From Oceanimonas doudoroffii (GTDB taxonomy: Bacteria; Pseudomonadota; Gammaproteobacteria; Enterobacterales; Aeromonadaceae), in the NCBI RefSeq assembly GCF_002242685.1, contig NZ_NBIM01000003.1:186001-250000 (forward strand): a stretch of DNA of 64,000 bases. Reading direction: 5' to 3'. Below are positions 1-64,000 of the stretch, in pieces (the stretch's first letter is position 1; each line of letters opens with the position of its first letter). The notes under the pieces were generated by a model. The model was not told the origin of the DNA, made no database searches, and was given only the letters and a program-made list of their open reading frames with translations. A program made the translations under genes and the position numbers.

Positions 1-58
1 TCTACACAATTTTGCCAGAAAGTAATCAGGGCGGCTTCATAACCTCGGGGAATTCACA

Positions 59-697
59 TTGAACAACAACAAGATAAACTTCAACGCCGCCCACTTTATT
101 ACCAGCGCGCCCAACATACGACAGATGCCCGCCGACACCGGCGTTGAGATCGCCTTTGCCGGCCGCTCCAATGCCGGAAAATCCTCGGCTCTGAACACGA
201 TTACCCAGCAGAAATCCCTGGCCCGCACCAGTAAGACCCCGGGCCGCACTCAGCTGATCAACGTGTTCGAACTGAGTGAGGGCAAGCGCCTGATCGACCT
301 GCCCGGCTACGGCTACGCCAAAGTACCGGAAGAAATGAAGCTGAAGTGGCAAGAGGCGCTGTCGGAATACCTGCAACAACGCGACAGCCTCAAGGGGCTG
401 GTGGTGCTGATGGACATTCGCCATCCGCTGAAAGACATCGATCAGCAACTGCTGCAATGGGCCAGCGACTGCGAACTGCCGGTGCTGGCATTGCTGACCA
501 AATGCGACAAGCTCAAGTCCGGCGCCCGCAAGGCCGAGGTACTCAGGGTGCGTGAAGCCGTGGCCATCTTCGGTGGCAGCATTCGAGTCGAGGCATTCAG
601 CTCGCTCAAGGGCCTGGGCGTGGATCAGGCCAAGGAAGTGCTGACCGAATGGCTGCTGCAGGACGACACCCTCAACGCCGGTGACGAGCCCGCCTGA
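59..697 (+). CDS. engB: Ribosome biogenesis GTP-binding protein EngB (YihA/YsxC)
   Basis: TRAFAC-class GTPase that helps assemble the large ribosomal subunit in the cytoplasm. At 212 aa it has the usual family length, and all G motifs are visible: G1 GRSNAGKS at about residues 35-42, the TPGRTQ switch at 60-65, G3 DLPGYG at 80-85 and G4 TKCD at 147-150. The start is a TTG preceded by a GGGG ribosome-binding element, and it gives the N-terminus expected from E. coli YihA. The stop codon overlaps the rsuA start by one base, so the two are probably co-transcribed. In E. coli this gene lies convergent to polA next to Spot 42; here it still converges on polA but about 16 kb away. Confidence 0.96.
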
Positions 698-1386
698 TGC
701 GCCTGGATCGCTTCTTGTGTGAGGCCTCCGGGCTGACCCGCTCCCTGGCCAAAAAGGCCCTGTCCCGGGGCGAGGTCACCGTCAATGACCAGGTGGTCAA
801 AAAAGGCGATATCAAGATCGGTGACCAGCGCGTGTGTCTGGCGGGACGCCTACTGAGTCTGCAGCCGCCGCGCTATATAATGCTGCACAAGCCCCAGGGC
901 TATATCAGCGCCACTCAGGACGAGGTGCACCCCTGCGTGCTGCAGCTGTTGCCCCCGGAACTGGCCGCCGGCCTGCAATGCGCCGGCCGGCTCGATGTGG
1001 ACACCACCGGCCTGCTGCTGCTCACCGACGACGGCCAGTGGTCGCATCGGCTGCGCTCACCCAAACGGGCCTGTCACAAGACCTACCGGGTGGGTCTGGC
1101 CGAACCGCTGGCGGATGGCACCGCAGACCGCTTTGCCGAGGGTGTGATGCTCCACGGCGAGCCCAAGGCCACCCTGCCCGCCACCCTGGAAGTGATCACC
1201 CCGACTCAGGTGCTGCTCACCATTCAGGAAGGCAAATACCATCAGGTGAAACGCATGTTTGCCGCCGTTGGCAACCGGGTAACCGCCCTGCACCGGCTGC
1301 AAATCGGTGATATCGTGCTGGATGCTGCGTTGGCCGAAGGGGAATGGCGCCACCTTACCCCCAAGGAAGTTGCCTCGATTGGGTAA
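697..1386 (+). CDS. rsuA: 16S rRNA pseudouridine(516) synthase RsuA
   Basis: Converts U516 of 16S rRNA to pseudouridine. The 229 aa protein has an N-terminal S4 RNA-binding domain (residues 1-60) followed by the RsuA-type catalytic domain. The signature GRLDVDTTG lies at residues 97-105, with the catalytic Asp at D100 (E. coli D102). The C-terminal EGKYHQVKRMFAAVGN block is typical of RsuA rather than RluB/E/F. It overlaps engB by one base in a TGATG arrangement. The pair with engB points to a small ribosome-maturation operon. It ends convergent to a histidine kinase gene; no convincing terminator was seen in the 88 bp gap. Confidence 0.93.
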   Translation: MRLDRFLCEASGLTRSLAKKALSRGEVTVNDQVVKKGDIKIGDQRVCLAGRLLSLQPPRYIMLHKPQGYISATQDEVHPCVLQLLPPELAAGLQCAGRLDVDTTGLLLLTDDGQWSHRLRSPKRACHKTYRVGLAEPLADGTADRFAEGVMLHGEPKATLPATLEVITPTQVLLTIQEGKYHQVKRMFAAVGNRVTALHRLQIGDIVLDAALAEGEWRHLTPKEVASIG

Positions 1387-1474
1387 GGTGTGAAGCCAAT
1401 TTGCAGACGCCGCTTTCGCCGGCGCAAACCTGGCAGCCGCACGCACAGCCCCCCGCACCCATTTTCACCCCCCC

Positions 1475-4306
1475 CTAACCGGCTTCGGGAATATTCAGCC
1501 AGAAGCAGGCACCTTGCCCCGGCGTGGAGTCAAAACCCACGCCGCCGCCCATGCGCTCCATCAGCTCGCGGGTGATCGCCAGGCCCAGGCCGGTGCCGCC
1601 TTTCCTGCGGGTGTCGGAACTGTCTGCCTGGGCAAACTTCTCAAAGATACGCGAGCGAAACTCCTGGGGCACCCCTTCCCCTCGATCCCGCACCAGTACG
1701 CGCCAGCAGCCCTGGCCGGCGGGCTCGGTATCAATGTCGACCCGGCCGTGGTCGGGAGAAAACTTGACCGCGTTCGACAACAGGTTGGCCAGCGCCTGCA
1801 GCAGCCGGTCCCGATCCACCAGTACCTGAACCCGTGCCGGTGTTTCCCCCAACACCAGTGTCACCCCTCTGTCCTCACCCAGGGGGCGATGGCATTCCAC
1901 CGCCTCGTGCAACAGATCGGCCAGATCGTGGGGGCGCACATCAAAGTGCATCTTGCCCGCCACCAGCTTCTCCATATCGAGCAGGTCGTTAATCAGCAGG
2001 TGCAGCCGCCGGCCATTGTTGTGGGCCACCTCCACCAACCGGAACACCTGCTCGGGCAGGGGCCCCAGGGCCCCTCGAGTCAGCAGACCGAGGGAGCCGG
2101 TGATGGAGGTGAGTGGCGTGCGCAGTTCGTGGCTGACGGTGGACACGAACTCCTTTTGCATGCGCTCCACCTTTTTCAGCTCGGTAATATCCTCGATCAG
2201 GGTCCATATCAGCGGTTGCCCTCCCGCGTCCCGAATCAGCATGCCCTGCTGACGAACCGGAAACCGGGCTCCATCCCGGCGCAGCAGCTCCTTTTCAAAG
2301 GCCCCGTAGCGGCCATCCCGCGCCAGGGCCTCTCCGGCCTGTTCATCGGCTTGTGCATACTTTGCCGGGGTGAGTGAAGACAGGCCGAGGTTCAACAGCT
2401 CGGCCTTGCCATAACCGGTGGCGCCCAGCAGCGCCCGGTTTACATCGAGAAAGCGGCCGGTACGCGCATCGCTCAGGGCAATGCCGATGGAGGACAACTC
2501 AAACAACCCCCGCAACCGCTGCTCACTGGCGGTCAGCGCCAGCTCCGCCTGTTTTTCATGCTCAATGTCGGTCAGGTAGCCATGCCAGATGGTACTGCCA
2601 TCATCCAGCCGTTCGGGACGAGCCCGCCCCTCCACCCAGTGGCTGCTGCCGTCTCCCTGCAACACTCGATACTGCACATGCCAGTCGGACAATTCACGCT
2701 CGGAGCGGACAATGGACTCGGCCACCGAGTCGAGATCTTGTGCATGAATGCGCTCAAACACGGCGCCGGCATCTTCCCGCACCGCCTGTGGCGGCAGCCG
2801 GTAGAGTTGTTCCATACCGGCACTGCTGTAGGGAAAGGCGCTGTGGCCATCGGGCCAGCGGCGAAACTGATAAATCACCCCGGGCAGCTGCTCGGCCAGC
2901 TTGTCAAAGCGGTCCTGCTGGCGCTGGCGGCTGAGCATGTCGCTCAGCCAGTGGGCCATCAGCGCCAGAAACATGCGATCGGTATCGTCAAAGGGCTGTG
3001 CCCTGGGGGTGGCGGAAGAAAAGTTGAGGGTACCGAATAGTTCGCCATTCACTTCCAGACGCGTGGCGATATAGGCCTCCAGCCCCATGTTCCGATAGCA
3101 CACCGCGCTGGCATACGCCGACTGGCCCATGTGGTCAATGGCCAGTACGCCCTGCTGCTCCAGCATCAGCCGGCAATAGGTCTGCACCAGCTCAAAGCGC
3201 AGTCCGGGCTCAACTCCGGCACCTTTCGGAGCCGATACCCAGCGCACCATGTACACATCGCCGATCACCTCGCTGGCGATGGCCAGATCCAGCTGCAGAA
3301 ATTCCCGTCCCAGCGCCAGCGCCTGGGTGATGCGCTCATCGACGCTGCCCTGCAGCTTGAAGGCCATACGGTTGAGCACCGCCAGCGCCTTGTTGCGCCG
3401 CTCCAGCTGGATCATGGCTTCGCGTTCGGCACTGATGTCGATATGGGTGCCGTAAATAATGCCCGGCCGGCCATCGTCGCCACAGCTCAGCAGCCGCCCC
3501 CGACTGTGCACCCAGACCCAACGGCCGTTTTTGTGACGCATTCTGACCCGGCACTCGTACACCGACTCCAGCCCCTTGATATGGCGCTCAAGCTGAGAGC
3601 TGGCCAGCTCCAGATCGTCCGGATGCACCCGCTCACGCCAGGTTTCTATGGTGAGCTGGCCCAGCTCGTCCAGCCGGTGGCCCAGCATTTCGGCCCAGCG
3701 TTCGTTAAACCGGCATTGACCGCTTTGCAGATCGCATTGCCAGGTGCCGATATTGGCCCCTTCAATGATCAGCTGGGCCCGATACTCACTTTCGGCCAGG
3801 CTTTGACGCAGGGCCTCCAGCCGCTGCCGGCCGATCTGCTCTTCCACACAGTCGGCCAGGGTACGCAGCAACGTGGCGTCCCTGTCGTCAAAACGCCGAG
3901 GCCGACTGTCTATTACGCACAGGGTGCCCAGGTGATAGCCATCGGCACTACGCAGCGGCGCCCCGGCGTAAAAGCGAATATGAGGCGCCTCGGTAACCAG
4001 GGGGTTGTCAAAGAAACGCTCGTCTTCCAGGGCATCTTCCACCACCAGAATACGGTCGTTGAGAATGGCATGGCCACAGAAGGAAATGTCCCTGGCGGTT
4101 TCGCAGGCATCCAGGCCCTGGGCCGACTTGAACCATTGCCGTTCGCTGTCCACCAGCGACACCAGCGCGATATCCACCTGAAAGCTGTGCTGCGCCACCT
4201 GGGTCAGCCGGTCAAAACGGCTCTCGGCGCCGGTGTCCAGCAAACGGGTACGCTGCAGGGCCCGCAGCCGCTGCAGCTCGTTGTCGGGCAGAGGGGGCAT
4301 TTTCAT
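1475..4306 (-). CDS. Cytoplasmic GAF/PAS multi-sensor histidine kinase
   Basis: Soluble sensor kinase of 943 aa with no membrane segment. Order of domains: GAF (about 20-165), PAS (about 175-295, ending in the PAC-like YGTHIDISAE), a second GAF (about 305-460), two more PAS modules (about 470-585 and 595-710), HisKA with SHELRTPL and phospho-acceptor H726, then HATPase with N box NLLSNAVKFS (841-850), DRGEGVP and GGTGLGLAI. The start is the ATG at 4306, which overlaps the stop of the upstream kinase (ATGA) and has GGAGGT at a good distance; a longer reading to 4360 is unlikely. No receiver domain is attached, so the phosphate probably goes to a separate receiver, plausibly one encoded on the plus strand next door. 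The signal is unknown. Confidence 0.88.
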   Translation of the reverse strand: MKMPPLPDNELQRLRALQRTRLLDTGAESRFDRLTQVAQHSFQVDIALVSLVDSERQWFKSAQGLDACETARDISFCGHAILNDRILVVEDALEDERFFDNPLVTEAPHIRFYAGAPLRSADGYHLGTLCVIDSRPRRFDDRDATLLRTLADCVEEQIGRQRLEALRQSLAESEYRAQLIIEGANIGTWQCDLQSGQCRFNERWAEMLGHRLDELGQLTIETWRERVHPDDLELASSQLERHIKGLESVYECRVRMRHKNGRWVWVHSRGRLLSCGDDGRPGIIYGTHIDISAEREAMIQLERRNKALAVLNRMAFKLQGSVDERITQALALGREFLQLDLAIASEVIGDVYMVRWVSAPKGAGVEPGLRFELVQTYCRLMLEQQGVLAIDHMGQSAYASAVCYRNMGLEAYIATRLEVNGELFGTLNFSSATPRAQPFDDTDRMFLALMAHWLSDMLSRQRQQDRFDKLAEQLPGVIYQFRRWPDGHSAFPYSSAGMEQLYRLPPQAVREDAGAVFERIHAQDLDSVAESIVRSERELSDWHVQYRVLQGDGSSHWVEGRARPERLDDGSTIWHGYLTDIEHEKQAELALTASEQRLRGLFELSSIGIALSDARTGRFLDVNRALLGATGYGKAELLNLGLSSLTPAKYAQADEQAGEALARDGRYGAFEKELLRRDGARFPVRQQGMLIRDAGGQPLIWTLIEDITELKKVERMQKEFVSTVSHELRTPLTSITGSLGLLTRGALGPLPEQVFRLVEVAHNNGRRLHLLINDLLDMEKLVAGKMHFDVRPHDLADLLHEAVECHRPLGEDRGVTLVLGETPARVQVLVDRDRLLQALANLLSNAVKFSPDHGRVDIDTEPAGQGCWRVLVRDRGEGVPQEFRSRIFEKFAQADSSDTRRKGGTGLGLAITRELMERMGGGVGFDSTPGQGACFWLNIPEAG

Positions 4307-6096
4307 GGGCGACCTCCTTCGGCTTGCTGAACATGGGGCATGACCGGCAACTCCAGCCACAGGTGGGCGCCCCGGTCATTATAGAAGCCAATGCGCCCGT
4401 CCATCAGCTCCACCAACTCCTTGCAGATGGCCAGCCCCAGGCCGGTGCCCTGGGTGGTGCGCATGGTGCCGTTTTCCGCCTGGGCAAAACGGTCAAACAG
4501 GTGTTCGGCAAAGGCATCGGGGATGCCCTCGCCCTGATCACTCACGGTCAGCCGCAGCCAGTCCGGCTCGGGCTGCTCTACCGAGACTCGCACCAGGCCA
4601 CCGGAGGGGGAAAACTTGATGGCGTTGCTGATCAGGTTGTCCAGCAGCTGGCGCACCCGCAACGGATCCAGCACCGTCGGCAGGGGCGCACCCAGATCGT
4701 TGCGCAAGCCGACCTCATAGGCTTCGGCCATGGGGGCATTGCCGGCGATGGCCTCGTCGATCAGGGTATTCAGGCAGCAGGGCTCGGGGGCCAGCTCCAG
4801 CTTGCCGGCGTTCAGTTTGCTGAAGTCGAGCAGATCGTTAATCAGGTGCTGCAGTCGTTCGCCATTGCGCCAGGCCAGCCCGACCAGCTCGCCGGCCTTT
4901 TCCGGCAACTCACCGGCCACGCCGGAACTCACCAGCCGCAGGGCACCATTGATGGAGGTCAGCGGGGTGCGCAACTCATGGCTCACCACCGCCACAAAGT
5001 CGTCTTTGACCTCACTCAGCGCCTTGCGCTCGGCGGTCAGCCGGTTAAAGGCCCGGGCCAGGCGGGCCAGCTCGGGCACACCGGTTTCCGGCAAGGGCCG
5101 ATCGCTTCCGGCCTCGGCGGCCATGCCGCGAATGCGCTGGGTCATGGTAGCCAGCGGCTGCAACGCACTCCAGGCCAGCCAGAACGACACCAACGCCAGG
5201 CCGGTGCCGATCAGCAGGCTGATGCCGGCAAAACGCATAAAGAAATCCCGGGCCGGCGCCACCACCCGCTCATGGGGCAGGGCGCGCACAAACATCCAGC
5301 CCAGCTGTTGCAAATGCGTGGTGGCATAGACCCAGCGTTTTTCACCGTCCCCCTTTACCACACCAAGGTGGGCGCCGGACAGCACGGCGTCGACCAGGGC
5401 ATCCTCTCCCGGCGGCGGCAAGGGTTGCAGCTCCCGGGACAGATCCCGGCCGTTATACACATACAACTGGTTTTCGGTATCGAGAATTTTGAAGCTGACT
5501 CCTTCCCGCAAGGCTTCCCGCAGCCGCTGCTCGGGCAGAATGGAGGTGGTTGCCAGGTTGATCACGCCCCCCAGCATGCCCAGCAAGTCACCGTCATCCG
5601 ACAGAATCGGACTCAGAAACGAGATCAACGGCGCACCCGTGGTGCGGCCGATAATGGGAGAGCTGATCACCGACTCTCGCGTGCGGATCAGGGTACGAAA
5701 GTGAGGGCGGTCGGCGTAGTTGGTGCCCAGGCGGCCGGGCACCAGGGTGGTTTCGGTAATGGCGGTGGCGTTGGCGTCAAACACCAGCACGCCATCGGGA
5801 AACAGCTGGCGCAGCATGGGCTGGCGTTGCAACCGCGCCTGCAGTTCGGCGGTGGAATGCAGATGCACGCCGTTCGTCAGCTGGGGCGTCACCATTTCCA
5901 GCGAGTGACGACGCAGCGCCAGCACTCGTTCCACCTGCTCGGCGGCACGCAAGGTTGCATTGTACTGACGCTGACTGTATAGCTGTTCAAAGTCATCCAC
6001 CAGCGAATGATAGGCGGTAGTCAGTACGCCGAGGACGGTCAGCATGGCGCCGGTCAGCATAATCAGCGCAATGCGTCCCTTGAGAGACAGCTTCAT
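4303..6096 (-). CDS. Membrane sensor histidine kinase with extracytoplasmic Cache-like domain
   Basis: 597 aa inner-membrane kinase. A first membrane segment (about residues 8-28) and a second (about 288-310) bracket a periplasmic region that looks like a double Cache sensor. A HAMP-like linker (310-362), HisKA with SHELRTPL (H373) and HATPase with NLISNAIKFS, DQGEGIP and GTGLGLAI follow. It is translationally coupled to the downstream GAF/PAS kinase by a 4-base ATGA overlap, so two kinases sensing outside and inside may be produced together. The 131 bp gap to the divergent Hpt-REC-GGDEF gene must hold both promoters. The ligand cannot be told from the sequence. Confidence 0.88.
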   Translation of the reverse strand: MKLSLKGRIALIMLTGAMLTVLGVLTTAYHSLVDDFEQLYSQRQYNATLRAAEQVERVLALRRHSLEMVTPQLTNGVHLHSTAELQARLQRQPMLRQLFPDGVLVFDANATAITETTLVPGRLGTNYADRPHFRTLIRTRESVISSPIIGRTTGAPLISFLSPILSDDGDLLGMLGGVINLATTSILPEQRLREALREGVSFKILDTENQLYVYNGRDLSRELQPLPPPGEDALVDAVLSGAHLGVVKGDGEKRWVYATTHLQQLGWMFVRALPHERVVAPARDFFMRFAGISLLIGTGLALVSFWLAWSALQPLATMTQRIRGMAAEAGSDRPLPETGVPELARLARAFNRLTAERKALSEVKDDFVAVVSHELRTPLTSINGALRLVSSGVAGELPEKAGELVGLAWRNGERLQHLINDLLDFSKLNAGKLELAPEPCCLNTLIDEAIAGNAPMAEAYEVGLRNDLGAPLPTVLDPLRVRQLLDNLISNAIKFSPSGGLVRVSVEQPEPDWLRLTVSDQGEGIPDAFAEHLFDRFAQAENGTMRTTQGTGLGLAICKELVELMDGRIGFYNDRGAHLWLELPVMPHVQQAEGGRP

Positions 6097-6227
6097 TCAA
6101 CCCGTTCCTTGTTGCAATGAGGGGGCGCCGGAAAAACCGGTCCCGCATGAAACTCTATCAGCATATACTAATCACAACCACGCAGACGGAATGGATTGGT
6201 ATTTGATTAACGCCAAAGGAATCAACC

Positions 6228-7874
6228 ATGACTGACACCGGCCCCCTGGAACAGCACCTGGCCCGCCTCAGCGCCCGTTTCACCGAGCGCACCACCGAGC
6301 AGCTGACCGAGCAACTGGAGGCGCTGCGCGCATGGCGGCCCGGAATTCCTCATCAGTCCTTGCAGGACGCACTGATCCAACTACTGCACCGGCTCGCCGG
6401 TTCGGCCGGCACCTTTGGCCAGGCCGAACTCGGGCGGCAGGCGGCCGGGCTGGAGCAACGCCTGAAAACGGAGCACACCGACCCCGCCCAGGCCGGCCTG
6501 ATGATCAGCGAACTGACCGTCGAGCTGGAGCAGCTATTACAGCTGCTGGGCAAGCCTCTGCCGCCCGCGGCCGTGACCGCCACTTCCCCCAGCCTGCCGC
6601 TGGCCGACGGCACCAGTGAATTGCTGGTGCTGGGTGCCGACCTGGCTGAACTGGCCGCCGCCCTGAAGCAATACGGCTTCGCCACTCGGCATGAGCAACA
6701 GCTCGACACCCTGCCCGCCTCCTGCTGGCACGAACACGGCATCATCATCACCCGCAGCCAGCACCTGCAGGAGGTGTCGGAGTGGAACCGATACAGGGCC
6801 AGCCGGGCCGGCAAGACACCCGCCCCCCTGCTGTGCGCCGGCGCCGAGCAGGATTTTTCCACCCGTTACCGCCTGGCGGAGCTGGGCGTGGATGGCCTGT
6901 TCCCCCTGCCCGTGGACGTCCCGGCCCTGGCCGAACGCATTGAACAGCTGAACCGGGAACATCAGCAGCATGATCAGGCCAGGGTATTGCTGATGGACGA
7001 TGACGAAGAGCTGGCCGAACACTACCGTTTGGTGCTGACCGAGGCCGGCATGGAAGTCAGGGTGCTCAACCGACCCTACAACATGATGAGTACCCTGGCC
7101 GAGTTTCACCCCGATATTCTGCTGATGGACATACACATGCCACCCTATTCGGGCACCACCCTGGCGCGCATGATTCGCTTTGAGCCTCAATGGCTGAGCC
7201 TGCCGATCATTTATCTGTCATCGGAGCAGGACCGGGAGCGACAGCTCAGCGCCCTGGCCCAGGGCGCCGATGAATTCATCACCAAGCCCATTTCCGACTC
7301 GCTGCTAATCCGCACCGTGAGCATTCTCTGTCACCGGGCCCGGCAGCTGTCCCGGCTGCTGGCCCGGGACGGGCTCACCGGCTTGCTCAACCACTCGCAC
7401 AGCAAACAGGCGCTGAGCCAGGAGCACGCTCGAGTTCAGCGCATGGGCCACCACACCATGGTGGCCATGCTCGACCTGGATCACTTCAAAAAGGTCAACG
7501 ACAATCATGGCCACGCCACCGGCGACCGGGTAATCAACACCCTGGCCCACCTGCTGCAACGGCGGCTACGCAAAACCGACAGCCTGGGGCGCTATGGCGG
7601 TGAGGAGTTCGTAGCGGTTCTGCCCGAATGTGATGCCCAGCAGGCTCGCACCCTGTTCGAGCAAATTTGCCACGACTTTGCCGCCCTGAAATTTCGAGGA
7701 CAAGAGCAGGAATTCGGCGTTACCGTCAGTGTGGGCCTGGCCTGCCTGAATGACTTTACCACCGCCGAGGAAGCACTGAGCGCGGCGGATCAGGCCCTGT
7801 ATGAACGAAAGAGACTCGGCCGAAACGGTGTCACCGACTATGCTGTAATCAGTGCTCACAAGCCCAGGGTGTAG
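6228..7874 (+). CDS. Hpt-receiver-GGDEF diguanylate cyclase
   Basis: 548 aa cytoplasmic response regulator that should make cyclic di-GMP. Residues 1-110 form a histidine phosphotransfer domain with HRLAGSAGTFG (H54). Residues about 128-240 resemble a receiver fold lacking the acidic pocket. A true receiver follows (251-368) with DDD at 257-259, phospho-acceptor D301 and K353. The GGDEF domain has GGEEF at 457-461 and, five residues before it, an RKTD I-site (448-451), so product inhibition is expected. The ATG follows AAAGGAA at good spacing. Carrying both a Hpt and a receiver, it could relay phosphate from the two divergent kinases. No EAL domain is present. Confidence 0.9.
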   Translation: MTDTGPLEQHLARLSARFTERTTEQLTEQLEALRAWRPGIPHQSLQDALIQLLHRLAGSAGTFGQAELGRQAAGLEQRLKTEHTDPAQAGLMISELTVELEQLLQLLGKPLPPAAVTATSPSLPLADGTSELLVLGADLAELAAALKQYGFATRHEQQLDTLPASCWHEHGIIITRSQHLQEVSEWNRYRASRAGKTPAPLLCAGAEQDFSTRYRLAELGVDGLFPLPVDVPALAERIEQLNREHQQHDQARVLLMDDDEELAEHYRLVLTEAGMEVRVLNRPYNMMSTLAEFHPDILLMDIHMPPYSGTTLARMIRFEPQWLSLPIIYLSSEQDRERQLSALAQGADEFITKPISDSLLIRTVSILCHRARQLSRLLARDGLTGLLNHSHSKQALSQEHARVQRMGHHTMVAMLDLDHFKKVNDNHGHATGDRVINTLAHLLQRRLRKTDSLGRYGGEEFVAVLPECDAQQARTLFEQICHDFAALKFRGQEQEFGVTVSVGLACLNDFTTAEEALSAADQALYERKRLGRNGVTDYAVISAHKPRV

Positions 7875-7883
7875 GTACCACGC

Positions 7884-9065
7884 GTGAATGTACTGCTGCT
7901 TGAAGACGATTACCTGATTGCCGATCTGGTGGAAACCGTGATGCTCGGCCTGTCGGCCAAGGCCAGGGTCAGGCATTGCGCCAGCCTGGCAGACGCCAAG
8001 GCGGCCTGGCAGAAATTACCGGCGAGCCTGGTACTGTGCGACTGGCACCTGCCCGACGGCTGCGGCCTGGAGCTGATCAAGCTGATCCGCAAGACCGACA
8101 AGCACACGCCGGTGATAGTTATCAGTGCCAGTGCCGACAGGGACAGTGTCAGGGTGGCCCTGCATCACGGCATTAACGACTTCATCGCCAAGCCCTTTGA
8201 TCTGCCCATGCTGCAAAAGCGGCTGCAGGCCGTAATCGCCGACGCCAGTGCCCGTGCAAAATCCATCGACGACAACACCGACCTCTCCGAAACATCCGAC
8301 GTCCCTTCGGTGGAGGAATGGCTGGAGCAGGCGCTCAGTGAGAAACTGCAATTGCCTGGTGCCCTGGACAACGACAAGGTGCTGCCACTGCTCAGTCGCA
8401 TCGACGAGCTGAGCACCGCCGAACTCACCACCACCTGGAAGAACGAAACCGCCCTGGTTACCCGGCTGCTGAAACTGGCCAACAGCGCCTCGCTGCGCCG
8501 CAGCGGCAAGCCGGTCTCGCGTCTGGATGAAGCCATCATCACCCTGGGCATCTCCCAGTCGCTGAACTGTGCCCTGGCCATGAGCCTCGACATTTCCGGT
8601 GCCTTGACCCACGCCGAGTTCAGTGAGCAGGCACAGCAGCATCAGGCCATCGCCGAGCAGGTGGCCGCCATCGCCCGTAACATGGCCCTGAGCGTGGACA
8701 CAGACGGCGCCAGCTGCCACACTGCCGGCCTGCTCAGCCGCTGTGGCGAGCTGGCGGTACTGCGCACCCTGCAGCAATACCTGGACCAGGGAGGTACGCT
8801 GAATGCCGGCCAGGCGGAGACCTTGCTGCAGCAATGGGGCCCCCGCTATGGCAACCGGCTCAAGATTCAGTGGGGGCTGCCCCTGCCGTTGAGGGAACTG
8901 ATTGGCGCCGTACACATGGCACCCGCTCACGCCACCCGCAAGGCCCCCACCATCATGCATCTGGCCGGTCTGTGTGTGGCCTCAAAGCTGTACGGTACCG
9001 ACACCGAACGGCTGCTGCAGCGTGTTGGGCTGGATCCGGAAAAATGGCTGAACCAGCCCGACTGA
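7884..9065 (+). CDS. Receiver-HDOD response regulator
   Basis: 393 aa protein with a receiver domain (residues 1-120; acidic pair ED at 7-8, phospho-acceptor D53, K103) followed by an HDOD domain (about 155-360), a catalytically silent relative of HD phosphohydrolases. Proteins of this architecture are known to relay signals in chemotaxis, biofilm or c-di-GMP circuits. The start is GTG, 9 bases after the stop of the diguanylate cyclase gene, so co-transcription is likely. It has no DNA-binding domain, which suggests it acts by protein contact. Confidence 0.86.
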   Translation: MNVLLLEDDYLIADLVETVMLGLSAKARVRHCASLADAKAAWQKLPASLVLCDWHLPDGCGLELIKLIRKTDKHTPVIVISASADRDSVRVALHHGINDFIAKPFDLPMLQKRLQAVIADASARAKSIDDNTDLSETSDVPSVEEWLEQALSEKLQLPGALDNDKVLPLLSRIDELSTAELTTTWKNETALVTRLLKLANSASLRRSGKPVSRLDEAIITLGISQSLNCALAMSLDISGALTHAEFSEQAQQHQAIAEQVAAIARNMALSVDTDGASCHTAGLLSRCGELAVLRTLQQYLDQGGTLNAGQAETLLQQWGPRYGNRLKIQWGLPLPLRELIGAVHMAPAHATRKAPTIMHLAGLCVASKLYGTDTERLLQRVGLDPEKWLNQPD

Positions 9066-9090
9066 CCCCCACCAAGCCCAAGGAAAGGAT

Positions 9091-9486
9091 ATGCCACAAC
9101 ACCAGGAACCCCGCCGCGTTCTTTACGTGGAAGACGACGACGACATTCGTGAAATCGCCCGGCTGGCGCTGGAAGTCGTGGGAGAATTTGAAGTGATGCT
9201 GTGCGCCTCGGGGGAAGACGCCCTCGCCGGAGCCGCGGCCTTCAACCCCGATATCATACTGCTGGATGTGATGATGCCGGGCATGGACGGCCCTTCAACC
9301 CTCACCGCCCTTCGCCGGCAGCCGGCCCTGGAGAAAATTCCGGTGGCCTTTATGACCGCCAAGATCCAGCCGCGAGAAATTGCCGCCTACAAGGCCATGG
9401 GTGCCGTTGAGGTGATCGCCAAACCCTTTGACCCCATGACCCTGTCCGAGCAGATTCGCACTATCTGGCACACGGCCAGGGCATAG
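9091..9486 (+). CDS. Single-domain response regulator (CheY-like)
   Basis: 131 aa protein consisting only of a receiver domain: acidic cluster EDDDD at 14-18, phospho-acceptor D59 in LLDVMMPGMDG, T89 and K111 (AKPFDP). With no output domain it probably works as a phosphate shuttle or sink, or binds a partner directly. It is 25 bp downstream of the REC-HDOD gene with AAGGA before the ATG, and is the last gene of the three-gene plus-strand unit. It converges on the mrp operon. Confidence 0.88.
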   Translation: MPQHQEPRRVLYVEDDDDIREIARLALEVVGEFEVMLCASGEDALAGAAAFNPDIILLDVMMPGMDGPSTLTALRRQPALEKIPVAFMTAKIQPREIAAYKAMGAVEVIAKPFDPMTLSEQIRTIWHTARA

Positions 9487-9503
9487 GCCATCAACGGCAT
9501 TGC

Positions 9504-9525
9504 AGCGCGGGAGCTTGCCCGCGCT
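9504..9525. terminator. Hairpin between convergent response-regulator and mrp operons
   Basis: Perfect 8-bp inverted repeat AGCGCGGG / CCCGCGCT with a 6-nt loop in the 44 bp between two converging operons. There is no run of T on either side, so it is either a weak bidirectional terminator or an mRNA-end stabilising hairpin. Confidence 0.45.
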
Positions 9526-9530
9526 CTCTA

Positions 9531-9905
9531 TCAGTCATCCCGCTTGCGGGCGGAGCTGCCGAGCTGGTGGGTCTTGAGATCGTAACGCTCCTTGATCACG
9601 TCCTTGACCGTGCCTTCCCACAGCCGAATGCCCACAAAATAGCCGGCCCGGGCCAGTACATGAGCCGCCACCGGTGCCGTCATGATCACGAACACCACCA
9701 CCGCCAGCGCCCTTACCACGACACTGACCTCGGGAAAATACACCGCAAAACCGCAGGCCAGCAGCCCGGCTCCCAGGGCACCGGCCTTGCTGGTGGCGTG
9801 CATACGGGTCAGCAGATCGGGCATGCGAATAATGCCGATGCCGGCCAGCAACATCAGGAAAGAGCCCAGCAGCAGAAACAGGCTGGTAATCATCTCAGTC
9901 ATCAT
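9531..9905 (-). CDS. mrpG: Na+(K+)/H+ antiporter subunit G (MrpG/MnhG/PhaG)
   Basis: Small membrane subunit of the Mrp antiporter: 124 aa, three hydrophobic segments, and the family block GIIRMPDLLTRMHATSKAGALG. The start at 9905 has GGGGAGG 8 bases upstream and overlaps the mrpF stop; a longer reading to 9938 would extend into mrpF without a better ribosome site. It is the last gene of the seven-gene operon transcribed leftward. Confidence 0.92.
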   Translation of the reverse strand: MMTEMITSLFLLLGSFLMLLAGIGIIRMPDLLTRMHATSKAGALGAGLLACGFAVYFPEVSVVVRALAVVVFVIMTAPVAAHVLARAGYFVGIRLWEGTVKDVIKERYDLKTHQLGSSARKRDD

Positions 9906-10170
9906 CGCGCTGGCCTCCCCGCTCCAGGTAGCGGGCAAAGCCCACCGCCGCCATAAAGGAGGTGAGCGCCAGCACGATCACCACATCTATCAGTGCCGGT
10001 GTGTCGTAGGCAATGCTGTACACCAGAATAAATCCGATGGTCAGCGAGGCGATCACCTCGAGCGCCACCACCCGATCCGGCAAGGTGGGGCCGATCAGCA
10101 ACCGCACCGTGGCCAGCACCAGGCCCAGGCTGAGAAAGACAAACGACAGGGTCAGGGCAAGTTCAAACAT
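9895..10170 (-). CDS. mrpF: Na+(K+)/H+ antiporter subunit F (MrpF/MnhF/PhaF)
   Basis: 91 aa protein with three membrane helices and the MrpF motif GPTLPDRVVALE near residues 26-38. In Bacillus Mrp, MrpF has been linked to cholate efflux as well as antiport. The ATG at 10170 follows a GGATGAG ribosome site lying over the mrpE stop. The longer upstream reading to 10206 would overlap mrpE and is not needed. Confidence 0.91.
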   Translation of the reverse strand: MFELALTLSFVFLSLGLVLATVRLLIGPTLPDRVVALEVIASLTIGFILVYSIAYDTPALIDVVIVLALTSFMAAVGFARYLERGGQRDDD

Positions 10171-10174
10171 GGGC

Positions 10175-10648
10175 TCATCCCAGCAAATCGATAACACGGG
10201 CCTCAAGGGCCTTGAATTCCGCCAGCTGGCGGGACTCGTCTTCCAGGTACATCAGGTGCACATAGAGCACCTTGCGATCACTCGACACGTCCAGGGTCAG
10301 GGAGCCCGGGGTGGCGGTGATCAGGTTGGCCAGAATGGTAATGCCGCCTTCGTCCTTTAAGTCCAGTGGAATGGCGATCACCCCCGGCCGCATCAGGTGC
10401 GTCGGGGTCAACACGTCGTAGGCCACACGGGCATTGGACTTGATCAAGTCCCAGATAAAGAACAGCACGAAATTGACGATACGCGGCGCCTTGCCCAGGT
10501 AACGGGCAAAGGTGGGCTTGTCTCGACCCACATAGGCCAGCACCAGGTAACTGAGCAGAATACCGATCACCAGATTGCTGATGGTATAGGTGCCCGACAA
10601 CACCACCCAGGCCATGGCCAGCAACATGTTCCATCCAAAGGCTTTCAT
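10175..10648 (-). CDS. mrpE: Na+(K+)/H+ antiporter subunit E (MrpE/MnhE/PhaE)
   Basis: 157 aa subunit with two N-terminal membrane helices and the conserved cytoplasmic part containing [12 protein letters not shown] and [15 protein letters not shown], the hallmark of MrpE. It starts inside the mrpD stop region (4-base overlap), so translation is coupled. MrpE is needed for assembly or stability of the complex in characterised systems. Confidence 0.94.
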
Positions 10649-12147
10649 TGGCTTCCTCCCAGCACCGCTTCAATATAGCCCGCCGGCGACAGCAGCTGCT
10701 CCGCCGTGGCCATGGCCAGCTGCACAAACCACTCGGCGCCAAAGCCGATGGTCAGGGTGATCAGCGCCAGCACCACGATGGGCCCGTACAGCACATACAG
10801 GTGCGGATCCTGCTGCCCGCGCAGTGGCTTGGCCTCGTCGGGCAGTCCCTTCCAGAAGGCCTCGGCCCAGATTTTGACCATGGAATACAGGGTCAGCAGG
10901 CCCACGATCAGCGCCATGGCCACCATCAGCCAGTGGCCTTCAAGCACACCCGCCTTGATCACCGTGAACTTGGCAAAAAAGCCCGACAGCGGCGGCAGTC
11001 CCGCCAGCGACATGGCCGGAACCATAAACAGAGCCGCCAGCCAGGGCGCCGAGCGGTACAGGCCCCCCAGCCGGGACAGATCATAACTGCCGTGATAGCG
11101 GTACATGACCCCGCTCACCAGGAACAGGTTGGTCTTCACGATAATATGATGAAAGATGTAAAACACGCCGCCGGCCACCGCCAGCGGCGTGAACAGCGCC
11201 AGCCCCACCAGCATATAGCCTATCTGGCTGATGATGTGAAAGGAGAGAATGCGCCGTACCTCGAACTGAGCCGCCGCCCCCAGTACCCCGGTAACCATGG
11301 TGAAAATGCCCATGGCCATCAGCACGGTGCCGTGGGTAAAGTCGGTGTCCTGCACGAAGATCAGGCTGAACACTCGGTACAGGGCATAGACCCCCACCTT
11401 GGTGAGCAGGCCGGCAAACACCGCCGAGATCGCCACCGGCGGGGTGTGGTAGGACGCCGGCAGCCAGAAAAACAGCGGAAAGGCCGCCGCCTTGATGCCA
11501 AAGGCCACCAGGAACAACATGGCGATCACCGTCACCAGGCCGGACTGCTCGGGACCGTTCAGCTTCACCGCCAGATCCGCCATGTTCAAGGTGCCGGCAT
11601 AGCCGTAGAGCAGGCCCACGGCGGTCAGGAACATGGCCGAGGAGATCAGGTTGAGGGTGACATACTTGATGGCCCCCTCCATCTGTGCCCGCTCGCCGCC
11701 CAGTATCATCAGGCCAAAGGAGGCGATCAGCAGGATCTCGAACCACACATAGAGGTTGAAGATATCGCCGGTAAGAAAGGCCCCGGTCACTCCCGCCAGC
11801 ATCAGGTGCAGCAGCGGGTAATAGCCAAAGGCCTCGTGGCTGCGGGTCATGGTGGCCAGGGAATAGACCGCCACCGCCAGCCCGATCACCCCGGTCACCA
11901 CCACCATGATGGCGCTGAGCAAGTCCGCCACCAGGGTGATGCCGTAAGGCGCGGGCCAGCTGCCCATATAGGCCACCTGAATGCCGTCGTGCTGCACCTT
12001 GTGCAGCAGCACCAGGGATGCCACCAGCAGGCCGGCCCCCGACAGCACGGAAATCCAGCGCTGTACCAGCCGCCAACGCCAGCAGGTCAGGCACAGGGCC
12101 CCGGCCAGCATGGGAATAAGAATGGGTATAATAACTTCTGCTTTCAC
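10645..12147 (-). CDS. mrpD: Na+(K+)/H+ antiporter subunit D (MrpD/MnhD/PhaD)
   Basis: 500 aa polytopic protein related to the proton-pumping subunits of respiratory complex I (NuoM/N). The two residues needed for ion translocation in Bacillus MrpD fall at the same numbers here: E137 in YVWFEILL and K219 in FGIKAAAFP. The full length and intact charges indicate a working subunit. It overlaps mrpC by 4 bases and mrpE by 4 bases. Confidence 0.95.
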
Positions 12148-12491
12148 GAATCCGTGCTCTTCATCTCGTTGACATCGTCGGCGCCAATCACTTCATAGGC
12201 CCGGTGAATCAGTACCACGGCAAAGGCCAGCACCCCGAAGCTGATCACGATGGCGGTGAGGATCAACGCCTGGGGTAGCGGGTCGGCAATGGCGCCCACC
12301 GGCTGGTACAGGCCTTCCGGAATCAGCGGCGGGGCTCCCCGCACCAGGCCGCCGCTGGTGAAGATCAGCAGGTTGGCGGCGTTGGACAGAATAATCAGCC
12401 CGATCACCAGTTTGACCACGCTGCGCCGCAGCATCATAAACAGGGCGGTGGCGTACAGGCCGCCCACCACAAAGGCAAACAGGTTTTCCAT
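12144..12491 (-). CDS. mrpC: Na+(K+)/H+ antiporter subunit C (MrpC/MnhC/PhaC)
   Basis: 115 aa, three membrane helices, related to complex I subunit NuoK. The motif [19 protein letters not shown] is characteristic of the family. Its start abuts the mrpB stop and its stop overlaps the mrpD start, as in other seven-gene Mrp operons. Confidence 0.94.
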
Positions 12492-12923
12492 TTATTCCTC
12501 CACCTTTGCCAGGGACAGCATGATGGTAGTGACCACGCCGACCACCACCAGAAACACGCCGATATCAAAAAACAGCGGTGTACTCAGCTTGAGCTCACCC
12601 AACCCCGGCACATATAGCGACCACCACTGGCTGGACAGAAACGGCTGGCCGTTGAACACCATGCCCACGGTGCCGCTGACCAGGGCCAGCAACAGGCCGC
12701 AGCCCATCAGCAGCTGGCTTTCCACCCCCATCAGCTTGCGGGTGCTGCCGGCATCAAAGGCAAACAGGTGCAGGGCAAAGGCCCCGGACGCCACCAGCCC
12801 GGCGATGAAACCGCCACCGGGCTCATTGTGGCCACGCAGCAGCAAAAACACCGAAAACAGGAACAGCAACGGCACCAGAAAACGGGTGGCGGTCTGCAGA
12901 ATCAGCGACGAACCGGAGATCAT
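12492..12923 (-). CDS. mrpB: Na+(K+)/H+ antiporter subunit B (MrpB/MnhB)
   Basis: 143 aa, four membrane helices and the conserved stretch [14 protein letters not shown]. Encoding B separately from A makes this the seven-gene (group 1) form; many proteobacteria instead fuse the two into one long subunit. The GGAGG before the ATG lies at the end of mrpA, and the two genes overlap by 4 bases. Confidence 0.94.
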
Positions 12924-15217
12924 CGGTAGTCCTCCCAGCGAAAGCGGATCATGGCGTTAACGCCGATGGCGGCCAGGGCCAGTACGAAAATTTCCCCCAG
13001 GGTATCCAGCGCCCGGTAATCCACCAGGATAACGTTGACGATATTGCGACCGTGGGCCACCTCATAGCTGTTGGCCACCAGGTAGTCACTGATGCCCTCA
13101 CCCAGGGAAGACTGGTTCACGGTCAGTACCATCATGGTCACCAGCACGCCAAAGACCCCGGCCACGGCGGCGTCGCGCCAGCGGGTACGGACGCTGGACA
13201 GATCCTGAAAGCCGGGCAGGCGGAACAACACCAGCACCAGCAGGATCACCGTCAGGGTCTCCACCAGCACCTGGGTGATGGCCAGATCCGGCGCGCTGAA
13301 GAACACGTAGATCAGTGCCATGGCAAAGCCCAGCACGCCCACCGCCGCCACCGACCCCAGCCGCAGATGGGTGGCACTGGCATACACCACGGCCACCAGC
13401 ATCAGCAGACTGATCACTACCTCATACAGACGCACGCCCTCGAACGACAGTGAATACACAAAGGCGTCGTGAGCCCAGAAGGCATACACCAGCAAGCCGA
13501 TGGCGGTGATCAGTATGGTCAGAATGTAGTTGGTCATGTAGCCGTTCTGCAGCCATTGCGTCTGCCAGCGGGCCAGCCGCACCAGGCCGTCCATCATGTT
13601 TTCATAGCCCCGCTCGGGACCATAAGACAGCGGATAAATGACCTTGCCCAGGGGCTGGTACACGCGGTCCCAGCCACGGTAGAGCAGGCCACCGGCCACC
13701 AGGGCGGCGGCGCTGAACAACAGCGGCAGGTTGATGCCATGCCACAGCGCCAGATCCAGATCGGCGGCTTGAGTGCCGCTGATGGCGGTGACCGCCGCCG
13801 CCAGCAGTGGCTCTGCCAGTCCGGGCACCAGCCCCAGCACCAGACTCAGGGTTGCCAGTACGCTGAACCCCAGGCGCAGGGCCAGCGGTGCCTCGTGGGG
13901 CGCCTTGGGAGTGGGCTTGAGGGCGCCAAAGAAGGGCTTGATCGCCACCAGGGCACTGGCAGCCACGATGCAAACCGCGGTGATCAGCGACAGCAGGGTC
14001 AGCAGCAGTGACAGCGACGCTGCCCCCAGCGCCGCCTCGAACATCAGCTCCTTGGCGATAAAGCCAAACAGCGGCGGAATGCCCGCCAGCGACAGCGCCG
14101 CCAGCCACAGAAACCACGCCGTTTGCGGCATGTGGGCACGCAGGCCGCCCAGCTCGCGCACGTCCTTGGTGCCGGTGGCGTGATCCAGGGTGCCGGCGGC
14201 CATAAACAGGGCGCCCTTGTACAGGGCGTGGGCCAGCAAAAACACCATGGCCGCCTTCAGCGCCACCGGGGTACCGATGCCGATCAACATGGTCAGGGTG
14301 CCCAGGGCCATCACGGTGGAAAAGGCCAGAATGCGCTTGAGATCCGTGCTGCACACCGACATCACCGCCCCCACCGTCATGGTCACGGCACCAAACAGCG
14401 ACAGTGCCAGCAGCCAGGCGTCGCTGCCCGCCATCACCGGCTGCAGCCGGGCCATCAGAAAGACCCCAGCCTTGACCATGGTGGCCGAGTGCAGGTAGGC
14501 GCTCACCGGGGTGGGCGCGGCCATGGCATTGGGCAGCCAGAAATGGAACGGGGTCTGGGCCGACTTGGTAAAACACCCCGCCAGCACCAGCACCATCATC
14601 GGCAGGAACAACCCGTGCTGCTGCAGCGCCGCCCCTTGCGCCAGCACCTCGCGCAGTTCAAAGCTGCCGGCCATCCAGCCCAGCATAATCAGCCCGGTCA
14701 TCAGCGCCAGGCCACCACCCATGGTGACAAACAGCCCCTGCAGCGCCGCCTTGCGGGCTTTTTCCTGCTCGTGGTTAAAGCCGATCAGCAGGTAGGAGGT
14801 AATGCTGGTCAGCTCCCAGAATACAAACAGGCCGATAAGGTTGCTGCACAGCACCACCCCCAGCATGGCACTCATAAAGGCCAGCAGGTACATCATCAAC
14901 TTGTGCCTGTCCGGGTTGCCTTCCAGGTAACGACCGGCGTAAATCAGAATAAAGGTACCAATGCCGGTGATCAGCAGGGCGAACATCAGGCTCAGGCCAT
15001 CCAGCAGAAAGCTGAGGCTGACGTTCAGGCTGGGAATCCAGTCGTAATAAAAGTGCACCACCTCGCCCCCGGTCACCCGGGGCCAGAAGCTCGCAAAATA
15101 GCCAAACAGGGCGGCCGGCAGGGCGGCCAGGCACCAGCCGATGTGCTTGCCCAGTAAAGGGCTCAAACGCGGCACCAGGGCGGCCAGAATAAAACCTGCC
15201 AGAACGGCAACAAGCAT
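12920..15217 (-). CDS. mrpA: Na+(K+)/H+ antiporter subunit A (MrpA/MnhA/PhaA)
   Basis: Large subunit, 765 aa, about 20 membrane helices. The N-terminal part is NuoL-like with E135 in [12 protein letters not shown] and a membrane Lys in [14 protein letters not shown]. The C-terminal part carries the MbhD/MbhE-like helices ([19 protein letters not shown]) that couple to MrpB-G. The ATG at 15217 has AAGGAG 8 bases upstream; the TTG six bases earlier lies too close to that site. It is the first gene of the operon. In marine bacteria Mrp exports Na+ in exchange for protons, giving salt and alkali tolerance. Confidence 0.95.
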
Positions 15218-15313
15218 ACGCAAGGCTCCTTACAAAGCCCCTGGAAGGGCATCAGGATCGGCGAAAAATAAAGGAGAGACTCTGTAGAGCAGACTATAGC
15301 AGTGAAGTAATTG

Positions 15314-15336
15314 GATTAACTATCAGTAAGTTAATC
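15314..15336. promoter_or_regulatory. Palindrome upstream of the mrp operon (candidate operator)
   Basis: Perfect 8-bp inverted repeat GATTAACT-N7-AGTTAATC in an AT-rich stretch about 100 bp upstream of mrpA. Its size and symmetry suit a dimeric regulator. The 194 bp between thiD and mrpA holds nothing else except the hairpin near the thiD end. Confidence 0.5.
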
Positions 15337-15374
15337 AATTTTTTATTGGTTATTAGCGCTGAAATACTACAAGC

Positions 15375-15405
15375 CGCCCCGGCCCGGCGCAAGGGGACCG
15401 GGGCG
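15375..15405 (-). terminator. GC-rich hairpin after thiD
   Basis: 8-bp inverted repeat CGCCCCGG / CCGGGGCG (15375-15382 and 15398-15405), 13 bp beyond the thiD stop. The minus-strand transcript shows no clean U-tract after it, so it may be a weak terminator separating thiD from mrp. Confidence 0.4.
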
Positions 15406-15417
15406 ATAATGCCGGGG

Positions 15418-16224
15418 TCAGCGGGCAAAAAAGTGCTCTACCGGTCCCCGACCCTGGCCGATTTTGAGGCGAGCACCGGCCTCGATGGCGCGCTCGATAT
15501 AGTGCTTGGCCGAGGCCACCGCCAGCTCCAGCTCCAGGCCCTGGGCCAGGTAGGACGCCAGGGCACCGGACAGGGTGCAGCCGGTGCCATGGGTGTTGGT
15601 GGTGATCACCCTGGGAGTGTCAAAGCAGCGCATGCCATCGCCATGCAACAGCCAGTCGGGGCTGCGCGGCTCCTGCTGCAAAAAGCCGCCCTTGAGCAGC
15701 ACCGCCCGGCATTTCAGCTCCTTCAGGGCCGCGAGCAGCGGCTCGACCTCGCGCAGCGAGGCCGGTACCTGGCGATCGGTCAGGCAGGCCGCTTCCGGCA
15801 GGTTGGGGGTGATCACGTCCGCCAGGGGCAACAGCCGCTGCTTCAGGCTTTGCACCGCCTCCGGGGCCAGCAGCATGTCGCCGTTGGCGCTAACCATCAC
15901 CGGATCCACCACCAGATGCCGGGGCCGGTATTGTTCCAGGGCATCGGCCACGGTGTTGATGGTGTCGGCGTCGCCCAGCATGCCCACCTTGACCGCCGCC
16001 ACCGGCAAATCGCCGAACACGGCATCGAGCTGGGCGCGAATAATGTCCTGAGGAATGGGGTGCACCGCAGACACGCCACGGGTGTTTTGGGCGGTAATGG
16101 CGGTGAGCACCGAACAGGCATAGCCACCGGTGGCGGAAATGGCCTTGATGTCGGCCTGAACACCGGCACCGCCGCCGCTGTCGGAGCCGGCAATGGAGAG
16201 AATAATGGCTTTGCTGCTGTGCAT
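15418..16224 (-). CDS. thiD: Hydroxymethylpyrimidine/phosphomethylpyrimidine kinase ThiD
   Basis: Phosphorylates HMP and HMP-phosphate to HMP-pyrophosphate, the pyrimidine half of thiamine. The 268 aa protein is a ribokinase-family enzyme with [12 protein letters not shown] at the N-terminus and the anion-hole motif [14 protein letters not shown] near residues 207-220, which contains the catalytic Cys. It is monocistronic and sits directly behind a TPP riboswitch. Other thiamine genes are not in the window. Confidence 0.96.
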
Positions 16225-16272
16225 GTCCTTATGGTCCTCGTGAGGCGGGGAACCTCATCGGACATCTGCCGC

Positions 16273-16350
16273 CGGTTCCCTACGCCAGTATCAACTGGAT
16301 CAGGTTCAACGGGTTCGGCGCCTTGCCGTCTCAGCCTTGCGGCTCCCCGA
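16273..16350 (-). ncRNA. TPP riboswitch (THI element) controlling thiD
   Basis: On the minus strand the conserved THI elements are present in order: GGGGAGCC, GGCTGAGA, ACCCGTTGAACCTGATC and the closing GGCGTAGGGAA. Downstream, a short stem around TGAGG...CCTCA precedes the AAGGA ribosome site and the ATG. This suggests that TPP represses thiD at translation, although early termination cannot be excluded. Confidence 0.96.
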
Positions 16351-16422
16351 CCAATGGTCCGATGATAACCAGCCCTTCCCCCAAATGCCAGCGGAGGCCC
16401 TGAACGGTTTTCGGCAGCAAAA

Positions 16423-16466
16423 CTGTAACCTTTTTACAAAAAATTAATTTTGTATACAAGTTACAG
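16423..16466. promoter_or_regulatory. Nested AT-rich palindrome upstream of the thiD leader
   Basis: Outer arms CTGTAAC (16423-16429) and GTTACAG (16460-16466) are perfectly complementary. A 10-bp perfect palindrome TTGTATACAA sits inside at 16450-16459. The element lies between the Spot 42 terminator and the riboswitch, where the thiD promoter is expected. It could be an operator or an UP/promoter region; no family is recognised. Confidence 0.35.
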
Positions 16467-16483
16467 GGAATTCTGAAACAGGC

Positions 16484-16583
16484 AAAAAAAACGCCTTCAG
16501 CAGTCATGCTGAAGGCGGCCTGAGCAGTCACGTATCGAATGCACAAATGAAAGTCAGACAGGGATGTCCCTGCCTCTGTACCT
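16484..16583 (-). ncRNA. spf: Spot 42 small RNA
   Basis: Read on the minus strand, the region begins with GGTACAGAGG, the conserved 5' segment of E. coli Spot 42. It ends in a perfect 10-bp terminator stem (16492-16501 / 16508-16517) followed by eight U, about 100 nt in all. A TAAAGT -10 element lies just upstream of position 16583. The gene occupies the Spot 42 position directly downstream of polA. In E. coli Spot 42 is an Hfq-dependent repressor of central and secondary carbon metabolism genes and is itself repressed by CRP-cAMP. The exact 5' end is inferred. Confidence 0.9.
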
Positions 16584-16663
16584 GAAGCTACTTTACTCTC
16601 GAACCGAGGCCGAGAAAAGCCCCAATCCGTAATTTTATTTCATTTCTGTTTTTTTACACCAGA

Positions 16664-19399
16664 TCAGTGAGCCTGATCCCAGTTGTCTCCCACCCCGGCT
16701 TCCACCAGCAGGGGCACATCCAGGGTGGCCGCCTGCTGCATCAGTGCACAGATGTTCTCCCGGTAGGCGTCCACCTTGTCTTCACGAATTTCAAACACCA
16801 GTTCATCGTGCACCTGCATCAGCATGCGCACTTCGCCCTCGGGCAACCTGGTCAGCCAGTCACTCACCCGCACCATGGCCTTCTTGATAATGTCGGCGGC
16901 GGTACCCTGCATGGGCGCATTGATGGCCGCCCGTTCGGCGCCCTTGCGCCGAGCGCCGTTTTTGGACTTGATCTCAGGCAGGTAGAGCCGGCGGCCGAAC
17001 AGGGTGGATACATAGCCACGCTCGCTGGCCTGCTCCCGCGTGTCTTCCATGTAGCGCAGCACGCCCGGATAGCGCTCGAAGTAGATGTTCATATAGTCCT
17101 GAGCCTCGTTACGGCCAATGCCCAGCTGACGCGCCAGGCCAAAGGCGCTCATGCCGTAGATCAGGCCAAAGTTGATGGCCTTGGCCCGGCGACGCTGCTC
17201 GGTGCTGACCTCATCCACCGGCACGCCAAATACCTCGGCGGCGGTGGCACGGTGAATGTCCTGGCCATGGGCAAAGGCATCGAGCAACCCCTTGTCCTGA
17301 GACAGGTGCGCCATGATGCGCAGCTCAATCTGGGAGTAGTCCGCCGCCACCAGCTTGTAGCCGGGCTCGGCCACAAAGGCCTGACGAATGCGGCGACCTT
17401 CGGTGGTGCGAATGGGAATGTTCTGCAGGTTGGGATCCGACGACGACAACCGCCCGGTGGCGGTGTTGGCCTGATGATAGGAGGTATGAATGCGGCCGCT
17501 GTGCTCGTTGACCATTTGCGGCAGCTTGTCGGTATAGGTGGACTTGAGCTTGCTCAGGGCCCGGTATTCCATCAGCAGTTTGGGCAGGGGGTAATCCAGC
17601 GCCAGCTCCTGCAGCACTTCCTCGGCGGTGGACGGCGCGCCCTTGGGGGTTTTCTTGATCACCGGCAGTTCCAGCTTGGTGAACAGGATCTCACCCAGCT
17701 GCTTGGTGGAGCTCAGGTTGAAGGGCTCGCCGGCAAGCTCATGGGCTTCCAGCTCCAGCTCCTTGAGTCGTTTGGCGATCTCGTCGCTCTGGGTGGCCAG
17801 CAGCTTGCCGTCGATGCGCACGCCGGTGTATTCCATGCTGGCCAGAATCGGCACCAGGGGCAGCTCGATGTCGTTGAATACGCTTTGCAGGTCGGGCTCG
17901 GCGGCCAGTTTTTCCGCCAGGTGGTGGTGCAGCCGCAGAGTAATGTCGGCGTCTTCCGCCGCATAGGGGCCGGCCTGCTCCAGGGGGATCTGGTTAAAGG
18001 TCAGCTGCTTGGCACCCTTGCCGGCGATAGATTCAAACGACGTGGTGGTGTGATTGAGAAAGAACGCCGCCATGCTGTCCATGTCGTGCCGGGTCTGCAC
18101 CGAATTCAGCGCGTAGGACTCCAGCATGGTGTCGAGCAGGGCGCCTTTCAGCTCTATGCCGTGGTTTTTCAGCACGTTAATGTCGTACTTGAGGTTTTGC
18201 CCCAGCTTGATGCGGCTGTCGTCTTCCAGCAGCGGCTTGAGCGCCCCCAGCACGGCCTCTTCACTGAGTTGTTCGGGCGCATCCAGGTAGTCGTGGCCAA
18301 ACGGCACATAGGCGGCCTGGCCCGCTTCCACCGCGAATGACACGCCGACCACTCGGGCATCCCGGTAATTGAGGCTGGTGGTTTCGGTATCAAAGGCGAA
18401 CAGCGGCGCGGCCTTGAGCCGGGCGATCCATTCGTCCAGTTGCGCCTGCTCGGTGATCGTCTGATAGTCGGTTGCCAGCGCCGGGGCAGCCGGTGCCTGT
18501 TCCTGCTCGTCGCCGGAATCCAGCTCGGCCAGCAGGTTGCGGAATTCAAATTCCTGATACAGGGCGCGCAGGGCCTCTACATTCGGCTCCGCCTGTTGCA
18601 GCTCGGCCGGGCCCACCTGCAGCGCCACATCGGTCTTGATGGTGGCCAGGGTGTAGGACAGCCGCACCTGTTCCTCATGCTCGGCAAACTTGGCGGCAAA
18701 GGACTTGGATCCGCGAAAGCCCAGCTCGGCGATTTTGTCGGTATGGGCGGCAATGTCGTCGATGGAGCCCAGCCCCTGCAGCAGCGCCAGCGCGGTCTTC
18801 TCGCCCACGCCGGGCATGCCGGGAATGTTGTCGACCTTGTCCCCCACCAGCGCCAGCAGATCGATGATCAACTCCGGCGGCACGCCGAACTTTTCCACCA
18901 CGCCGTCCCGATCGAGAAAGCTGTTTTTCATGGTGTCCATCAGCAGCACATGATTCGACACCAGCTGGGCCATGTCCTTGTCGCCGGTGCTGATCACCAC
19001 GTCCAGCTGCTGCTCGGTGGCCTGCCGGGCCAGGGTGCCGATGACGTCGTCTGCCTCTACCCCTTCCTCGATCAGCAACGGCAGCCCCATGGCGCGAATA
19101 ATGTCGTGAATGGGCTTAATCTGTTCGCGCAGATCGTCGGGCATGGACGGCCGCTGGGCCTTGTATTCCGGATAGATGTCATCACGAAAGGTCTTGCCCT
19201 TGGCATCGAACACCACCGCCACACGAGACTCGGGAAACTGTTTGTGCAGGCTGCGCAGCATGTTGGTGACCACACGAATGGCACCGGTGGGGCGACCATC
19301 GCTGGTGCGCAGATCCGCCTGCTGAGAGGCGAAATAGGCACGATAGAGGTAGGAAGATCCATCGACCAGGATCAGGGGTTTGGCAGGAATGGCAACCAT
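16664..19399 (-). CDS. polA: DNA polymerase I
   Basis: 911 aa repair and Okazaki-fragment polymerase with all three parts: 5'-3' exonuclease (about 1-290), 3'-5' exonuclease (about 320-510) and polymerase. The proofreading acids are present (D337 and E339 in FAFDTET, D406 in NLKYD, D483 in AAEDAD). So are polymerase motif A (DYSQIELR), motif B ([14 protein letters not shown]) and motif C (QVHDELVFE). The start at 19399 matches E. coli PolA (MVxIP); a longer reading to 19459 has no support. The upstream gap carries a DnaA box and clustered GATC sites, and the Spot 42 gene follows downstream. Confidence 0.98.
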
Positions 19400-19468
19400 G
19401 GCGTCTTTCTCGTTGATACGTTGGCCGCTAGCATGCCACAGCGGGCCGCCGGACTCCACGCCGGCGCC

Positions 19469-19599
19469 GGATCCTGCCTGTGGATAACTCTGTGGAGGCA
19501 GGATCCGAAACAGATCCGAAAAATAAAAACAAAACCTTTAGGATCAAAAGCTTACATTTTGATCTCACGGCTTGATAAGGGATCGGAGAATGTGGAAAA
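19469..19599. promoter_or_regulatory. DnaA-box / GATC cluster with two inverted repeats between polA and elbB
   Basis: The 314 bp gap between divergent polA and elbB contains a perfect DnaA box (TTATCCACA on the minus strand, 19479-19487). It overlaps one arm and the loop of an 11-bp inverted repeat, GGATCCTGCCT (19469-19479) and AGGCAGGATCC (19496-19506). Six GATC sites fall in 115 bp (19470, 19502, 19513, 19542, 19561, 19581). A second perfect repeat, GATCAAAA-N7-TTTTGATC, spans 19542-19564, and a near DnaA box (TGTGGAAAA) lies at 19591-19599. An AT-rich run lies at 19518-19540. E. coli polA is reported to respond to DnaA, and GATC clusters bind SeqA when hemimethylated. Confidence 0.7.
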
Positions 19600-19713
19600 T
19601 CGACAGACAAGGCAATGTGCACAATTATTAACCGGATTAATGCTAGCACAGTTTTGCCCGGTCAAGGCGACCTGAATCACAAAGTCCGACTCGTTCAACC
19701 AAAGGAGAGCGAA

Positions 19714-20361
19714 ATGAAAAAAGTTGCCGTAATTCTGAGCGGCTGTGGCGTATACGACGGCGCGGAAATTCACGAGGCCGTGCTGTGCCTGCTGCACCTG
19801 GCCCGCAACGGTGCCCGCTACCAGTGCTTTGCCCCGGATCAACCCCAGCACCATGTGATCGATCACCGCACCGGCGAGGAAATCGGCGAGCGGCGCAACG
19901 TGCTGACCGAAGCCGCCCGCATCGCCCGGGGCGACATTCAGCCCCTGAGCGAGCTGAACGCCGACGACTTTGACGCCCTGCTGCTGCCCGGCGGCTTTGG
20001 CGCCGCCAAAAACCTGTGCAATTTCGCCTTTGAGGGCGACGCCTGTGACGTCAACCACGAAGTGCTGGCCGCCTGCCGGGCCTTTGCCAAGGCCCGCAAG
20101 CCCGCCGGCTATTGCTGCATTGCCCCCGTGCTGATGCCCCGGGTCTACCCGGCCGGGGTCAAGGGCACCATAGGCACAGACGCCGCCGTGGCCGAGGCCT
20201 TTGCCGCCATGGGCGGCGAGCACATCGGCTGCGCCGTGACCGACGTGGTGGAAGACGCGCATTATCAAGTGATTTCCACTCCCGCCTATATGCTGGCCCA
20301 AAGCATTACCGAGGCCGACACCGGCATTGGCAAACTGGTCAAGCGACTACTGGAAATGTAA
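19714..20361 (+). CDS. elbB: Isoprenoid biosynthesis glyoxalase ElbB
   Basis: 215 aa DJ-1/PfpI-superfamily protein. E. coli ElbB has weak glyoxalase activity and has been linked to isoprenoid synthesis. Visible features are the N-terminal KKVAVILSGCGVYDG, LLLPGGFGAAKNL, and the nucleophile elbow GYCCIAPVL, where the second Cys is the likely catalytic residue. The ATG at 19714 follows AAAGGAGAG; the longer reading from 19615 runs through the promoter region. It is monocistronic and divergent from polA. The gene and a minus-strand sRNA converge at its 3' end. Confidence 0.92.
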   Translation: MKKVAVILSGCGVYDGAEIHEAVLCLLHLARNGARYQCFAPDQPQHHVIDHRTGEEIGERRNVLTEAARIARGDIQPLSELNADDFDALLLPGGFGAAKNLCNFAFEGDACDVNHEVLAACRAFAKARKPAGYCCIAPVLMPRVYPAGVKGTIGTDAAVAEAFAAMGGEHIGCAVTDVVEDAHYQVISTPAYMLAQSITEADTGIGKLVKRLLEM

Positions 20362-20403
20362 ATTCAACGAAGCATGACTGAGCGCAGCAGCTCAAACACG
20401 GAT

Positions 20404-20518
20404 AAAAAAAGGGCCGGCATTAAGCCGGCCTAAAAACTCTGGAAGCAATGTGAGCAATGTCGTGCCTTCGCAAGCTGCCTGTGCCCTACGTCTGAATGGG
20501 AGGCTGTGTTCGGAAAGC
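20404..20518 (-). ncRNA. ryhB: RyhB-type iron-responsive small RNA
   Basis: On the minus strand, 20466 down to 20439 reads as the highly conserved RyhB target-binding core (GCACGACATTGCTCACATT then GCTTCCAG). It is followed by a terminator stem GGCCGGC-TTAAT-GCCGGCC and seven U ending at 20404. A promoter TTGCAA-N17-TATCGT lies upstream and overlaps a Fur box. The transcript is about 115 nt, longer than the 90 nt E. coli RNA. RyhB with Hfq down-regulates non-essential iron-using proteins during iron starvation. The 5' end is inferred from the promoter. Confidence 0.9.
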
Positions 20519-20522
20519 AAGG

Positions 20523-20541
20523 TAACGATAATCGTTATCAT
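20523..20541. promoter_or_regulatory. Fur box over the ryhB promoter
   Basis: TAACGATAATCGTTATCAT is close to the 19-bp Fur consensus, with near-perfect 7-1-7 symmetry. It covers the spacer and -10 of the minus-strand ryhB promoter, so Fe-Fur should block ryhB when iron is plentiful. It is also about 100 bp upstream of the plus-strand gene at 20639 and might affect that gene too. Confidence 0.85.
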
Positions 20542-20638
20542 TTGTTCTTGCAACCCCTTTTTATCCCTTTCGAGCATTTTTTGCTCCCTGCCTTTGCCGC
20601 CCCCTTGGCTACACTGAGAAAAAACTGCGGAGTACACC

Positions 20639-21220
20639 ATGAACAAGCACTGGTTATGGGCCGGACTGTTGTTGCCGGGCCTGCTGCTGGCCGATGATGC
20701 CGAAATTCGGCGGGCCATAGAGGAAGGCACCCGTGCCTACGAGGCCGGGGAATGGTCTCAGGCCGCTTCCCAATTCGATTATGCCGCTACCCTGGTACGC
20801 CAGCTGCAGGCCGGCCAGCTGGGTGAACTGTTTCCCGCCCCCCTGCCCGGCTGGCAGGCGGAAGACGCCGATACCCAGGCCGCCTCAGCAACGCTCTTTG
20901 GCGGTGGCATTCACGCCTCGCGCCAGTACCACAAGGACAATGCCCGGCTGGAAATGACCATCGCCAAGAATTCCCCCCTGCTGCAGACCATGGCCATGCT
21001 GTTTACCAATCCCAGCATGGCCACCATGAGCGGCTACAAGGTGCGCCGCATCAATGGCCAGAGCGCCATGGTCAAGGAGGAAGGAGACAGCAAGGAACTG
21101 ATGATGCTGGTGGCCAACACCACCCTGGTGCAGCTGAGCGGCCGCGGCAGCGAGCTGGCCATGGCGGATCTGGAGGCCTACGCCGGTGCGCTGGACGTGA
21201 ACGCCCTGTCGGCGCTGTGA
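20639..21220 (+). CDS. Conserved periplasmic protein of unknown function
   Basis: 193 aa. I do not recognise the family. The N-terminus is a typical Sec signal peptide (hydrophobic core about 6-17, cleavage probably just before ADDAE). The mature part opens with an amphipathic helical stretch like one TPR unit (EIRRAIEEGTRAYEAGEWSQAASQFDYA). It then has a mixed region containing LPGWQAEDADTQAAS and a Met-rich segment (TMAMLFTNPSMATMSGYK). No lipobox, metal site or catalytic motif is evident. GGAG precedes the ATG. It is alone downstream of a Fur box serving ryhB. Confidence 0.75.
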   Translation: MNKHWLWAGLLLPGLLLADDAEIRRAIEEGTRAYEAGEWSQAASQFDYAATLVRQLQAGQLGELFPAPLPGWQAEDADTQAASATLFGGGIHASRQYHKDNARLEMTIAKNSPLLQTMAMLFTNPSMATMSGYKVRRINGQSAMVKEEGDSKELMMLVANTTLVQLSGRGSELAMADLEAYAGALDVNALSAL

Positions 21221-21296
21221 CAGTTTGTGAGGAGTGAGGGGTGAGGCGTGAACTCCAATGAGACAACACCTCTCTCTTCTCTCCTCACCCCTCACC

Positions 21297-21956
21297 TCAG
21301 TTACTGGTTTGCAGGGCGGCCTGTTCGTCGCCCAGCACCTTGCGGCTCAGGTACTTGAGCAGCAGGCCGTAGGCGGGCACGAACAGGCCCAGGCTGAACA
21401 CCAGCTTGAAACCGTAGTCCACCCAGGCGATTTCCACCCAGTGCTCGGCCATAAAGGGATCCGGCGAGCGCCAGAACGCCAGGCTGAAAAACGCCAGGGT
21501 ATCGATAAGGTTGCCGAAAATGGTGGAGCAGGTGGGCGCCACCCACCAGGCGCGCACCTGACGCAGCCGGTTGAACACCGACACATCCATGATCTGCCCC
21601 AGCACATAGGCCATAAAGCTGGCCAGGGCGATGCGGGCCACGAACAGGTTGAACTCCGCCAGTGCCCCCAGGCCCTGATAGCTTGCCTCAAAAAACAGCA
21701 CCGACAGCACATAGGAGCTGGCCAGGGCCGGCAACATCACCGCGAAAATAATGCGCCGGGCCAGCCCGGCGCCAAAGATACGCACCGTCAGATCCGTGGC
21801 CAGATAAATAAAGGGAAAACTGAGCGCGCCCCAGGTGGTATGAAAACCAAACAGGGTAAAGGGCAGCTGCACCAGGTAGTTGCTGGCGGCGATCACCGCG
21901 ATATGAAACAGCGACAGCCGAATCAGCGCGGTGCGATATTGAGAGGCAGAAATCAT
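21297..21956 (-). CDS. yhhQ: Queuosine precursor transporter YhhQ (DUF165/VUT family)
   Basis: 219 aa inner-membrane protein with about six helices, closely resembling E. coli YhhQ in SNYLVQLP, FHTTWGALSFPFI, LATDLTVRIFGA and FWRSPDPFMAEHW. It imports the queuine precursors preQ0/preQ1 for modification of tRNA position 34. The ATG at 21956 is 6 bases after an AAAAAGG that belongs to the preQ1-I aptamer in its leader, which supports the function. It is monocistronic. Confidence 0.94.
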   Translation of the reverse strand: MISASQYRTALIRLSLFHIAVIAASNYLVQLPFTLFGFHTTWGALSFPFIYLATDLTVRIFGAGLARRIIFAVMLPALASSYVLSVLFFEASYQGLGALAEFNLFVARIALASFMAYVLGQIMDVSVFNRLRQVRAWWVAPTCSTIFGNLIDTLAFFSLAFWRSPDPFMAEHWVEIAWVDYGFKLVFSLGLFVPAYGLLLKYLSRKVLGDEQAALQTSN

Positions 21957-21962
21957 CCGATA

Positions 21963-21994
21963 CCTTTTTGATTAATGGGGTCAGGGAACCCATT
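21963..21994 (-). ncRNA. preQ1-I riboswitch in the yhhQ leader
   Basis: The minus strand reads AATGGGTTCCCTGACCCCAT followed by TAATCAAAAAGG. It matches the compact preQ1-I aptamer (compare the Thermoanaerobacter type): stem ATGGG/CCCAT, pyrimidine-rich loop, A-rich tail. The loop CCU can pair with the terminal AGG, which is also the ribosome-binding site of yhhQ. Ligand binding should therefore hide the ribosome site and shut off the importer. Confidence 0.78.
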
Positions 21995-22067
21995 CCGGAC
22001 AGAACACACGACAAGCGGTTTATTTATTCACCAACCGGAATGCGAAGTGCGGCATTCTAGTCGTTTT

Positions 22068-22367
22068 TTAATCATTTGTCTTTATTTGAAGTGAATTTCC
22101 GGCTTGCGTCCGGTTCCACTGCTCGGTCAGCCAGGCGACCGTGGCCTCATCCTGCCCACCCAGGGGCTGCAGCCAGGCGCAGTCGGCGTAATGCTGAAAA
22201 CACACCAACAACCGGCTGCCTTCAAAGTCCACCAGCCACTGGTGGTAGTCGGCGCCGGCTTCCCGCTCCAGCACGGTCAGCTCCAGCTCCTGAGCCAGCT
22301 CGGCGGCCCAGTCGGGAAAGGTGTCGATGGTCAGGGGGAATTCACTTTTTAATGGCGTCATGGTCAT
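22068..22367 (-). CDS. Small conserved protein, possibly DUF3630 family
   Basis: 99 aa soluble acidic protein, rich in Trp and aromatic residues (WLVDFEGSRLLVCFQHYADCAWLQP), with no signal peptide or known motif. The start codon overlaps the selO stop (ATGA), so it is translated with selO. I recall a DUF3630 family of about this size in Vibrio/Shewanella relatives, but cannot confirm membership. Function unknown; being tied to selO is the only clue. Confidence 0.72.
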   Translation of the reverse strand: MTMTPLKSEFPLTIDTFPDWAAELAQELELTVLEREAGADYHQWLVDFEGSRLLVCFQHYADCAWLQPLGGQDEATVAWLTEQWNRTQAGNSLQIKTND

Positions 22368-23797
22368 GAACTACAGGAAACACAAAGGGATGCCGCCCAC
22401 TCGGGGGCCGGCTCGGCATAATCATTAAACTCGGGCTGCTCGTCAAAGGGCCGTGCCAGCAGCCGCAGCAGGGTATCGGCCTCGGCCATGTCGCCCTGCT
22501 CGGCCCGCTCTATCGCGCGCTGTGCCAGATGGTTACGCAGCACATACTTGGGGTTGATGGCGTCCATCCGTGCCCGGCGCTCGGCCTGAGTACCGCCTTC
22601 AAGGGCCAGCCGGGCCCGGTAGCGGGCAAACCAGTCATGCCAGGCCTCGGGCTTCGCCAGCAGGGCGATAAGGCTTGCCGGCGGCTCGCCTTCGGCTTCA
22701 AGCAGGGCCAGCCTGCGAAACCAGCAGCTGTAATCCACCCGGTGCTCGGCCATCAGGCCGAACATGTCGCGGAACAGCGCCGGATCGCCTTCATGCCACT
22801 GCTCAAGGCCCAGTTTTTGCCGCATCAGCTCGGAATAGGCGGTCAGCAGCCGGTGTTCGTATTGCCCCAGCGACGCTTGCAGCACGTCCAGCTCGATATG
22901 TCCCGACAGCGCCTGGGCCAGCCGTTGCAGGTTCCACAACCCTACCGCCGGCTGCTGATCGTAGGCGTAACGGCCGGCAGGGTCGGAATGATTGCAGATA
23001 TGACCGGGATCATAGGCATCGAGAAAACCGTAAGGGCCATAATCCAGGGTCAGGCCCAGCATCGACATGTTATCGGTGTTCATCACTCCGTGGCAAAAAC
23101 CGACCGCCTGCCACTGGGCAATCAGCTCGGCGGTGCGGGTAACCACCCGGTCAAACAGGGCGCCATAGTCCTGGGGCTGCTGTTTCAGCTCCGGCCACTG
23201 GGTGTCTATCAGGTAGTCCAGCAGGGCGGGAATGTGCTCGGGCTGGCCGCTGTAATAGAAATATTCAAAGTGGCCAAAGCGCAGGTGGCTGAGGGCGGCC
23301 CGCAGCAGGGCGGCGCCGGGCTCGACCTGCTCCCGGTAAACCGGTTCGTCACTGCCCACCAGGCACAGCGCGCGCGTGGTGGGAATATGCAGATGGTACA
23401 GGGCTTCCGAGGCCAGGTATTCCCTCAGCGACGAGCGCAACACGGCACGACCGTCGCCAAAGCGCGAATAGGGGGTCTTGCCGGCGCCCTTGAGGTGCAG
23501 ATCCCAACGGGTGCCGCCCGGGGTCACTACCTCCCCCAGCAGCAGGGCACGACCATCCCCCAGCCGCGGGCTGAAGCCGCCGAACTGATGACCGGCATAG
23601 ACCTGGGCAAAGGGCGTCATTTCCGGCGGCAACCGCTGACCGCTGGTAATGTCCAGCCACTGACGCTCCTCGAGTGAAATGCCCAGTTCGCCGGCAAGGT
23701 CATGATTGATGAGCAATAACCGGGGAGAATGAAGCGGGGTCGGCGCTACCGGTGTTCCAGCCCATGTGAAACTTGCATACTGATTATCTAATTGCAC
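22364..23797 (-). CDS. selO: Protein adenylyltransferase SelO (YdiU)
   Basis: 477 aa pseudokinase-fold enzyme that transfers AMP to Ser/Thr/Tyr of target proteins and is implicated in the redox-stress response. Characteristic blocks are YAGHQFGGFSPRLGDGRA near residue 68, LHLKGAGKTPYSRFGDGRAVLRSSLREYL, and HGVMNTDNMSMLGLTLDYGPYGF in the middle. The C-terminus ends CVSCSS; the Cys third from the end occupies the place of selenocysteine in animal SelO. It forms a coupled pair with the small gene at 22068. Confidence 0.95.
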   Translation of the reverse strand: MQLDNQYASFTWAGTPVAPTPLHSPRLLLINHDLAGELGISLEERQWLDITSGQRLPPEMTPFAQVYAGHQFGGFSPRLGDGRALLLGEVVTPGGTRWDLHLKGAGKTPYSRFGDGRAVLRSSLREYLASEALYHLHIPTTRALCLVGSDEPVYREQVEPGAALLRAALSHLRFGHFEYFYYSGQPEHIPALLDYLIDTQWPELKQQPQDYGALFDRVVTRTAELIAQWQAVGFCHGVMNTDNMSMLGLTLDYGPYGFLDAYDPGHICNHSDPAGRYAYDQQPAVGLWNLQRLAQALSGHIELDVLQASLGQYEHRLLTAYSELMRQKLGLEQWHEGDPALFRDMFGLMAEHRVDYSCWFRRLALLEAEGEPPASLIALLAKPEAWHDWFARYRARLALEGGTQAERRARMDAINPKYVLRNHLAQRAIERAEQGDMAEADTLLRLLARPFDEQPEFNDYAEPAPEWAASLCVSCSS

Positions 23798-23916
23798 ATT
23801 ATCACCCTGAAGCCCGCCTATGGGTTTCCTTTTTAACCACAGCTTAACTTATACTGCAACGGCTCAACAGCTGAGCCAGGAAGCAATTCGAGATTCGATA
23901 ATAACGGAGTTTAATA

Positions 23917-24216
23917 ATGAAAAAACTGATGACAGCCGCCGCCGTTATGGCCATGTTCGCTGCTCCTGCCTTTGCCGCCGGCGACGCCGAAGCGGGCAAG
24001 GCCAAGTCTGCCGTGTGTGCCGCCTGCCACGGCGCCGACGGTATTTCCACCATGGACATCTACCCCAACCTGGCCGGTCAGAAGGCTGCCTACCTCGTCA
24101 GTCAGCTGAAGGCCTTCAAGGCCGGCGAGCGCAACAACCCCATCATGGCCCCCATGGCCATGCCCCTGTCCGATCAGGACATGGAAGACCTGGCCGCCTA
24201 CTACGCCGGCCTGTAA
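23917..24216 (+). CDS. Small periplasmic c-type cytochrome
   Basis: 99 aa with a Sec signal peptide (cleavage after AFA, residue 20) and a single haem-binding CAACH at 34-38. A Met-rich segment ([15 protein letters not shown]) probably supplies the sixth ligand. It is a class I cytochrome c of the c553/c5-like group, a soluble electron carrier in the periplasm. CGGAG lies upstream of the ATG and an intrinsic terminator follows directly, so it is expressed alone. Confidence 0.9.
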
Positions 24217-24224
24217 GGTTACAG

Positions 24225-24252
24225 GGTCCGCCACGGCGGGCCTTTATTTTTT
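24225..24252 (+). terminator. Intrinsic terminator of the cytochrome c gene
   Basis: Stem GGTCCGCC-ACG-GGCGGGCC with one G-U pair, followed by TTTATTTTTT, 9 bp after the cytochrome stop codon. Confidence 0.85.
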
Positions 24253-24259
24253 CGTACCT

Positions 24260-26086
24260 TCAGCCTTCACGGCGCAGCAGCGCCAGAAACGCCTCGCCAA
24301 AGCGCTCCAGCTTGCGTACCCCGACGCCGTTGATGCCCAGCAGTTCCGCCTCGGTTTTGGGCCGGTAACGGGCCAGCTCGGTCAGGGTGGCGTCGTTAAA
24401 CACCACGTAGGGCGGCACATCCGCCTCTTCCGCCAGCTGCTTGCGCAGTTGCCGCAATGCCTTGAACAGGGTTCTGTCTTCGGCCCGGGTCAGGCCGCTT
24501 TCCGCCTTGTCCTTTTGCTTCACCCGCGCCAGCCTGGGCTCCGCCAGCTCCAGGGCCACCTCGCCGCGCAGCACCGGGCGGGCCGCCTCGGTCAGCTGCA
24601 ACACCATGTTGCGGGTAATGTTCTGGGTCAGCAGGCCGGAGTGGATCAGCTGGCGCAATACGCTTACCCAGTGCTCCTGGCTCTTGTCTCTGCCGATGCC
24701 GTAGGTGGACAGCTTGTCATGGCCATGTTCGCGCACCCGCTGGGTGTCGGCGCCGCGCAGCACCTCCACCACATAGAGCACGCCAAAGCGCTGGCCGGTG
24801 CGGTAGACGCAGGACAGCGCCTTTTGTGCGTCTTCGGTGCCGTCGTAGCGCCTGGGGGGGTCCAGGCAGATATCACAGTTGCCACAGGGCTCGCGCTGGT
24901 ATTCGCCAAAGTAGTTGAGCAGCACCTGGCGGCGGCAGGTCAGCGACTCGGCAAAGGCCGCCATCACGTTCAGCTTGTACAGCTCCACCTGCAACTGCTG
25001 CTCGTTGTCGCTGTTTTCCAGCAGGCGCCGCACTCGGCCCACGTCGCCCGGATCGTAGAGCAGCAGGGCTTCAGAGGGCAGGCCGTCGCGCCCGCCCCGG
25101 CCGGTTTCCTGATAGTAGGACTCGATATTCTTGGGAATGTCGTAGTGCACCACATAGCGCACGTTGGGCTTGTCGATGCCCATGCCGAAGGCCACCGTGG
25201 CCACCACGATATCGAGATCGTCACGAATAAAGCGCTCCTGCACCGACTGGCGCAGCTCCAGGGGCAGACCGGCATGATAGCTGGCGGCCTTGTGGCCCCG
25301 GGCCAGCAGTCGCTCGGCCACCTCTTCCACCCGTTTGCGGCTGGAGCAATAGACGATGCCGCACTGGCCGTTTTGTTCGGCCACATAGCGCACCAGTTGA
25401 TCCAGCCCCTTGAATTTTTCCACCAGGGTGTAGCGTATGTTGGGTCGATCAAAACTGGCGATGTGGATCAGTGGCTCGGTGAGATTGAGCCGGCTCAGCA
25501 TGTCGTGGCGGGTGGCTTCGTCGGCGGTGGCGGTGAGCGCGATCACCGGTGTGTGGGGAAACCACTGCTTGAGCCGGCCCAGCTCGGCGTATTCCGGGCG
25601 AAAGTCGTGGCCCCACTGGGAGATGCAGTGGGCCTCGTCGATGGCGAACATGGCCAGATTCAGTTCGCCCAGGCGCTCCATGAATTCGTGCTGCAACAGC
25701 CGCTCCGGCGACACATAGAGCAGCTTGATCTCACCCCGACGCAGGGCGGTAAAGTGGCGCAACATGGTTTCGCGGCTGAGTGAGCTGTTGATGTAGGCCG
25801 CCGCCACGCCGTTGGCCACCAGGGTGTCGACCTGATCCTTCATCAGCGAGATCAGCGGCGACACCACCACCGTTAGCCCCGGCCGCAGCAGGGCCGGAAT
25901 CTGGTAACACAGCGATTTACCGCCACCGGTAGGCATGATCACCATGGCATCGCGCCCGGCTACCGCCGCTTCCACGATGTCCAGCTGGCCGTCGCGAAAG
26001 TCCTGATAACCGAACACCTGCTGCAGCACGCCGTGGGGCGTGTCGGGAATGGGAACGGAAGCGGTGTCTTCGGTGTCGGGATTCAT
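24260..26086 (-). CDS. recQ: ATP-dependent DNA helicase RecQ
   Basis: 608 aa 3'-5' helicase acting in recombination and fork repair. Visible parts: Walker [22 protein letters not shown] box [19 protein letters not shown], helicase motifs V-VI ([34 protein letters not shown]), a zinc-binding RQC segment ([21 protein letters not shown]) and a C-terminal HRDC domain (about 535-608). The start at 26086 gives the E. coli length; the reading to 26140 adds an unsupported extension. Confidence 0.97.
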
Positions 26087-26236
26087 CACGGTCGGCCGGG
26101 CAAAAATGAACGAGCATTGTAAGGCAGGGGGCTGAAACAATAAACCGCAGGCCGGCGGCGAAAAGTTTCAACCGTTACTGGATGCGAGCCGGGCACCGGC
26201 AGTACACTGCGCTTTTCCCCGCCGATGATAATAAAC

Positions 26237-27139
26237 ATGGAACAGGATCAATCCACCCGTGGCGCCCTGCTCGCCCTGTGCGCCTATTTGCTGTGGGGCC
26301 TGGCCCCGGTCTATTTCAAGCAATTGCTCGAGGTGCCGGCACCGGAAATTCTGGCGCACCGGGTGGTGTGGTCCTGCCTGCTGCTGCTGGGGCTGATCAC
26401 CGCCCTGGGCTACTGGACTCGTGTGCGGGCCCTGTTGCGCCGGCCGGCGTTGCTGCTGTTGCTGCTGATCTCGTCCTTGGTGATCGGCACCAACTGGCTG
26501 GTGTTTATCTGGGCGGTGAACAACAATCATATTCTCGACGCCAGCCTGGGCTATTACATCAATCCGCTGCTTAATATCGTGCTGGGCATGGTGTTCCTGA
26601 AGGAGCGCTACCGGCCGCTGCAGTGGCTGGCGGTAGGGCTGGCCGCCCTGGGCGTGCTGGTGCAGCTGCTGGTGTTTGGCCGCCTGCCCTGGGTGGCGCT
26701 GGTGCTGGCATTGTCGTTCGGCACCTATGGGCTTATTCGCAAACAGGTGCCGGTAGACCCCTTTACCGGCCTGCTGCTGGAAACCTCGGTGTTGCTGGTG
26801 CCCGCCCTGTTGTGGCTGTGGGGACTGCAGTCCGCCACCGGCGATCTAACCGCCAACCCCGCCGGCCTGAACCTGCTGCTGCTGGCCGCCGGCCTGGTCA
26901 CCACGGTGCCGCTGTTGCTGTTCGCCGGTGCCGCCAGCCGGCTGCGGCTCTCGACCCTGGGCTTTTTTCAGTATCTGGCCCCCAGCCTGGCACTGCTGCT
27001 GGGCGTGCTGGTCTATGGCGAAGCCTTTACCCTCGACAAGGCCATTACCTTTGCCCTGATCTGGACCGCGCTGGTGATCTATAGCCTGGACGGCATTCGC
27101 CAGCGACGGCGGTTGAAACAGGCAAGAAGCGGGGCCTGA
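26237..27139 (+). CDS. rarD: EamA-family permease RarD
   Basis: 300 aa drug/metabolite transporter-superfamily protein with ten predicted helices in two EamA repeats. RarD hallmarks include LLWGLAPVYFKQLLEVPAPEILAHRVVWS, NWLVFIWAVNNNHILDASLGYYINPL and FFQYLAPSLALLLGVLVYGE. The substrate is unknown; E. coli RarD was named for chloramphenicol sensitivity. The start was set at 26237 by similarity to RarD; another ATG at 26225 is possible, and neither has a good ribosome site. Confidence 0.9.
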   Translation: MEQDQSTRGALLALCAYLLWGLAPVYFKQLLEVPAPEILAHRVVWSCLLLLGLITALGYWTRVRALLRRPALLLLLLISSLVIGTNWLVFIWAVNNNHILDASLGYYINPLLNIVLGMVFLKERYRPLQWLAVGLAALGVLVQLLVFGRLPWVALVLALSFGTYGLIRKQVPVDPFTGLLLETSVLLVPALLWLWGLQSATGDLTANPAGLNLLLLAAGLVTTVPLLLFAGAASRLRLSTLGFFQYLAPSLALLLGVLVYGEAFTLDKAITFALIWTALVIYSLDGIRQRRRLKQARSGA

Positions 27140-27197
27140 CCCTGCCCGGCGCAATCTTTTACAAAACCCGGCAGCGTCAATCGGCTAAAATCGGCCC

Positions 27198-27986
27198 ATG
27201 AGCAGCGTTAGATACTGGAAAACCAAGGGCCTGAACGGCCTGGAACTTTGCCTGGCGAATCATGCCGGCTTTCGCTATGGCCACCACATTCACCTGGACT
27301 ATCACCTGGGCCTGGTGGAAAGCGGTGCCCAGAAGTTCATTCACCGAGGCAGCTCGGCGCCGCTGGTGCCGGGTCAGCTGTCACTGATCAATCCGGATGT
27401 GGCCCATGACGGCGACTGCTTTGACGAGACGGGGTTTCGCGTGCGCGTCTTTTCCCTGTCGCCCGAGCTGGTGTCCGATTTGGCCGATGAGCTGGAGCAA
27501 CCCCTGCCCTTTTTTACTCAGCCCCTGCGGCACCAGCCTCACCTCTATCAACACGCCCTGGCCCTGCACCGACAGCTGGAACTGCCCGAGCCGTCCGCCC
27601 TGCATGCCGAAAGCAGCCTGCTGGCACTGCTGGCCGATTGTTTTTCGTTACAGGATGCACCACCCCTGGCCCGGCCCCTGCTGGCCCGCATCAGGGAGCG
27701 CATGCTGGCCGGGCTGGATCAACCCCATTCGCTGGACGAACTGGCTGCCGAGCTGGGCCTGTCGCGCTTTCAGTTTCTGCGCCAGTTCAAGGCCGGCCTG
27801 GGCATGACGCCCCACGCCTATCTCAAGCGATTGCGGCTGGAGGCCGCCAAGAAACGGCTGGCCGCCGGTCATCCCGTGCTCGACACCGCACTGGCGGTGG
27901 GCTTTTTTGACCAGTCGCATTTTCATCGCGCCTTTGTTCACGCCTATCACATCACACCGGCCCGCTTTCGCGCACAGATGCAATAA
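27198..27986 (+). CDS. AraC-family transcriptional regulator
   Basis: 262 aa: an N-terminal cupin-like arabinose-binding domain (residues about 15-130, HHIHLDYHLGLVESGA...) and a C-terminal pair of helix-turn-helix units (about 165-262). The second ends in the AraC signature VGFFDQSHFHRAFVHAYHITPARFR. The next gene, 61 bp downstream on the same strand, is a LysE-type exporter. By analogy with common AraC-LysE pairs, this regulator probably controls that exporter in response to an amino acid or similar effector. Confidence 0.9.
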   Translation: MSSVRYWKTKGLNGLELCLANHAGFRYGHHIHLDYHLGLVESGAQKFIHRGSSAPLVPGQLSLINPDVAHDGDCFDETGFRVRVFSLSPELVSDLADELEQPLPFFTQPLRHQPHLYQHALALHRQLELPEPSALHAESSLLALLADCFSLQDAPPLARPLLARIRERMLAGLDQPHSLDELAAELGLSRFQFLRQFKAGLGMTPHAYLKRLRLEAAKKRLAAGHPVLDTALAVGFFDQSHFHRAFVHAYHITPARFRAQMQ

Positions 27987-28047
27987 CTTACAAGCCGGTA
28001 AAACGCCCGCCTTTTACACTGTGCATCCACCACAGGCGGAGCCCCTC

Positions 28048-28674
28048 ATGAACGTTTCACTGCTGATTACCATAGGCGTTATTCACCTCATCGCGCTGGC
28101 GAGCCCGGGCCCGGATATTGCCCTGATGCTGCGCTTTTCGGCCCGGCGACGAGCCGCCCTGAGCGCGGCGCTGGGCATTGCCACCGGCATTCTGGTGCAC
28201 AGCATACTGAGCCTCACCGGCATCAGCCTGCTCATTCAGGCACACCCGTTGCTGTTTACCCTGGTGCGGCTGGCGGGTGCCATTTATCTGGGATGGATGG
28301 GTTGGGGCGCCTTGCGGGCGGCCTTCAGGCCGGCCAGTGAACTCAAGGCCGCCAATGGTGGGGCGTCCGGAAACGGCTTCTGGACCGGGCTGAATACCAA
28401 CCTGCTCAACCCCAAGGCCCTGGTGTTTTTTATTGGCCTGCTCGCCGCACTGGTGGGGCCCGACGTCAACTGGCTGACCCGTACCGCCCTGGTGGTGGAG
28501 CTGTTCGCATTGAGCCTTGCCTGGTTTGTGCTGCTGGCCTGGTGGCTGTCTTCGCCGCGGATACAACTCAGGCTGCAGGCCTGGAGCCGCCCGATTAACG
28601 GCCTGTGCGGCCTGTTGTTCTGCTCGGTGGCCGGCTCCATTCTGTGGCTGCTGGTTGGCTCACCATCCATCTGA
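28048..28674 (+). CDS. LysE/RhtB-family amino-acid exporter
   Basis: 208 aa, about six membrane helices, with the family signature SPGPDIALMLRFSARRRAALSAALGIATG near the N-terminus and NLLNPKALVFFIGLL in the second half. Such proteins export amino acids or derivatives using the proton gradient. The ATG at 28048 follows AGGCGGAG; the longer reading would begin inside the AraC gene. The substrate is not predictable from sequence. Confidence 0.9.
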   Translation: MNVSLLITIGVIHLIALASPGPDIALMLRFSARRRAALSAALGIATGILVHSILSLTGISLLIQAHPLLFTLVRLAGAIYLGWMGWGALRAAFRPASELKAANGGASGNGFWTGLNTNLLNPKALVFFIGLLAALVGPDVNWLTRTALVVELFALSLAWFVLLAWWLSSPRIQLRLQAWSRPINGLCGLLFCSVAGSILWLLVGSPSI

Positions 28675-28693
28675 TGGCCTCAGCCTATCGCCA

Positions 28694-30862
28694 TTAAAGG
28701 GCTTCCAGCCGGGCGTAGGCGGTCACCAGCCACTTGGCGCCGCCGTCGTCGAAGTTGACCTGTACTCGGCTCTGGGCTCCGGCGCCCTCGAAGTTGAGCA
28801 CTATGCCTTCGCCAAACTTGGGATGCAGTACTCGCTGGCCCAGACGAAAACCGGTCTGGTTAAAGGTCTCCTGCACCCGGTCCTGGCTGAAGCGGCCATT
28901 GGGAATGGTGCGGGTCACCTTGGCCTTGAGCCGAATTTCCTCCAGGCAGTCGGCGGGCAGCTCCTTGATAAAGCGGCTGGGACGGTGGAACATTTCCCGG
29001 CCATAGAGGCGACGGCTCTCGGCATGGCTGATATAGAGCTTTGCCATGGCCCGGGTCATGCCCACATAGGCCAGCCGGCGTTCTTCCTCCAGCCGGCTGC
29101 TTTCTTCCGCCGACAGCTGGCTGGGGAACATGCCCTCTTCCACCCCCACCATAAACACCAGCGGAAATTCCAAGCCCTTGGCGGAGTGCAGCGTCATCAA
29201 CTGCACGGCGTCGTCAAACTGATCCGCCTGGCCCTCGCCCGCCTCCAGTGCGGCATGGGACAAAAATGCCGACAGCGGTGACATATCCTCTTCTTCCGAC
29301 GGGCTGAACTGCCGAGTGGCGGTGACCAGCTCCTCAAGGTTTTCCACCCGGGACTGGGCCTTCTCGCCTTTTTCCGCCTGATACATGGCCTTGAGGCCCG
29401 ACAGCTCGATCACGCGGTCGGTCTGCACATGCAGCGGCAGTTCCCGAGTGTCGTCTTCCAGCTGGTTGATCAGATTGATAAAGCGGCTCACCGCCGCCGC
29501 GGCTCTGCCGGTAAGCACCTTTTCTTCCACCAGCGCCCAGGCCGCCCGCCACAGGGTCACTTCCCGATCCCGCGCCGCCTCACGGATTAGCCCAAGCGTG
29601 CGCTCGCCAATGCCTCGAGTGGGGGTGTTGACGATACGCTCAAACGAGGCCTCGTCGCCTCTGTTGTTAATCAGCCGCAGGTAACCGAGGGCATCCTTGA
29701 TCTCCTGACGTTCAAAAAAGCGCAGGCCACCGTAGATGCGGTAGGGAATGCGCTCCTGAATCAGTGCCTCTTCCAGTACCCGGGACTGGGCATTGTTGCG
29801 ATAGAGAATGGCGCTTTCACTCAGAGCTCCGTCCTGATTACGCCATTGCTTGATGCGCTCCACCACAAAGCGGGCCTCATCCACTTCGTTAAAGGCGCTG
29901 TATACGGCAATGGGCTCACCCTCGGTGCCTTCGGTCCACAGCTCCTTGCCCATGCGCTCGGCATTGTTGGCAATCAGCCGGTTGGCGGCTTTGAGAATGG
30001 TGCCGGTGGAGCGGTAGTTCTGCTCCAGGCGCACGGTCTCGGCACCGGGAAAGTCCTGCAGAAAGCGGGAAATGTTTTCCACCCGGGCGCCGCGCCAGCC
30101 GTAAATGGACTGATCGTCGTCGCCCACTATCATGACGCGGGAGCTGTCACCGGCGAGCATGCGCAGCCAGGCATACTGAATGCTGTTGGTGTCCTGGAAT
30201 TCGTCCACCAGAATATGCTGAAAGCGTTGCTGGTAGTGCGCCAGAATGTGCGGCTTGTACAACCACAGCTCATGGGCCCGCAGCAGCAGCTCGGCGAAGT
30301 CCACCAGCCCGGCGCGGTCGCAGGTGTCCTGATAGACCTGATAGATCTGGCGGTAGGTCTTTTGCAGGGGATCGTTGAGCACCTGAATGTCGCCCGGGCG
30401 CAGGCCCTCGTCCTTGCGGCCGTTGATATAGCCGGCCACCTGACGGGGCGGCCACTGCTTTTCATCCAGGTTCATGCTCTTGAGAATACGCTTGAGCAGG
30501 CGCAGCTGATCGTCGGAGTCGAGGATCTGAAAGTCCTGGGGCAGGTTGGCGTCCAGATGATGGGCCCGCAGCAGCCGGTGCGCCAGGCCGTGAAAGGTGC
30601 CCAGCCAGAGGCCGAACAGGCGGCCACCGAGCAGTTGCTCCACCCGGCTGCGCATTTCGGCGGCGGCCTTGTTGGTAAAGGTCACCGCCAGTATGCCCGA
30701 GGCCGGCACCTGCTCCACCTGCATCAACCAGGCAATGCGATGCACCAGCACCCGGGTCTTGCCACTGCCGGCACCGGCCAGCACCAGCATGTTCTGGGAA
30801 GGGGCGGCCACCGCCTCTCTTTGCTTGTCGTTCATGCCGTCAAGCAGGCTGGATACATCCAT
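28694..30862 (-). CDS. uvrD: DNA helicase II UvrD
   Basis: 722 aa superfamily 1A helicase for mismatch and nucleotide-excision repair. All SF1 motifs are present: Walker A AGAGSGKT, DEFQDTN, GDDDQSIYGWRGA, VRLEQNYRSTGTIL, VQLMTLHSAKGLEFP and YVGMTRAMAKLYISHA. A Tudor-like C-terminus is also present (LGQRVLHPKFGEGIVLNFEGAG). The ATG at 30862 follows AGGAG; the GTG just before it lies too close. A LexA box and a strong promoter lie in the 35 bp upstream, so SOS control is expected as in E. coli. Confidence 0.98.
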   Translation of the reverse strand: MDVSSLLDGMNDKQREAVAAPSQNMLVLAGAGSGKTRVLVHRIAWLMQVEQVPASGILAVTFTNKAAAEMRSRVEQLLGGRLFGLWLGTFHGLAHRLLRAHHLDANLPQDFQILDSDDQLRLLKRILKSMNLDEKQWPPRQVAGYINGRKDEGLRPGDIQVLNDPLQKTYRQIYQVYQDTCDRAGLVDFAELLLRAHELWLYKPHILAHYQQRFQHILVDEFQDTNSIQYAWLRMLAGDSSRVMIVGDDDQSIYGWRGARVENISRFLQDFPGAETVRLEQNYRSTGTILKAANRLIANNAERMGKELWTEGTEGEPIAVYSAFNEVDEARFVVERIKQWRNQDGALSESAILYRNNAQSRVLEEALIQERIPYRIYGGLRFFERQEIKDALGYLRLINNRGDEASFERIVNTPTRGIGERTLGLIREAARDREVTLWRAAWALVEEKVLTGRAAAAVSRFINLINQLEDDTRELPLHVQTDRVIELSGLKAMYQAEKGEKAQSRVENLEELVTATRQFSPSEEEDMSPLSAFLSHAALEAGEGQADQFDDAVQLMTLHSAKGLEFPLVFMVGVEEGMFPSQLSAEESSRLEEERRLAYVGMTRAMAKLYISHAESRRLYGREMFHRPSRFIKELPADCLEEIRLKAKVTRTIPNGRFSQDRVQETFNQTGFRLGQRVLHPKFGEGIVLNFEGAGAQSRVQVNFDDGGAKWLVTAYARLEAL

Positions 30863-30870
30863 CACAACTC

Positions 30871-30886
30871 CTGGGAATATTTACAG
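30871..30886 (-). promoter_or_regulatory. LexA (SOS) box of uvrD
   Basis: CTGTAAATATTCCCAG on the minus strand differs at only two positions from the E. coli uvrD SOS box (CTGTATATATACCCAG). It starts about 10 bp after the -10 hexamer, overlapping the expected transcript start. Confidence 0.82.
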
Positions 30887-30896
30887 TACGCTGGCG

Positions 30897-30924
30897 ATTA
30901 TAACAGCTCGAGCAGCTGCTCCAA
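30897..30924 (-). promoter_or_regulatory. uvrD promoter inside the 3' end of yigB
   Basis: Minus strand: -35 TTGGAG (30924-30919), 16 bp spacer, and a consensus -10 TATAAT (30902-30897) overlapping the yigB stop codon. Confidence 0.7.
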
Positions 30925-31605
30925 CCGCGTCAGGGCAACCTGGGGCAAGCATTGCAGATCCGCTTCGGTACGGCCGTTGTCGTTAAGCCACACCGCCTGG
31001 CAGCCGCTATGCACGGCACCGGCCACGTCGGTGCGAATATGATCGCCAATATGCAAAATCTCGGCGTGATTCACCCCGGCCTGCTCTGCCAGCCGGTCAA
31101 ACAGATCCGGCGCCGGCTTCATGCGGCCGTCGGGGCCGGCCTTGAGCACAATCTCGAAATAGGGCGCCAGCTCGGTGTGCTCCAGGGGCATATTGCCGTT
31201 GGTGATCACCGCCAGCCGGTACTTTTCCTTGAGCGTGGTCAGCACGTTATGGGTGGTCTCGGGCACTTTGATTTTGCCGCGCTCGGCCAGAAAGCCCTGA
31301 TAAAAGGTCTCGGCCAACTGCTCCGCTTTATCTTCCGCTACTCCCTGCTGACGCAGGCCCTCGACCAGCACGCGCCGACGGCAGGCGCTGACGTCGTGAG
31401 CCAGCTCTGGCTGCTCGGCAATCAGCCGGCGCTTGATCGCCGCCAGGTTGTCCGCCCCCAGCAGGGTGGACTCGGGGTAATCGTCACGCAGCGCCTGCAG
31501 CAGCCAGTTTTCGGCTGCCGTCATCACCGGCACGTTGTCGTAGAGGGTGTCGTCCAGATCAAAGCTGAGCACCTTTACGGGTGCCATTCGTTTGTAAAAG
31601 CGCAT
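30898..31605 (-). CDS. yigB: HAD-family phosphatase YigB
   Basis: 235 aa haloacid-dehalogenase hydrolase. Motif I SFDLDDTLYD, motif II VITNGN, and motif III/IV GRMKPAPD and HIGDHIRTDVAGA are intact. E. coli YigB dephosphorylates the riboflavin intermediate 5-amino-6-(5-phosphoribitylamino)uracil and FMN. It lies directly before uvrD as in E. coli, but xerC, its usual upstream neighbour, is 12 kb away beyond the accessory island. Confidence 0.93.
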   Translation of the reverse strand: MRFYKRMAPVKVLSFDLDDTLYDNVPVMTAAENWLLQALRDDYPESTLLGADNLAAIKRRLIAEQPELAHDVSACRRRVLVEGLRQQGVAEDKAEQLAETFYQGFLAERGKIKVPETTHNVLTTLKEKYRLAVITNGNMPLEHTELAPYFEIVLKAGPDGRMKPAPDLFDRLAEQAGVNHAEILHIGDHIRTDVAGAVHSGCQAVWLNDNGRTEADLQCLPQVALTRLEQLLELL

Positions 31606-31680
31606 GAGTTTGTTCCATTTGCGGTAAGCATGCAGGGATTGTACTCAAGAAGGCAAGTAAAATCCCTGGCTCTGCAGTAC

Positions 31681-32565
31681 CTATACCCGCCTCCCTCCCC
31701 GTATCGTCTGGGCCAGCTCCGAGATCAGCTCCTTGGTCAGGTGCGCCTTGCTGCTGTCCTCTTTTTCGATCAGCCCCAGTACCCGGTGCGGCGCCTTGTT
31801 GGTAAAGGGAATGCGCTTCAGGGGCAAAGTGCCTGGATACTGAATGCTGGACTGGGGAATGATGGACACGCCCAGGCCGTGATAGACCATGGCGGAAATG
31901 GCCTCCAGGGTATTCAGCTCCATAATGTCGTTCACCACGATTCCCAGATTTTTCAGGTGCTCCTCGATCAACTGGCCGACAAATTCATTTTTGTTGAAAC
32001 GAATAAAGGGATGGGTCTGTAGCAGCACTTCGGGGGGATCATTGGGTGAGTCGATGGGCGCAATAACAATCAGCGGCTCTGCACCAAAGGGGGTCCATTT
32101 CAGCCCCGGACGCTCCGAGGACGTCTCGCTGATAATGGCGGCATCAATCGCGCCTCTGTCCACTTGGGCGATCAGGGAGTTGGACTGGCCGCTGGAGACG
32201 GAAATATGCAGCTGGGGCAATGACTGACGCAGGCTGGCCAGGGCCGTTGGCAGCACCCCGGTCAGCATGGTGGGCACCGAGCCCAGAGACAGCTGTCCGG
32301 ACAGCTTGTCGATAATGGCCGAGGTTTCCATCAGCTGCTCATAATGCCTGACCAGTTCCCTGGCCTTGGGCACCAGGGCCATGCCCACGGCGTTCAGCAC
32401 CGGTGGCCGCCGGGTGCGGTCAAACAGCGATATTTTCAGTTCTTCCTCCAGCGCCTTCATCTGCATGCTCACGGCGGCCTGGGTAATAAACACCGCCTCC
32501 GCCGCTTCCACAAAGGAGCCTTTGTCGGCAATGGCGACGAGGGTTTTCAGGTGGCGAATCGACAT
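31681..32565 (-). CDS. LysR-family regulator of the dicarboxylate island
   Basis: 294 aa with an N-terminal winged helix-turn-helix (residues 1-60, MSIRHLKTLVAIADKGSFVEAAEAVFITQAAVSMQ) and a two-lobed effector domain of the periplasmic-binding type. It diverges from the sdh-like operon across 171 bp that contain a perfect CTTAA-N7-TTAAG palindrome with an internal T-N11-A, the usual LysR box form. The same palindrome lies upstream of tctC, so it probably controls both units. The effector is presumably the island's substrate or an intermediate. Confidence 0.9.
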   Translation of the reverse strand: MSIRHLKTLVAIADKGSFVEAAEAVFITQAAVSMQMKALEEELKISLFDRTRRPPVLNAVGMALVPKARELVRHYEQLMETSAIIDKLSGQLSLGSVPTMLTGVLPTALASLRQSLPQLHISVSSGQSNSLIAQVDRGAIDAAIISETSSERPGLKWTPFGAEPLIVIAPIDSPNDPPEVLLQTHPFIRFNKNEFVGQLIEEHLKNLGIVVNDIMELNTLEAISAMVYHGLGVSIIPQSSIQYPGTLPLKRIPFTNKAPHRVLGLIEKEDSSKAHLTKELISELAQTIRGGRRV

Positions 32566-32608
32566 GTCTGCGGCCTCGGTTGAAGTGGGATCGCCCCTCA
32601 GGGCATTT

Positions 32609-32625
32609 CTTAAGACAATATTAAG
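32609..32625. promoter_or_regulatory. LysR-type operator, site 1 (LysR/sdh intergenic)
   Basis: Perfect inverted repeat CTTAA-N7-TTAAG with spacer GACAATA, 44 bp upstream of the LysR start and 112 bp upstream of the sdhB-like start. It contains T-N11-A. The identical arms and spacing recur at 43879-43895. Confidence 0.68.
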
Positions 32626-32736
32626 TTGTTGTTAAATTTATATCGTTATCATAAGAAAGGCTAGTTAAATATGATGACCTCAGTGAAGTGACAGCCATTG
32701 ATCCCGCAGTCATTTTTCCGACGAGGAACTGAGAGT

Positions 32737-33462
32737 ATGGAAACCAAGCACGAGAAAATAAGCGTATCTATCTGGCGCGGTCAGGAAGACGGTGCATTCG
32801 AAGCCTTTGAAGTTCCCTTTGTGGAAGATCAAACCATCCTGGATCTGCTGACCCATGTTCAGCGCTCCGTGGACAGCTCTCTGTCCTACCGTTTTGCCTG
32901 CCGGGTCGGCATGTGCGGCTCCTGCGCCATGCAGGTGAACGGCAAGCCGCGCTGGACCTGCCGGACCCTGGTTCGCAATGTGGTACAAAACGGGCAATTG
33001 ACCCTCAAACCCCTGGCCAATCTGCCGATCGTCAAGGATCTGGTGGTGGACATGGAGCCATTTTTCAAAAAATGGCAGTCGGCCAAGGGCCGGTTCGAGC
33101 CCGCCCCCGCTCCCGTTGAGCACTTTGTGCCCATCAAGCCCGACGACAAGCAGCGGCAAAAAGCGGACGATGCCATTGAATGCATCAACTGTGGTTGCTG
33201 CTATTCCGCCTGTGACGTGGTGGAGTCCAATCCTGCCTACCTAGGTCCGGCGGCCCTGAACCGGGCCTGGTCACTGATCAACGATGCCAAGGATTACGCC
33301 AACCCGGAACGTCTGATCGCGGTCAGTAGCGATGGCGGCTGTCAGAATTGCCATACCAATTCCCAGTGTGTGGCGCGCTGCCCCCTGGGGCTGAACCCAA
33401 CGCGCTCCATTGCCGGTCTGAAGAAGGCAGTCTCCCTGGCCACGCTGAAGGGGGAAATATGA
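32737..33462 (+). CDS. Succinate dehydrogenase/fumarate reductase-like iron-sulfur subunit
   Basis: 241 aa SdhB/FrdB-type protein. A plant-type [2Fe-2S] domain carries CRVGMCGSC plus a further Cys about 12 residues on. The C-terminal ferredoxin domain has CINCGCCYSACD and later Cys residues (CQNCHTNSQCVARCPLGLNP) for [4Fe-4S] and [3Fe-4S] clusters. It should pass electrons from the flavoprotein to the membrane subunits. It is first in the operon, and its stop overlaps the next start (ATGA). The order B-C-D-A is unlike the housekeeping sdhCDAB, which points to a specialised paralogue. Confidence 0.9.
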   Translation: METKHEKISVSIWRGQEDGAFEAFEVPFVEDQTILDLLTHVQRSVDSSLSYRFACRVGMCGSCAMQVNGKPRWTCRTLVRNVVQNGQLTLKPLANLPIVKDLVVDMEPFFKKWQSAKGRFEPAPAPVEHFVPIKPDDKQRQKADDAIECINCGCCYSACDVVESNPAYLGPAALNRAWSLINDAKDYANPERLIAVSSDGGCQNCHTNSQCVARCPLGLNPTRSIAGLKKAVSLATLKGEI

Positions 33463-33797
33463 ATAAAAGAACCGAATTCAAGCTGTGGCTGGCGCATCGC
33501 CTGAGCGGCATGCTGCTGGGGCTGTTCGTGGTCATTCATATTACCGGCATGATTATCGCGATTCAGGGAGGCCTGTCCGCCTCCGAGATACTGCAGCGAA
33601 CCAGCGGAAACTATTTACTCGGCCTGTTTTATGCCCTGTTTACCCTGGCGGCGGCCACCCATTCCGTTATCGGTCTGCGCACCGTGGCCAGGGAAGTCAT
33701 GGGTTGGCAGGGAACAGGTGCCAACCTGGCGCTGGCCGTCTTTTTCCTGATGCTCTGTATCACGGGTATTTCTGCGGTAGGAGGCCTGGTGCTATGA
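33459..33797 (+). CDS. Membrane anchor subunit 1 of SDH/FRD-like complex (SdhC-like)
   Basis: 112 aa with three membrane helices. The N-terminal LWLAHRLSGMLLGLFVVIHITGM has the Arg-Leu-Ser and His pattern of quinone- and haem-binding cytochrome b anchors. A second His lies at about 70 (AAATHSVIG). It overlaps both neighbours by 4 bases (ATGA), so subunits are made in equal amounts. Assigned by size, topology and position. Confidence 0.8.
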   Translation: MNKRTEFKLWLAHRLSGMLLGLFVVIHITGMIIAIQGGLSASEILQRTSGNYLLGLFYALFTLAAATHSVIGLRTVAREVMGWQGTGANLALAVFFLMLCITGISAVGGLVL

Positions 33798-34132
33798 AAA
33801 AGAACCGAGACAAAAAAGAGTACTGGGCGTCCTTTGTCCAGCGCTGGTCGGGCGTGGCCCTGGCCCTCTTTCTTCCCTTTCACTTTATGGTGCTGAGCCT
33901 GATCTTGCAGGGCCCGGAAGTACTGGACGGCTTTCTTTACTGGGCGGATGCGCCCCTCGTCAAGTTTGCCGAGGCCGGTCTGGTGGGCCTGCTGGCCATT
34001 CACCTGCTGGGGGGTGTCCGGCTGTTGATTATCGAGTTCTTTGCCTGGAAAGAATGGCAGGGCTACCTGATATCCGCTGCCGCCACCGGTGCCGCCGCAA
34101 CAGGTTGTTTATTTCTTCTGAGGGCACTCTGA
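33794..34132 (+). CDS. Membrane anchor subunit 2 of SDH/FRD-like complex (SdhD-like)
   Basis: 112 aa, three membrane helices. SFVQRWSGVALALFLPFHFMVLSL and LLAIHLLGGVRLLIIE keep the Arg/Ser and His residues seen in SdhC/D-type anchors. It starts inside the stop of the preceding anchor gene. With its partner it should tie the flavoprotein and iron-sulfur subunits to the inner membrane and quinone pool. Confidence 0.8.
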   Translation: MKKNRDKKEYWASFVQRWSGVALALFLPFHFMVLSLILQGPEVLDGFLYWADAPLVKFAEAGLVGLLAIHLLGGVRLLIIEFFAWKEWQGYLISAAATGAAATGCLFLLRAL

Positions 34133-34187
34133 GTATTTGGCCTTAAAACATTCGATGGTGTCCTTTGCAGGATAACGAGGGGAATTT

Positions 34188-35933
34188 ATGAATATTGAAA
34201 CCAAACAGACCGATATTCTTATTCTGGGCTCTGGTGGCGCCGGCCTGTTTGCCGCACTGCATTCCTACAGAAGCAACCCGGAACTGAAGATCACCGTGGC
34301 CGTCAAGGGCCTGCTGGGCAAATGCGGCTGCACCCGCATGGTACAGGGGGGCTATAACGTAGCCCTGAATCCGGGGGATTCGGTAGAGCGCCATTTTATG
34401 GATACCATTCACGGCGGCTACTGGATTCCCAACCAGGAGCTGGCCTGGAAACTGGTAGAAACAGCCCCCGGCCGCGTGCTGGAGCTGGAAAACGAGATCG
34501 GCTGTTTCTTTGATCGGGTGGAAGACGGCTCCCTGCACGGCAAGGCGTTCGCGGGCCAGACCTTTGATCGCACTATTCACAAGGGGGATCTGACCGGTAT
34601 CGAGATCATCAACCGGCTGTCCGAGCAGGTCTGGGCCCGTCCCATCGACCGGCTCGAGGATCACAGGGCCATCGAGATTATCAAATCCGAGGACGGCGAG
34701 CGGATTGCCGGCATTCTGATGGTCAACCTGCGCACCGGCAAGCCGCTGTTTGTGCAGGCCAAGGCGGTCATGCTGGGCACCGGTGGCGGCCCGACCATGT
34801 ATCGCTATCACACCCCTTCCGGCGAAAAATCCTGCGACGGCCTGGCCATGGCGCTGCGAGCCGGGCTGAATCTGCGCGACATGGAAATGGTGCAATTCCA
34901 CCCCACCGGCCTGCTGGCAGGAGAAGGTACCCGGCTGACCGGCACAGTGCTGGAAGAAGGGCTGCGCGGGGCCGGCGGACACCTGCTCAATGGCAAGGGT
35001 GAGCGCTTTATGCACTCCTATGACGAGCGTGGCGAGCGCGCCACCCGCGACGTGGTCTCCCGCTCCATTTATCGCGAGATGCGCAAGGGCAACACCACCA
35101 AGAGCGGCGGTGTGCATATCAGCATGGGCCACCTGGGTCCGGACAATGTACGCGAGAAGTTCAAGGGTATGGTCAGCCGCTGCCAGGACGTGGGCGCAGA
35201 TCTCGCCGGCGGTCTGGTGGAGGTGGTGCCCACCGCCCACTACATGATGGGGGGCGTTGAGGTCAACGTGAACTGCGAAACCACCCTGCCGGGGCTCTAC
35301 TGCGCCGGTGAGGATGCCGGCGGCGTCCATGGCGGTAACCGCCTTGGCGGCAACGGAGTGGCCAACTCCACCGTATTTGGCGGCATTGCCGGTGATGTGA
35401 TGGCTGACTGGGTAGAACGCGAGGGTCGCTTTGCCGAGCCGGATCAGGCGAGCATGGCCCGAGCCATGGACTTTATCGAGACCCCCTTCCGCAACCAGCC
35501 GGGGGATCTCAATGACCTTCGTTACCGGCTGCTCGACAAGATGTGGGATGACGCCGGCATTATCCGCAATGCCGAAGGGCTGGAGCGTGCCTACAAGGAT
35601 GTGCTGGCCATTCGTGAAGAGCTGCTGCAACTGGGTATTCCCGAGCGGGCCAAGGCCTATAACCAGACCTGGCACGACTGGCTGAACCTGCATTCCCAGA
35701 TCAGCGTCAGCCTCACCATTATCAAGTCGGCGCAGCTTCGCAAAAATTCCCGGGGCGCGCATTTCCGGGATGATTACCCCGACAAGGGCGATCTGGAGAC
35801 CTCGACCTATATCCGGTCGAGCCAGCATGGCAATGAGATAGCAGTGACAGAAGTTCCGGTGGAGTTCACTCGGGTCAAACCCGGGCAGACCCTGATTATG
35901 GAAGAGCAAGAAGCGAAAATGGGAGTCGCATGA
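34188..35933 (+). CDS. SDH/FRD-like flavoprotein with Cys in place of the flavin-linking His
   Basis: 581 aa FAD subunit. The Rossmann motif ILGSGGAGLFAA (13-24) and active-site elements are present: QFHPTG, EEGLRGAGG, RATRDVVSR, PTAHYMMGG and NRLGGNGVANS. The segment that in E. coli FrdA/SdhA reads RSHTV with the covalently flavinylated His reads here as GCTR, placing Cys48 at that position. FAD is therefore non-covalent or attached differently. FrdA His mutants keep fumarate reduction but lose succinate oxidation, so the substrate is probably not plain succinate. It overlaps the fumarase alpha gene by 4 bases. Confidence 0.88.
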   Translation: MNIETKQTDILILGSGGAGLFAALHSYRSNPELKITVAVKGLLGKCGCTRMVQGGYNVALNPGDSVERHFMDTIHGGYWIPNQELAWKLVETAPGRVLELENEIGCFFDRVEDGSLHGKAFAGQTFDRTIHKGDLTGIEIINRLSEQVWARPIDRLEDHRAIEIIKSEDGERIAGILMVNLRTGKPLFVQAKAVMLGTGGGPTMYRYHTPSGEKSCDGLAMALRAGLNLRDMEMVQFHPTGLLAGEGTRLTGTVLEEGLRGAGGHLLNGKGERFMHSYDERGERATRDVVSRSIYREMRKGNTTKSGGVHISMGHLGPDNVREKFKGMVSRCQDVGADLAGGLVEVVPTAHYMMGGVEVNVNCETTLPGLYCAGEDAGGVHGGNRLGGNGVANSTVFGGIAGDVMADWVEREGRFAEPDQASMARAMDFIETPFRNQPGDLNDLRYRLLDKMWDDAGIIRNAEGLERAYKDVLAIREELLQLGIPERAKAYNQTWHDWLNLHSQISVSLTIIKSAQLRKNSRGAHFRDDYPDKGDLETSTYIRSSQHGNEIAVTEVPVEFTRVKPGQTLIMEEQEAKMGVA

Positions 35934-36871
35934 TGAGCGCAAAACGGATACCCCAGCAACTGGTACTGGAAACGGCAACGGCACTGATGGCACGGGCGGC
36001 AATCGACATTCCCCCCGATTACAAGCAGGCCCTGCAGCAGGCGGCCAGCCAGGAAACCGAAAACCTGTCCTGCTTTGTGATCAAGACCATGCTGGAAAAC
36101 TACGACGTGGCCGAAAAAGACCGCCGACCCATGTGTGCCGACACCGGCCTGCCGCGGTTTTATGTCAAGGCGGGGAACGAGGCCATGGTGGAAGGGGGCT
36201 TTGTGGCCCTGGAACACGCCGTGCGTGAGGCGGTGGTCAGGGGCACCCAGGAGATCCCGCTGCGCCCGAACCGCGTGCATCCGTTAACCCGCAAGGACAA
36301 CAACAACAACCTGGGCATCCATGCTCCGGAAATCGAATATACCTTTGAGCCGGGCGGAGACTGGATTGACCTGATCACCGTGCATAAAGGCGGCCTGTTC
36401 GGTACCGATTACCGTATGTTGTTTCCGGGCGACGGTATCGACGGTATCAAGCGGTTCTTTCTCGACACCATGGCGTCGTTCGGACGCCGGGGCCTGGCCT
36501 GTCAGCCCGCCATCATAGGGGTGGGCCTGGGCGGCAACAAGGACACCTGTATGCGTATTGGCAAAGAAGCCGCCTGTCTGCGGGTGGTGGGTGATGTCAA
36601 CCCGGATCCGGAGGTCGCCAGACTAGAACAGGAGCTGAAAGAGCTGGGCAACAGCATTGGCATGGGGCCCATGGGCTTCAAGGGCAACACCCTGGTGGTC
36701 GACTGCCATGTTGAGGTGGCCTACACCCACACCGGGGGCATGCCAATGAGCATTCATTCCTTCTGTCACTCCTCCCGCCGGGCCGCGGCGCGTATTTACA
36801 GCGATGGCCGGGTGGAATTCAGGGACGATCCCCAGTGGTTCACCGACTTTTATCGCAGGGAGGGTATCTGA
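35930..36871 (+). CDS. Class I fumarase/tartrate dehydratase-like alpha subunit
   Basis: 313 aa, the catalytic half of a two-subunit [4Fe-4S] hydro-lyase (TtdA/class I fumarase alpha). Three Cys at family positions, C69 (CADTGLP), C191 and C279 (SFCHSSRRA), should bind the cluster. It likely adds water to a fumarate-like double bond made by the flavoprotein, or removes it. Class I enzymes act on fumarate, mesaconate or tartrate in different organisms, so the substrate is left open. Translation is coupled at both ends, to the flavoprotein and to the beta subunit. Confidence 0.9.
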   Translation: MMSAKRIPQQLVLETATALMARAAIDIPPDYKQALQQAASQETENLSCFVIKTMLENYDVAEKDRRPMCADTGLPRFYVKAGNEAMVEGGFVALEHAVREAVVRGTQEIPLRPNRVHPLTRKDNNNNLGIHAPEIEYTFEPGGDWIDLITVHKGGLFGTDYRMLFPGDGIDGIKRFFLDTMASFGRRGLACQPAIIGVGLGGNKDTCMRIGKEAACLRVVGDVNPDPEVARLEQELKELGNSIGMGPMGFKGNTLVVDCHVEVAYTHTGGMPMSIHSFCHSSRRAAARIYSDGRVEFRDDPQWFTDFYRREGI

Positions 36872-37605
36872 TGAGCCAGATGAGAGTGGTCAAACTGCAA
36901 GTACCGGTATCCCAGGAAGATGTCGACAAGCTGGAGCAGGGGGATGTGGTTTACCTGACTGGTACCCTCTATACCGCCCGGGAAGGGGTGTACAAAAAAG
37001 TTCTGGAAAGTGGGGATGAGCTGCCGGTCGACATTCGCGCTATATCCAATGTCAACTTTCACTGTTCGCCGGCCGCCAGCCCCAATACCGAAGGAGGCTA
37101 CGATGTGGGCGCGGTGACCGCCACCGCCAGCTTCCGCTTTGGCAAGTGGATGAAGGACTGGTTCGACACCTCCGGCGCCAAGATCATTATCGGCAAGGGC
37201 GGCATGCCGGAAGAAGCCTACCGCGAGGTGTTTATGCCTTATGGAGCCCGCTACCTGTCCACGGTGGGATACGGCGCCGGCGCCCTGCTGGGGCGTGGCA
37301 TCAAACGGGTAAAGGATGTGCACTGGCTGGAAGAAAACGGCATCGCCCAGGCCATGTGGATCTTTGAAGTGGAAGAAATCGGCCCCTTTATTGTTGATAA
37401 CGACCGGGAAGGCAACAGCCTGTTCGTCAACCATGAGCGCGCCGTCAACGCCAAACTGGAAAAGCTGTATGAGGGGCTCAAACCCCCCGCCCTGAAACGT
37501 TACGGTGAAACCACCAGCCGCGCCGATGAAGTGATCGGCGAGCCGGACAATACCCCCATTCAAATTGTCAATGTAATGCCATATCAAGGGAGTGATAAAA
37601 AATGA
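36871..37605 (+). CDS. Class I fumarase/tartrate dehydratase-like beta subunit
   Basis: 244 aa TtdB/fumarase beta-type subunit that completes the active site of the hydro-lyase. Conserved blocks include GDVVYLTGTLYTARE near the N-terminus, GKWMKDWFDTSGAKIIIGKGG and AQAMWIFEVEEIGPFIV. The ATG at 36871 shares a base with the alpha-subunit stop. It overlaps the aldehyde dehydrogenase by 4 bases, placing that enzyme in the same pathway. Confidence 0.9.
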   Translation: MSQMRVVKLQVPVSQEDVDKLEQGDVVYLTGTLYTAREGVYKKVLESGDELPVDIRAISNVNFHCSPAASPNTEGGYDVGAVTATASFRFGKWMKDWFDTSGAKIIIGKGGMPEEAYREVFMPYGARYLSTVGYGAGALLGRGIKRVKDVHWLEENGIAQAMWIFEVEEIGPFIVDNDREGNSLFVNHERAVNAKLEKLYEGLKPPALKRYGETTSRADEVIGEPDNTPIQIVNVMPYQGSDKK

Positions 37606-39092
37606 ACCAGTTAGGACACCATATTAATGGCGAAACCGTCACCGGTCGCGGTGACCGTCACAGCGCGGTATTCAACCCCGCCACCGGCCTGCAGACTGCC
37701 CAGCTGACCCTGGCCACGGGCGCGGAAGTGGAGGACGCCATTCAGGCCGCCACCCGGGCCCTACCTTCCTGGTCGGCCACCCCGGCGGTACGCCGGGCCC
37801 GTATCATGATGAAGTTTCTGCAACTGCTGAACGACAACATCGATGAACTGGCTTTGCTGATCTCCAGGGAACACGGCAAGGTGCTGGACGATGCCAGGGG
37901 GGAAGTTACCCGGGGCATTGAGGTGGTGGAATTCGCCTGCGGCATTCCACACCTGCTAAAAGGCGAATATAGCGAAAACGTGGGCACCCGGGTCGACAGC
38001 TGGTCCGTCCGCCAGCCGGTGGGCGTCTGTGCCGGCATTTCCCCGTTCAATTTTCCGGTCATGGTACCGCTGTGGATGTTCCCCATCGCCATCGCCTGCG
38101 GCAACACCTTCATCATGAAGCCGTCGGAAAAGGACCCCACCAGCACCCTCCGCCTGGCCGAGCTGTTTGCGGAAGCGGGGCTGCCCGCGGGCGTGTTCAA
38201 CGTGGTCAACGGTGACAAAGAAGCGGTGGATACGCTACTGACCCATCCGGGGATCAGCGCGGTCAGCTTTGTGGGCTCCACCCCCATTGCCCGCTATGTA
38301 CAAAGGGTCGGCATCGAACACGGCAAGCGGGTGCAGGCGCTGGGCGGAGCCAAAAACCACGCCATCATCATGCCGGATGCCGATCTGGACTCAACGGTCA
38401 ATGCGCTGATGGGCGCGGCCTATGGCTCGGCCGGCGAGCGCTGCATGGCTATATCGGTGGCCGTGGCGGTCGGTGACATTGCCGACCCTCTGATGGCCGC
38501 CCTGAAGGAACGGTTGGAAGAGTTACGGGTGTTGCCCGGCACTCATCCCGACGCCGAGATGGGGCCACTAGTCACCCGGGAACATCTGGACACAGTGCTC
38601 AGCTTTGTGGACAGCGGCCTGAAAGAAGGCGCCAAGCTAGTCGTCGATGGTCGCCGGACCGATCATCCGGATCACGGAGACGGCTTTTTTATGGGCGGTT
38701 GCCTGTTTGACCATGTCACCCCCGACATGCGCATTTACCAGCAGGAGATCTTCGGGCCCGTGCTCTCCGTGGTGCGGGTGGATGATTATGAGCAGGCACT
38801 GGAGCTTATCAACCGCCATGAATACGGCAATGGCACCGCCATTTTTACCCGCGAAGGACATGCCGCCCGCGAGTTTGCCGCCCGCGTTCAGGCTGGCATG
38901 GTGGGCATTAACGTGCCCATCCCCGTGCCTATGGCCTTCCACAGCTTTGGCGGCTGGAAAGGCTCCCTTTTTGGCGACCATCATATGCACGGCATGGAAG
39001 GCGTGCGCTTCTTCACCAAGCTAAAGACCATTACTTCCCGCTGGCAGGAAAACAACACCCAGTCTCAGTTTTCCATGCCGACCATGAAGTAA
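37602..39092 (+). CDS. MmsA-type CoA-acylating (methyl)malonate-semialdehyde dehydrogenase
   Basis: 496 aa aldehyde dehydrogenase. The catalytic Cys is C281 in GSAGERC. The loop LGGAKNH (248-253) carries Asn where hydrolytic aldehyde dehydrogenases have the general-base Glu, a mark of MmsA enzymes that release acyl-CoA rather than acid. MmsA turns methylmalonate or malonate semialdehyde into propionyl- or acetyl-CoA with loss of CO2. Here it is coupled to a hydro-lyase and a succinate-dehydrogenase-like complex rather than to valine genes, so it probably ends a carboxylate degradation route. Confidence 0.9.
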   Translation: MNQLGHHINGETVTGRGDRHSAVFNPATGLQTAQLTLATGAEVEDAIQAATRALPSWSATPAVRRARIMMKFLQLLNDNIDELALLISREHGKVLDDARGEVTRGIEVVEFACGIPHLLKGEYSENVGTRVDSWSVRQPVGVCAGISPFNFPVMVPLWMFPIAIACGNTFIMKPSEKDPTSTLRLAELFAEAGLPAGVFNVVNGDKEAVDTLLTHPGISAVSFVGSTPIARYVQRVGIEHGKRVQALGGAKNHAIIMPDADLDSTVNALMGAAYGSAGERCMAISVAVAVGDIADPLMAALKERLEELRVLPGTHPDAEMGPLVTREHLDTVLSFVDSGLKEGAKLVVDGRRTDHPDHGDGFFMGGCLFDHVTPDMRIYQQEIFGPVLSVVRVDDYEQALELINRHEYGNGTAIFTREGHAAREFAARVQAGMVGINVPIPVPMAFHSFGGWKGSLFGDHHMHGMEGVRFFTKLKTITSRWQENNTQSQFSMPTMK

Positions 39093-39249
39093 CCGGCCTG
39101 AGTCAGGGCCACGCAAAACGTAAATAAACCCGGGTGCCCGGTTCCCTGACCGGACGCCATGACTGACGGCTTGCTAACGCCTGAGAAAAGCTTCCCTGCT
39201 CCGCAGCAGGCGGCAATAAATATCCAACATTACACGAGTGGAGAAAGTC

Positions 39250-39576
39250 ATGTTTATCGATGAGCGTATTTATACCCTGAAAAACGGCAAACTGGGGGAG
39301 TTCCTCAAGCTGTATGAGGAGCTGGGAAAAGACGTTCAGGTCCGGATTCTTGGCAATATGATCGGCTATTTCCATACCGATATCGGCCCCCTGAATCAGG
39401 TTGTGCATATGTGGGGATATGAATCCCTGGATGACAGGTGGCAACGACGCAAGGAGCTACAGGCCAGTGAGGAGTGGCTGAAGTATGCCCTGCAGATGCG
39501 CCCGCTGGTGCAGAGCATTGAAAACAAGATACTGATCCCCGAGCCCTGGAGCCCCATCGGCGGTAACCAGAACTGA
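39250..39576 (+). CDS. NIPSNAP-family protein
   Basis: 108 aa protein with the NIPSNAP/dimeric alpha-beta barrel pattern: FIDERIYTLKNGKLGEFLKLYEELG, then IGYFHTDIGPLNQVVHMWGYESLDDRWQRRKEL. Its biochemical role is unknown, but such small genes are frequent companions of catabolic operons. The ATG at 39250 has GGAG 8 bases upstream; a GTG at 39238 is less likely. It is 157 bp after the dehydrogenase gene with no terminator between, and an excellent terminator follows it. Confidence 0.85.
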   Translation: MFIDERIYTLKNGKLGEFLKLYEELGKDVQVRILGNMIGYFHTDIGPLNQVVHMWGYESLDDRWQRRKELQASEEWLKYALQMRPLVQSIENKILIPEPWSPIGGNQN

Positions 39577-39598
39577 CTATAATTCCTTATCTTTTTTG

Positions 39599-39631
39599 CA
39601 GCAGGATGTGCTCCCATCCTGCTGTTTTTTT
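39599..39631 (+). terminator. Intrinsic terminator of the sdh-like/fumarase/mmsA operon
   Basis: Perfect 10-bp stem CAGCAGGATG / CATCCTGCTG with a 6-nt loop and seven T, 22 bp after the NIPSNAP stop. Confidence 0.93.
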
Positions 39632-39719
39632 GCCTACCACTTTATGCCGGCGCTCGGCTCATACCGAACGGACTCAACATTTGTTCAAACTGTCAAAGTC
39701 AGGATCTGCCCGCATAAAG

Positions 39720-39740
39720 ATACCGGGTCAAGCCCGGTAT
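39720..39740. repeat. REP-like palindrome
   Basis: Perfect 8-bp inverted repeat ATACCGGG-TCAAG-CCCGGTAT, followed by GGCGG, in the 224 bp between the NIPSNAP gene and the convergent TauE gene. No U-tract adjoins it on either strand. The form resembles dispersed REP-type elements; only one copy is visible here. Confidence 0.45.
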
Positions 39741-39800
39741 GGCGGTATTTTACATGCGACTGGCTGTTAGACATTGATCACTTCTTTAGTGGGGTTGGTA

Positions 39801-40574
39801 TCAGAACCCCGCCAGCAGCAAACGCCCTGCCAGCACTACTCCAAAGAACAGCAAAAACAGCCAGATCACCTTCTGAAACAGCTCCGCATTCATGCTGCCG
39901 GTTAACCGATTGCCCACCAGGGTGGCCAGCGCGGCCAGTGGCAAAAACAGCAGGTAAAATCCGACAAGACGGGGCGTGATCAGGCCGGCAGACACGTACC
40001 CCACCGGGATCAGCACACCACTCAGAATATAAAAGCCGCTGATGGTACTTTTGAACTGGCTCTGGCTCCAGCCACGCAGACCCCCGTAAATGGTAAAGAC
40101 GATGCCCCGCAGGGCATAGGCCGAGCCCAGCATACCGGCCAGACCGCCAAAGAAATAGCTCCAGCCATCTCCCTTCAGCTGGAAACCGGGATTCGGCAAC
40201 AGCTTCCAGCAGGCCATGGAGATAAGCAGTATGCCCAGCAACCCCTTCACCACCTGCTCATTGCCCAGGCTCAGCAGCAACACACCCAAGGGCACTCCCA
40301 GCAGGGCCGCAATGGTGGTTCGCTTCAGGGAGCCGGCCTGCAGGTAATGCCGGTCTTTCCACAGCGCCATAAAGGAAATGGTGGTGGACAGACCGATCAG
40401 CAGGGGTACTGCCTCCCGCAGCTCGATAAACAGGGTCAGCAGCGGCACCGCCACCAGACCATCGCCAAACCCGATGGCAGCCCGCAATAGCAGGGCCACA
40501 AACAGGATTAAAGCGATATAGCCCAGATAACTCACGTTCATCGCAAGGCCTAGGGATGAAAGCACATAGTCCAT
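39801..40574 (-). CDS. TauE/SafE-family permease
   Basis: 257 aa, about eight membrane helices in two repeats, with the family pattern RAAIGFGDGLVAVPLLTLF near the N-terminus and GGLAGMLGSAYALRG at the start of the second half. TauE/SafE proteins export organic anions such as sulfite or sulfoacetate. Here it may move a product or substrate of the neighbouring route. The ATG at 40574 follows AAGGAGA. It lies behind the tctA terminator, so it depends on read-through or its own promoter. Confidence 0.88.
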   Translation of the reverse strand: MDYVLSSLGLAMNVSYLGYIALILFVALLLRAAIGFGDGLVAVPLLTLFIELREAVPLLIGLSTTISFMALWKDRHYLQAGSLKRTTIAALLGVPLGVLLLSLGNEQVVKGLLGILLISMACWKLLPNPGFQLKGDGWSYFFGGLAGMLGSAYALRGIVFTIYGGLRGWSQSQFKSTISGFYILSGVLIPVGYVSAGLITPRLVGFYLLFLPLAALATLVGNRLTGSMNAELFQKVIWLFLLFFGVVLAGRLLLAGF

Positions 40575-40599
40575 TATCGATTCTCCTTGAAGACATTGA

Positions 40600-40634
40600 T
40601 AAAAAAATGGCTGCCAACACGGGTTGACAGCCAT
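40600..40634 (-). terminator. Terminator after tctA
   Basis: 12-bp stem ATGGCTGTCAAC / GTTGGCAGCCAT (one G-U pair, loop CCGT) followed by seven T on the minus strand, between tctA and the TauE gene. Confidence 0.88.
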
Positions 40635-40659
40635 TGTTCAGCCGAACAAATAAAACCAA

Positions 40660-42180
40660 CTATTGAAGAGATGAGGCTACGGTCGTTCCTCCTTTTTTCT
40701 TACTCTTTCCACAAAAGTGGCTTTTGACAAGAAAGAATACGGTCAGCGCGGTCAGGGACCAGAATACCCAGGTGATCACTCCACGGAACAAAATACCGAA
40801 GTCACCGTTGGACATCAGCATGGATTGTCGGAAATTGTCCTCAAGCAGCGGGCTGAGAATAAAGGCAATCAGAAAAGGCGCCGAGGGCACATCCAGCCGC
40901 AGAAAGAGATAACCCAGCAGGCCCAGAACAAACATCACCACAATATCAAACATGGAGTTGTTCACCGCATAGGCGCCATAAACACAGAGCACCAGCACCG
41001 CCGGCATAAGTATGGACTTAGGTACGTCCGCCACAAATCTGAAAATGCGAATGGAGAATCCGCCGATAAAAAACAGGAAGAAAGAACTTAACAGCAGCCC
41101 CATAAAGAGGGCATACACCAAGCTGCCATTGGTCTCAAAAAGCATGGGGCCGGGCTGAATGCCGTGGATCATAAAGGCGCCGATAATAATAGCGGTGATC
41201 ACATCACCGGGAATGCCCAGCGCCAACAAGGGAATAAGGGTAGAGCCGCACACCCCGTTATTGCCCGCTTCCGCCGCGGCTACCCCTTCTATTTCCCCCT
41301 TGCCAAAGTTCTGCTTGTTGCAGGACTTGCGTTTGGCCTCACTGTAGGACAGAAAGGCGGCAGGGGCGGCGCCGATACCCGGAATGGCCCCGAGCACCAC
41401 ACCGATAAAACTGCCCCGGCAGATGGAGCGAAAACAGCGCTTGTATTCCTGCAGGGACACCAAGTTGCTGCCCAGCTGGCGCACCTTGCCGTTGTCATCG
41501 GACGGGTTCAGGGCAAAGGCAATAATCTCCGGCAGGGCAAACAGGCCGATAAGCACCACAATAAAGTTGAGCCCGCTCATCAGATCCACACTGCCCATGG
41601 TGAAGCGATCAGTGCCGTACACCAGATCCAGGCCAACGGTGGCCAGCAGCAGCCCCAGCGCGGCAGAGAACAGCCCCTTCATCAGGTGTTCACCGGAAAT
41701 ACCGGCAATGATCATTAGGGAGAACACCATCAGGGTGAAATATTCAGGCGGGCCAAAGCTCATAGCGAACGACGCCAGCCAGCCGGCAAACATAATCAGG
41801 GACAGGTTAGAAATGATGTCGGCGGTACAGGACGCATACAGCGCCATGCCCAGCGCCTTGCCCGCCTGGCCCTTGTCGGCCATGGGGTAGCCGTCCAGAA
41901 TGGTGGCACTGGACGCCGGCGTACCCGGTGTCTTGATCAGAATGGCCGGTATGGAGCCTCCAAAGACGCCTCCCTTGTAAACCCCCAGCAACAGCAGGAT
42001 GCCCACCACGGGCTCAAGGGCAAAGGTAAAGGGCAGGGTCAGCGCCACCGCCATGGTGGCGGACATGCCGGGAATGGCCCCACAGATAACCCCCACGGCC
42101 ACCCCCACCGCCAGAGCCAGAATACTGCTCCACTGGGCAACCATGGAAAAAGCATCAAGCATTGTATCAAGCATACTCAT
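40660..42180 (-). CDS. tctA: Tripartite tricarboxylate transporter large membrane subunit TctA
   Basis: 506 aa, about 12 helices. The signature VGVICGAIPGMSATMAVALTLPFTF is near the N-terminus, followed by GGVFGGSIPAILIKTPGTPASSATILDGYPMA; the second half has the matching repeat GVVLGAIPGIGAAPAAFLSY. It carries the transport path for a carboxylate delivered by TctC. It is coupled to tctB by a 4-base overlap. Confidence 0.95.
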   Translation of the reverse strand: MSMLDTMLDAFSMVAQWSSILALAVGVAVGVICGAIPGMSATMAVALTLPFTFALEPVVGILLLLGVYKGGVFGGSIPAILIKTPGTPASSATILDGYPMADKGQAGKALGMALYASCTADIISNLSLIMFAGWLASFAMSFGPPEYFTLMVFSLMIIAGISGEHLMKGLFSAALGLLLATVGLDLVYGTDRFTMGSVDLMSGLNFIVVLIGLFALPEIIAFALNPSDDNGKVRQLGSNLVSLQEYKRCFRSICRGSFIGVVLGAIPGIGAAPAAFLSYSEAKRKSCNKQNFGKGEIEGVAAAEAGNNGVCGSTLIPLLALGIPGDVITAIIIGAFMIHGIQPGPMLFETNGSLVYALFMGLLLSSFFLFFIGGFSIRIFRFVADVPKSILMPAVLVLCVYGAYAVNNSMFDIVVMFVLGLLGYLFLRLDVPSAPFLIAFILSPLLEDNFRQSMLMSNGDFGILFRGVITWVFWSLTALTVFFLVKSHFCGKSKKKGGTTVASSLQ

Positions 42181-42671
42181 GGCAACCTCATCATTTCACT
42201 TTGGGGAATACTGATACCGGCCACATGATAAAAGAATGCGTACAGAGTAATGGGCAGGAGAATACCGACGAGCACGGCGGAAATACGATACTGGGTTTTG
42301 CAGATCACGACGGAAAGCAGAATATAGGCAATACTGGACCCCCATACCATGCCCAGATCAGGGAGCAGAAGGTAATAACCGGTAAAAAACAAAACAAGGA
42401 GCAGCAGATACCACTCCTTTTTACAGGCCAGCAGGCCATTATTTCCGGATGATTCCGCCTTCTGTTTTTTTGACAGTGAGGAGGCCATCATGGCAAGGCC
42501 AATCAGCAACATCATCCATGAGATAACATTGGGCCAGAACGCAGGGTCTAGCACCAGCAACCTGACATTAGCCGGCGACACCACCGACGCCGGCACAATA
42601 TAATAAATCAGCATCAGGGACAGGAGTAATACTCCAGCTCCGATGGAGAAGTCTCTGTTTTTAAAAACCAT
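42177..42671 (-). CDS. tctB: Tripartite tricarboxylate transporter small membrane subunit TctB
   Basis: 164 aa, four hydrophobic helices, typical poorly conserved TctB profile; assigned from topology and position between tctC and tctA. A strong hairpin lies in the 63 bp between tctC and this gene, so it may be made in smaller amounts than the binding protein. Confidence 0.85.
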   Translation of the reverse strand: MVFKNRDFSIGAGVLLLSLMLIYYIVPASVVSPANVRLLVLDPAFWPNVISWMMLLIGLAMMASSLSKKQKAESSGNNGLLACKKEWYLLLLVLFFTGYYLLLPDLGMVWGSSIAYILLSVVICKTQYRISAVLVGILLPITLYAFFYHVAGISIPQSEMMRLP

Positions 42672-42701
42672 GAAGTAAACCTCATGAATATTAAAAGGTG
42701 A

Positions 42702-42722
42702 TGCGCACCCTGAAGGTGCGCA
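42702..42722 (-). terminator. Intercistronic hairpin between tctC and tctB
   Basis: Perfect 8-bp stem TGCGCACC-TTCAG-GGTGCGCA without an immediate U-tract. It fits an mRNA-stabilising or partial-termination element that raises the binding protein over the membrane subunits. Confidence 0.6.
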
Positions 42723-42734
42723 AAATATGGCTTA

Positions 42735-43721
42735 TTAATTAATTTGCATATTTAGCTTGACCACCAGCTCCCTGAAGGCGAGATACTGACCGTTAATAAA
42801 AGTTTCCGACTCCTCCGGCCCCATATTCACCACAATAGAGCCCAGTTTTTCCATGCTTTCTACAAAGGTGGGATTATGCGTGGCGGTATGCATCCACTTT
42901 ACCCAAGCTGCAGCCACTTCGGGTTCTAATGATTTGGGGCCGGCAATACCAGTCCAGCCAAGCAATGTCTCCAGTTCGGGGTGCTCCAGCTCCGCCGCCG
43001 TGGGGGCATCTATGCCCGGCAATCTTTCCTTGGTGGTGACCAGCAGGGGATTAACCTGGCCGTTCCTGATAAAACCGGCCACCGCCGCCGAGCTTTCACA
43101 CAAGAAGGTGGCGGTGCCGTTCAATACCGCCGTCGCCGCTTCACCGCCTCCCCTCATGGGCAGGTGCACCGTGCTTTCTAGAGGCTTATCTACCCCAAAG
43201 GCATTCATCACCATGGCGCCGGCCAGATGCTGCAACGAGCCAACCCCCGAGGAGCTGTAACTGACGCTACCCGGTTCGGCATGCACCTTGTCTACCAGCT
43301 GGTGAATGCTTTCTATACCACTCTCTTTGCTGGTAATGCACACCACCGGATTGATTTCGTAAACCCCCACCATTTTGAAGTCGTCCAGCTGGTAAGGCAA
43401 AGTCTGCTTCATAGCGGGGTTGACCGTGTGGGAGCCCACCCGGGCGGCCACCATGGTATAGCCGTCCCCCCGGCTGTGAGCGACAAAGGCCGAGCCAGCG
43501 GCGCCCCCCGCCCCAGTGCGGTTTACCAGCACCAAGGGTTTCGACACCTCATCCGCCATCGCCTGGGCTAGGGCACGTGCCGAAATGTCCGTGACCCCAC
43601 CGGTACCATAGGGGATCACCAGAGAAATGGGGCGACTGGGGTATTCTGCATAAGCAGGGCCAGCCAGAGCGATACCGGCGCCTAACAGCAGAGAGGTTTT
43701 GAGCAGGTTACTTATAGCCAT
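42735..43721 (-). CDS. tctC: Tripartite tricarboxylate transporter solute-binding protein TctC
   Basis: 328 aa periplasmic binding protein of the Bug/TctC family, with a Sec signal peptide (cleavage after AYA, about residue 25). The family motifs are YPSRPISLVIPYGTGGVTDISARALA and VLVNRTGAGGAAGSAFVAHSRGDGYTM. It captures a carboxylate for TctAB. A Cys and several charged residues replace parts of the usual ligand loop, so the substrate is not assignable. The promoter region upstream holds the second copy of the island's palindrome. Confidence 0.94.
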   Translation of the reverse strand: MAISNLLKTSLLLGAGIALAGPAYAEYPSRPISLVIPYGTGGVTDISARALAQAMADEVSKPLVLVNRTGAGGAAGSAFVAHSRGDGYTMVAARVGSHTVNPAMKQTLPYQLDDFKMVGVYEINPVVCITSKESGIESIHQLVDKVHAEPGSVSYSSSGVGSLQHLAGAMVMNAFGVDKPLESTVHLPMRGGGEAATAVLNGTATFLCESSAAVAGFIRNGQVNPLLVTTKERLPGIDAPTAAELEHPELETLLGWTGIAGPKSLEPEVAAAWVKWMHTATHNPTFVESMEKLGSIVVNMGPEESETFINGQYLAFRELVVKLNMQIN

Positions 43722-43878
43722 GTTTAATCCCTTAAGCTAAGTCGGTCCAATCTTTAAAAAGGCTTCACCTATGGTTAGAGGCGCTACGCACCACAAGGGT
43801 ACAACCACCAAAAACCACACGACAACAAAAAGGTAACATAACAAAAACAAACTAAAATTGATTTTTTATTGACTAGTA

Positions 43879-43895
43879 CTTAAGCAAGAATTAAG
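43879..43895. promoter_or_regulatory. LysR-type operator, site 2 (upstream of tctC)
   Basis: Perfect inverted repeat CTTAA-N7-TTAAG, the same arms and spacing as at 32609-32625 but a different spacer, about 160 bp upstream of tctC. It suggests control of uptake and degradation genes by the same LysR protein. Confidence 0.65.
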
Positions 43896-43908
43896 AACAT
43901 TTAATCGC

Positions 43909-43931
43909 AAAAAGGGTTATTCACCCTTTTT
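43909..43931. terminator. Terminator overlapping the xerC stop codon
   Basis: Stem AAAAAGGGT / ACCCTTTTT with a 5-nt loop holding the xerC stop; the A/T ends give a U-tract in either direction. It closes the lptM-lysA-dapF-DUF484-xerC operon. Confidence 0.8.
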
Positions 43932-44834
43932 ACGTTTGGCCCTGGGGTGAGCCTGATCGTAGGCGTTGGCCAGGTGCTGAAAGTCGAGGTGGGTGTAGAT
44001 TTGGGTGGTGGCCAGATCGGCGTGGCCCAGCAGCTCCTGCACCGCGCGCAGGTCGCCGCTGGACTCCAGCATATGGGTGGCGAAAGAGTGGCGTAGCTTG
44101 TGGGGGTGCACATGGCTGGACAGCGCCTGCTGCTGGCCCCGTTTGGCCAGGCGCAGTTGTACGCTGCGGTGGGTAATGCGCCGGCGCTGCTTGCTGACGA
44201 ACAATGCCGGTTCGTCGGGGCCGGCCAGCTCGGGGCGCACGCTCAGCCACTTTTGCAGCCAGTCCAGTGCCATGCGCCCCACCGGTAGCACACGCTCCTT
44301 GTTGCCCTTGCCGGTCACCCTGACCTGGCGCTCGGCAAACTGCACATCCCCCAGGTTGAGCGCCACCAGTTCGGCCAGACGCAGGCCGGAGGAATACATC
44401 AGCTCCATGATGGCCCTGTCCCGTACCGCCAGGGGGTCGGATTCATCCAGATTCATCAGCTGATGCAGCTCGTCCACGTCCAGGTTTTTGGGCAACGGCC
44501 GGCCCTGCTTGGGCGCGCTTACCCCCTTGGCGGGATTGGCGTCAAGCCGGCCAGTGAGCACCAGCCAGTCGCAAAAGCTGCGCAGGGCGCTGAGCCGGGC
44601 GGCGATGGAACGGGGTGACAGCCCCTGCTTGTGCATGCGGGTGGCCAGGCCCCGGGCATGGGCCACCGAGAGATGTTGCCAGTCGGTCAGGTGAAGATCG
44701 GTCAGCTGTTCGCTCATGGCGCCCAGATGCCGGCGGTAGTTGTCCAGGGTATGCGGGCTGAGCTGGCGCTCCACCCGCAGGTAATCGAGAAAATCGGTTA
44801 CCTTACCGGCCAATGCCGGTTCAGGCGTGGCCAT
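43917..44834 (-). CDS. xerC: Site-specific tyrosine recombinase XerC
   Basis: 305 aa recombinase that with XerD resolves chromosome dimers at dif. The catalytic set is complete: R152 (SSGLRLAEL), K176 (GKGNK), H245 and R248 (HPHKLRHS), H271 ([10 protein letters not shown]) and nucleophile Y280. The N-terminal SAM-like domain covers about 1-100. It overlaps the DUF484 gene by 14 bases, as in other gammaproteobacteria. Nothing marks it as a mobile integrase; it is the housekeeping copy. Confidence 0.97.
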
Positions 44835-45504
44835 CGGCCACCATGCGCGGCAGCAGCAGGGCGAGAAAGCCGGCGAGCTGGCGAATGATCAGGGTGTCCA
44901 TGCCCGAGCGATAATGGCTGCTGTCGGCGCTGCCAAAGGCCAGCAGGCCCATTTCCCCCTGCAGGCCAATGCGGATCAGGGCGCAGGAATTGATCAGGGT
45001 GTCGCCAAACAGCCGCTGCTTTTCTTCCCGACCGAGCCGGCCCAGGTAGACATCCTGGCCCGCCATGCGTTCCCGATACAGTTTTTCCAGCTGCTCGCCG
45101 GCCTGGGCCTGAGGCAGGCTGCACCAACGGGCGTCCGGCACCAGCCGTACCGCCGTGACTCTGAGCCGCTCCCGCAGGGCATGGGCAATGCGCTGCTCCA
45201 GCTCTGCCGGCGTGCGGCAGTCAAACAGCCGGGGATACATGTCGAGGTAGACGCGAAAAATGCGCTCGTTCTCGCCGGCCACCGTCATCAGCTGAGTAAT
45301 TTCTTCCTCCAGCTGATGAATGCGCAGCCGCTGACGCTCCATGCGGGCTTCCACCAGCGACACGCTGCCGCGCTGCTCGTGGGGCAGACGCAAGTTATCG
45401 AGCAACCCGGGATGACGGGCAAAAAAGTCCGGCTGGGACGCCAGGTACTCGGCGACGTGGCTTTCATCCAGGCCGGCGTCGGCCAGGGCGCATTTCTCGG
45501 TCAT
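44821..45504 (-). CDS. DUF484 family protein
   Basis: 227 aa, the conserved gene between dapF and xerC in gammaproteobacteria. It has the N-terminal [46 protein letters not shown] typical of DUF484, a short coiled coil (about 55-75) and a GAF-like C-terminal domain. Function is not established. It overlaps dapF by 4 bases. Confidence 0.92.
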
Positions 45505-46334
45505 AGGTTGATCTGTCCGTCAAATACATGGGTGGCCGGGCCGGTCATGAATACCGGTTTGCCCGGGCCCTGCCAGGCAATGGTCAGGGTGCCGCCCGGC
45601 AGTTGCACGCGAACCCGCTCTGCCAGCTTGCCCCAGCTCATGCCCATCACCGCCGCCGCACAGGCGCCGGTGCCACAGGCCAGGGTTTCGCCGGCACCGC
45701 GCTCATGTACCCTGAGTTTGATTTCACGGGCGTTGATTATCTGCATAAAGCCGACGTTGACCCGGGCCGGGAAACGCTCATGGGTTTCCAGCTCGGGCCC
45801 CAGGGTGCCCACCAGAGGTGTGTTGATGTCATCCACCTCCACCACACAGTGGGGGTTGCCCATGGACACGGCACCGCACAGCACGGTCTGATCCTGAGCA
45901 CGCACCAGGTAGGTTTTTTCCGCCTTCTGGGCCTTGAACGGAATATTGGCCGGCTCGAACTCGGGCACGCCCATGTTCACGGTAACCTGGTTGTCTTTCT
46001 CCAACTGCAGCACGATATTGCCCTTTTGCGTGCTGACGGCAATGCGATCCTTGTTGGTCAGGCCCTTGAGCCGCACAAAGCGGGCAAAGCAACGGGCCCC
46101 GTTGCCGCACTGCTCCACCTCGGAGCCGTCGGCATTAAAGATGCGGTAGTGAAAGTCGAGCTCGGGATCATAGGGCGGCTCCACCAGCAGTAGCTGATCA
46201 AAGCCCACGCCAAAATTGCGATCCGCCAGCTGGCGAATCACTTCGGGGTTGAAAAAGACCTTCTGGGTGACACCGTCCACCACCATAAAGTCGTTGCCCA
46301 GCCCCTGCATCTTGGAGAAATGAAGCGTGCTCAT
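45501..46334 (-). CDS. dapF: Diaminopimelate epimerase
   Basis: 277 aa PLP-independent racemase that turns LL- into meso-diaminopimelate for lysine and peptidoglycan. The two catalytic Cys are C76 (EQCGNGARC) and C220 ([10 protein letters not shown]). It lies 3 bp after lysA, so precursor synthesis and use are in one operon. Confidence 0.98.
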
Positions 46335-46337
46335 GAC

Positions 46338-47594
46338 TCAGGCCTCGGGCAGCAAGTGTTCGTCCCGCCACAGATCCGCCAGTTCTTCCCGCTCGCGCAC
46401 CACAAAGGCCTGCTCACCATCCACCATGACTTCGGCGGCGCGGGGGCGGCTATTGTAGTTGGACGCCATGACAAAGCCGTAGGCTCCGGCGGAGCGGACC
46501 GCCAGCAGATCGCCTTCGGTAATGGCCAGCTCGCGATCCTTGCCGATAAAGTCGCCGGTTTCGCAGATGGGACCCACGATGTCATACACGGCGGTGTCGC
46601 GCTCAAGCGTCTTGTCTACCGGAATAATGGCCTGCCAGGCGCTGTACAGGGCCGGACGAATGAGATCGTTCATGGCGGCATCAACAATGGCAAAGTTCTT
46701 GGCCTCGCCGGGCTTGAGGTGCTCCACCCGGGTCAGCAGCACGCCGGCGTTGGCGGCAATGGCCCGGCCCGGCTCAAACACCAGGGTCAGGTTGCGGCCC
46801 TGCAGGCGCTTTTTCAGCTCCTCGGCATAGTGGCTCGGCTCCGGCGGGGTTTCGTTGTCGTAACGCACGCCCAGGCCGCCGCCCACGTCCAGATGCTGAA
46901 TGTGAATGCCGTCTTCGGCGAGGCCGTCAATCAGCGCCAGCAGCTTGTCCACCGCTTCCAGGAAGGGGGACAGCTCGGTAAGCTGGGAGCCGATATGGCA
47001 GTCCACGCCGTGAATTTCCAGGCTGCCCATGGCGGCGGCCTGGCGGTAGATGCTACGCGCCTGCTCGATGGGAATGCCGAACTTGTTTTCCTTCAGGCCG
47101 GTGGAGATATAGGGGTGGGTGCCGGCGTCGATGTCCGGGTTCACGCGAATGGATACCGGCGCCTTGACGCCCATGGCACCCGCCACCCGGTTGATGCGCT
47201 CAAGCTCCGCCACCGACTCCACGTTAAAGCAGAAGATGTGCTGCTCCAGGGCAAAGCGAATTTCATCGTCACGCTTGCCCACGCCCGAGAACACCACCTT
47301 TTTCGGATCGCCGCCGGCGGCGATCACGCGGCGCAGCTCGCCAACGGACACGATGTCAAACCCCGAGCCCAGCCGCGCCAGCACATTGAGCACCGCCAGG
47401 TTGGAGTTGGCCTTGACCGCATAGCACACCAGGTGGTCCACCTCGCCCGCCGCCTGATCAAAGGCGTTCCAGTGACGCTCCAGGGTGGCACGGGAATAGA
47501 CATACAGCGGGGTGCCGTGTTGCTCGGCCAAACGGGAGAGATCGCAGGCTTCGCCATAAAGGCGGCCATCATCCTGATAATTGAAATAATCCAA
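46338..47594 (-). CDS. lysA: Diaminopimelate decarboxylase
   Basis: 418 aa PLP enzyme that makes lysine from meso-diaminopimelate. PLP Lys is K61 in CYAVKANSN. Other family elements are the HIGSQL and GGGLGVRY blocks and GPICETGD near the C-terminal active-site loop. The sequence is of the Pseudomonas-like type rather than the E. coli lysR-linked type. The start is TTG with AAGGAA upstream. It is second in the operon after lptM. Confidence 0.97.
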   Translation of the reverse strand: MDYFNYQDDGRLYGEACDLSRLAEQHGTPLYVYSRATLERHWNAFDQAAGEVDHLVCYAVKANSNLAVLNVLARLGSGFDIVSVGELRRVIAAGGDPKKVVFSGVGKRDDEIRFALEQHIFCFNVESVAELERINRVAGAMGVKAPVSIRVNPDIDAGTHPYISTGLKENKFGIPIEQARSIYRQAAAMGSLEIHGVDCHIGSQLTELSPFLEAVDKLLALIDGLAEDGIHIQHLDVGGGLGVRYDNETPPEPSHYAEELKKRLQGRNLTLVFEPGRAIAANAGVLLTRVEHLKPGEAKNFAIVDAAMNDLIRPALYSAWQAIIPVDKTLERDTAVYDIVGPICETGDFIGKDRELAITEGDLLAVRSAGAYGFVMASNYNSRPRAAEVMVDGEQAFVVREREELADLWRDEHLLPEA

Positions 47595-47605
47595 GGTTGT
47601 TTCCT

Positions 47606-47728
47606 TTACGACTGCTCAACCTGAGAGGGTTGCTGCTCGGGTTCGGGCAGGGTCAGCGGGCCCTTGAGGCCGCATGCCGACAGGCTCAGAACCAGCGCAA
47701 CCAGTGCGGTCAGCTTGATTTTGTTCAT
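47606..47728 (-). CDS. lptM: LPS-assembly-associated lipoprotein LptM (YifL)
   Basis: 40 aa lipoprotein. The signal peptide ends in lipobox LSAC with the lipidated Cys at residue 19, followed by GLKGPLTLPEP, the conserved LptM core. In E. coli LptM binds the LptD/LptE translocon and helps oxidative maturation of LptD. It is too short for most gene callers; identified by sequence and by its fixed place between cyaY (divergent) and lysA. Confidence 0.92.
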   Translation of the reverse strand: MNKIKLTALVALVLSLSACGLKGPLTLPEPEQQPSQVEQS

Positions 47729-47800
47729 CGTATGACTGTGAATATGGTTCAGGGCTCTTATAATCGCATTCACATTCTCAAAAGCAATAGGAAGCGGGCA

Positions 47801-48112
47801 ATGAACGACAGCGAATTCCACGCTCTGGCAGACGCCATTTATGAGCATATTGAGGCACGTATCGACGAAAGCGGTGAAGACATCGAATGTGAAACCGTGG
47901 GCGGCGTAATGAACCTGACCTTTGAGAACGGGGTAAAGTTTGTGATCAACCGCCAGGAGCCGCTGCACCAGATCTGGCTGGCCACTCGGGAAAACGGTCA
48001 TCACTTTGCGCTGCAGGGTGACCAGTGGATCGACAACCGTCAGGGCCACGAGCTGCTGAGCTGGCTCAGCCTGCAGGCCAAACGCCAGGGCGGCGTCGAG
48101 CTGCCGCTGTAA
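47801..48112 (+). CDS. cyaY: Iron-sulfur assembly protein CyaY (bacterial frataxin)
   Basis: 103 aa frataxin that binds iron and tunes IscS activity. It has the acidic first helix (ESGEDIECE), the beta-sheet core GGVMNLTFENGVKFVINRQEPLHQIWLA and the C-terminal helix. The ATG follows AGGAAG. It diverges from lptM across 72 bp and converges on cyaA with 4 bp between the stops, as in E. coli. Confidence 0.97.
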   Translation: MNDSEFHALADAIYEHIEARIDESGEDIECETVGGVMNLTFENGVKFVINRQEPLHQIWLATRENGHHFALQGDQWIDNRQGHELLSWLSLQAKRQGGVELPL

Positions 48113-48116
48113 TTCC

Positions 48117-50660
48117 TCAGGCCGGCCCGGCCCGCAGCGGATCCCGGTCGTCCTTGCTGGTGCGGTAGGTCAGTACCCGCTGCTCACCGTCTTCACGCAC
48201 AATTTCGTAATACTGGGGCAGGTTGAAGTGGCTGAAATGGCTTCGTCCTTCCCCCTGCTCCTGGTTAGCGGTATAGAAACGGTTGATGCTCTGCACCAGC
48301 TCGTCCTTGCTGCCGGCAATCTGGTGGTACACCTCGGTGCGATTGGCTTCATCCAGAATATACAGGTTGTAGCCCTCACCGCTGTTCTCAAAGAAAAACT
48401 GCATCAACCCCTCGCTGGCATAAGCATCCACCACCTCGGGTACCGGCGGCCGCTGATGCTGATCCAGCCGCAGTGCATAACCCCGGCGAGCCGTTGCGTC
48501 CCGCGCAGCGGCACCGAGGGGCGAGGGCTCCCGCATGGCACCATTACGTTCCGCCTCCATGCGTTTGACACTCACCCCGCGCCGCTCAAAGAAAATGCCG
48601 AACTGCTCCGGCCCCAGCATCAGCCGCTTGAGCCTGTGCCCTTGTGCCGGCTCCAGCCGCAGCCCGATGCATTCCTTGACCAGTTGCTCAAAGCGGGTGC
48701 GCAGCAGGCTGCGAAAATGCCGGCTATAGCAAAATACGTCCACCTTGTCGGGCGGGCTGGCCCCCTGGTGCATCTTGCCCAGCATGGCGGTGAGGGCATC
48801 GACCACAGCGGTCTCTCCTTCAAAATGCAGGGTGCGAATCTCGTCCCAGGAGTTGCGATAGATGATGTCTACCGAGCCCACCAGGTTTTCTCGCTGGCGA
48901 CCGAAACTGAAGGGATCACTGGTATCGGCACCAAACTCGATGGGCCTGTCCCGGCGAAGGGCGGTGGGATCCTGCTCCAGGTTGAGGAAGATGCCGAGGT
49001 GGCGCACCTCGCAGGGCCGGCTCAGGGCCAGGTTGGTGGGCGCCGGCAGCCTTACCGGAAACACGCGGGCCAGATCCCGGCTGAATTCCTGCAGGTGCTG
49101 CAGATCCAGATCCGTGCTTTGGTTAAACAGGTGCCACTGGGTCTGTTCGGTCAGCAGGCCGTTGAAATGCGCCCAGGCCACCAGCCGGCTGGCGTAGTCG
49201 CTGTGTTCCAGCGGGCTGCGCCCCAGAATCTCTACCGGTGACAGCCCGTATTTGTAAAGGTACCAGCCGGCCTGGTTGGCCCGCCCCTTGGGAACCTGCA
49301 CCAGGCTGATGTCCGGCTCGCTCAGATTCGGCGCAATGCGCAGGTTAATCAGCTGCACCTTGCCCGGCAGGTTTTCAAAGGCGGCATAGAGTTTGCGCGA
49401 CAGAATGCCAATGTCTTCCGGGTTAATGGACTCACTGATGTTGTTGCGCCGGGCGAACTGGATCAGGCTGCGGTAGCTTTGCATCAGGGCTTCGAGCAAC
49501 TCGCCGTAGGCGGCCCTGACCTCCTCCACCTTCCAGTTGTTTCTGTCGTCCAGCTTGGCCAGTTTTTCCGCCGGCCAGTCCCAGAGGGCGATCAACCGGT
49601 CCATGGTGCGGCGGCGCCAGGCAAAGGCCTCGTCGTGCTCCTGTCCCGGCTCCAGGGCCTCCGAAACCTTGAGATAAAAGCAGCGGCGTACCAGATCCAG
49701 GCGCTTTTCGTCGCCGATGGACTTGAGGTAGTCGGTCACCTTTTCCAGCATCAGCACATAGTGATCCTGGGTTTCATCCAGCGATTCGGCGGTCTGAAAC
49801 ACCGCCTTGTGCTGACGACACAGCAACTGGGTATCGGGATATTCGTGGGAATAGGCTTCCATCAGCACGGTTTTAAGCACCGCCTTGTAGGGCGAGTCGA
49901 TGCTCTTGTAGAGCTGCCACAGGGCCGAACCGAAGTATTCTTCCGCCGGTATGCGGGCAAAGCCGCCCAGATCGAGCCAGTCGTCGTGATTGAGGGTGCC
50001 GTTGGCGAACTGCTCGGCCACAAAGCGATCGTACTCGGGCCCCAGCTTGCCGGGGGCGAACAGCCACACCAGCCGCTTGCCGGCGATGCGCAGGTGGCTG
50101 CGGTAGAACTCGTCCAGCAGCAGCAGGTGCTGGGCGCTGCCGCAGCTTTCCCCTTCCACCCACTGCTGGTTGTCGGTACGGAATTTATTATCGGGAATCA
50201 AAAAGAAGTTGAGTTCCACCCGACGCTGTTCGGCCCATTTGGAAATCAGCAGGCACTTTTGCTGCAGCAACGCCACCCGCTCGGCGGTCATGGCGTGGGA
50301 ATGACACACCCAGATATCCAGGTCGGAGCGGCGGCCCTGGCCGATGGAGGAGGTGCTGCCCATGGAATAGAGCCCGAGGATTTCGTGGCGGTCCTGGGCC
50401 AGGCCCTGGTGGCCGTTGGCCGCCCGGCACAGCTCGTCGATAAATTCGCGCTGGCAGGGATTGGGAGCAAAACGGCAGATGCCCGCCGGCACGTCACCGG
50501 GCACATAACCCGGCAGCAGGGGGTGGTGGTAGTGCAGCAATACCGGTAACAGCTGAAACACCTGCTGGCCGTAACGGTTCATGACCGCCAGGGCACGTTG
50601 CTGCTTCTGCTGGTTGAATTGCTCACACCGCTCGACGAGCCGATGAAAATTAGCGTGCAA
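48117..50660 (-). CDS. cyaA: Class I adenylate cyclase
   Basis: 847 aa, making cAMP for CRP. The N-terminal nucleotidyltransferase part has [20 protein letters not shown] with the metal-binding DLD; the C-terminal half is the regulatory region. The start is taken as TTG at 50660 because it gives the same spacing to the conserved RALAxM motif as E. coli CyaA, which also uses TTG, and has AAGG upstream. A TTG at 50690 has no ribosome site. A CRP-like site lies 50 bp upstream, consistent with feedback repression. Confidence 0.95.
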
Positions 50661-50709
50661 TGAGTTCAGGCCTTCGTTGGACCGACACAAACCCGCAACG
50701 GGTCAAAAG

Positions 50710-50725
50710 TGTGATCATGGTAACA
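50710..50725. promoter_or_regulatory. Candidate CRP site in the cyaA/hemC gap
   Basis: TGTGA-TCATGG-TAACA matches 9 of the 10 core positions of the CRP consensus TGTGA-N6-TCACA. Its position about 50 bp upstream of cyaA agrees with CRP-cAMP repression of cyaA in E. coli. Confidence 0.65.
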
Positions 50726-50746
50726 ATTAGCCAGTAAATGAACAAT

Positions 50747-50772
50747 ATCCCGTAATCACTCGGTAACGGGAT
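50747..50772. promoter_or_regulatory. Inverted repeat between cyaA and hemC
   Basis: Perfect 7-bp arms ATCCCGT / ACGGGAT separated by 12 bp, in the middle of the 197 bp divergent region. Possible operator or transcript-leader hairpin for hemC; no protein is recognised. Confidence 0.4.
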
Positions 50773-50857
50773 GTCACTCGCGCGGCGCTCTTTGCCTGAA
50801 ATAGCCGCACGAGAGTGATAACATCGAACCCAGTACCCGGTAAACAACGAGAGTTTT

Positions 50858-51787
50858 ATGGCCAATCGCATTATTCGTATCGCCACCCGCAAAAGCCTGC
50901 TGGCCCTGTGGCAGGCCCATTACGTCAAGGATCGCCTGGAGGCCCTGCACCATGACGTGACCGTGGAGCTGGTGCCCATGACCACCCAGGGCGACGTGCT
51001 GCTCGACACCCCGCTGTCCAAAATCGGCGGCAAGGGGTTGTTTATCAAGGAGCTGGAGCAGGCCATGCTCGACGGTCGCGCCGACATCGCCGTGCATTCC
51101 ATGAAGGATGTGCCGGTGGAGTTCCCCGAGGGCCTGGGACTGACGGTGATCTGCGAGCGCGAAGACCCGCGTGATGCCTTTGTTTCCAACCACTACAAAA
51201 CCCTGGCCGAGCTGCCCGCCGGCGCCGTGGTGGGCACCGCCAGCCTGCGCCGAGAATGCCAGATCCGCGCCCGTTACCCCGAGCTGCAAGTCAAAACCCT
51301 GCGTGGCAACGTGCAGACCCGGCTGCGCAAACTGGATGACGGCGAATACGACGCCATTATTCTGGCCGCCGCCGGCCTCAAGCGCCTGGAGCTGGATGAG
51401 CGCATCGCCGGCCTGCTGAGCCCGGAAGACAGCCTGCCCGCCAACGGCCAGGGCGCCGTGGGCATTGAATGCCGGCTCGACGACGCCGAGCTGCTGGAAC
51501 TGCTGGCTCCGCTGAATGACCGCGACACTCGGCTGCGGGTGGAAGCGGAGCGGGCCATGAACCACGGCCTGCAGGGGGGCTGCCAGGTACCTATTGGCTC
51601 CTACGCCCTGCTCGAAGGCGACCAGATCTGGCTGCGCGGCCTGGTCGGCCGCCCCGATGGCAGCGAAGTGCTTTACGATGAAATTCGCGGCCCGGCGGAT
51701 CAGGGCCAGGCCCTGGGTGCCGAACTGGCCAAGCGGCTGCTGGCCGCCGGCGCCGACAAGATTCTGGCCGAGGTGTATTCCTCGTGA
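50858..51787 (+). CDS. hemC: Porphobilinogen deaminase (hydroxymethylbilane synthase)
   Basis: 309 aa enzyme joining four porphobilinogens on the way to haem and sirohaem. D84 (VHSMKDVP) and the dipyrromethane-cofactor Cys C242 (GLQGGCQVP) are in place, the latter at the same number as in E. coli. It is the first gene of hemCDXY and divergent from cyaA, the conserved gammaproteobacterial arrangement. Confidence 0.98.
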
Positions 51788-52533
51788 TTCCGCTGGTGGT
51801 CCGCCCCGAGCCACAAAACCGCAGCCTGTGCGAGGTGCTGCACCGGGCCGGCCACCAGCCGGTGGCGTCTCCCCTGTTGCACTTTGCCCCCGGCGCCGAA
51901 CTGGACCGGGTCACGGCGCTGTTGGGTGAGCTCGGCAGCCGGGATTATGTGATAGCGGTCAGCGCACAGGCGGTAAATTTCGCCGATAATGCCTTGAAAA
52001 CTCAAGGACAATCCTGGCCGGCTGCCACCTATGTGGCGGTGGGCGAGGCCACCGGTCAGGCCTTTGCTGCGGCAGGCCTGACCGATGTGCTGGTGCCGGA
52101 CGACCCTCGCTCCGAGGGCATGATCGCCCTGCCCCAGCTGCGATCGCCCGCCGGGCGGCGGGTGCTGATACTGCGCGGCGACGGCGGCCGGGACATGATG
52201 GCCCCTACCCTTGCTGCACGGGGCGCACAGGTGGCGTATTGCGAAGTCTACCGGCGCTGTTATCGTGACGATGCCGGTAGCGAGCTGGTGAAAGAGTGGC
52301 AGCACCGGGGTGTGGACAGTATTATCATCACCAGTGGCGGCCTGCTGCAGCACCTGTTTCGGCTCGCCGCCCACAGCGCAAGGGACTGGCTGCTAAGCCG
52401 TTTATTGATTGTACCCAGCATTCGCGTGGTCGAGCAGGCGAAGGCCCTGGGGTTTACTCACATCATCAATGCGAAAGGCGCATCCAACCCGGCGTTGCTC
52501 AACGCCCTGGATGAGAGGAAAAGGAATGACTGA
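51784..52533 (+). CDS. hemD: Uroporphyrinogen-III synthase
   Basis: 249 aa enzyme that closes hydroxymethylbilane to uroporphyrinogen III. It is weakly conserved as a family, but [16 protein letters not shown], the VGEATGQAF turn and [14 protein letters not shown] are recognisable. The start is GTG, overlapping the hemC stop by 4 bases (GTGA). Identity is secured by position between hemC and hemX. Confidence 0.93.
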
Positions 52534-53638
52534 CAAGAATCAAGACAAGCGGGACGACAAGCTGGTTGCCGGCGCCTCTAATCAGGCAGACACCCCGGCT
52601 CCCGAAACCCCGGCCGCCGAGCAGGCCAGCTCCCCCGAGCCGGCACAGGAAAAGCAGCCTTCCTCCGGCAAGGGGCTGGCCACGGTCGCCATTGTGCTGG
52701 CGGTGATCCTGACCGGCGGCCTGTACTGGCACGGTCATCAGCAGGGCGTGGCCCAGGCCGGCCAGCTTGCCAGCCTGGAAGCGCGCCTGGCGCAGCAGCA
52801 GTCCACCATTGACAGCCTCAAGAGCGAACAGGGCGCGACCCTCGGCAAACTGGAAAGCGCCCAGAACAGCGTGACCGAACAGGTGGAAGGCCTGTCGCGC
52901 AAGGTGCTGGATCTCGACAGCAAGCGCCCCAACGACTGGATGCTGGCGGAAGCCGAATACCTGGTGCGCATGGCCGGCCGCAAGCTGTGGCTGGAGCATG
53001 ACGCCGTGTCTGCCGCCATGATGCTGGCCAACGCCGACGAGCGCCTGGCCGCCCTCAACGATCCCACCCTGGTGCCCATTCGCAAGGCCCTGGCCGATGA
53101 CATTGCCAGCATCAAGTCGGTGAAAAAGGTCGATCGCGAAGGCCTGGTGATTAAGCTCAACAGCATCAATGATCAGGTCGACAAGCTCAAACTGGCCGGC
53201 GTGATCATGGCCCGGGCCGAGGAACCCGACCTCGCCCTGTCCGAGTCGGTCAGCGACTGGAAAGACAACCTGAAAAAGAGCTGGGCCAGCTTTACCGACG
53301 ACTTCGTCACCGTGCGCCGTCGCGACGGCAACGTCGAGGCCCTGCTTTCCCCCCAGCAACACTGGTACCTGAGCGAAAACCTCAAGGGCAAGCTGCTGCA
53401 GGGCCAGCTGGCGGTCTACCGCGAGCAGCAGGAGATCTTCGACAGCTCCCTGGCCCAGTCAAAGCAGTGGTTGCAGGACTACTTTGCCGACGACAGCGTG
53501 CGCCAGTTTATGCTGGAGCAAATCGAACAGCTTGAAGGCCAGCAGATCAGCGTGGACTACCCGGAGCAGTTTGCCGCCCAGGAACACCTGCAACAGCTGC
53601 TGGATGACCGGCTGCAACGCCTGCTCACCGGCCTGTAA
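52526..53638 (+). CDS. hemX: HemX-like membrane protein
   Basis: 370 aa protein: a charged cytoplasmic N-terminus rich in Ala/Pro/Glu, one membrane helix (about 50-70, LATVAIVLAVILTGGLYW), a coiled coil (about 80-135) and a periplasmic helical domain (WMLAEAEYLVRMAGRKLWLEHD). It was once described as uroporphyrinogen-III C-methyltransferase, but it has no SAM-binding motif. Its role is unclear. It overlaps hemD by 8 bases. Confidence 0.92.
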   Translation: MTDKNQDKRDDKLVAGASNQADTPAPETPAAEQASSPEPAQEKQPSSGKGLATVAIVLAVILTGGLYWHGHQQGVAQAGQLASLEARLAQQQSTIDSLKSEQGATLGKLESAQNSVTEQVEGLSRKVLDLDSKRPNDWMLAEAEYLVRMAGRKLWLEHDAVSAAMMLANADERLAALNDPTLVPIRKALADDIASIKSVKKVDREGLVIKLNSINDQVDKLKLAGVIMARAEEPDLALSESVSDWKDNLKKSWASFTDDFVTVRRRDGNVEALLSPQQHWYLSENLKGKLLQGQLAVYREQQEIFDSSLAQSKQWLQDYFADDSVRQFMLEQIEQLEGQQISVDYPEQFAAQEHLQQLLDDRLQRLLTGL

Positions 53639-53647
53639 GGGGGACTC

Positions 53648-54826
53648 ATGATACGACTCGCGATTATCGTCGCCATTCTGGCCGTCGGCCTGATAGTGGG
53701 CCCGGAGTTCATGGGTCGCCAGGGCTATGTACTGGTGGCCGCCGGCAACTACACCATTGAAACCACGGTTACCGTATTCCTGGTAGGCGCGGTGTTGTTC
53801 TACCTGCTGCTGCTGTTCGTGGAATGGCTGCTGGGCCGCATTTTTGGCCTCAGCCATCGTACCCGCGGCTGGTTTATCGGCCGTCGCCGACGCAAGGCCC
53901 TGAACTACACCCAGAGCGGTATGCAGGCGCTGGTGGCGGAAGACTACGCTACCGCCGAGAAAATGCTGCTCAAGGGCACCAAGGGCAACGAACTGGCACT
54001 GCTCAACTACCTCAATGCCGCCAGCGCCGCCCAGGCCCAGGGCAACGAGGAAAAACGCGACGACTACCTGCGTCAGGCCCAGGAGCAGCACCCTGCCGCC
54101 AGCCTGGCGGTGGGCATTACCCAGGCCCGGCTGCAATATCAGCAAGGGCAGTTTGACCAGGCCCTGGCCGGTGTGCGAGAGCTGGAAGCCACCTATGGCC
54201 ATCAGCCGGCCCTGCTCAAGCTGCAAAAGGACGTGTATCTGGCCACCGGCCAGTGGCAGGCCCTGCACGGTATTCTCGACAGCCTGGCCGGCAAGAACCT
54301 GATCGGCGCCGATGAAAAGGACGCCCTGCAGCAGCAGTGCTGGCTGGGGCGCTTTGATCAGGCCGCCCATGACGAAGGCAGTGATGGCCTGATCAAGGTC
54401 TGGCAGGCCCTGCCGCGCAAGGACAAATACAACGCCGAGCTGTTGCTGCCGTTGTGTGACCGGCTGATCGGCCTCAAGGCCCACAAGGAAGCCCAGCAAC
54501 TGCTGCTGGAAGGCCTCGACAAGAAAACCGATGCGGGCCTGCTGTTGTGTGCCACCCGGCTGCAGCTGAGCGACTACCACCCGTTGCTCGCCGCACTGGA
54601 GAAAAAGGCCAGGAAGGAAAGCCTGCCCGAGCTGCATTCGGCCCTGGGCCGGCTGTATCTGAAAGACGGCCAGGACGAGCAGGCCGAGCAGCAGCTGCAA
54701 CAGGCGGTGGCCCAAAAGCCCGACGCTCAGGACTACGTGCTGCTGGCCCAGCTGGCGGAAAAGCGCAAGGACCTGACCCGGGCCAACGACTACTACAAAC
54801 ACAGCCTGGCGCTGGAAACGGCCTGA
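53648..54826 (+). CDS. hemY: HemY-like TPR membrane protein
   Basis: 392 aa with two N-terminal membrane helices (about 3-20 and 40-62) and a TPR-rich cytoplasmic or periplasmic domain (ALNYTQSGMQALVAEDYATAEKMLLKG, then repeated units to the C-terminus). This is the enterobacterial HemY family, unrelated to Bacillus protoporphyrinogen oxidase HemY. It is the last gene of the hem operon, 9 bp after hemX, and ends in a strong terminator. Confidence 0.93.
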   Translation: MIRLAIIVAILAVGLIVGPEFMGRQGYVLVAAGNYTIETTVTVFLVGAVLFYLLLLFVEWLLGRIFGLSHRTRGWFIGRRRRKALNYTQSGMQALVAEDYATAEKMLLKGTKGNELALLNYLNAASAAQAQGNEEKRDDYLRQAQEQHPAASLAVGITQARLQYQQGQFDQALAGVRELEATYGHQPALLKLQKDVYLATGQWQALHGILDSLAGKNLIGADEKDALQQQCWLGRFDQAAHDEGSDGLIKVWQALPRKDKYNAELLLPLCDRLIGLKAHKEAQQLLLEGLDKKTDAGLLLCATRLQLSDYHPLLAALEKKARKESLPELHSALGRLYLKDGQDEQAEQQLQQAVAQKPDAQDYVLLAQLAEKRKDLTRANDYYKHSLALETA

Positions 54827-54843
54827 GCCGTTGCCTTAAACAC

Positions 54844-54872
54844 AAAAAGAGGAGCCTTGGCTCCTCTTTTTT
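54844..54872. terminator. Bidirectional terminator after hemY
   Basis: AAAAAGAGGAGCC / GGCTCCTCTTTTTT stem followed by T on the plus strand, with A on the other side giving a U-tract on the minus strand. It serves hemY and the convergent dehydrogenase gene. Confidence 0.92.
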
Positions 54873-54905
54873 GATCGTGCTTACAGGGCCGACTGTGGAT
54901 TCGCC

Positions 54906-55775
54906 TCAGGCGTCCTTGTACAGCTTGATCAGGGTGGCCGGGTCCCGCTCAAGGTAGCCCTTGCTGCCGTGCTGACGCATCAGCTGGGCGGCCAGCCCCG
55001 ACATGGGCGTGGCGCTGCCGGCACGCTGGCTTTGGGCCACAGCCATGTCCAGATCCTTGAGCAGGGTGCGCACATGCCATTTGGGATCCGGATTTACCTC
55101 TTCCGCCATCAGCGGACCGGTGATCTGCATGGGCTTGGAGTCGGCAAAACCGCCGGCCAGAGCGGTGGGAATTTGCTCCGCATCCACACCGCAGGCCTTG
55201 GCCAGGGCCATCATTTCCGCCAGCACCATGAGGTTGCAACCCACGATCATCTGGTTGCACACCTTGGTGACCTGACCGGCACCCACTCCCCCCATGCGGG
55301 TCATCCGCTGGGACAACGGCGCCAGCACCGGGCGAATGCGCTCGATATCGGCAGTCTCACCCCCACACATAATGGCCAGGGTGCCCGCCTCGGCACCGGC
55401 CACACCACCGGACACCGGCGAGTCGACCCAGCCCATGCCACAGGCATCTTTCAGCCGGACGGCATAGTCACGGGTGGCATCGGGATCGGAGCTGGAAAAA
55501 TCCACCAGCAGCTGACCGGCGCGGCCGTGCTCGGCCACACCGCCCGGGCCAAAAACCACGCTTTCCACCACGGCGGTATTGGCCAGGCACAGCAGCACCA
55601 GATCCACCTTTTCGGTCAGCTCGCCAATGTTGCCCGCCACGTGTGCGCCGGCGGCGGCCACCTCGGCCAGTTTGTTGGCACTACGGTTCCACACGGTGAC
55701 ATCAAAACCGGCGGCCAGCAGTCGCTCGGTCATCGGTTTTCCCATCAGCCCAATGCCGATAAATCCCAGTTTCAT
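54906..55775 (-). CDS. 3-hydroxyisobutyrate dehydrogenase-family oxidoreductase
   Basis: 289 aa beta-hydroxyacid dehydrogenase. It has the N-terminal Rossmann motif GFIGIGLMGKPM, substrate loop DSPVSGGVAGAEAGTL (118-133) and catalytic K171 in GQVTKVCNQ. Possible substrates are 3-hydroxyisobutyrate, tartronate semialdehyde or another short hydroxy acid. WNRS after the second beta strand leaves NAD versus NADP preference uncertain. The ATG at 55775 follows AGGGAG. Only 2 bp separate it from the urea transporter upstream, so they share a transcript. Confidence 0.9.
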   Translation of the reverse strand: MKLGFIGIGLMGKPMTERLLAAGFDVTVWNRSANKLAEVAAAGAHVAGNIGELTEKVDLVLLCLANTAVVESVVFGPGGVAEHGRAGQLLVDFSSSDPDATRDYAVRLKDACGMGWVDSPVSGGVAGAEAGTLAIMCGGETADIERIRPVLAPLSQRMTRMGGVGAGQVTKVCNQMIVGCNLMVLAEMMALAKACGVDAEQIPTALAGGFADSKPMQITGPLMAEEVNPDPKWHVRTLLKDLDMAVAQSQRAGSATPMSGLAAQLMRQHGSKGYLERDPATLIKLYKDA

Positions 55776-55777
55776 AC

Positions 55778-56692
55778 TTACTCCCTGTTGGTCGTGTGTG
55801 CCGGCCGGTGATAACACAAGCCCTTCTGCATTGCCAGGCACAGCCAGCAGGCCAGCACAAAGGGCATGGTCAGCATGGGCAGGCCCAGCTTGAGCATCAC
55901 CGCGGTCATCAGCCCGGCCAGGGCCGGGGCCAGCAATATCCAGATCTGCCGGCTGCCATGCCAGAACATGGCGATGGCCGCCAGTACGCCGTTATAGCCG
56001 GTCAGGCCAAAGTTGATGTAATCCGGGTTCACCAGCAACAGCAGGGCCGCACCGCTCGACACCATGGCACCCACAAAAGCCCAGCCCAGCATGCCGATGC
56101 CGGCCAGCAGCAAGGCGGCACAGATCAGTACCGCCGGCACCGTATCCGGCAGAAAGATCACCTGCCCGATGGCCGACAACGAGAAGTTATAGCCCTGAGG
56201 CACCTCGTCGGCGACCCGCTGGCCCATAAAATACAGCCAGGGCAGCACCACCAGGTTAAACGGCAGCGTATACCAGGGAATGGCGGCCTGCCGGCGCAGC
56301 CGGTAGTAGATCCAGGCCGAAAGCCCACCGCCCAGTGCCGACATCAGCAGCCAGAACGGCGTGTGCTCGGCAAACAGGCCAAAGGCCAGCCCCACCAGGG
56401 CGGCGTTAAAACCGAACAGGCCATCGCGCCAGGCCTCGGGCTCCCACTTGCAGGCCAGCGCCAGCAACGTGGCGGCCAGGGTGGCCAGCACCATGGTGGC
56501 AGCCATCCAGGGCGACACCCAGACCACGCCCGCCACGATCAGGGCACCGGCAAGACGGTTGTTCAAAAAATATATCTGGCCAATGGCAGCCAGCAGGGAA
56601 GACAACAGCGCCACGAAAGACACTCCTGTACCAAAAGAAAAGAACAAAGAGAACGGCGCGATTAAAACAGCCGAACGAAAAATGGTCAACAC
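55778..56692 (-). CDS. Urea transporter (UT/Yut family)
   Basis: 304 aa, about ten helices in two homologous halves. Each half carries the urea-channel signature: GLFGFNAALVGLAFGLF in the first and GLTGYNGVLAAIAMFW in the second. LPFNLVVLPWL lines the filter. The start is GTG with no clear ribosome site; no later Met gives full length. No urease genes are in the window. It is co-transcribed with the hydroxyisobutyrate-dehydrogenase-like gene, an unusual pairing. Confidence 0.88.
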   Translation of the reverse strand: MLTIFRSAVLIAPFSLFFSFGTGVSFVALLSSLLAAIGQIYFLNNRLAGALIVAGVVWVSPWMAATMVLATLAATLLALACKWEPEAWRDGLFGFNAALVGLAFGLFAEHTPFWLLMSALGGGLSAWIYYRLRRQAAIPWYTLPFNLVVLPWLYFMGQRVADEVPQGYNFSLSAIGQVIFLPDTVPAVLICAALLLAGIGMLGWAFVGAMVSSGAALLLLVNPDYINFGLTGYNGVLAAIAMFWHGSRQIWILLAPALAGLMTAVMLKLGLPMLTMPFVLACWLCLAMQKGLCYHRPAHTTNRE

Positions 56693-56752
56693 ATTATTGT
56701 GAACAGTGTTGTATTAAGGTTAACAGAGGATTCAATGCAGGCTTTGGGAATT

Positions 56753-56778
56753 AAAAATGCCGGGGCAGGCCCGGCATT
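56753..56778 (-). terminator. Terminator of the ilv operon
   Basis: Perfect 9-bp stem AATGCCGGG / CCCGGCATT followed by TTTTTAA on the minus strand, 23 bp after the ilvA stop. Confidence 0.88.
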
Positions 56779-56801
56779 GAGTAGGATGGATGCAAGCCCG
56801 T

Positions 56802-58358
56802 TCAGTGAGCCAGAAAAAAGCGGTAAGCGGGATCCTGAGTCACGTCGTACCAGGTGTAGCCCAGCTCCGCCAGATGACTTTCAAACGAGGCCAAATCGCT
56901 GTCGGGCAGCTCAAAGGCACAGAGCACTCGGCCGTATTCGGCACCGTGGTTACGGTAGTGAAACAGGCTGATGTTCCAGTGGGTCCCAAGCGTGCGCAAA
57001 AAGCGCATCAGGGCACCGGGCTGCTCCGGAAACTGAAAGCCGTACAGACGCTCCTGCAACGGCTTGGGCGGCCGGCCGCCCACCATGTAGCGCACATGGG
57101 ATTTGGCCAGATCGTTGTCGGTCATGTTGGCCACCGGATAACCGGCCTGCTCCAGCTCCGCCATGATCTGCGCCAGCTCCCGATCGCCGTCGGACAGCCG
57201 CACCGACACCAGCAGCGCCGCCTTGTCTTCCGCCGAATAGCGGTAGTTGAACTCGGTCACCATGCGGTTGCCGAGCACCTCGCAAAACTGCAGAAAGGCG
57301 CCCTTACGCTCGGGAATGGTTACCGCCAGCACCCCTTCCCGCTTTTCACCCAGTTCACACCGCTCGGATACATAGCGCAGGGAGTGAAAGTTGACATTGG
57401 CGCCGCTCAGCACCGCCGCCATGCGGGCGTGGGCATAGTCCCCGGCCTGGCTGTATTTCTTGAGGCCGGCCAGCGACAGCGCCCCCGAGGGCTCGGCAAT
57501 GGCCCGCGTATCCTCAAAAATGTCCTTGAGCGCGGCGCAGATCTCGTCGGAAGTCACGGTGATCACGCCGTCAAGGAACTCCCGGCACAGACGAAAGGTC
57601 TCGCTGCCCATGCGCTTTACCGCCACGCCGTCGGCAAACATGCTGACCCGGTCCAGGGTAACGACTTCCCCGGCATTGAGCGCCGCCTTGAGGCAGGCGG
57701 AGCCCTCGGCTTCCACTCCGATCACCTTGACCTGGGGCAGCAACTGCTTGATGTAAACCGCCACGCCGGCGGCCAGGCCGCCGCCGCCCACGGGCACAAA
57801 TACATGGGTCAGTCGAGTGTCCTGCTCCAGCAGCTCGCGTCCCACCGTGCCCTGACCGGCGATCACGTCCTCGTCATCAAAGGGCGGAATCAGGGTCATG
57901 CCTTTTTCCTGCGCCAGCTCCAGGCAACGGGCATAGGCTTCGTCGAAATTGTTGCCGTGCAGCACCACCTGGCCGCCAAAGCGGCGCACCGACTCCACCT
58001 TGATATCGGGGGTGACGGTGGGCATGACGATGATGGCGTCAATGCCCAGTTTGGCCGCCGACAGTGCCACCCCTTGAGCATGGTTGCCCGCCGAGGCGGC
58101 GATCACGCCGCGCTGCTGCTGCTCGGTAGTCAGCTGGGCAATCTTGTTGTAGGCACCACGCAGCTTGAAAGAATGCACCGGCTGCATGTCTTCCCGCTTG
58201 AGGGACACCGGGTGCCCCAGCCGCTCGGAAATTTTCTTGAGCGGTGACAGCGGCGTGACCCGGGCCGCCTCATACACCGGCGACAGCAGAATATGACGCA
58301 GATACTCGGAGGCCGAACGGGGCGTGCCTTTTTCTTCCTTCAATGCCGGCTGTGCCAT
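56802..58358 (-). CDS. ilvA: Biosynthetic threonine deaminase
   Basis: 518 aa PLP enzyme giving 2-ketobutyrate for isoleucine. PLP Lys is K65 in HSFKLRGAYN; the glycine-rich phosphate loop reads PVGGGGLAAG. The C-terminal third (about 325-518) has the two ACT-like domains that bind isoleucine and valine, so this is the feedback-inhibited form. It starts 3 bp after ilvD and is last in ilvGMEDA. Confidence 0.97.
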   Translation of the reverse strand: MAQPALKEEKGTPRSASEYLRHILLSPVYEAARVTPLSPLKKISERLGHPVSLKREDMQPVHSFKLRGAYNKIAQLTTEQQQRGVIAASAGNHAQGVALSAAKLGIDAIIVMPTVTPDIKVESVRRFGGQVVLHGNNFDEAYARCLELAQEKGMTLIPPFDDEDVIAGQGTVGRELLEQDTRLTHVFVPVGGGGLAAGVAVYIKQLLPQVKVIGVEAEGSACLKAALNAGEVVTLDRVSMFADGVAVKRMGSETFRLCREFLDGVITVTSDEICAALKDIFEDTRAIAEPSGALSLAGLKKYSQAGDYAHARMAAVLSGANVNFHSLRYVSERCELGEKREGVLAVTIPERKGAFLQFCEVLGNRMVTEFNYRYSAEDKAALLVSVRLSDGDRELAQIMAELEQAGYPVANMTDNDLAKSHVRYMVGGRPPKPLQERLYGFQFPEQPGALMRFLRTLGTHWNISLFHYRNHGAEYGRVLCAFELPDSDLASFESHLAELGYTWYDVTQDPAYRFFLAH

Positions 58359-58361
58359 GCT

Positions 58362-60212
58362 TCAGCCCCCCAGCTTGCTGCGGTCGCGCACCGCGCCCTT
58401 GTCGGCGCTGGTGGCCAGTGAGGCGTAGGCGCGCAGGGCAAAGGACACTTCCCGCTCGCGGTCAACCGGGCGCCAGGCCTGTTCGCCCTTGGCGTCCATG
58501 GCTTCACGGCGGGCCGCCAGCTCCTGTTCGGACACCGCCAGCTCGATTTTGCGGGCCGGAATGTCGATGTCGATGATGTCACCGGTCTGCACCAGGCCGA
58601 TGGTGCCGCCGTTGGCCGCCTCGGGCGAAACGTGGCCGATGGACAGGCCGGAGGTGCCGCCGGAGAAGCGACCGTCGGTGATCAGGGCGCACTTGGTGCC
58701 CAGGCCCATGGATTTGAGATAGGTGGTGGGATAGAGCATTTCCTGCATGCCCGGGCCGCCCTTGGGACCTTCGTAGCGGATCACCACCACTTCACCGGCC
58801 TTGACCTCGCCGCCGAGAATGCCAGCCACGGCGGTGTCCTGGCTTTCAAACACGCGGGCCGGGCCACGGAAGGTGAGGTTGTCGTCGGCCACGCCGGCGG
58901 TTTTGACGATGCAGCCGTCAATGGCCAGGTTGCCGGCCAGCACGGCCAGGCCGCCTTCCAGGCTGTAGGCATTGTCGATGCTGCGAATGCAGCCTTCGGC
59001 ACGGTCATCATCCAGGGTGTCCCAGCGGCAGTCCTGGCTGAACGCCCGGGTGGTGCGAATGCCCGCTGGACCGGCGCGGAACATGGTTTTCACCGCGTCG
59101 TCGTCGGTGACCATGATGTCGTATTTGCCCAGCTGCTCGGCCAGGGTCATGCCCAGCACGGTGTTCACCTCGGTATTGAGCAGGCCGGCCCGGGCCAGCT
59201 CGGCCAGAATGCCCATGACGCCACCGGCGCGGTGCACGTCTTCCATGTGGTACTTCTGAGTGGACGGGGCCACCTTGCACAGCTGGGGTACCTTGCGCGA
59301 CAGCGCATCGATGTCGTCCATGGTGAAGTCCACTTCCGCTTCCTGAGCGGCGGCCAGCAGGTGCAGCACGGTATTGGTGGAGCCGCCCATGGCGATATCC
59401 AGCACCATGGCATTTTCAAAGGCGGACTTGGTGGCAATGTTGCGGGGCAACACGCCGGCGTCTTCACCTTCGTAGTAGCGCTTGGTCAGCTCGACAATGC
59501 GATGGCCGGCGGTCTTGAACAGCTGCTCGCGATCGGCGTGGGTAGCCAGCAGGGAACCGTTGCCGGGCTGGGACAGACCCAGAGCTTCGGTCAGGCAGTT
59601 CATGGAGTTGGCGGTAAACATGCCGGAGCAGGAACCACAGGTGGGGCAGGCACTGCGCTCAACCTGTTCGCTCTGGGCGTCGGACACGGTGGGATCGGCG
59701 CCCTGGATCATGGCGTCCACCAGGTCCAGCTTGATCAGCTGATCGGACAGCTTGGTCTTGCCCGCTTCCATGGGGCCGCCGGACACGAAGATCACCGGAA
59801 TATTGACCCGCAGGGCGGCCATCAGCATGCCGGGAGTGATCTTGTCACAGTTGGAGATGCACACCATGGCATCGGCGCAGTGGGCGTTGACCATGTACTC
59901 CACCGAGTCGGCAATCAGCTCCCGGCTGGGCAGGGAATAAAGCATGCCGCCATGGCCCATGGCGATACCGTCATCCACCGCAATGGTGTTGAATTCCTTG
60001 GCCACACCGCCAGCCGCCTCGATCTCGCGGGCCACCAGCTGGCCCATGTCCTTGAGGTGCACATGGCCGGGCACGAACTGGGTGAAGGAGTTCACCACGG
60101 CGATAATCGGCTTGCCGAAATCGTCTTCGGTCATGCCGGTGGCGCGCCACAGGGCGCGGGCACCGGCCATGTTGCGGCCGTGAGTGGTGGTGGCTGAACG
60201 ATACCTTGGCAT
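58362..60212 (-). CDS. ilvD: Dihydroxy-acid dehydratase
   Basis: 616 aa iron-sulfur dehydratase making the 2-keto acids of valine and isoleucine, the same length as E. coli IlvD. Cluster Cys lie in [11 protein letters not shown] and [18 protein letters not shown]. The ATG at 60212 gives the standard N-terminus [20 protein letters not shown]; the longer reading to 60338 enters ilvE and is rejected. Confidence 0.98.
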
Positions 60213-60276
60213 TCCTTTTACTCCTGATTTTGCTTGAGAACGGCGGGGCTTGGCGCCCCATCTCCATTGATTTGAA

Positions 60277-61200
60277 TTAGTCGTTGACCGGGGTGAGCCA
60301 GCCCCACTTGTCCTGGGTGCTGCCGTCAAACAGGCCAAAAAAGGCCTGCTGCAGCTCTTTGGTGATCGGGCCGCGTTTACCCTCTCCCAGGGTGATGCCG
60401 TCCACGCTGCGCACCGGGGTCACTTCGGCGGCGGTACCGGTCATGAACATTTCATCGGCCAGATAGAGGGCCTCCCGGGCAATGGCTTCTTCCCGCACTT
60501 CGTACCCGGCTTCCCGCGCCAGGGTCATCAGGGTATCACGGGTAATGCCCGGCAGTATGCAGGCGGTGACCGGCGGTGTGTAGAGCACACCGTTCTTGAT
60601 AAGAAAGAGGTTTTCCCCGGCGCCCTCGCTGAGGTGACCGTGCACGTCGAGGGAAATGCCCTCGCTGTAACCGTGGCGCTTGGCCTCACCGGAAATCAGC
60701 TGGGACGACAGATAGTTACCCCCCGCCTTGGCGCCGGTGGGCATGGTATTGGGCGCCAGCCGGTTCCATGACGTGACGCAGACATCCACGCCATTTTCCA
60801 GCCCTTCCTCGCCCAGATAGGCGCCCCAGGGAATGGCGGCGATAATCACCTCGCAGGGCACGTCCTTGGGCGCGTTCAGGCCCATGCCCACGTTGCCCAC
60901 AAACACCAGCGGGCGCAGGTAGGCGCTGTCGAGTTTGTTGTCTGCCACCGCCGCCCGGCAGGCATCCATCAGCTCCGCCTTGGTATAGGGAATGGTCATG
61001 CGGTAAATCTTGGCCGAGTCAAACAGCCGCTGCACGTGCTCTTCCAGCCGGAACACCACGGATCCCTGGGGAGTGTTGTAGGCGCGAATGCCTTCAAACA
61101 CCGAGGAGCCGTAATGCAGGGCATGAGTCATCACGTGCACCTGGGCCTTTTCCCAGGGCACCATTTTCCCGTTGAACCAGATGTAATTGGCGGTAGACAT
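60277..61200 (-). CDS. ilvE: Branched-chain amino acid aminotransferase
   Basis: 307 aa class IV PLP aminotransferase for the last step of Val, Ile and Leu synthesis. The Lys in [12 protein letters not shown] binds PLP, and SEGAGENLF and SGTAAEV-like ([15 protein letters not shown]) blocks are intact. The gap to ilvD is 64 bp without a terminator. Confidence 0.97.
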
Positions 61201-61211
61201 TGTTGTTTTCC

Positions 61212-61472
61212 TTAGGCCGATTGTTTCAGCGGTTGCTCCATGAGATGCGTTTCAACGCGGGTCACGTTCATCAGCTTTTCCAGCTGGCGACTCAGCAGCT
61301 GTATGGGACGCTCACTGCTGACAGTAACCCTGATGCTCAGGCTTTGACAATCGGCGGCGGTGGACATTTCCATGTCGTCCACGCGAAAGCCGCGGTGACG
61401 GGTCATGCGCAGCACCCGCTCAAGCACTTCCGGGCGAAACTGGGCTTCTATCTGCAAATTGTGCTGGTTCAT
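61212..61472 (-). CDS. ilvM: Acetolactate synthase II small subunit
   Basis: 86 aa ACT-domain regulatory subunit paired with Ilv[26 protein letters not shown] is the ACT core. It overlaps ilvG by 4 bases, so the subunits are made together. Confidence 0.95.
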
Positions 61473-63118
61473 GCTTTGCTCTCCATCATCTGATCGTTGG
61501 CAACGCCCGGCGGCACCAGGGGCCAGACGTTTTCTTCCTCTGAAATACGCACGTGCAGCAGGTAGGCGGTGTCGGCCTGCAACATGCGCGCGATGGCGGG
61601 CTGCACCTGCTCCTTGCGGGTAATGGTTTCGCCCGGAATGCCAAAGGCGGCGGCCATGGCCACGAAGTCCGGGTTGTCGGTCAAAATGGTTTCGCTGAAG
61701 CGGCCATCAAAGAACAGCTCCTGCCACTGGCGCACCATGCCCAGGCGCTGGTTGTCGAGCAGCACCATTTTCACCGGCAGCTGGGCGCGCTTGAGGGTGC
61801 CCAACTCCTGCACGTTCATCATGAAAGAGCCGTCGCCGGACACCAGTACCGACTCGTGCTCGGGGCGAGCCAGTTTGGCACCAATGGCGGCGGGCAAGCC
61901 AAAGCCCATGGTGCCCAGGCCGGCGCTGCTCAAATGATTACGCGGGCTGGTAAAACGCATGTGCTGGGCCACCCACATTTGGTGTTGGCCCACGTCACAG
62001 CTGATCATGGCGGTGTCGTCCAGCGCCTCGCTCAGTTGTTTGAGCATCAGCGGCGCATAGATGGCCTCGCCCGGGTGATCGTAGCGCCACTGATGCTCGG
62101 CCTTGAGCGCCTTGCATTGGTCACGCCAGGCATCAATGGCCAGATGCTCACCGGTGAGCCGGGGCAGCACCTGCTGCAGTTCGGCATCAATGCCCACATG
62201 GGCCTGACGCACCTTGCCAAATTCGGCGGCGTCCTTGTCGAGGTGAATCACTTTGGCATTCACCGCAAAGGCATCCAGCTTGCCGGTCACTCGGTCGTCA
62301 AAACGGGCACCCACTACCATCAGAAGATCACTCTGCTGAACGGCCAGGTTGGCGGCTTTTGTGCCATGCATGCCCAGCATGCCCAAAAACAGTTCATGGT
62401 CCGGGTTCAGCGTGCCGATGCCCTTCAGCGTGGTCACGGCGGGAATGCCGCTGCGCTCGGCAAAAGCACGTAATTCTGCCTCGGCATTGGCCATGCCCAC
62501 GCCCCCTCCCACGTAGAGAATTGGCTGACGGGCCTCGGCCAGCATGGCCCTGGCCTTGGCCAGGGCGGCCTCGTCAAGGGCGTTGGGGGCCGTGGTGCAG
62601 GGCACGGTGGCGCGAGGCTCCACCAATGCCACCTGCACGTTCTTGGGCACGTCGATCAGTACCGGGCCGGGCCGACCGGAGCGGGCCACTTCAAAGGCTT
62701 CGGCGATGATGTCGCCAAGATTTTCCACATTCTCTACCAGATAGGAGTGCTTGGTGCAGGAAAGCGACATGCCCAGTACGTCTACTTCCTGAAAAGCGTC
62801 GGTGCCGATGGCGGCCATGGGCACCTGGCCGGTGATGGCCACCACCGGAATGGAGTCAAGCATGGCATCGGCCAGACCGGTGATCAGGTTGGTGGCGCCG
62901 GGGCCGGAGGTGGCCATGCACACGCCGACCTGACCACTGGCTCTGGCATAGCCCACCGCGCCCAGGGCGGCAGCCTGCTCATGGCGGCACAGCAGGTGCT
63001 CCACGCCGCCGTCGTAGAGGGCGTCGTAGAGCGGCATGATGGCACCGCCGGGGTAGCCGAAGATCTGGGTTACCCCTTGTTGTTTCAGTGTCTGGACAAT
63101 GTACTGTGCGCCATTCAT
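61469..63118 (-). CDS. ilvG: Acetolactate synthase II large subunit
   Basis: 549 aa ThDP enzyme. It has the N-terminal [15 protein letters not shown] with the catalytic Glu in CRHEQAA, and the ThDP/Mg motif [30 protein letters not shown] in the C-terminal third. The frame is intact, unlike the frameshifted ilvG of E. coli K-12, so this isozyme should be active. It is first structural gene after the attenuator. Confidence 0.97.
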
Positions 63119-63156
63119 GTGATTATCTGTCCCTGTATTGCTGCCAAAGTTTTTAT

Positions 63157-63187
63157 AAAAAAAAACCCCCGAGTGACTCGGGGGTTT
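63157..63187 (-). terminator. ilv operon attenuator
   Basis: Stem ACCCCCGAG / CTCGGGGGT with a 3-nt loop and nine T on the minus strand, between ilvL and ilvG. A CTCGGGG segment inside the leader (63238-63232) can pair with the 5' arm CCCCGAG and act as antiterminator when ribosomes stall on ilvL. Confidence 0.93.
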
Positions 63188-63208
63188 GTGTGTTGTCGTT
63201 GACTGGTT

Positions 63209-63301
63209 TTACCTTTCGTCAGACCACAGTGCCCCGAGCGGAGATTTAATAATCACCACTAGGACCACAATAATGTTCACGAAACGAACGATGGAATGCA
63301 T
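63209..63301 (-). CDS. ilvL: ilv operon leader peptide
   Basis: 30-residue reading frame, ATG at 63301, TAA at 63209. It opens MHSIVRF and carries the run NIIVVLVVII, followed by KSPLGALWSDER; about half of the residues are Ile, Val or Leu. Stalling at scarce charged Ile/Val/Leu tRNA would free the antiterminator and allow transcription into ilvGMEDA. Too short for ordinary gene calling. Confidence 0.93.
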   Translation of the reverse strand: MHSIVRFVNIIVVLVVIIKSPLGALWSDER

Positions 63302-63355
63302 AAAACCAACCAAAAATAATTGCTCTCTACCGGGAACTCCGGCGCGGCTGGCCTA

Positions 63356-63376
63356 TAGAACTAGCACAGTGTTCTA
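63356..63376. promoter_or_regulatory. Inverted repeat in the ilv/comM divergent promoter region
   Basis: TAGAAC-N9-GTTCTA, perfect 6-bp arms, lies among possible minus-strand promoter elements (TTGAGT-N17-TAGTTC) in the 194 bp between ilvL and comM. Nothing else is recognised in that stretch; it is AT-rich towards comM. Confidence 0.35.
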
Positions 63377-63495
63377 CACTACTCAAGACTTTATTGAACG
63401 GGTATCACTAAAAAACCCGATCACAGACCACTCCCAACCAGTTAAAAAAACTAAGAAACATCAATTAATAAAAATAAAACTTCAAGGAATGACCT

Positions 63496-64000
63496 ATGTC
63501 TCTTGCCATTGTGTTTGCCCGAGCCAGTCTGGGCGTGACCGCCCCCCTGGTCACGGTGGAGGCCCATCTCGCCAATGGTTTGCCGGCATTCAACATAGTG
63601 GGATTGCCGGAAACCACGGTCAAGGAAGCACGGGACCGAGTGCGCAGCGCCCTGATCAATGCCGGGTTTGAATTTCCGGCGCGGCGCATCACCATCAATC
63701 TGGCGCCGGCGGATCTGCCCAAGGACGGCGGTCGTTTTGACCTGCCCATCGCCATGGCCATTCTCGCTGCTTCGGCGCAGATACCGGCATCTTCCCTTGA
63801 TGGGCTGGAATTTCTCGGCGAGTTAGCCCTCACCGGCGAGCTGCGCGGCATCAAGGGAGCCTTGCCGGCGGTGCTGGCCGCCCGCGACAGCGATCGCCGG
63901 CTCATCATTCCCGCCGCCAACGGTGCCGAGGCCGGCCTGATCAGTCCCTGCCCGGCGCTGCTGGCCTCCCACCTGCTGGCCATTACCGCCTGGCTGCGCG
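63496..64000 (+). CDS. comM: Mg-chelatase-like ATPase ComM/YifB (partial, cut by window end)
   Basis: First 168 residues of a ComM/YifB protein, open at the right edge. MSLAIVFARASLGV, then VEAHLANGLPAFNIVGLPETTVKEARDRVRSAL and LAPADLPKDGGRFDLPIAMAILAAS, form the N-terminal Lon-S5-like domain of the family. The AAA+ part lies beyond the window. ComM is a hexameric branch-migration helicase aiding integration during natural transformation. AAGGA precedes the ATG. It diverges from ilvL as in E. coli (yifB/ilvL). Confidence 0.92.
   Translation, partial: MSLAIVFARASLGVTAPLVTVEAHLANGLPAFNIVGLPETTVKEARDRVRSALINAGFEFPARRITINLAPADLPKDGGRFDLPIAMAILAASAQIPASSLDGLEFLGELALTGELRGIKGALPAVLAARDSDRRLIIPAANGAEAGLISPCPALLASHLLAITAWLR

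Follow-up and report, generated by a model that had tools for sequence, protein, structure and literature searches.

A catabolic island between yigB and xerC of Oceanimonas doudoroffii and its possible role in 3-sulfopropionate dissimilation

Known desulfonation routes employ a lyase, a TPP-dependent, a radical or an oxygenase reaction. 3-Sulfopropionate (3-SP), the sulfonate analogue of succinate, is produced from homotaurine and by fermenters of DHPS or sulfoquinovose, according to the passages cited here from a 2024 study (PMC11489063). These passages describe bacterial degradation of 3-SP as unreported save for one thesis, in which sulfoacrylate and sulfolactate are the reported intermediates when Roseovarius nubinhibens breaks down homotaurine-derived 3-SP. 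They also report that Bilophila respires 3-SP, by a mechanism termed unclear in the cited part of a 2026 review (PMC12890257), and call a TauE-family protein of E. gilvus a probable 3-SP exporter. No report of genes for 3-SP degradation was found in the literature searched. Among enzymes, the closest described systems are complex II (SdhABCD, FrdABCD) and the class I fumarase/L(+)-tartrate dehydratase TtdAB. Mesaconase-type enzymes are likewise class I fumarases and act on a substituted fumarate, the cited part of PMC4682846 giving C4 and C5 diacid substrates and no sulfonate.

Insertion site and gene content of the island

In the window, the whole 64-kb stretch of DNA analyzed, a 12-kb catabolic island is inserted between yigB (30898..31605, minus strand) and xerC (43917..44834, minus strand). 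A XerC bait matched all 23 genomes of the genus, and the next gene was yigB in 21 of them and tctC only in the other two, the window's own genome (G000) and G009. UvrD lies beyond YigB in 19 of these 21 genomes, and in the other two the sequence examined ends before it. In a comparison with five relatives that have an empty site, homology on the left side extends to 31605-31651 and on the right side resumes at 43921-43937. The insertion proposed by the first-pass annotation was thus confirmed, and wide conservation of the genes beside yigB in relatives, which it had named as contrary evidence, was not found. At E ≤ 1e-100, the flavoprotein of the island was present in two of 61 genomes (own and relatives), again G000 and G009, and G009 holds all 13 island genes with 77-99% protein identity. 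The GC content of 2-kb windows is 0.52-0.60 in the island and about 0.59-0.66 in the rest of the 64-kb window. No tRNA was found anywhere in the window, and no transposase is among the genes identified.

A LysR-type regulator (31681..32565, minus strand; PF00126, PF03466), over the cut-off of none of the NCBIfam families listed (25 of 50), is divergent from an operon on the plus strand. This operon encodes an SdhB-like iron-sulfur subunit (32737..33462; PF13085; TIGR00384, 191.9 bits against a cut-off of 88), whose start was read as ATG 32737 (mechanical ORF start, TTG 32698), SdhC-like (33459..33797) and SdhD-like (33794..34132) membrane anchors (both PF01127, starts read in the DNA), and an SDH/FRD-superfamily flavoprotein (34188..35933; PF00890, PF02910). 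They are followed by HydA, a class I fumarase/TtdA-like alpha subunit (35930..36871; PF05681; TIGR00722, 230.1 bits against 100.65), HydB, a FumA C-domain/TtdB-like beta subunit (36871..37605; PF05683 and active-site columns; start read in the DNA), and MmsA, a CoA-acylating (methyl)malonate-semialdehyde dehydrogenase (37602..39092; TIGR01722, 689.2 bits against 448.5, and solved relatives). The complex therefore has the gene order B-C-D-A. Genes overlap at five of the six junctions from sdhB to mmsA, in agreement with the earlier reading of 1- or 4-base overlaps at nearly every one: by four bases at sdhB/sdhC (ATG 33459), sdhC/sdhD (ATG 33794), flavoprotein/hydA and hydB/mmsA, and by one base at hydA/hydB (ATG 36871), the exception being a 55-base gap between sdhD and the flavoprotein gene. 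A NIPSNAP-family protein (39238..39576, plus strand; PF07978, 99.5 bits) precedes four genes on the minus strand. One encodes a TauE/SafE-family permease (39801..40634; PF01925, 69.2 bits against a gathering score of 32.6), a probable sulfite exporter. The others encode a tripartite tricarboxylate-type transporter, with the large permease TctA (40660..42180; 87% identity to a protein so annotated in Pseudomonas sp. MPC6), the small permease TctB (42177..42671; 50% identity to MPC6 TctB) and the periplasmic substrate-binding protein TctC (42735..43721; 67% identity to MPC6 TctC). All genes named in the first-pass annotation were present, TctCBA by these identities and the others by profile searches.

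Flavoprotein and hydratase of the operon

With a FAD_binding_2 and Succ_DH_flav_C flavoprotein, an Fe-S subunit and Sdh_cyt anchors, the island has the four subunits of complex II, of the same Pfam families; the flavoprotein scores under the TIGR01812 cut-off (419.6 versus 567.3). It was compared in alignments with E. coli FrdA and 7d6v. The His of FrdA that carries covalent FAD aligns with Cys48 of the island flavoprotein, and Cys is found at the position in 87/87 flavoproteins among the matches listed, as are H238, R287, H351 and R385, in common with complex II. The motif GCTRMVQGG occurs in 118 of the 120 homologues listed, the two lacking it (P0007 and P0057) covering just 91 and 77% of the query. 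The substrate loop is altered (R249, T251-G252-T253 and E256): Glu256 corresponds to Thr244 of FrdA, and the island protein has a 6-residue insertion.

HydAB shares the two-subunit alpha/beta layout of TtdAB and has the Pfam Fumerase and Fumerase_C domains and three cluster Cys, with HydA under the PRK06246 and PRK08230 cut-offs and HydB under that of TIGR00723 (119 versus 145.15). Operons were assigned to types by HydA identity of at least 55% to HydA of the window, whose operon is type I. Among the matches listed, HydA lies 3' of the flavoprotein in 26/26 type I operons and 5' of it in 49/49 type II operons. HydA homologues at E ≤ 1e-60 number 3712, some of which may be of a different kind. 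The residue numbers of L. major FH, whose active-site set is taken from the list in the cited part of PMC10602362, were mapped onto HydAB in this analysis. Among the matches listed, the cluster cysteines, three in number, are present in all 26 type I hydratases, as are residues equivalent to Asp135, Arg173, Arg421, Thr467, Arg471 and Lys491; a residue equivalent to His334 is present in 25. The type I hydratases depart from the set at Gln134, which is Ala or Gly, and Thr468, which is Ala, in 26/26. HydA of the window has the motif CADTG instead of CQDTG, and HydB has TATASFR where fumarases have TTS.R. In the type II hydratases listed, Gln134 is kept in 45/49 (three gaps, one Asp) and Thr468 in 48/49 (one gap). 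The substrate-site residues of the flavoprotein are identical in both operon types in the alignment of the matches listed.

Neighborhoods of the flavoprotein in other genomes

Neighborhoods were studied at 80 genome loci, the best 80 of at least 572 relatives, and at six plasmid loci drawn from 15 plasmid matches. Contingency counts used the 61 of these 86 loci that span at least 15 kb (of which 19 are type I, 37 are type II and five lack a HydA match) and excluded L139-L147, of which L140 is probably the contig of L008 (both 40271 bases); since the loci are related by ancestry, their Fisher p values are optimistic. Among the long loci listed, SuyB-like and ComC-like genes each occur in 24/37 of type II, and in 1/19 and 2/19, respectively, of type I. 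MmsA (at least 55% identity) was found in 4/19 type I and 0/37 type II loci, besides the window and G009. A SuyB-like protein (at least 67%) was found in 14/14 type II genomes examined. The names SuyAB, ComC and SlcC are homology-based: an NCBIfam search yielded no match named SuyAB, the ComC-type match is far under its cut-off (160.1 versus 500) and the sulfolactaldehyde reductase of NT-25 is slightly under its own (324.3 versus 348). In P. versutus, a SuyAB-like pair is followed by a sulfate exporter.

TauE is present in 15 of the 19 loci with a genome-wide TauE count, against 0.42 expected from gene density; the expectation, computed for TauE alone among the neighbor families, uses rounded genome sizes and Pfam counts, whereas a locus was counted as having TauE on the basis of BLASTP matches to reference proteins of this family. 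It is missing from 10/19 long type I loci among those listed. TauE-family proteins may also export other anions.

The same gene set is carried by a conjugative plasmid of Pseudomonas sp. MPC6 (flavoprotein 89%, HydA 93% and MmsA 90% identity), in which mmsA adjoins hydB as in the island. TauE occurs a second time on this plasmid, which also encodes a YeiH sulfate-exporter relative and, together with a cytochrome c, a sulfite dehydrogenase; this enzyme is over the SorT cut-off (666.9 versus 570) and YeiH-like matches are under that of TIGR00698. In Cocleimonas (L076), NIPSNAP, TauE and TctCBA also accompany the type I operon, with no MmsA match nearby and no SuyB, ComC or SlcC match in the genome at the thresholds given below.

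A candidate pathway and its alternatives

Because sulfonate and sulfite genes recur beside the same flavoprotein elsewhere, 3-SP is the most likely substrate, and it fits better than a C4-C6 acid since SuyAB- and ComC-type neighbors act on C3 sulfonates. We give slightly better than even credence to the island serving uptake and complete dissimilation of 3-SP, an assignment in which the identity of the substrate, the reactions of the two enzymes, the ion exported and the regiochemistry of hydration are inferred. TctCBA would import 3-SP, and the membrane-bound SdhBCD-flavoprotein complex would oxidize it to 3-sulfoacrylate in the manner of complex II acting on succinate, the electrons going to quinone. 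HydAB would then add water to the sulfonate-bearing carbon, and the resulting alpha-hydroxysulfonate would give sulfite and malonate semialdehyde. MmsA would convert the latter to acetyl-CoA and CO2, and TauE would export sulfite. Weighing against this pathway are the long type I loci without TauE (10/19) or MmsA (15/19), the Cocleimonas operon with no MmsA match nearby, the other anions that TauE-family proteins may export, the homology-based names of the sulfolactate genes, Xsc in the window's genome, the SuyB homologues of other type I genomes, and the five MmsA-family genes of the window's genome, MmsA being common in valine and inositol catabolism. The presence of MmsA in an island without SuyAB-, SlcC- or ComC-like genes suggests sulfite release one step earlier than in the sulfolactate route. 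The route of R. nubinhibens has the same proposed first intermediate and is consistent with type II operons; the passage in PMC11489063 leaves its genes unnamed, and the island has MmsA instead of sulfolactate genes. The logic of sulfite release and export is alike in the SlcC/ComC-SuyAB branch with TauE of P. wurundjeri and others (PMC12421959), whose homologues adjoin many type II operons, but SuyB, ComC and SlcC were not found in the window's genome. The first-pass sequence of uptake, desaturation, hydration and CoA-acylating semialdehyde oxidation is supported, and no characterized pathway with exactly this set was found in the literature searched, as it had stated. It listed the TauE/SafE permease but missed its sulfur meaning.

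Hydration at C2 after the same dehydrogenation would instead yield sulfolactate (perhaps the R form), used elsewhere, e.g., through sulfopyruvate, sulfoacetaldehyde and Xsc, with MmsA as a passenger or acting on another substrate. We regard this as unlikely. In its favor, sulfolactate is the intermediate reported in the thesis cited by PMC11489063, a SuyB homologue occurs in 8/14 type I genomes examined besides G000 and G009, ComC/SlcC-like genes adjoin the type I operons of L087 and L014 (the latter with the whole sulfolactate gene set), and the window's genome encodes Xsc (1028.5 bits versus 676.4), so that sulfoacetaldehyde is probably usable there. Against it, SuyB (E ≤ 1e-60), ComC (1e-30) and SlcC (1e-60) had no match in G000 or G009, in a search covering these three proteins of the sulfolactate route; the mmsA/hydB overlap, the adjacency of this pair in MPC6 and the loss in type I of two fumarase residues kept in type II also speak for hydration at the sulfonate carbon. 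Were the substrate a different sulfonated analogue of a dicarboxylate, for instance sulfosuccinate, the hydrated intermediate would lose sulfite by the same logic; sulfur-linked neighbors suit any sulfonate and the enlarged flavoprotein loop could accommodate a bulkier substrate, yet this is improbable, as sulfosuccinate would yield oxaloacetate and require no MmsA, and type II operons, with the same flavoprotein-site residues, are partnered by C3-sulfolactate-type enzymes. The word sulfosuccinate is absent from the papers among the matches listed.

The first-pass annotation had suggested a substituted succinate or related acid; a related acid, most likely 3-SP, stands, but its candidates methylsuccinate, mesaconate, itaconate, tartrate and tricarballylate are unsupported. 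Given the repeated presence of sulfur genes near the same enzymes, all of these acids but tartrate were considered and set aside as leading candidates. Class I fumarases do take mesaconate and tartrate (cited parts of PMC10602362 and PMC4682846), and the transporter family name and SDH-like sequence agree with such acids, but they are quite improbable here, leaving the TauE, YeiH, SorT, SuyAB-, ComC- and SlcC-like neighbors and the malonate-semialdehyde-type dehydrogenase unexplained; genes for citramalate activation and citramalyl-CoA lyase are not among the identified island genes. 3-Nitropropionate was considered because it is a known complex II ligand. On paper the same chemistry would lead through 3-nitroacrylate, hydration and nitrite loss to malonate semialdehyde and MmsA, but the recurrent neighbors identified are sulfur genes and the breakdown described in the cited part of PMC9552603 starts with propionate-3-nitronate monooxygenase, so we hold this very improbable. 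A loose assembly from separate known pathways without a common substrate is equally so: MmsA and TauE are common families, the window's genome having five MmsA-family genes over the cut-off, but the operon overlaps, the set recurs on a Pseudomonas plasmid and HydA position is fixed by type. Mercaptosuccinate degradation in Advenella (PMC5373536) was rejected as a model: it has a tripartite transporter and TauE, but lists mercaptosuccinate dioxygenase, and the terms 'succinate dehydrogenase' and 'nipsnap' are absent from the cited part.

More tentatively, and at somewhat less than even credence, the flavoprotein family may be a complex-II-like clade of many proteobacteria that oxidizes an organosulfonate rather than a dicarboxylate, possibly with cysteinyl-linked FAD, and works with two alternative class I hydratases, that of the window, with its rebuilt active site, cleaving the C-S bond by hydrating the sulfonate carbon, a distinct desulfonation mechanism. 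If so, genes would be assigned to the gap in 3-SP degradation, modified relatives of two citric-acid-cycle enzymes would consume a sulfur-containing succinate look-alike, and one kind of dehydrogenase would lead to two testable C-S cleavage routes. Related proteins bear the source names fumarate reductase, L-aspartate oxidase, fumarate hydratase and tartrate dehydratase, and part of this large protein set would gain a role. NIPSNAP copies with 70-90% identity occur in L076, L083, L087 and L088.

Layout and distribution of the island

Every gene that the first-pass annotation had placed between yigB and xerC (31681-43721) was confirmed in the sequence. The operon runs in the order SdhB (ATG at 32737), SdhC, SdhD, an SDH/FRD-superfamily flavoprotein, the two subunits of a class I fumarase-like hydratase (HydA and HydB) and MmsA, and the LysR, TauE and TctCBA genes lie on the opposite strand. 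The near-universal 1- or 4-base junction overlaps reported earlier are also borne out by the DNA, where reading of the start codons gives overlaps of 4, 4, 4, 1, and 4 bases and one gap of 55 bases, at the sdhD/flavoprotein junction. With XerC as bait in 23 genomes of the genus, YigB adjoins XerC in 21, and the island is found at the same XerC-side site in two, the window's own genome and G009, which upholds the proposed insertion between yigB and xerC. The flavoprotein was found in two of 61 genomes in a search of relatives and in nine of 369 genomes sampled across the class, the own genome included in both counts. Furthermore, the whole gene set is present on a conjugative plasmid of Pseudomonas sp. 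MPC6, with TctCBA-TauE arranged differently. This distribution marks the island as an accessory catabolic unit that has spread horizontally.

Flavoprotein loci and two operon types

We collected 86 other flavoprotein loci, the best 80 of at least 572 relatives on genome contigs and six from plasmids. The MPC6 plasmid also bears a relative of the YeiH-type sulfate exporters, another TauE gene and, together with a cytochrome c, a sulfite dehydrogenase that passes the SorT cut-off (666.9 bits, cut-off 570). The Paracoccus versutus locus shows YeiH, NIPSNAP and TauE, followed by Ldh-family and hydroxyacid dehydrogenases and TTT genes, as well as a UxaA-family pair about 16 kb past the LysR of the operon and then a sulfate exporter; M. 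radiotolerans shows a UxaA pair, two dehydrogenases of the Ldh-family and hydroxyacid kinds and TauE. By homology, the UxaA pair and the two dehydrogenases appear to match the SuyAB, SlcC and ComC set that PMC12421959 gives for sulfolactate. The NT-25 locus contains YeiH, NIPSNAP, TauE and a protein annotated as sulfolactaldehyde 3-reductase, which at 324.3 bits falls below the family cut-off of 348. TauE was found in 15 of 19 loci; by chance 0.42 would be expected, given the 112 matches to TauE in 19 genomes that together span about 121 Mb.

With the window included, 87 flavoprotein sequences fall into type I (26), with a HydA related to that of the window placed after the flavoprotein, type II (49), with a HydA of about 36% identity placed before the flavoprotein, and 12 with no HydA match. 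Gene content was counted in those typed loci that reach 15 kb or more, 56 in all, 19 of type I and 37 of type II. SuyB-like (1/19 and 24/37, respectively), ComC-like (2/19 and 24/37) and SlcC-like (2/19 and 15/37) genes are mostly found in type II; TauE is found in 9/19 and 25/37; MmsA (4/19), NIPSNAP (4/19), TctA (≥50%; 5/19) and SorA/T-like genes (2/19) are found in type I and in 0/37 type II loci, and YeiH in 3/19 and 1/37. Some type II loci form one run, SuyAB-SdhBCD-(TauE)-ABC transporter-HydAB-flavoprotein-SlcC/ComC; TauE is part of the run in L008 and L142 but not in L146. The flavoprotein tree does not cleanly split the two types: the type II locus L046, for example, falls among type I.

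Several further genes were observed. The NIPSNAP protein (39238-39576; also in L076, L083, L087, L088, and L139) is 70-99% conserved and, in the loci examined, occurs only with type I operons; its close relatives of solved structure carry labels such as hypothetical or uncharacterized protein. Three type I operons (L069, L075, and L085) have aconitase X genes nearby. An acetolactate-synthase-family TPP-dependent enzyme is found in 6/19 type I and 17/37 type II long loci (L056, L075, L076, L084, and L086 among them); for neither of the two tested did any of the 25 NCBIfam families listed reach its cut-off. L022 and L038 (Hyphomicrobiaceae/Hyphomicrobium) have the flavoprotein and no SdhBCD or HydAB matches within 10 kb. 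Relatives of both the flavoprotein and HydA were also found in Marinobacterium aestuariivivens.

Hydratase and flavoprotein active sites

The active-site residues of Leishmania major class I fumarase, as listed in PMC10602362, were mapped onto HydA and HydB through alignments. Type I sequences have Ala (13 of them) or Gly (the other 13) in place of Gln134, and Ala in place of Thr468 (26/26). In type II, Gln134 is kept in 45/49 (three gaps, one Asp) and Thr468 in 48/49 (one gap). Both residues are kept in the single-chain fumarase of the window's genome, and the motif C[A/G]D[T/S]G is found in 120 of the 120 best HydA homologues. A further class I hydratase alpha subunit of this genome (L134, G000:C1:1478655-1479464) has the canonical CQDTG motif and adjoins a LysR-like ORF; a third PF05681 match was not found in G009.

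Aligned with E. coli FrdA, the flavoprotein shows Cys48 at the position of the covalent-FAD His, Glu256 at that of FrdA Thr244, and an insertion of six residues. Cys48, T251, G252, T253, E256, R287, H351, and R385 are identical in 87/87 flavoproteins and R249 is kept in 85/87. Agreement at these positions makes it probable that types I and II dehydrogenate one and the same substrate and differ in the hydration step.

A proposed route for 3-sulfopropionate

Because the genes that accompany type II operons resemble those for sulfolactate, the acid on which the shared flavoprotein acts would be expected to yield sulfolactate once it is desaturated and hydrated. We infer that this acid is 3-sulfopropionate (3-SP), the sulfonate analogue of succinate; homotaurine-derived 3-SP is degraded via sulfoacrylate and then sulfolactate, according to a thesis quoted in PMC11489063. 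Roseovarius nubinhibens ISM is reported there to degrade 3-SP, and a title in the paper's reference list has C. necator H16 metabolising homotaurine to 3-sulfopropanoate. In the open-licence PMC literature, as far as its texts were available, no gene assignment for 3-SP/sulfoacrylate degradation with SDH/fumarase-like enzymes was found. The cluster reported in PMC12421959 could well be annotated as it is if it were a type I operon of the P. versutus kind, which we take as a lead rather than evidence. A gene annotated as 3-sulfinopropanoyl-CoA desulfinase (24496-25668) lies near the type I operon of Sulfitobacter THAF37 (L084), another link to C3 sulfur acids.

In the window, MmsA occupies the place where the sulfolactate genes would stand, and searches of its genome and G009 found no homologue of SuyB, ComC or SlcC at the thresholds used. 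Here the flavoprotein complex would desaturate 3-SP to 3-sulfoacrylate and HydAB would add water to the other carbon, giving an alpha-hydroxysulfonate. This compound would fall apart into sulfite and malonate semialdehyde, which belongs to the substrate class of MmsA and with NAD+ and CoA would yield acetyl-CoA and CO2. In this scheme the identity of the substrate, the reactions of the two enzymes, the ion that is exported and the part played by NIPSNAP are inferred.

Several observations count against this route. SuyB homologues, found in 14/14 type II genomes tested, also occur in 8/14 type I genomes tested besides the window's genome and G009. The window's genome has Xsc and a sulfite-oxidase-family protein that scores 224 bits, short of the 600 bits required for SorA, and has counterparts in all three other genus genomes searched. 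TauE is absent from 10/19 and MmsA from 15/19 long type I loci, and the transporter class varies among loci (ABC, TTT or TRAP). Alternatively, though less probably, type I HydAB may hydrate at C2. Of the MmsA-family genes in the window's genome, five score above the TIGR01722 cut-off, the island gene among them.
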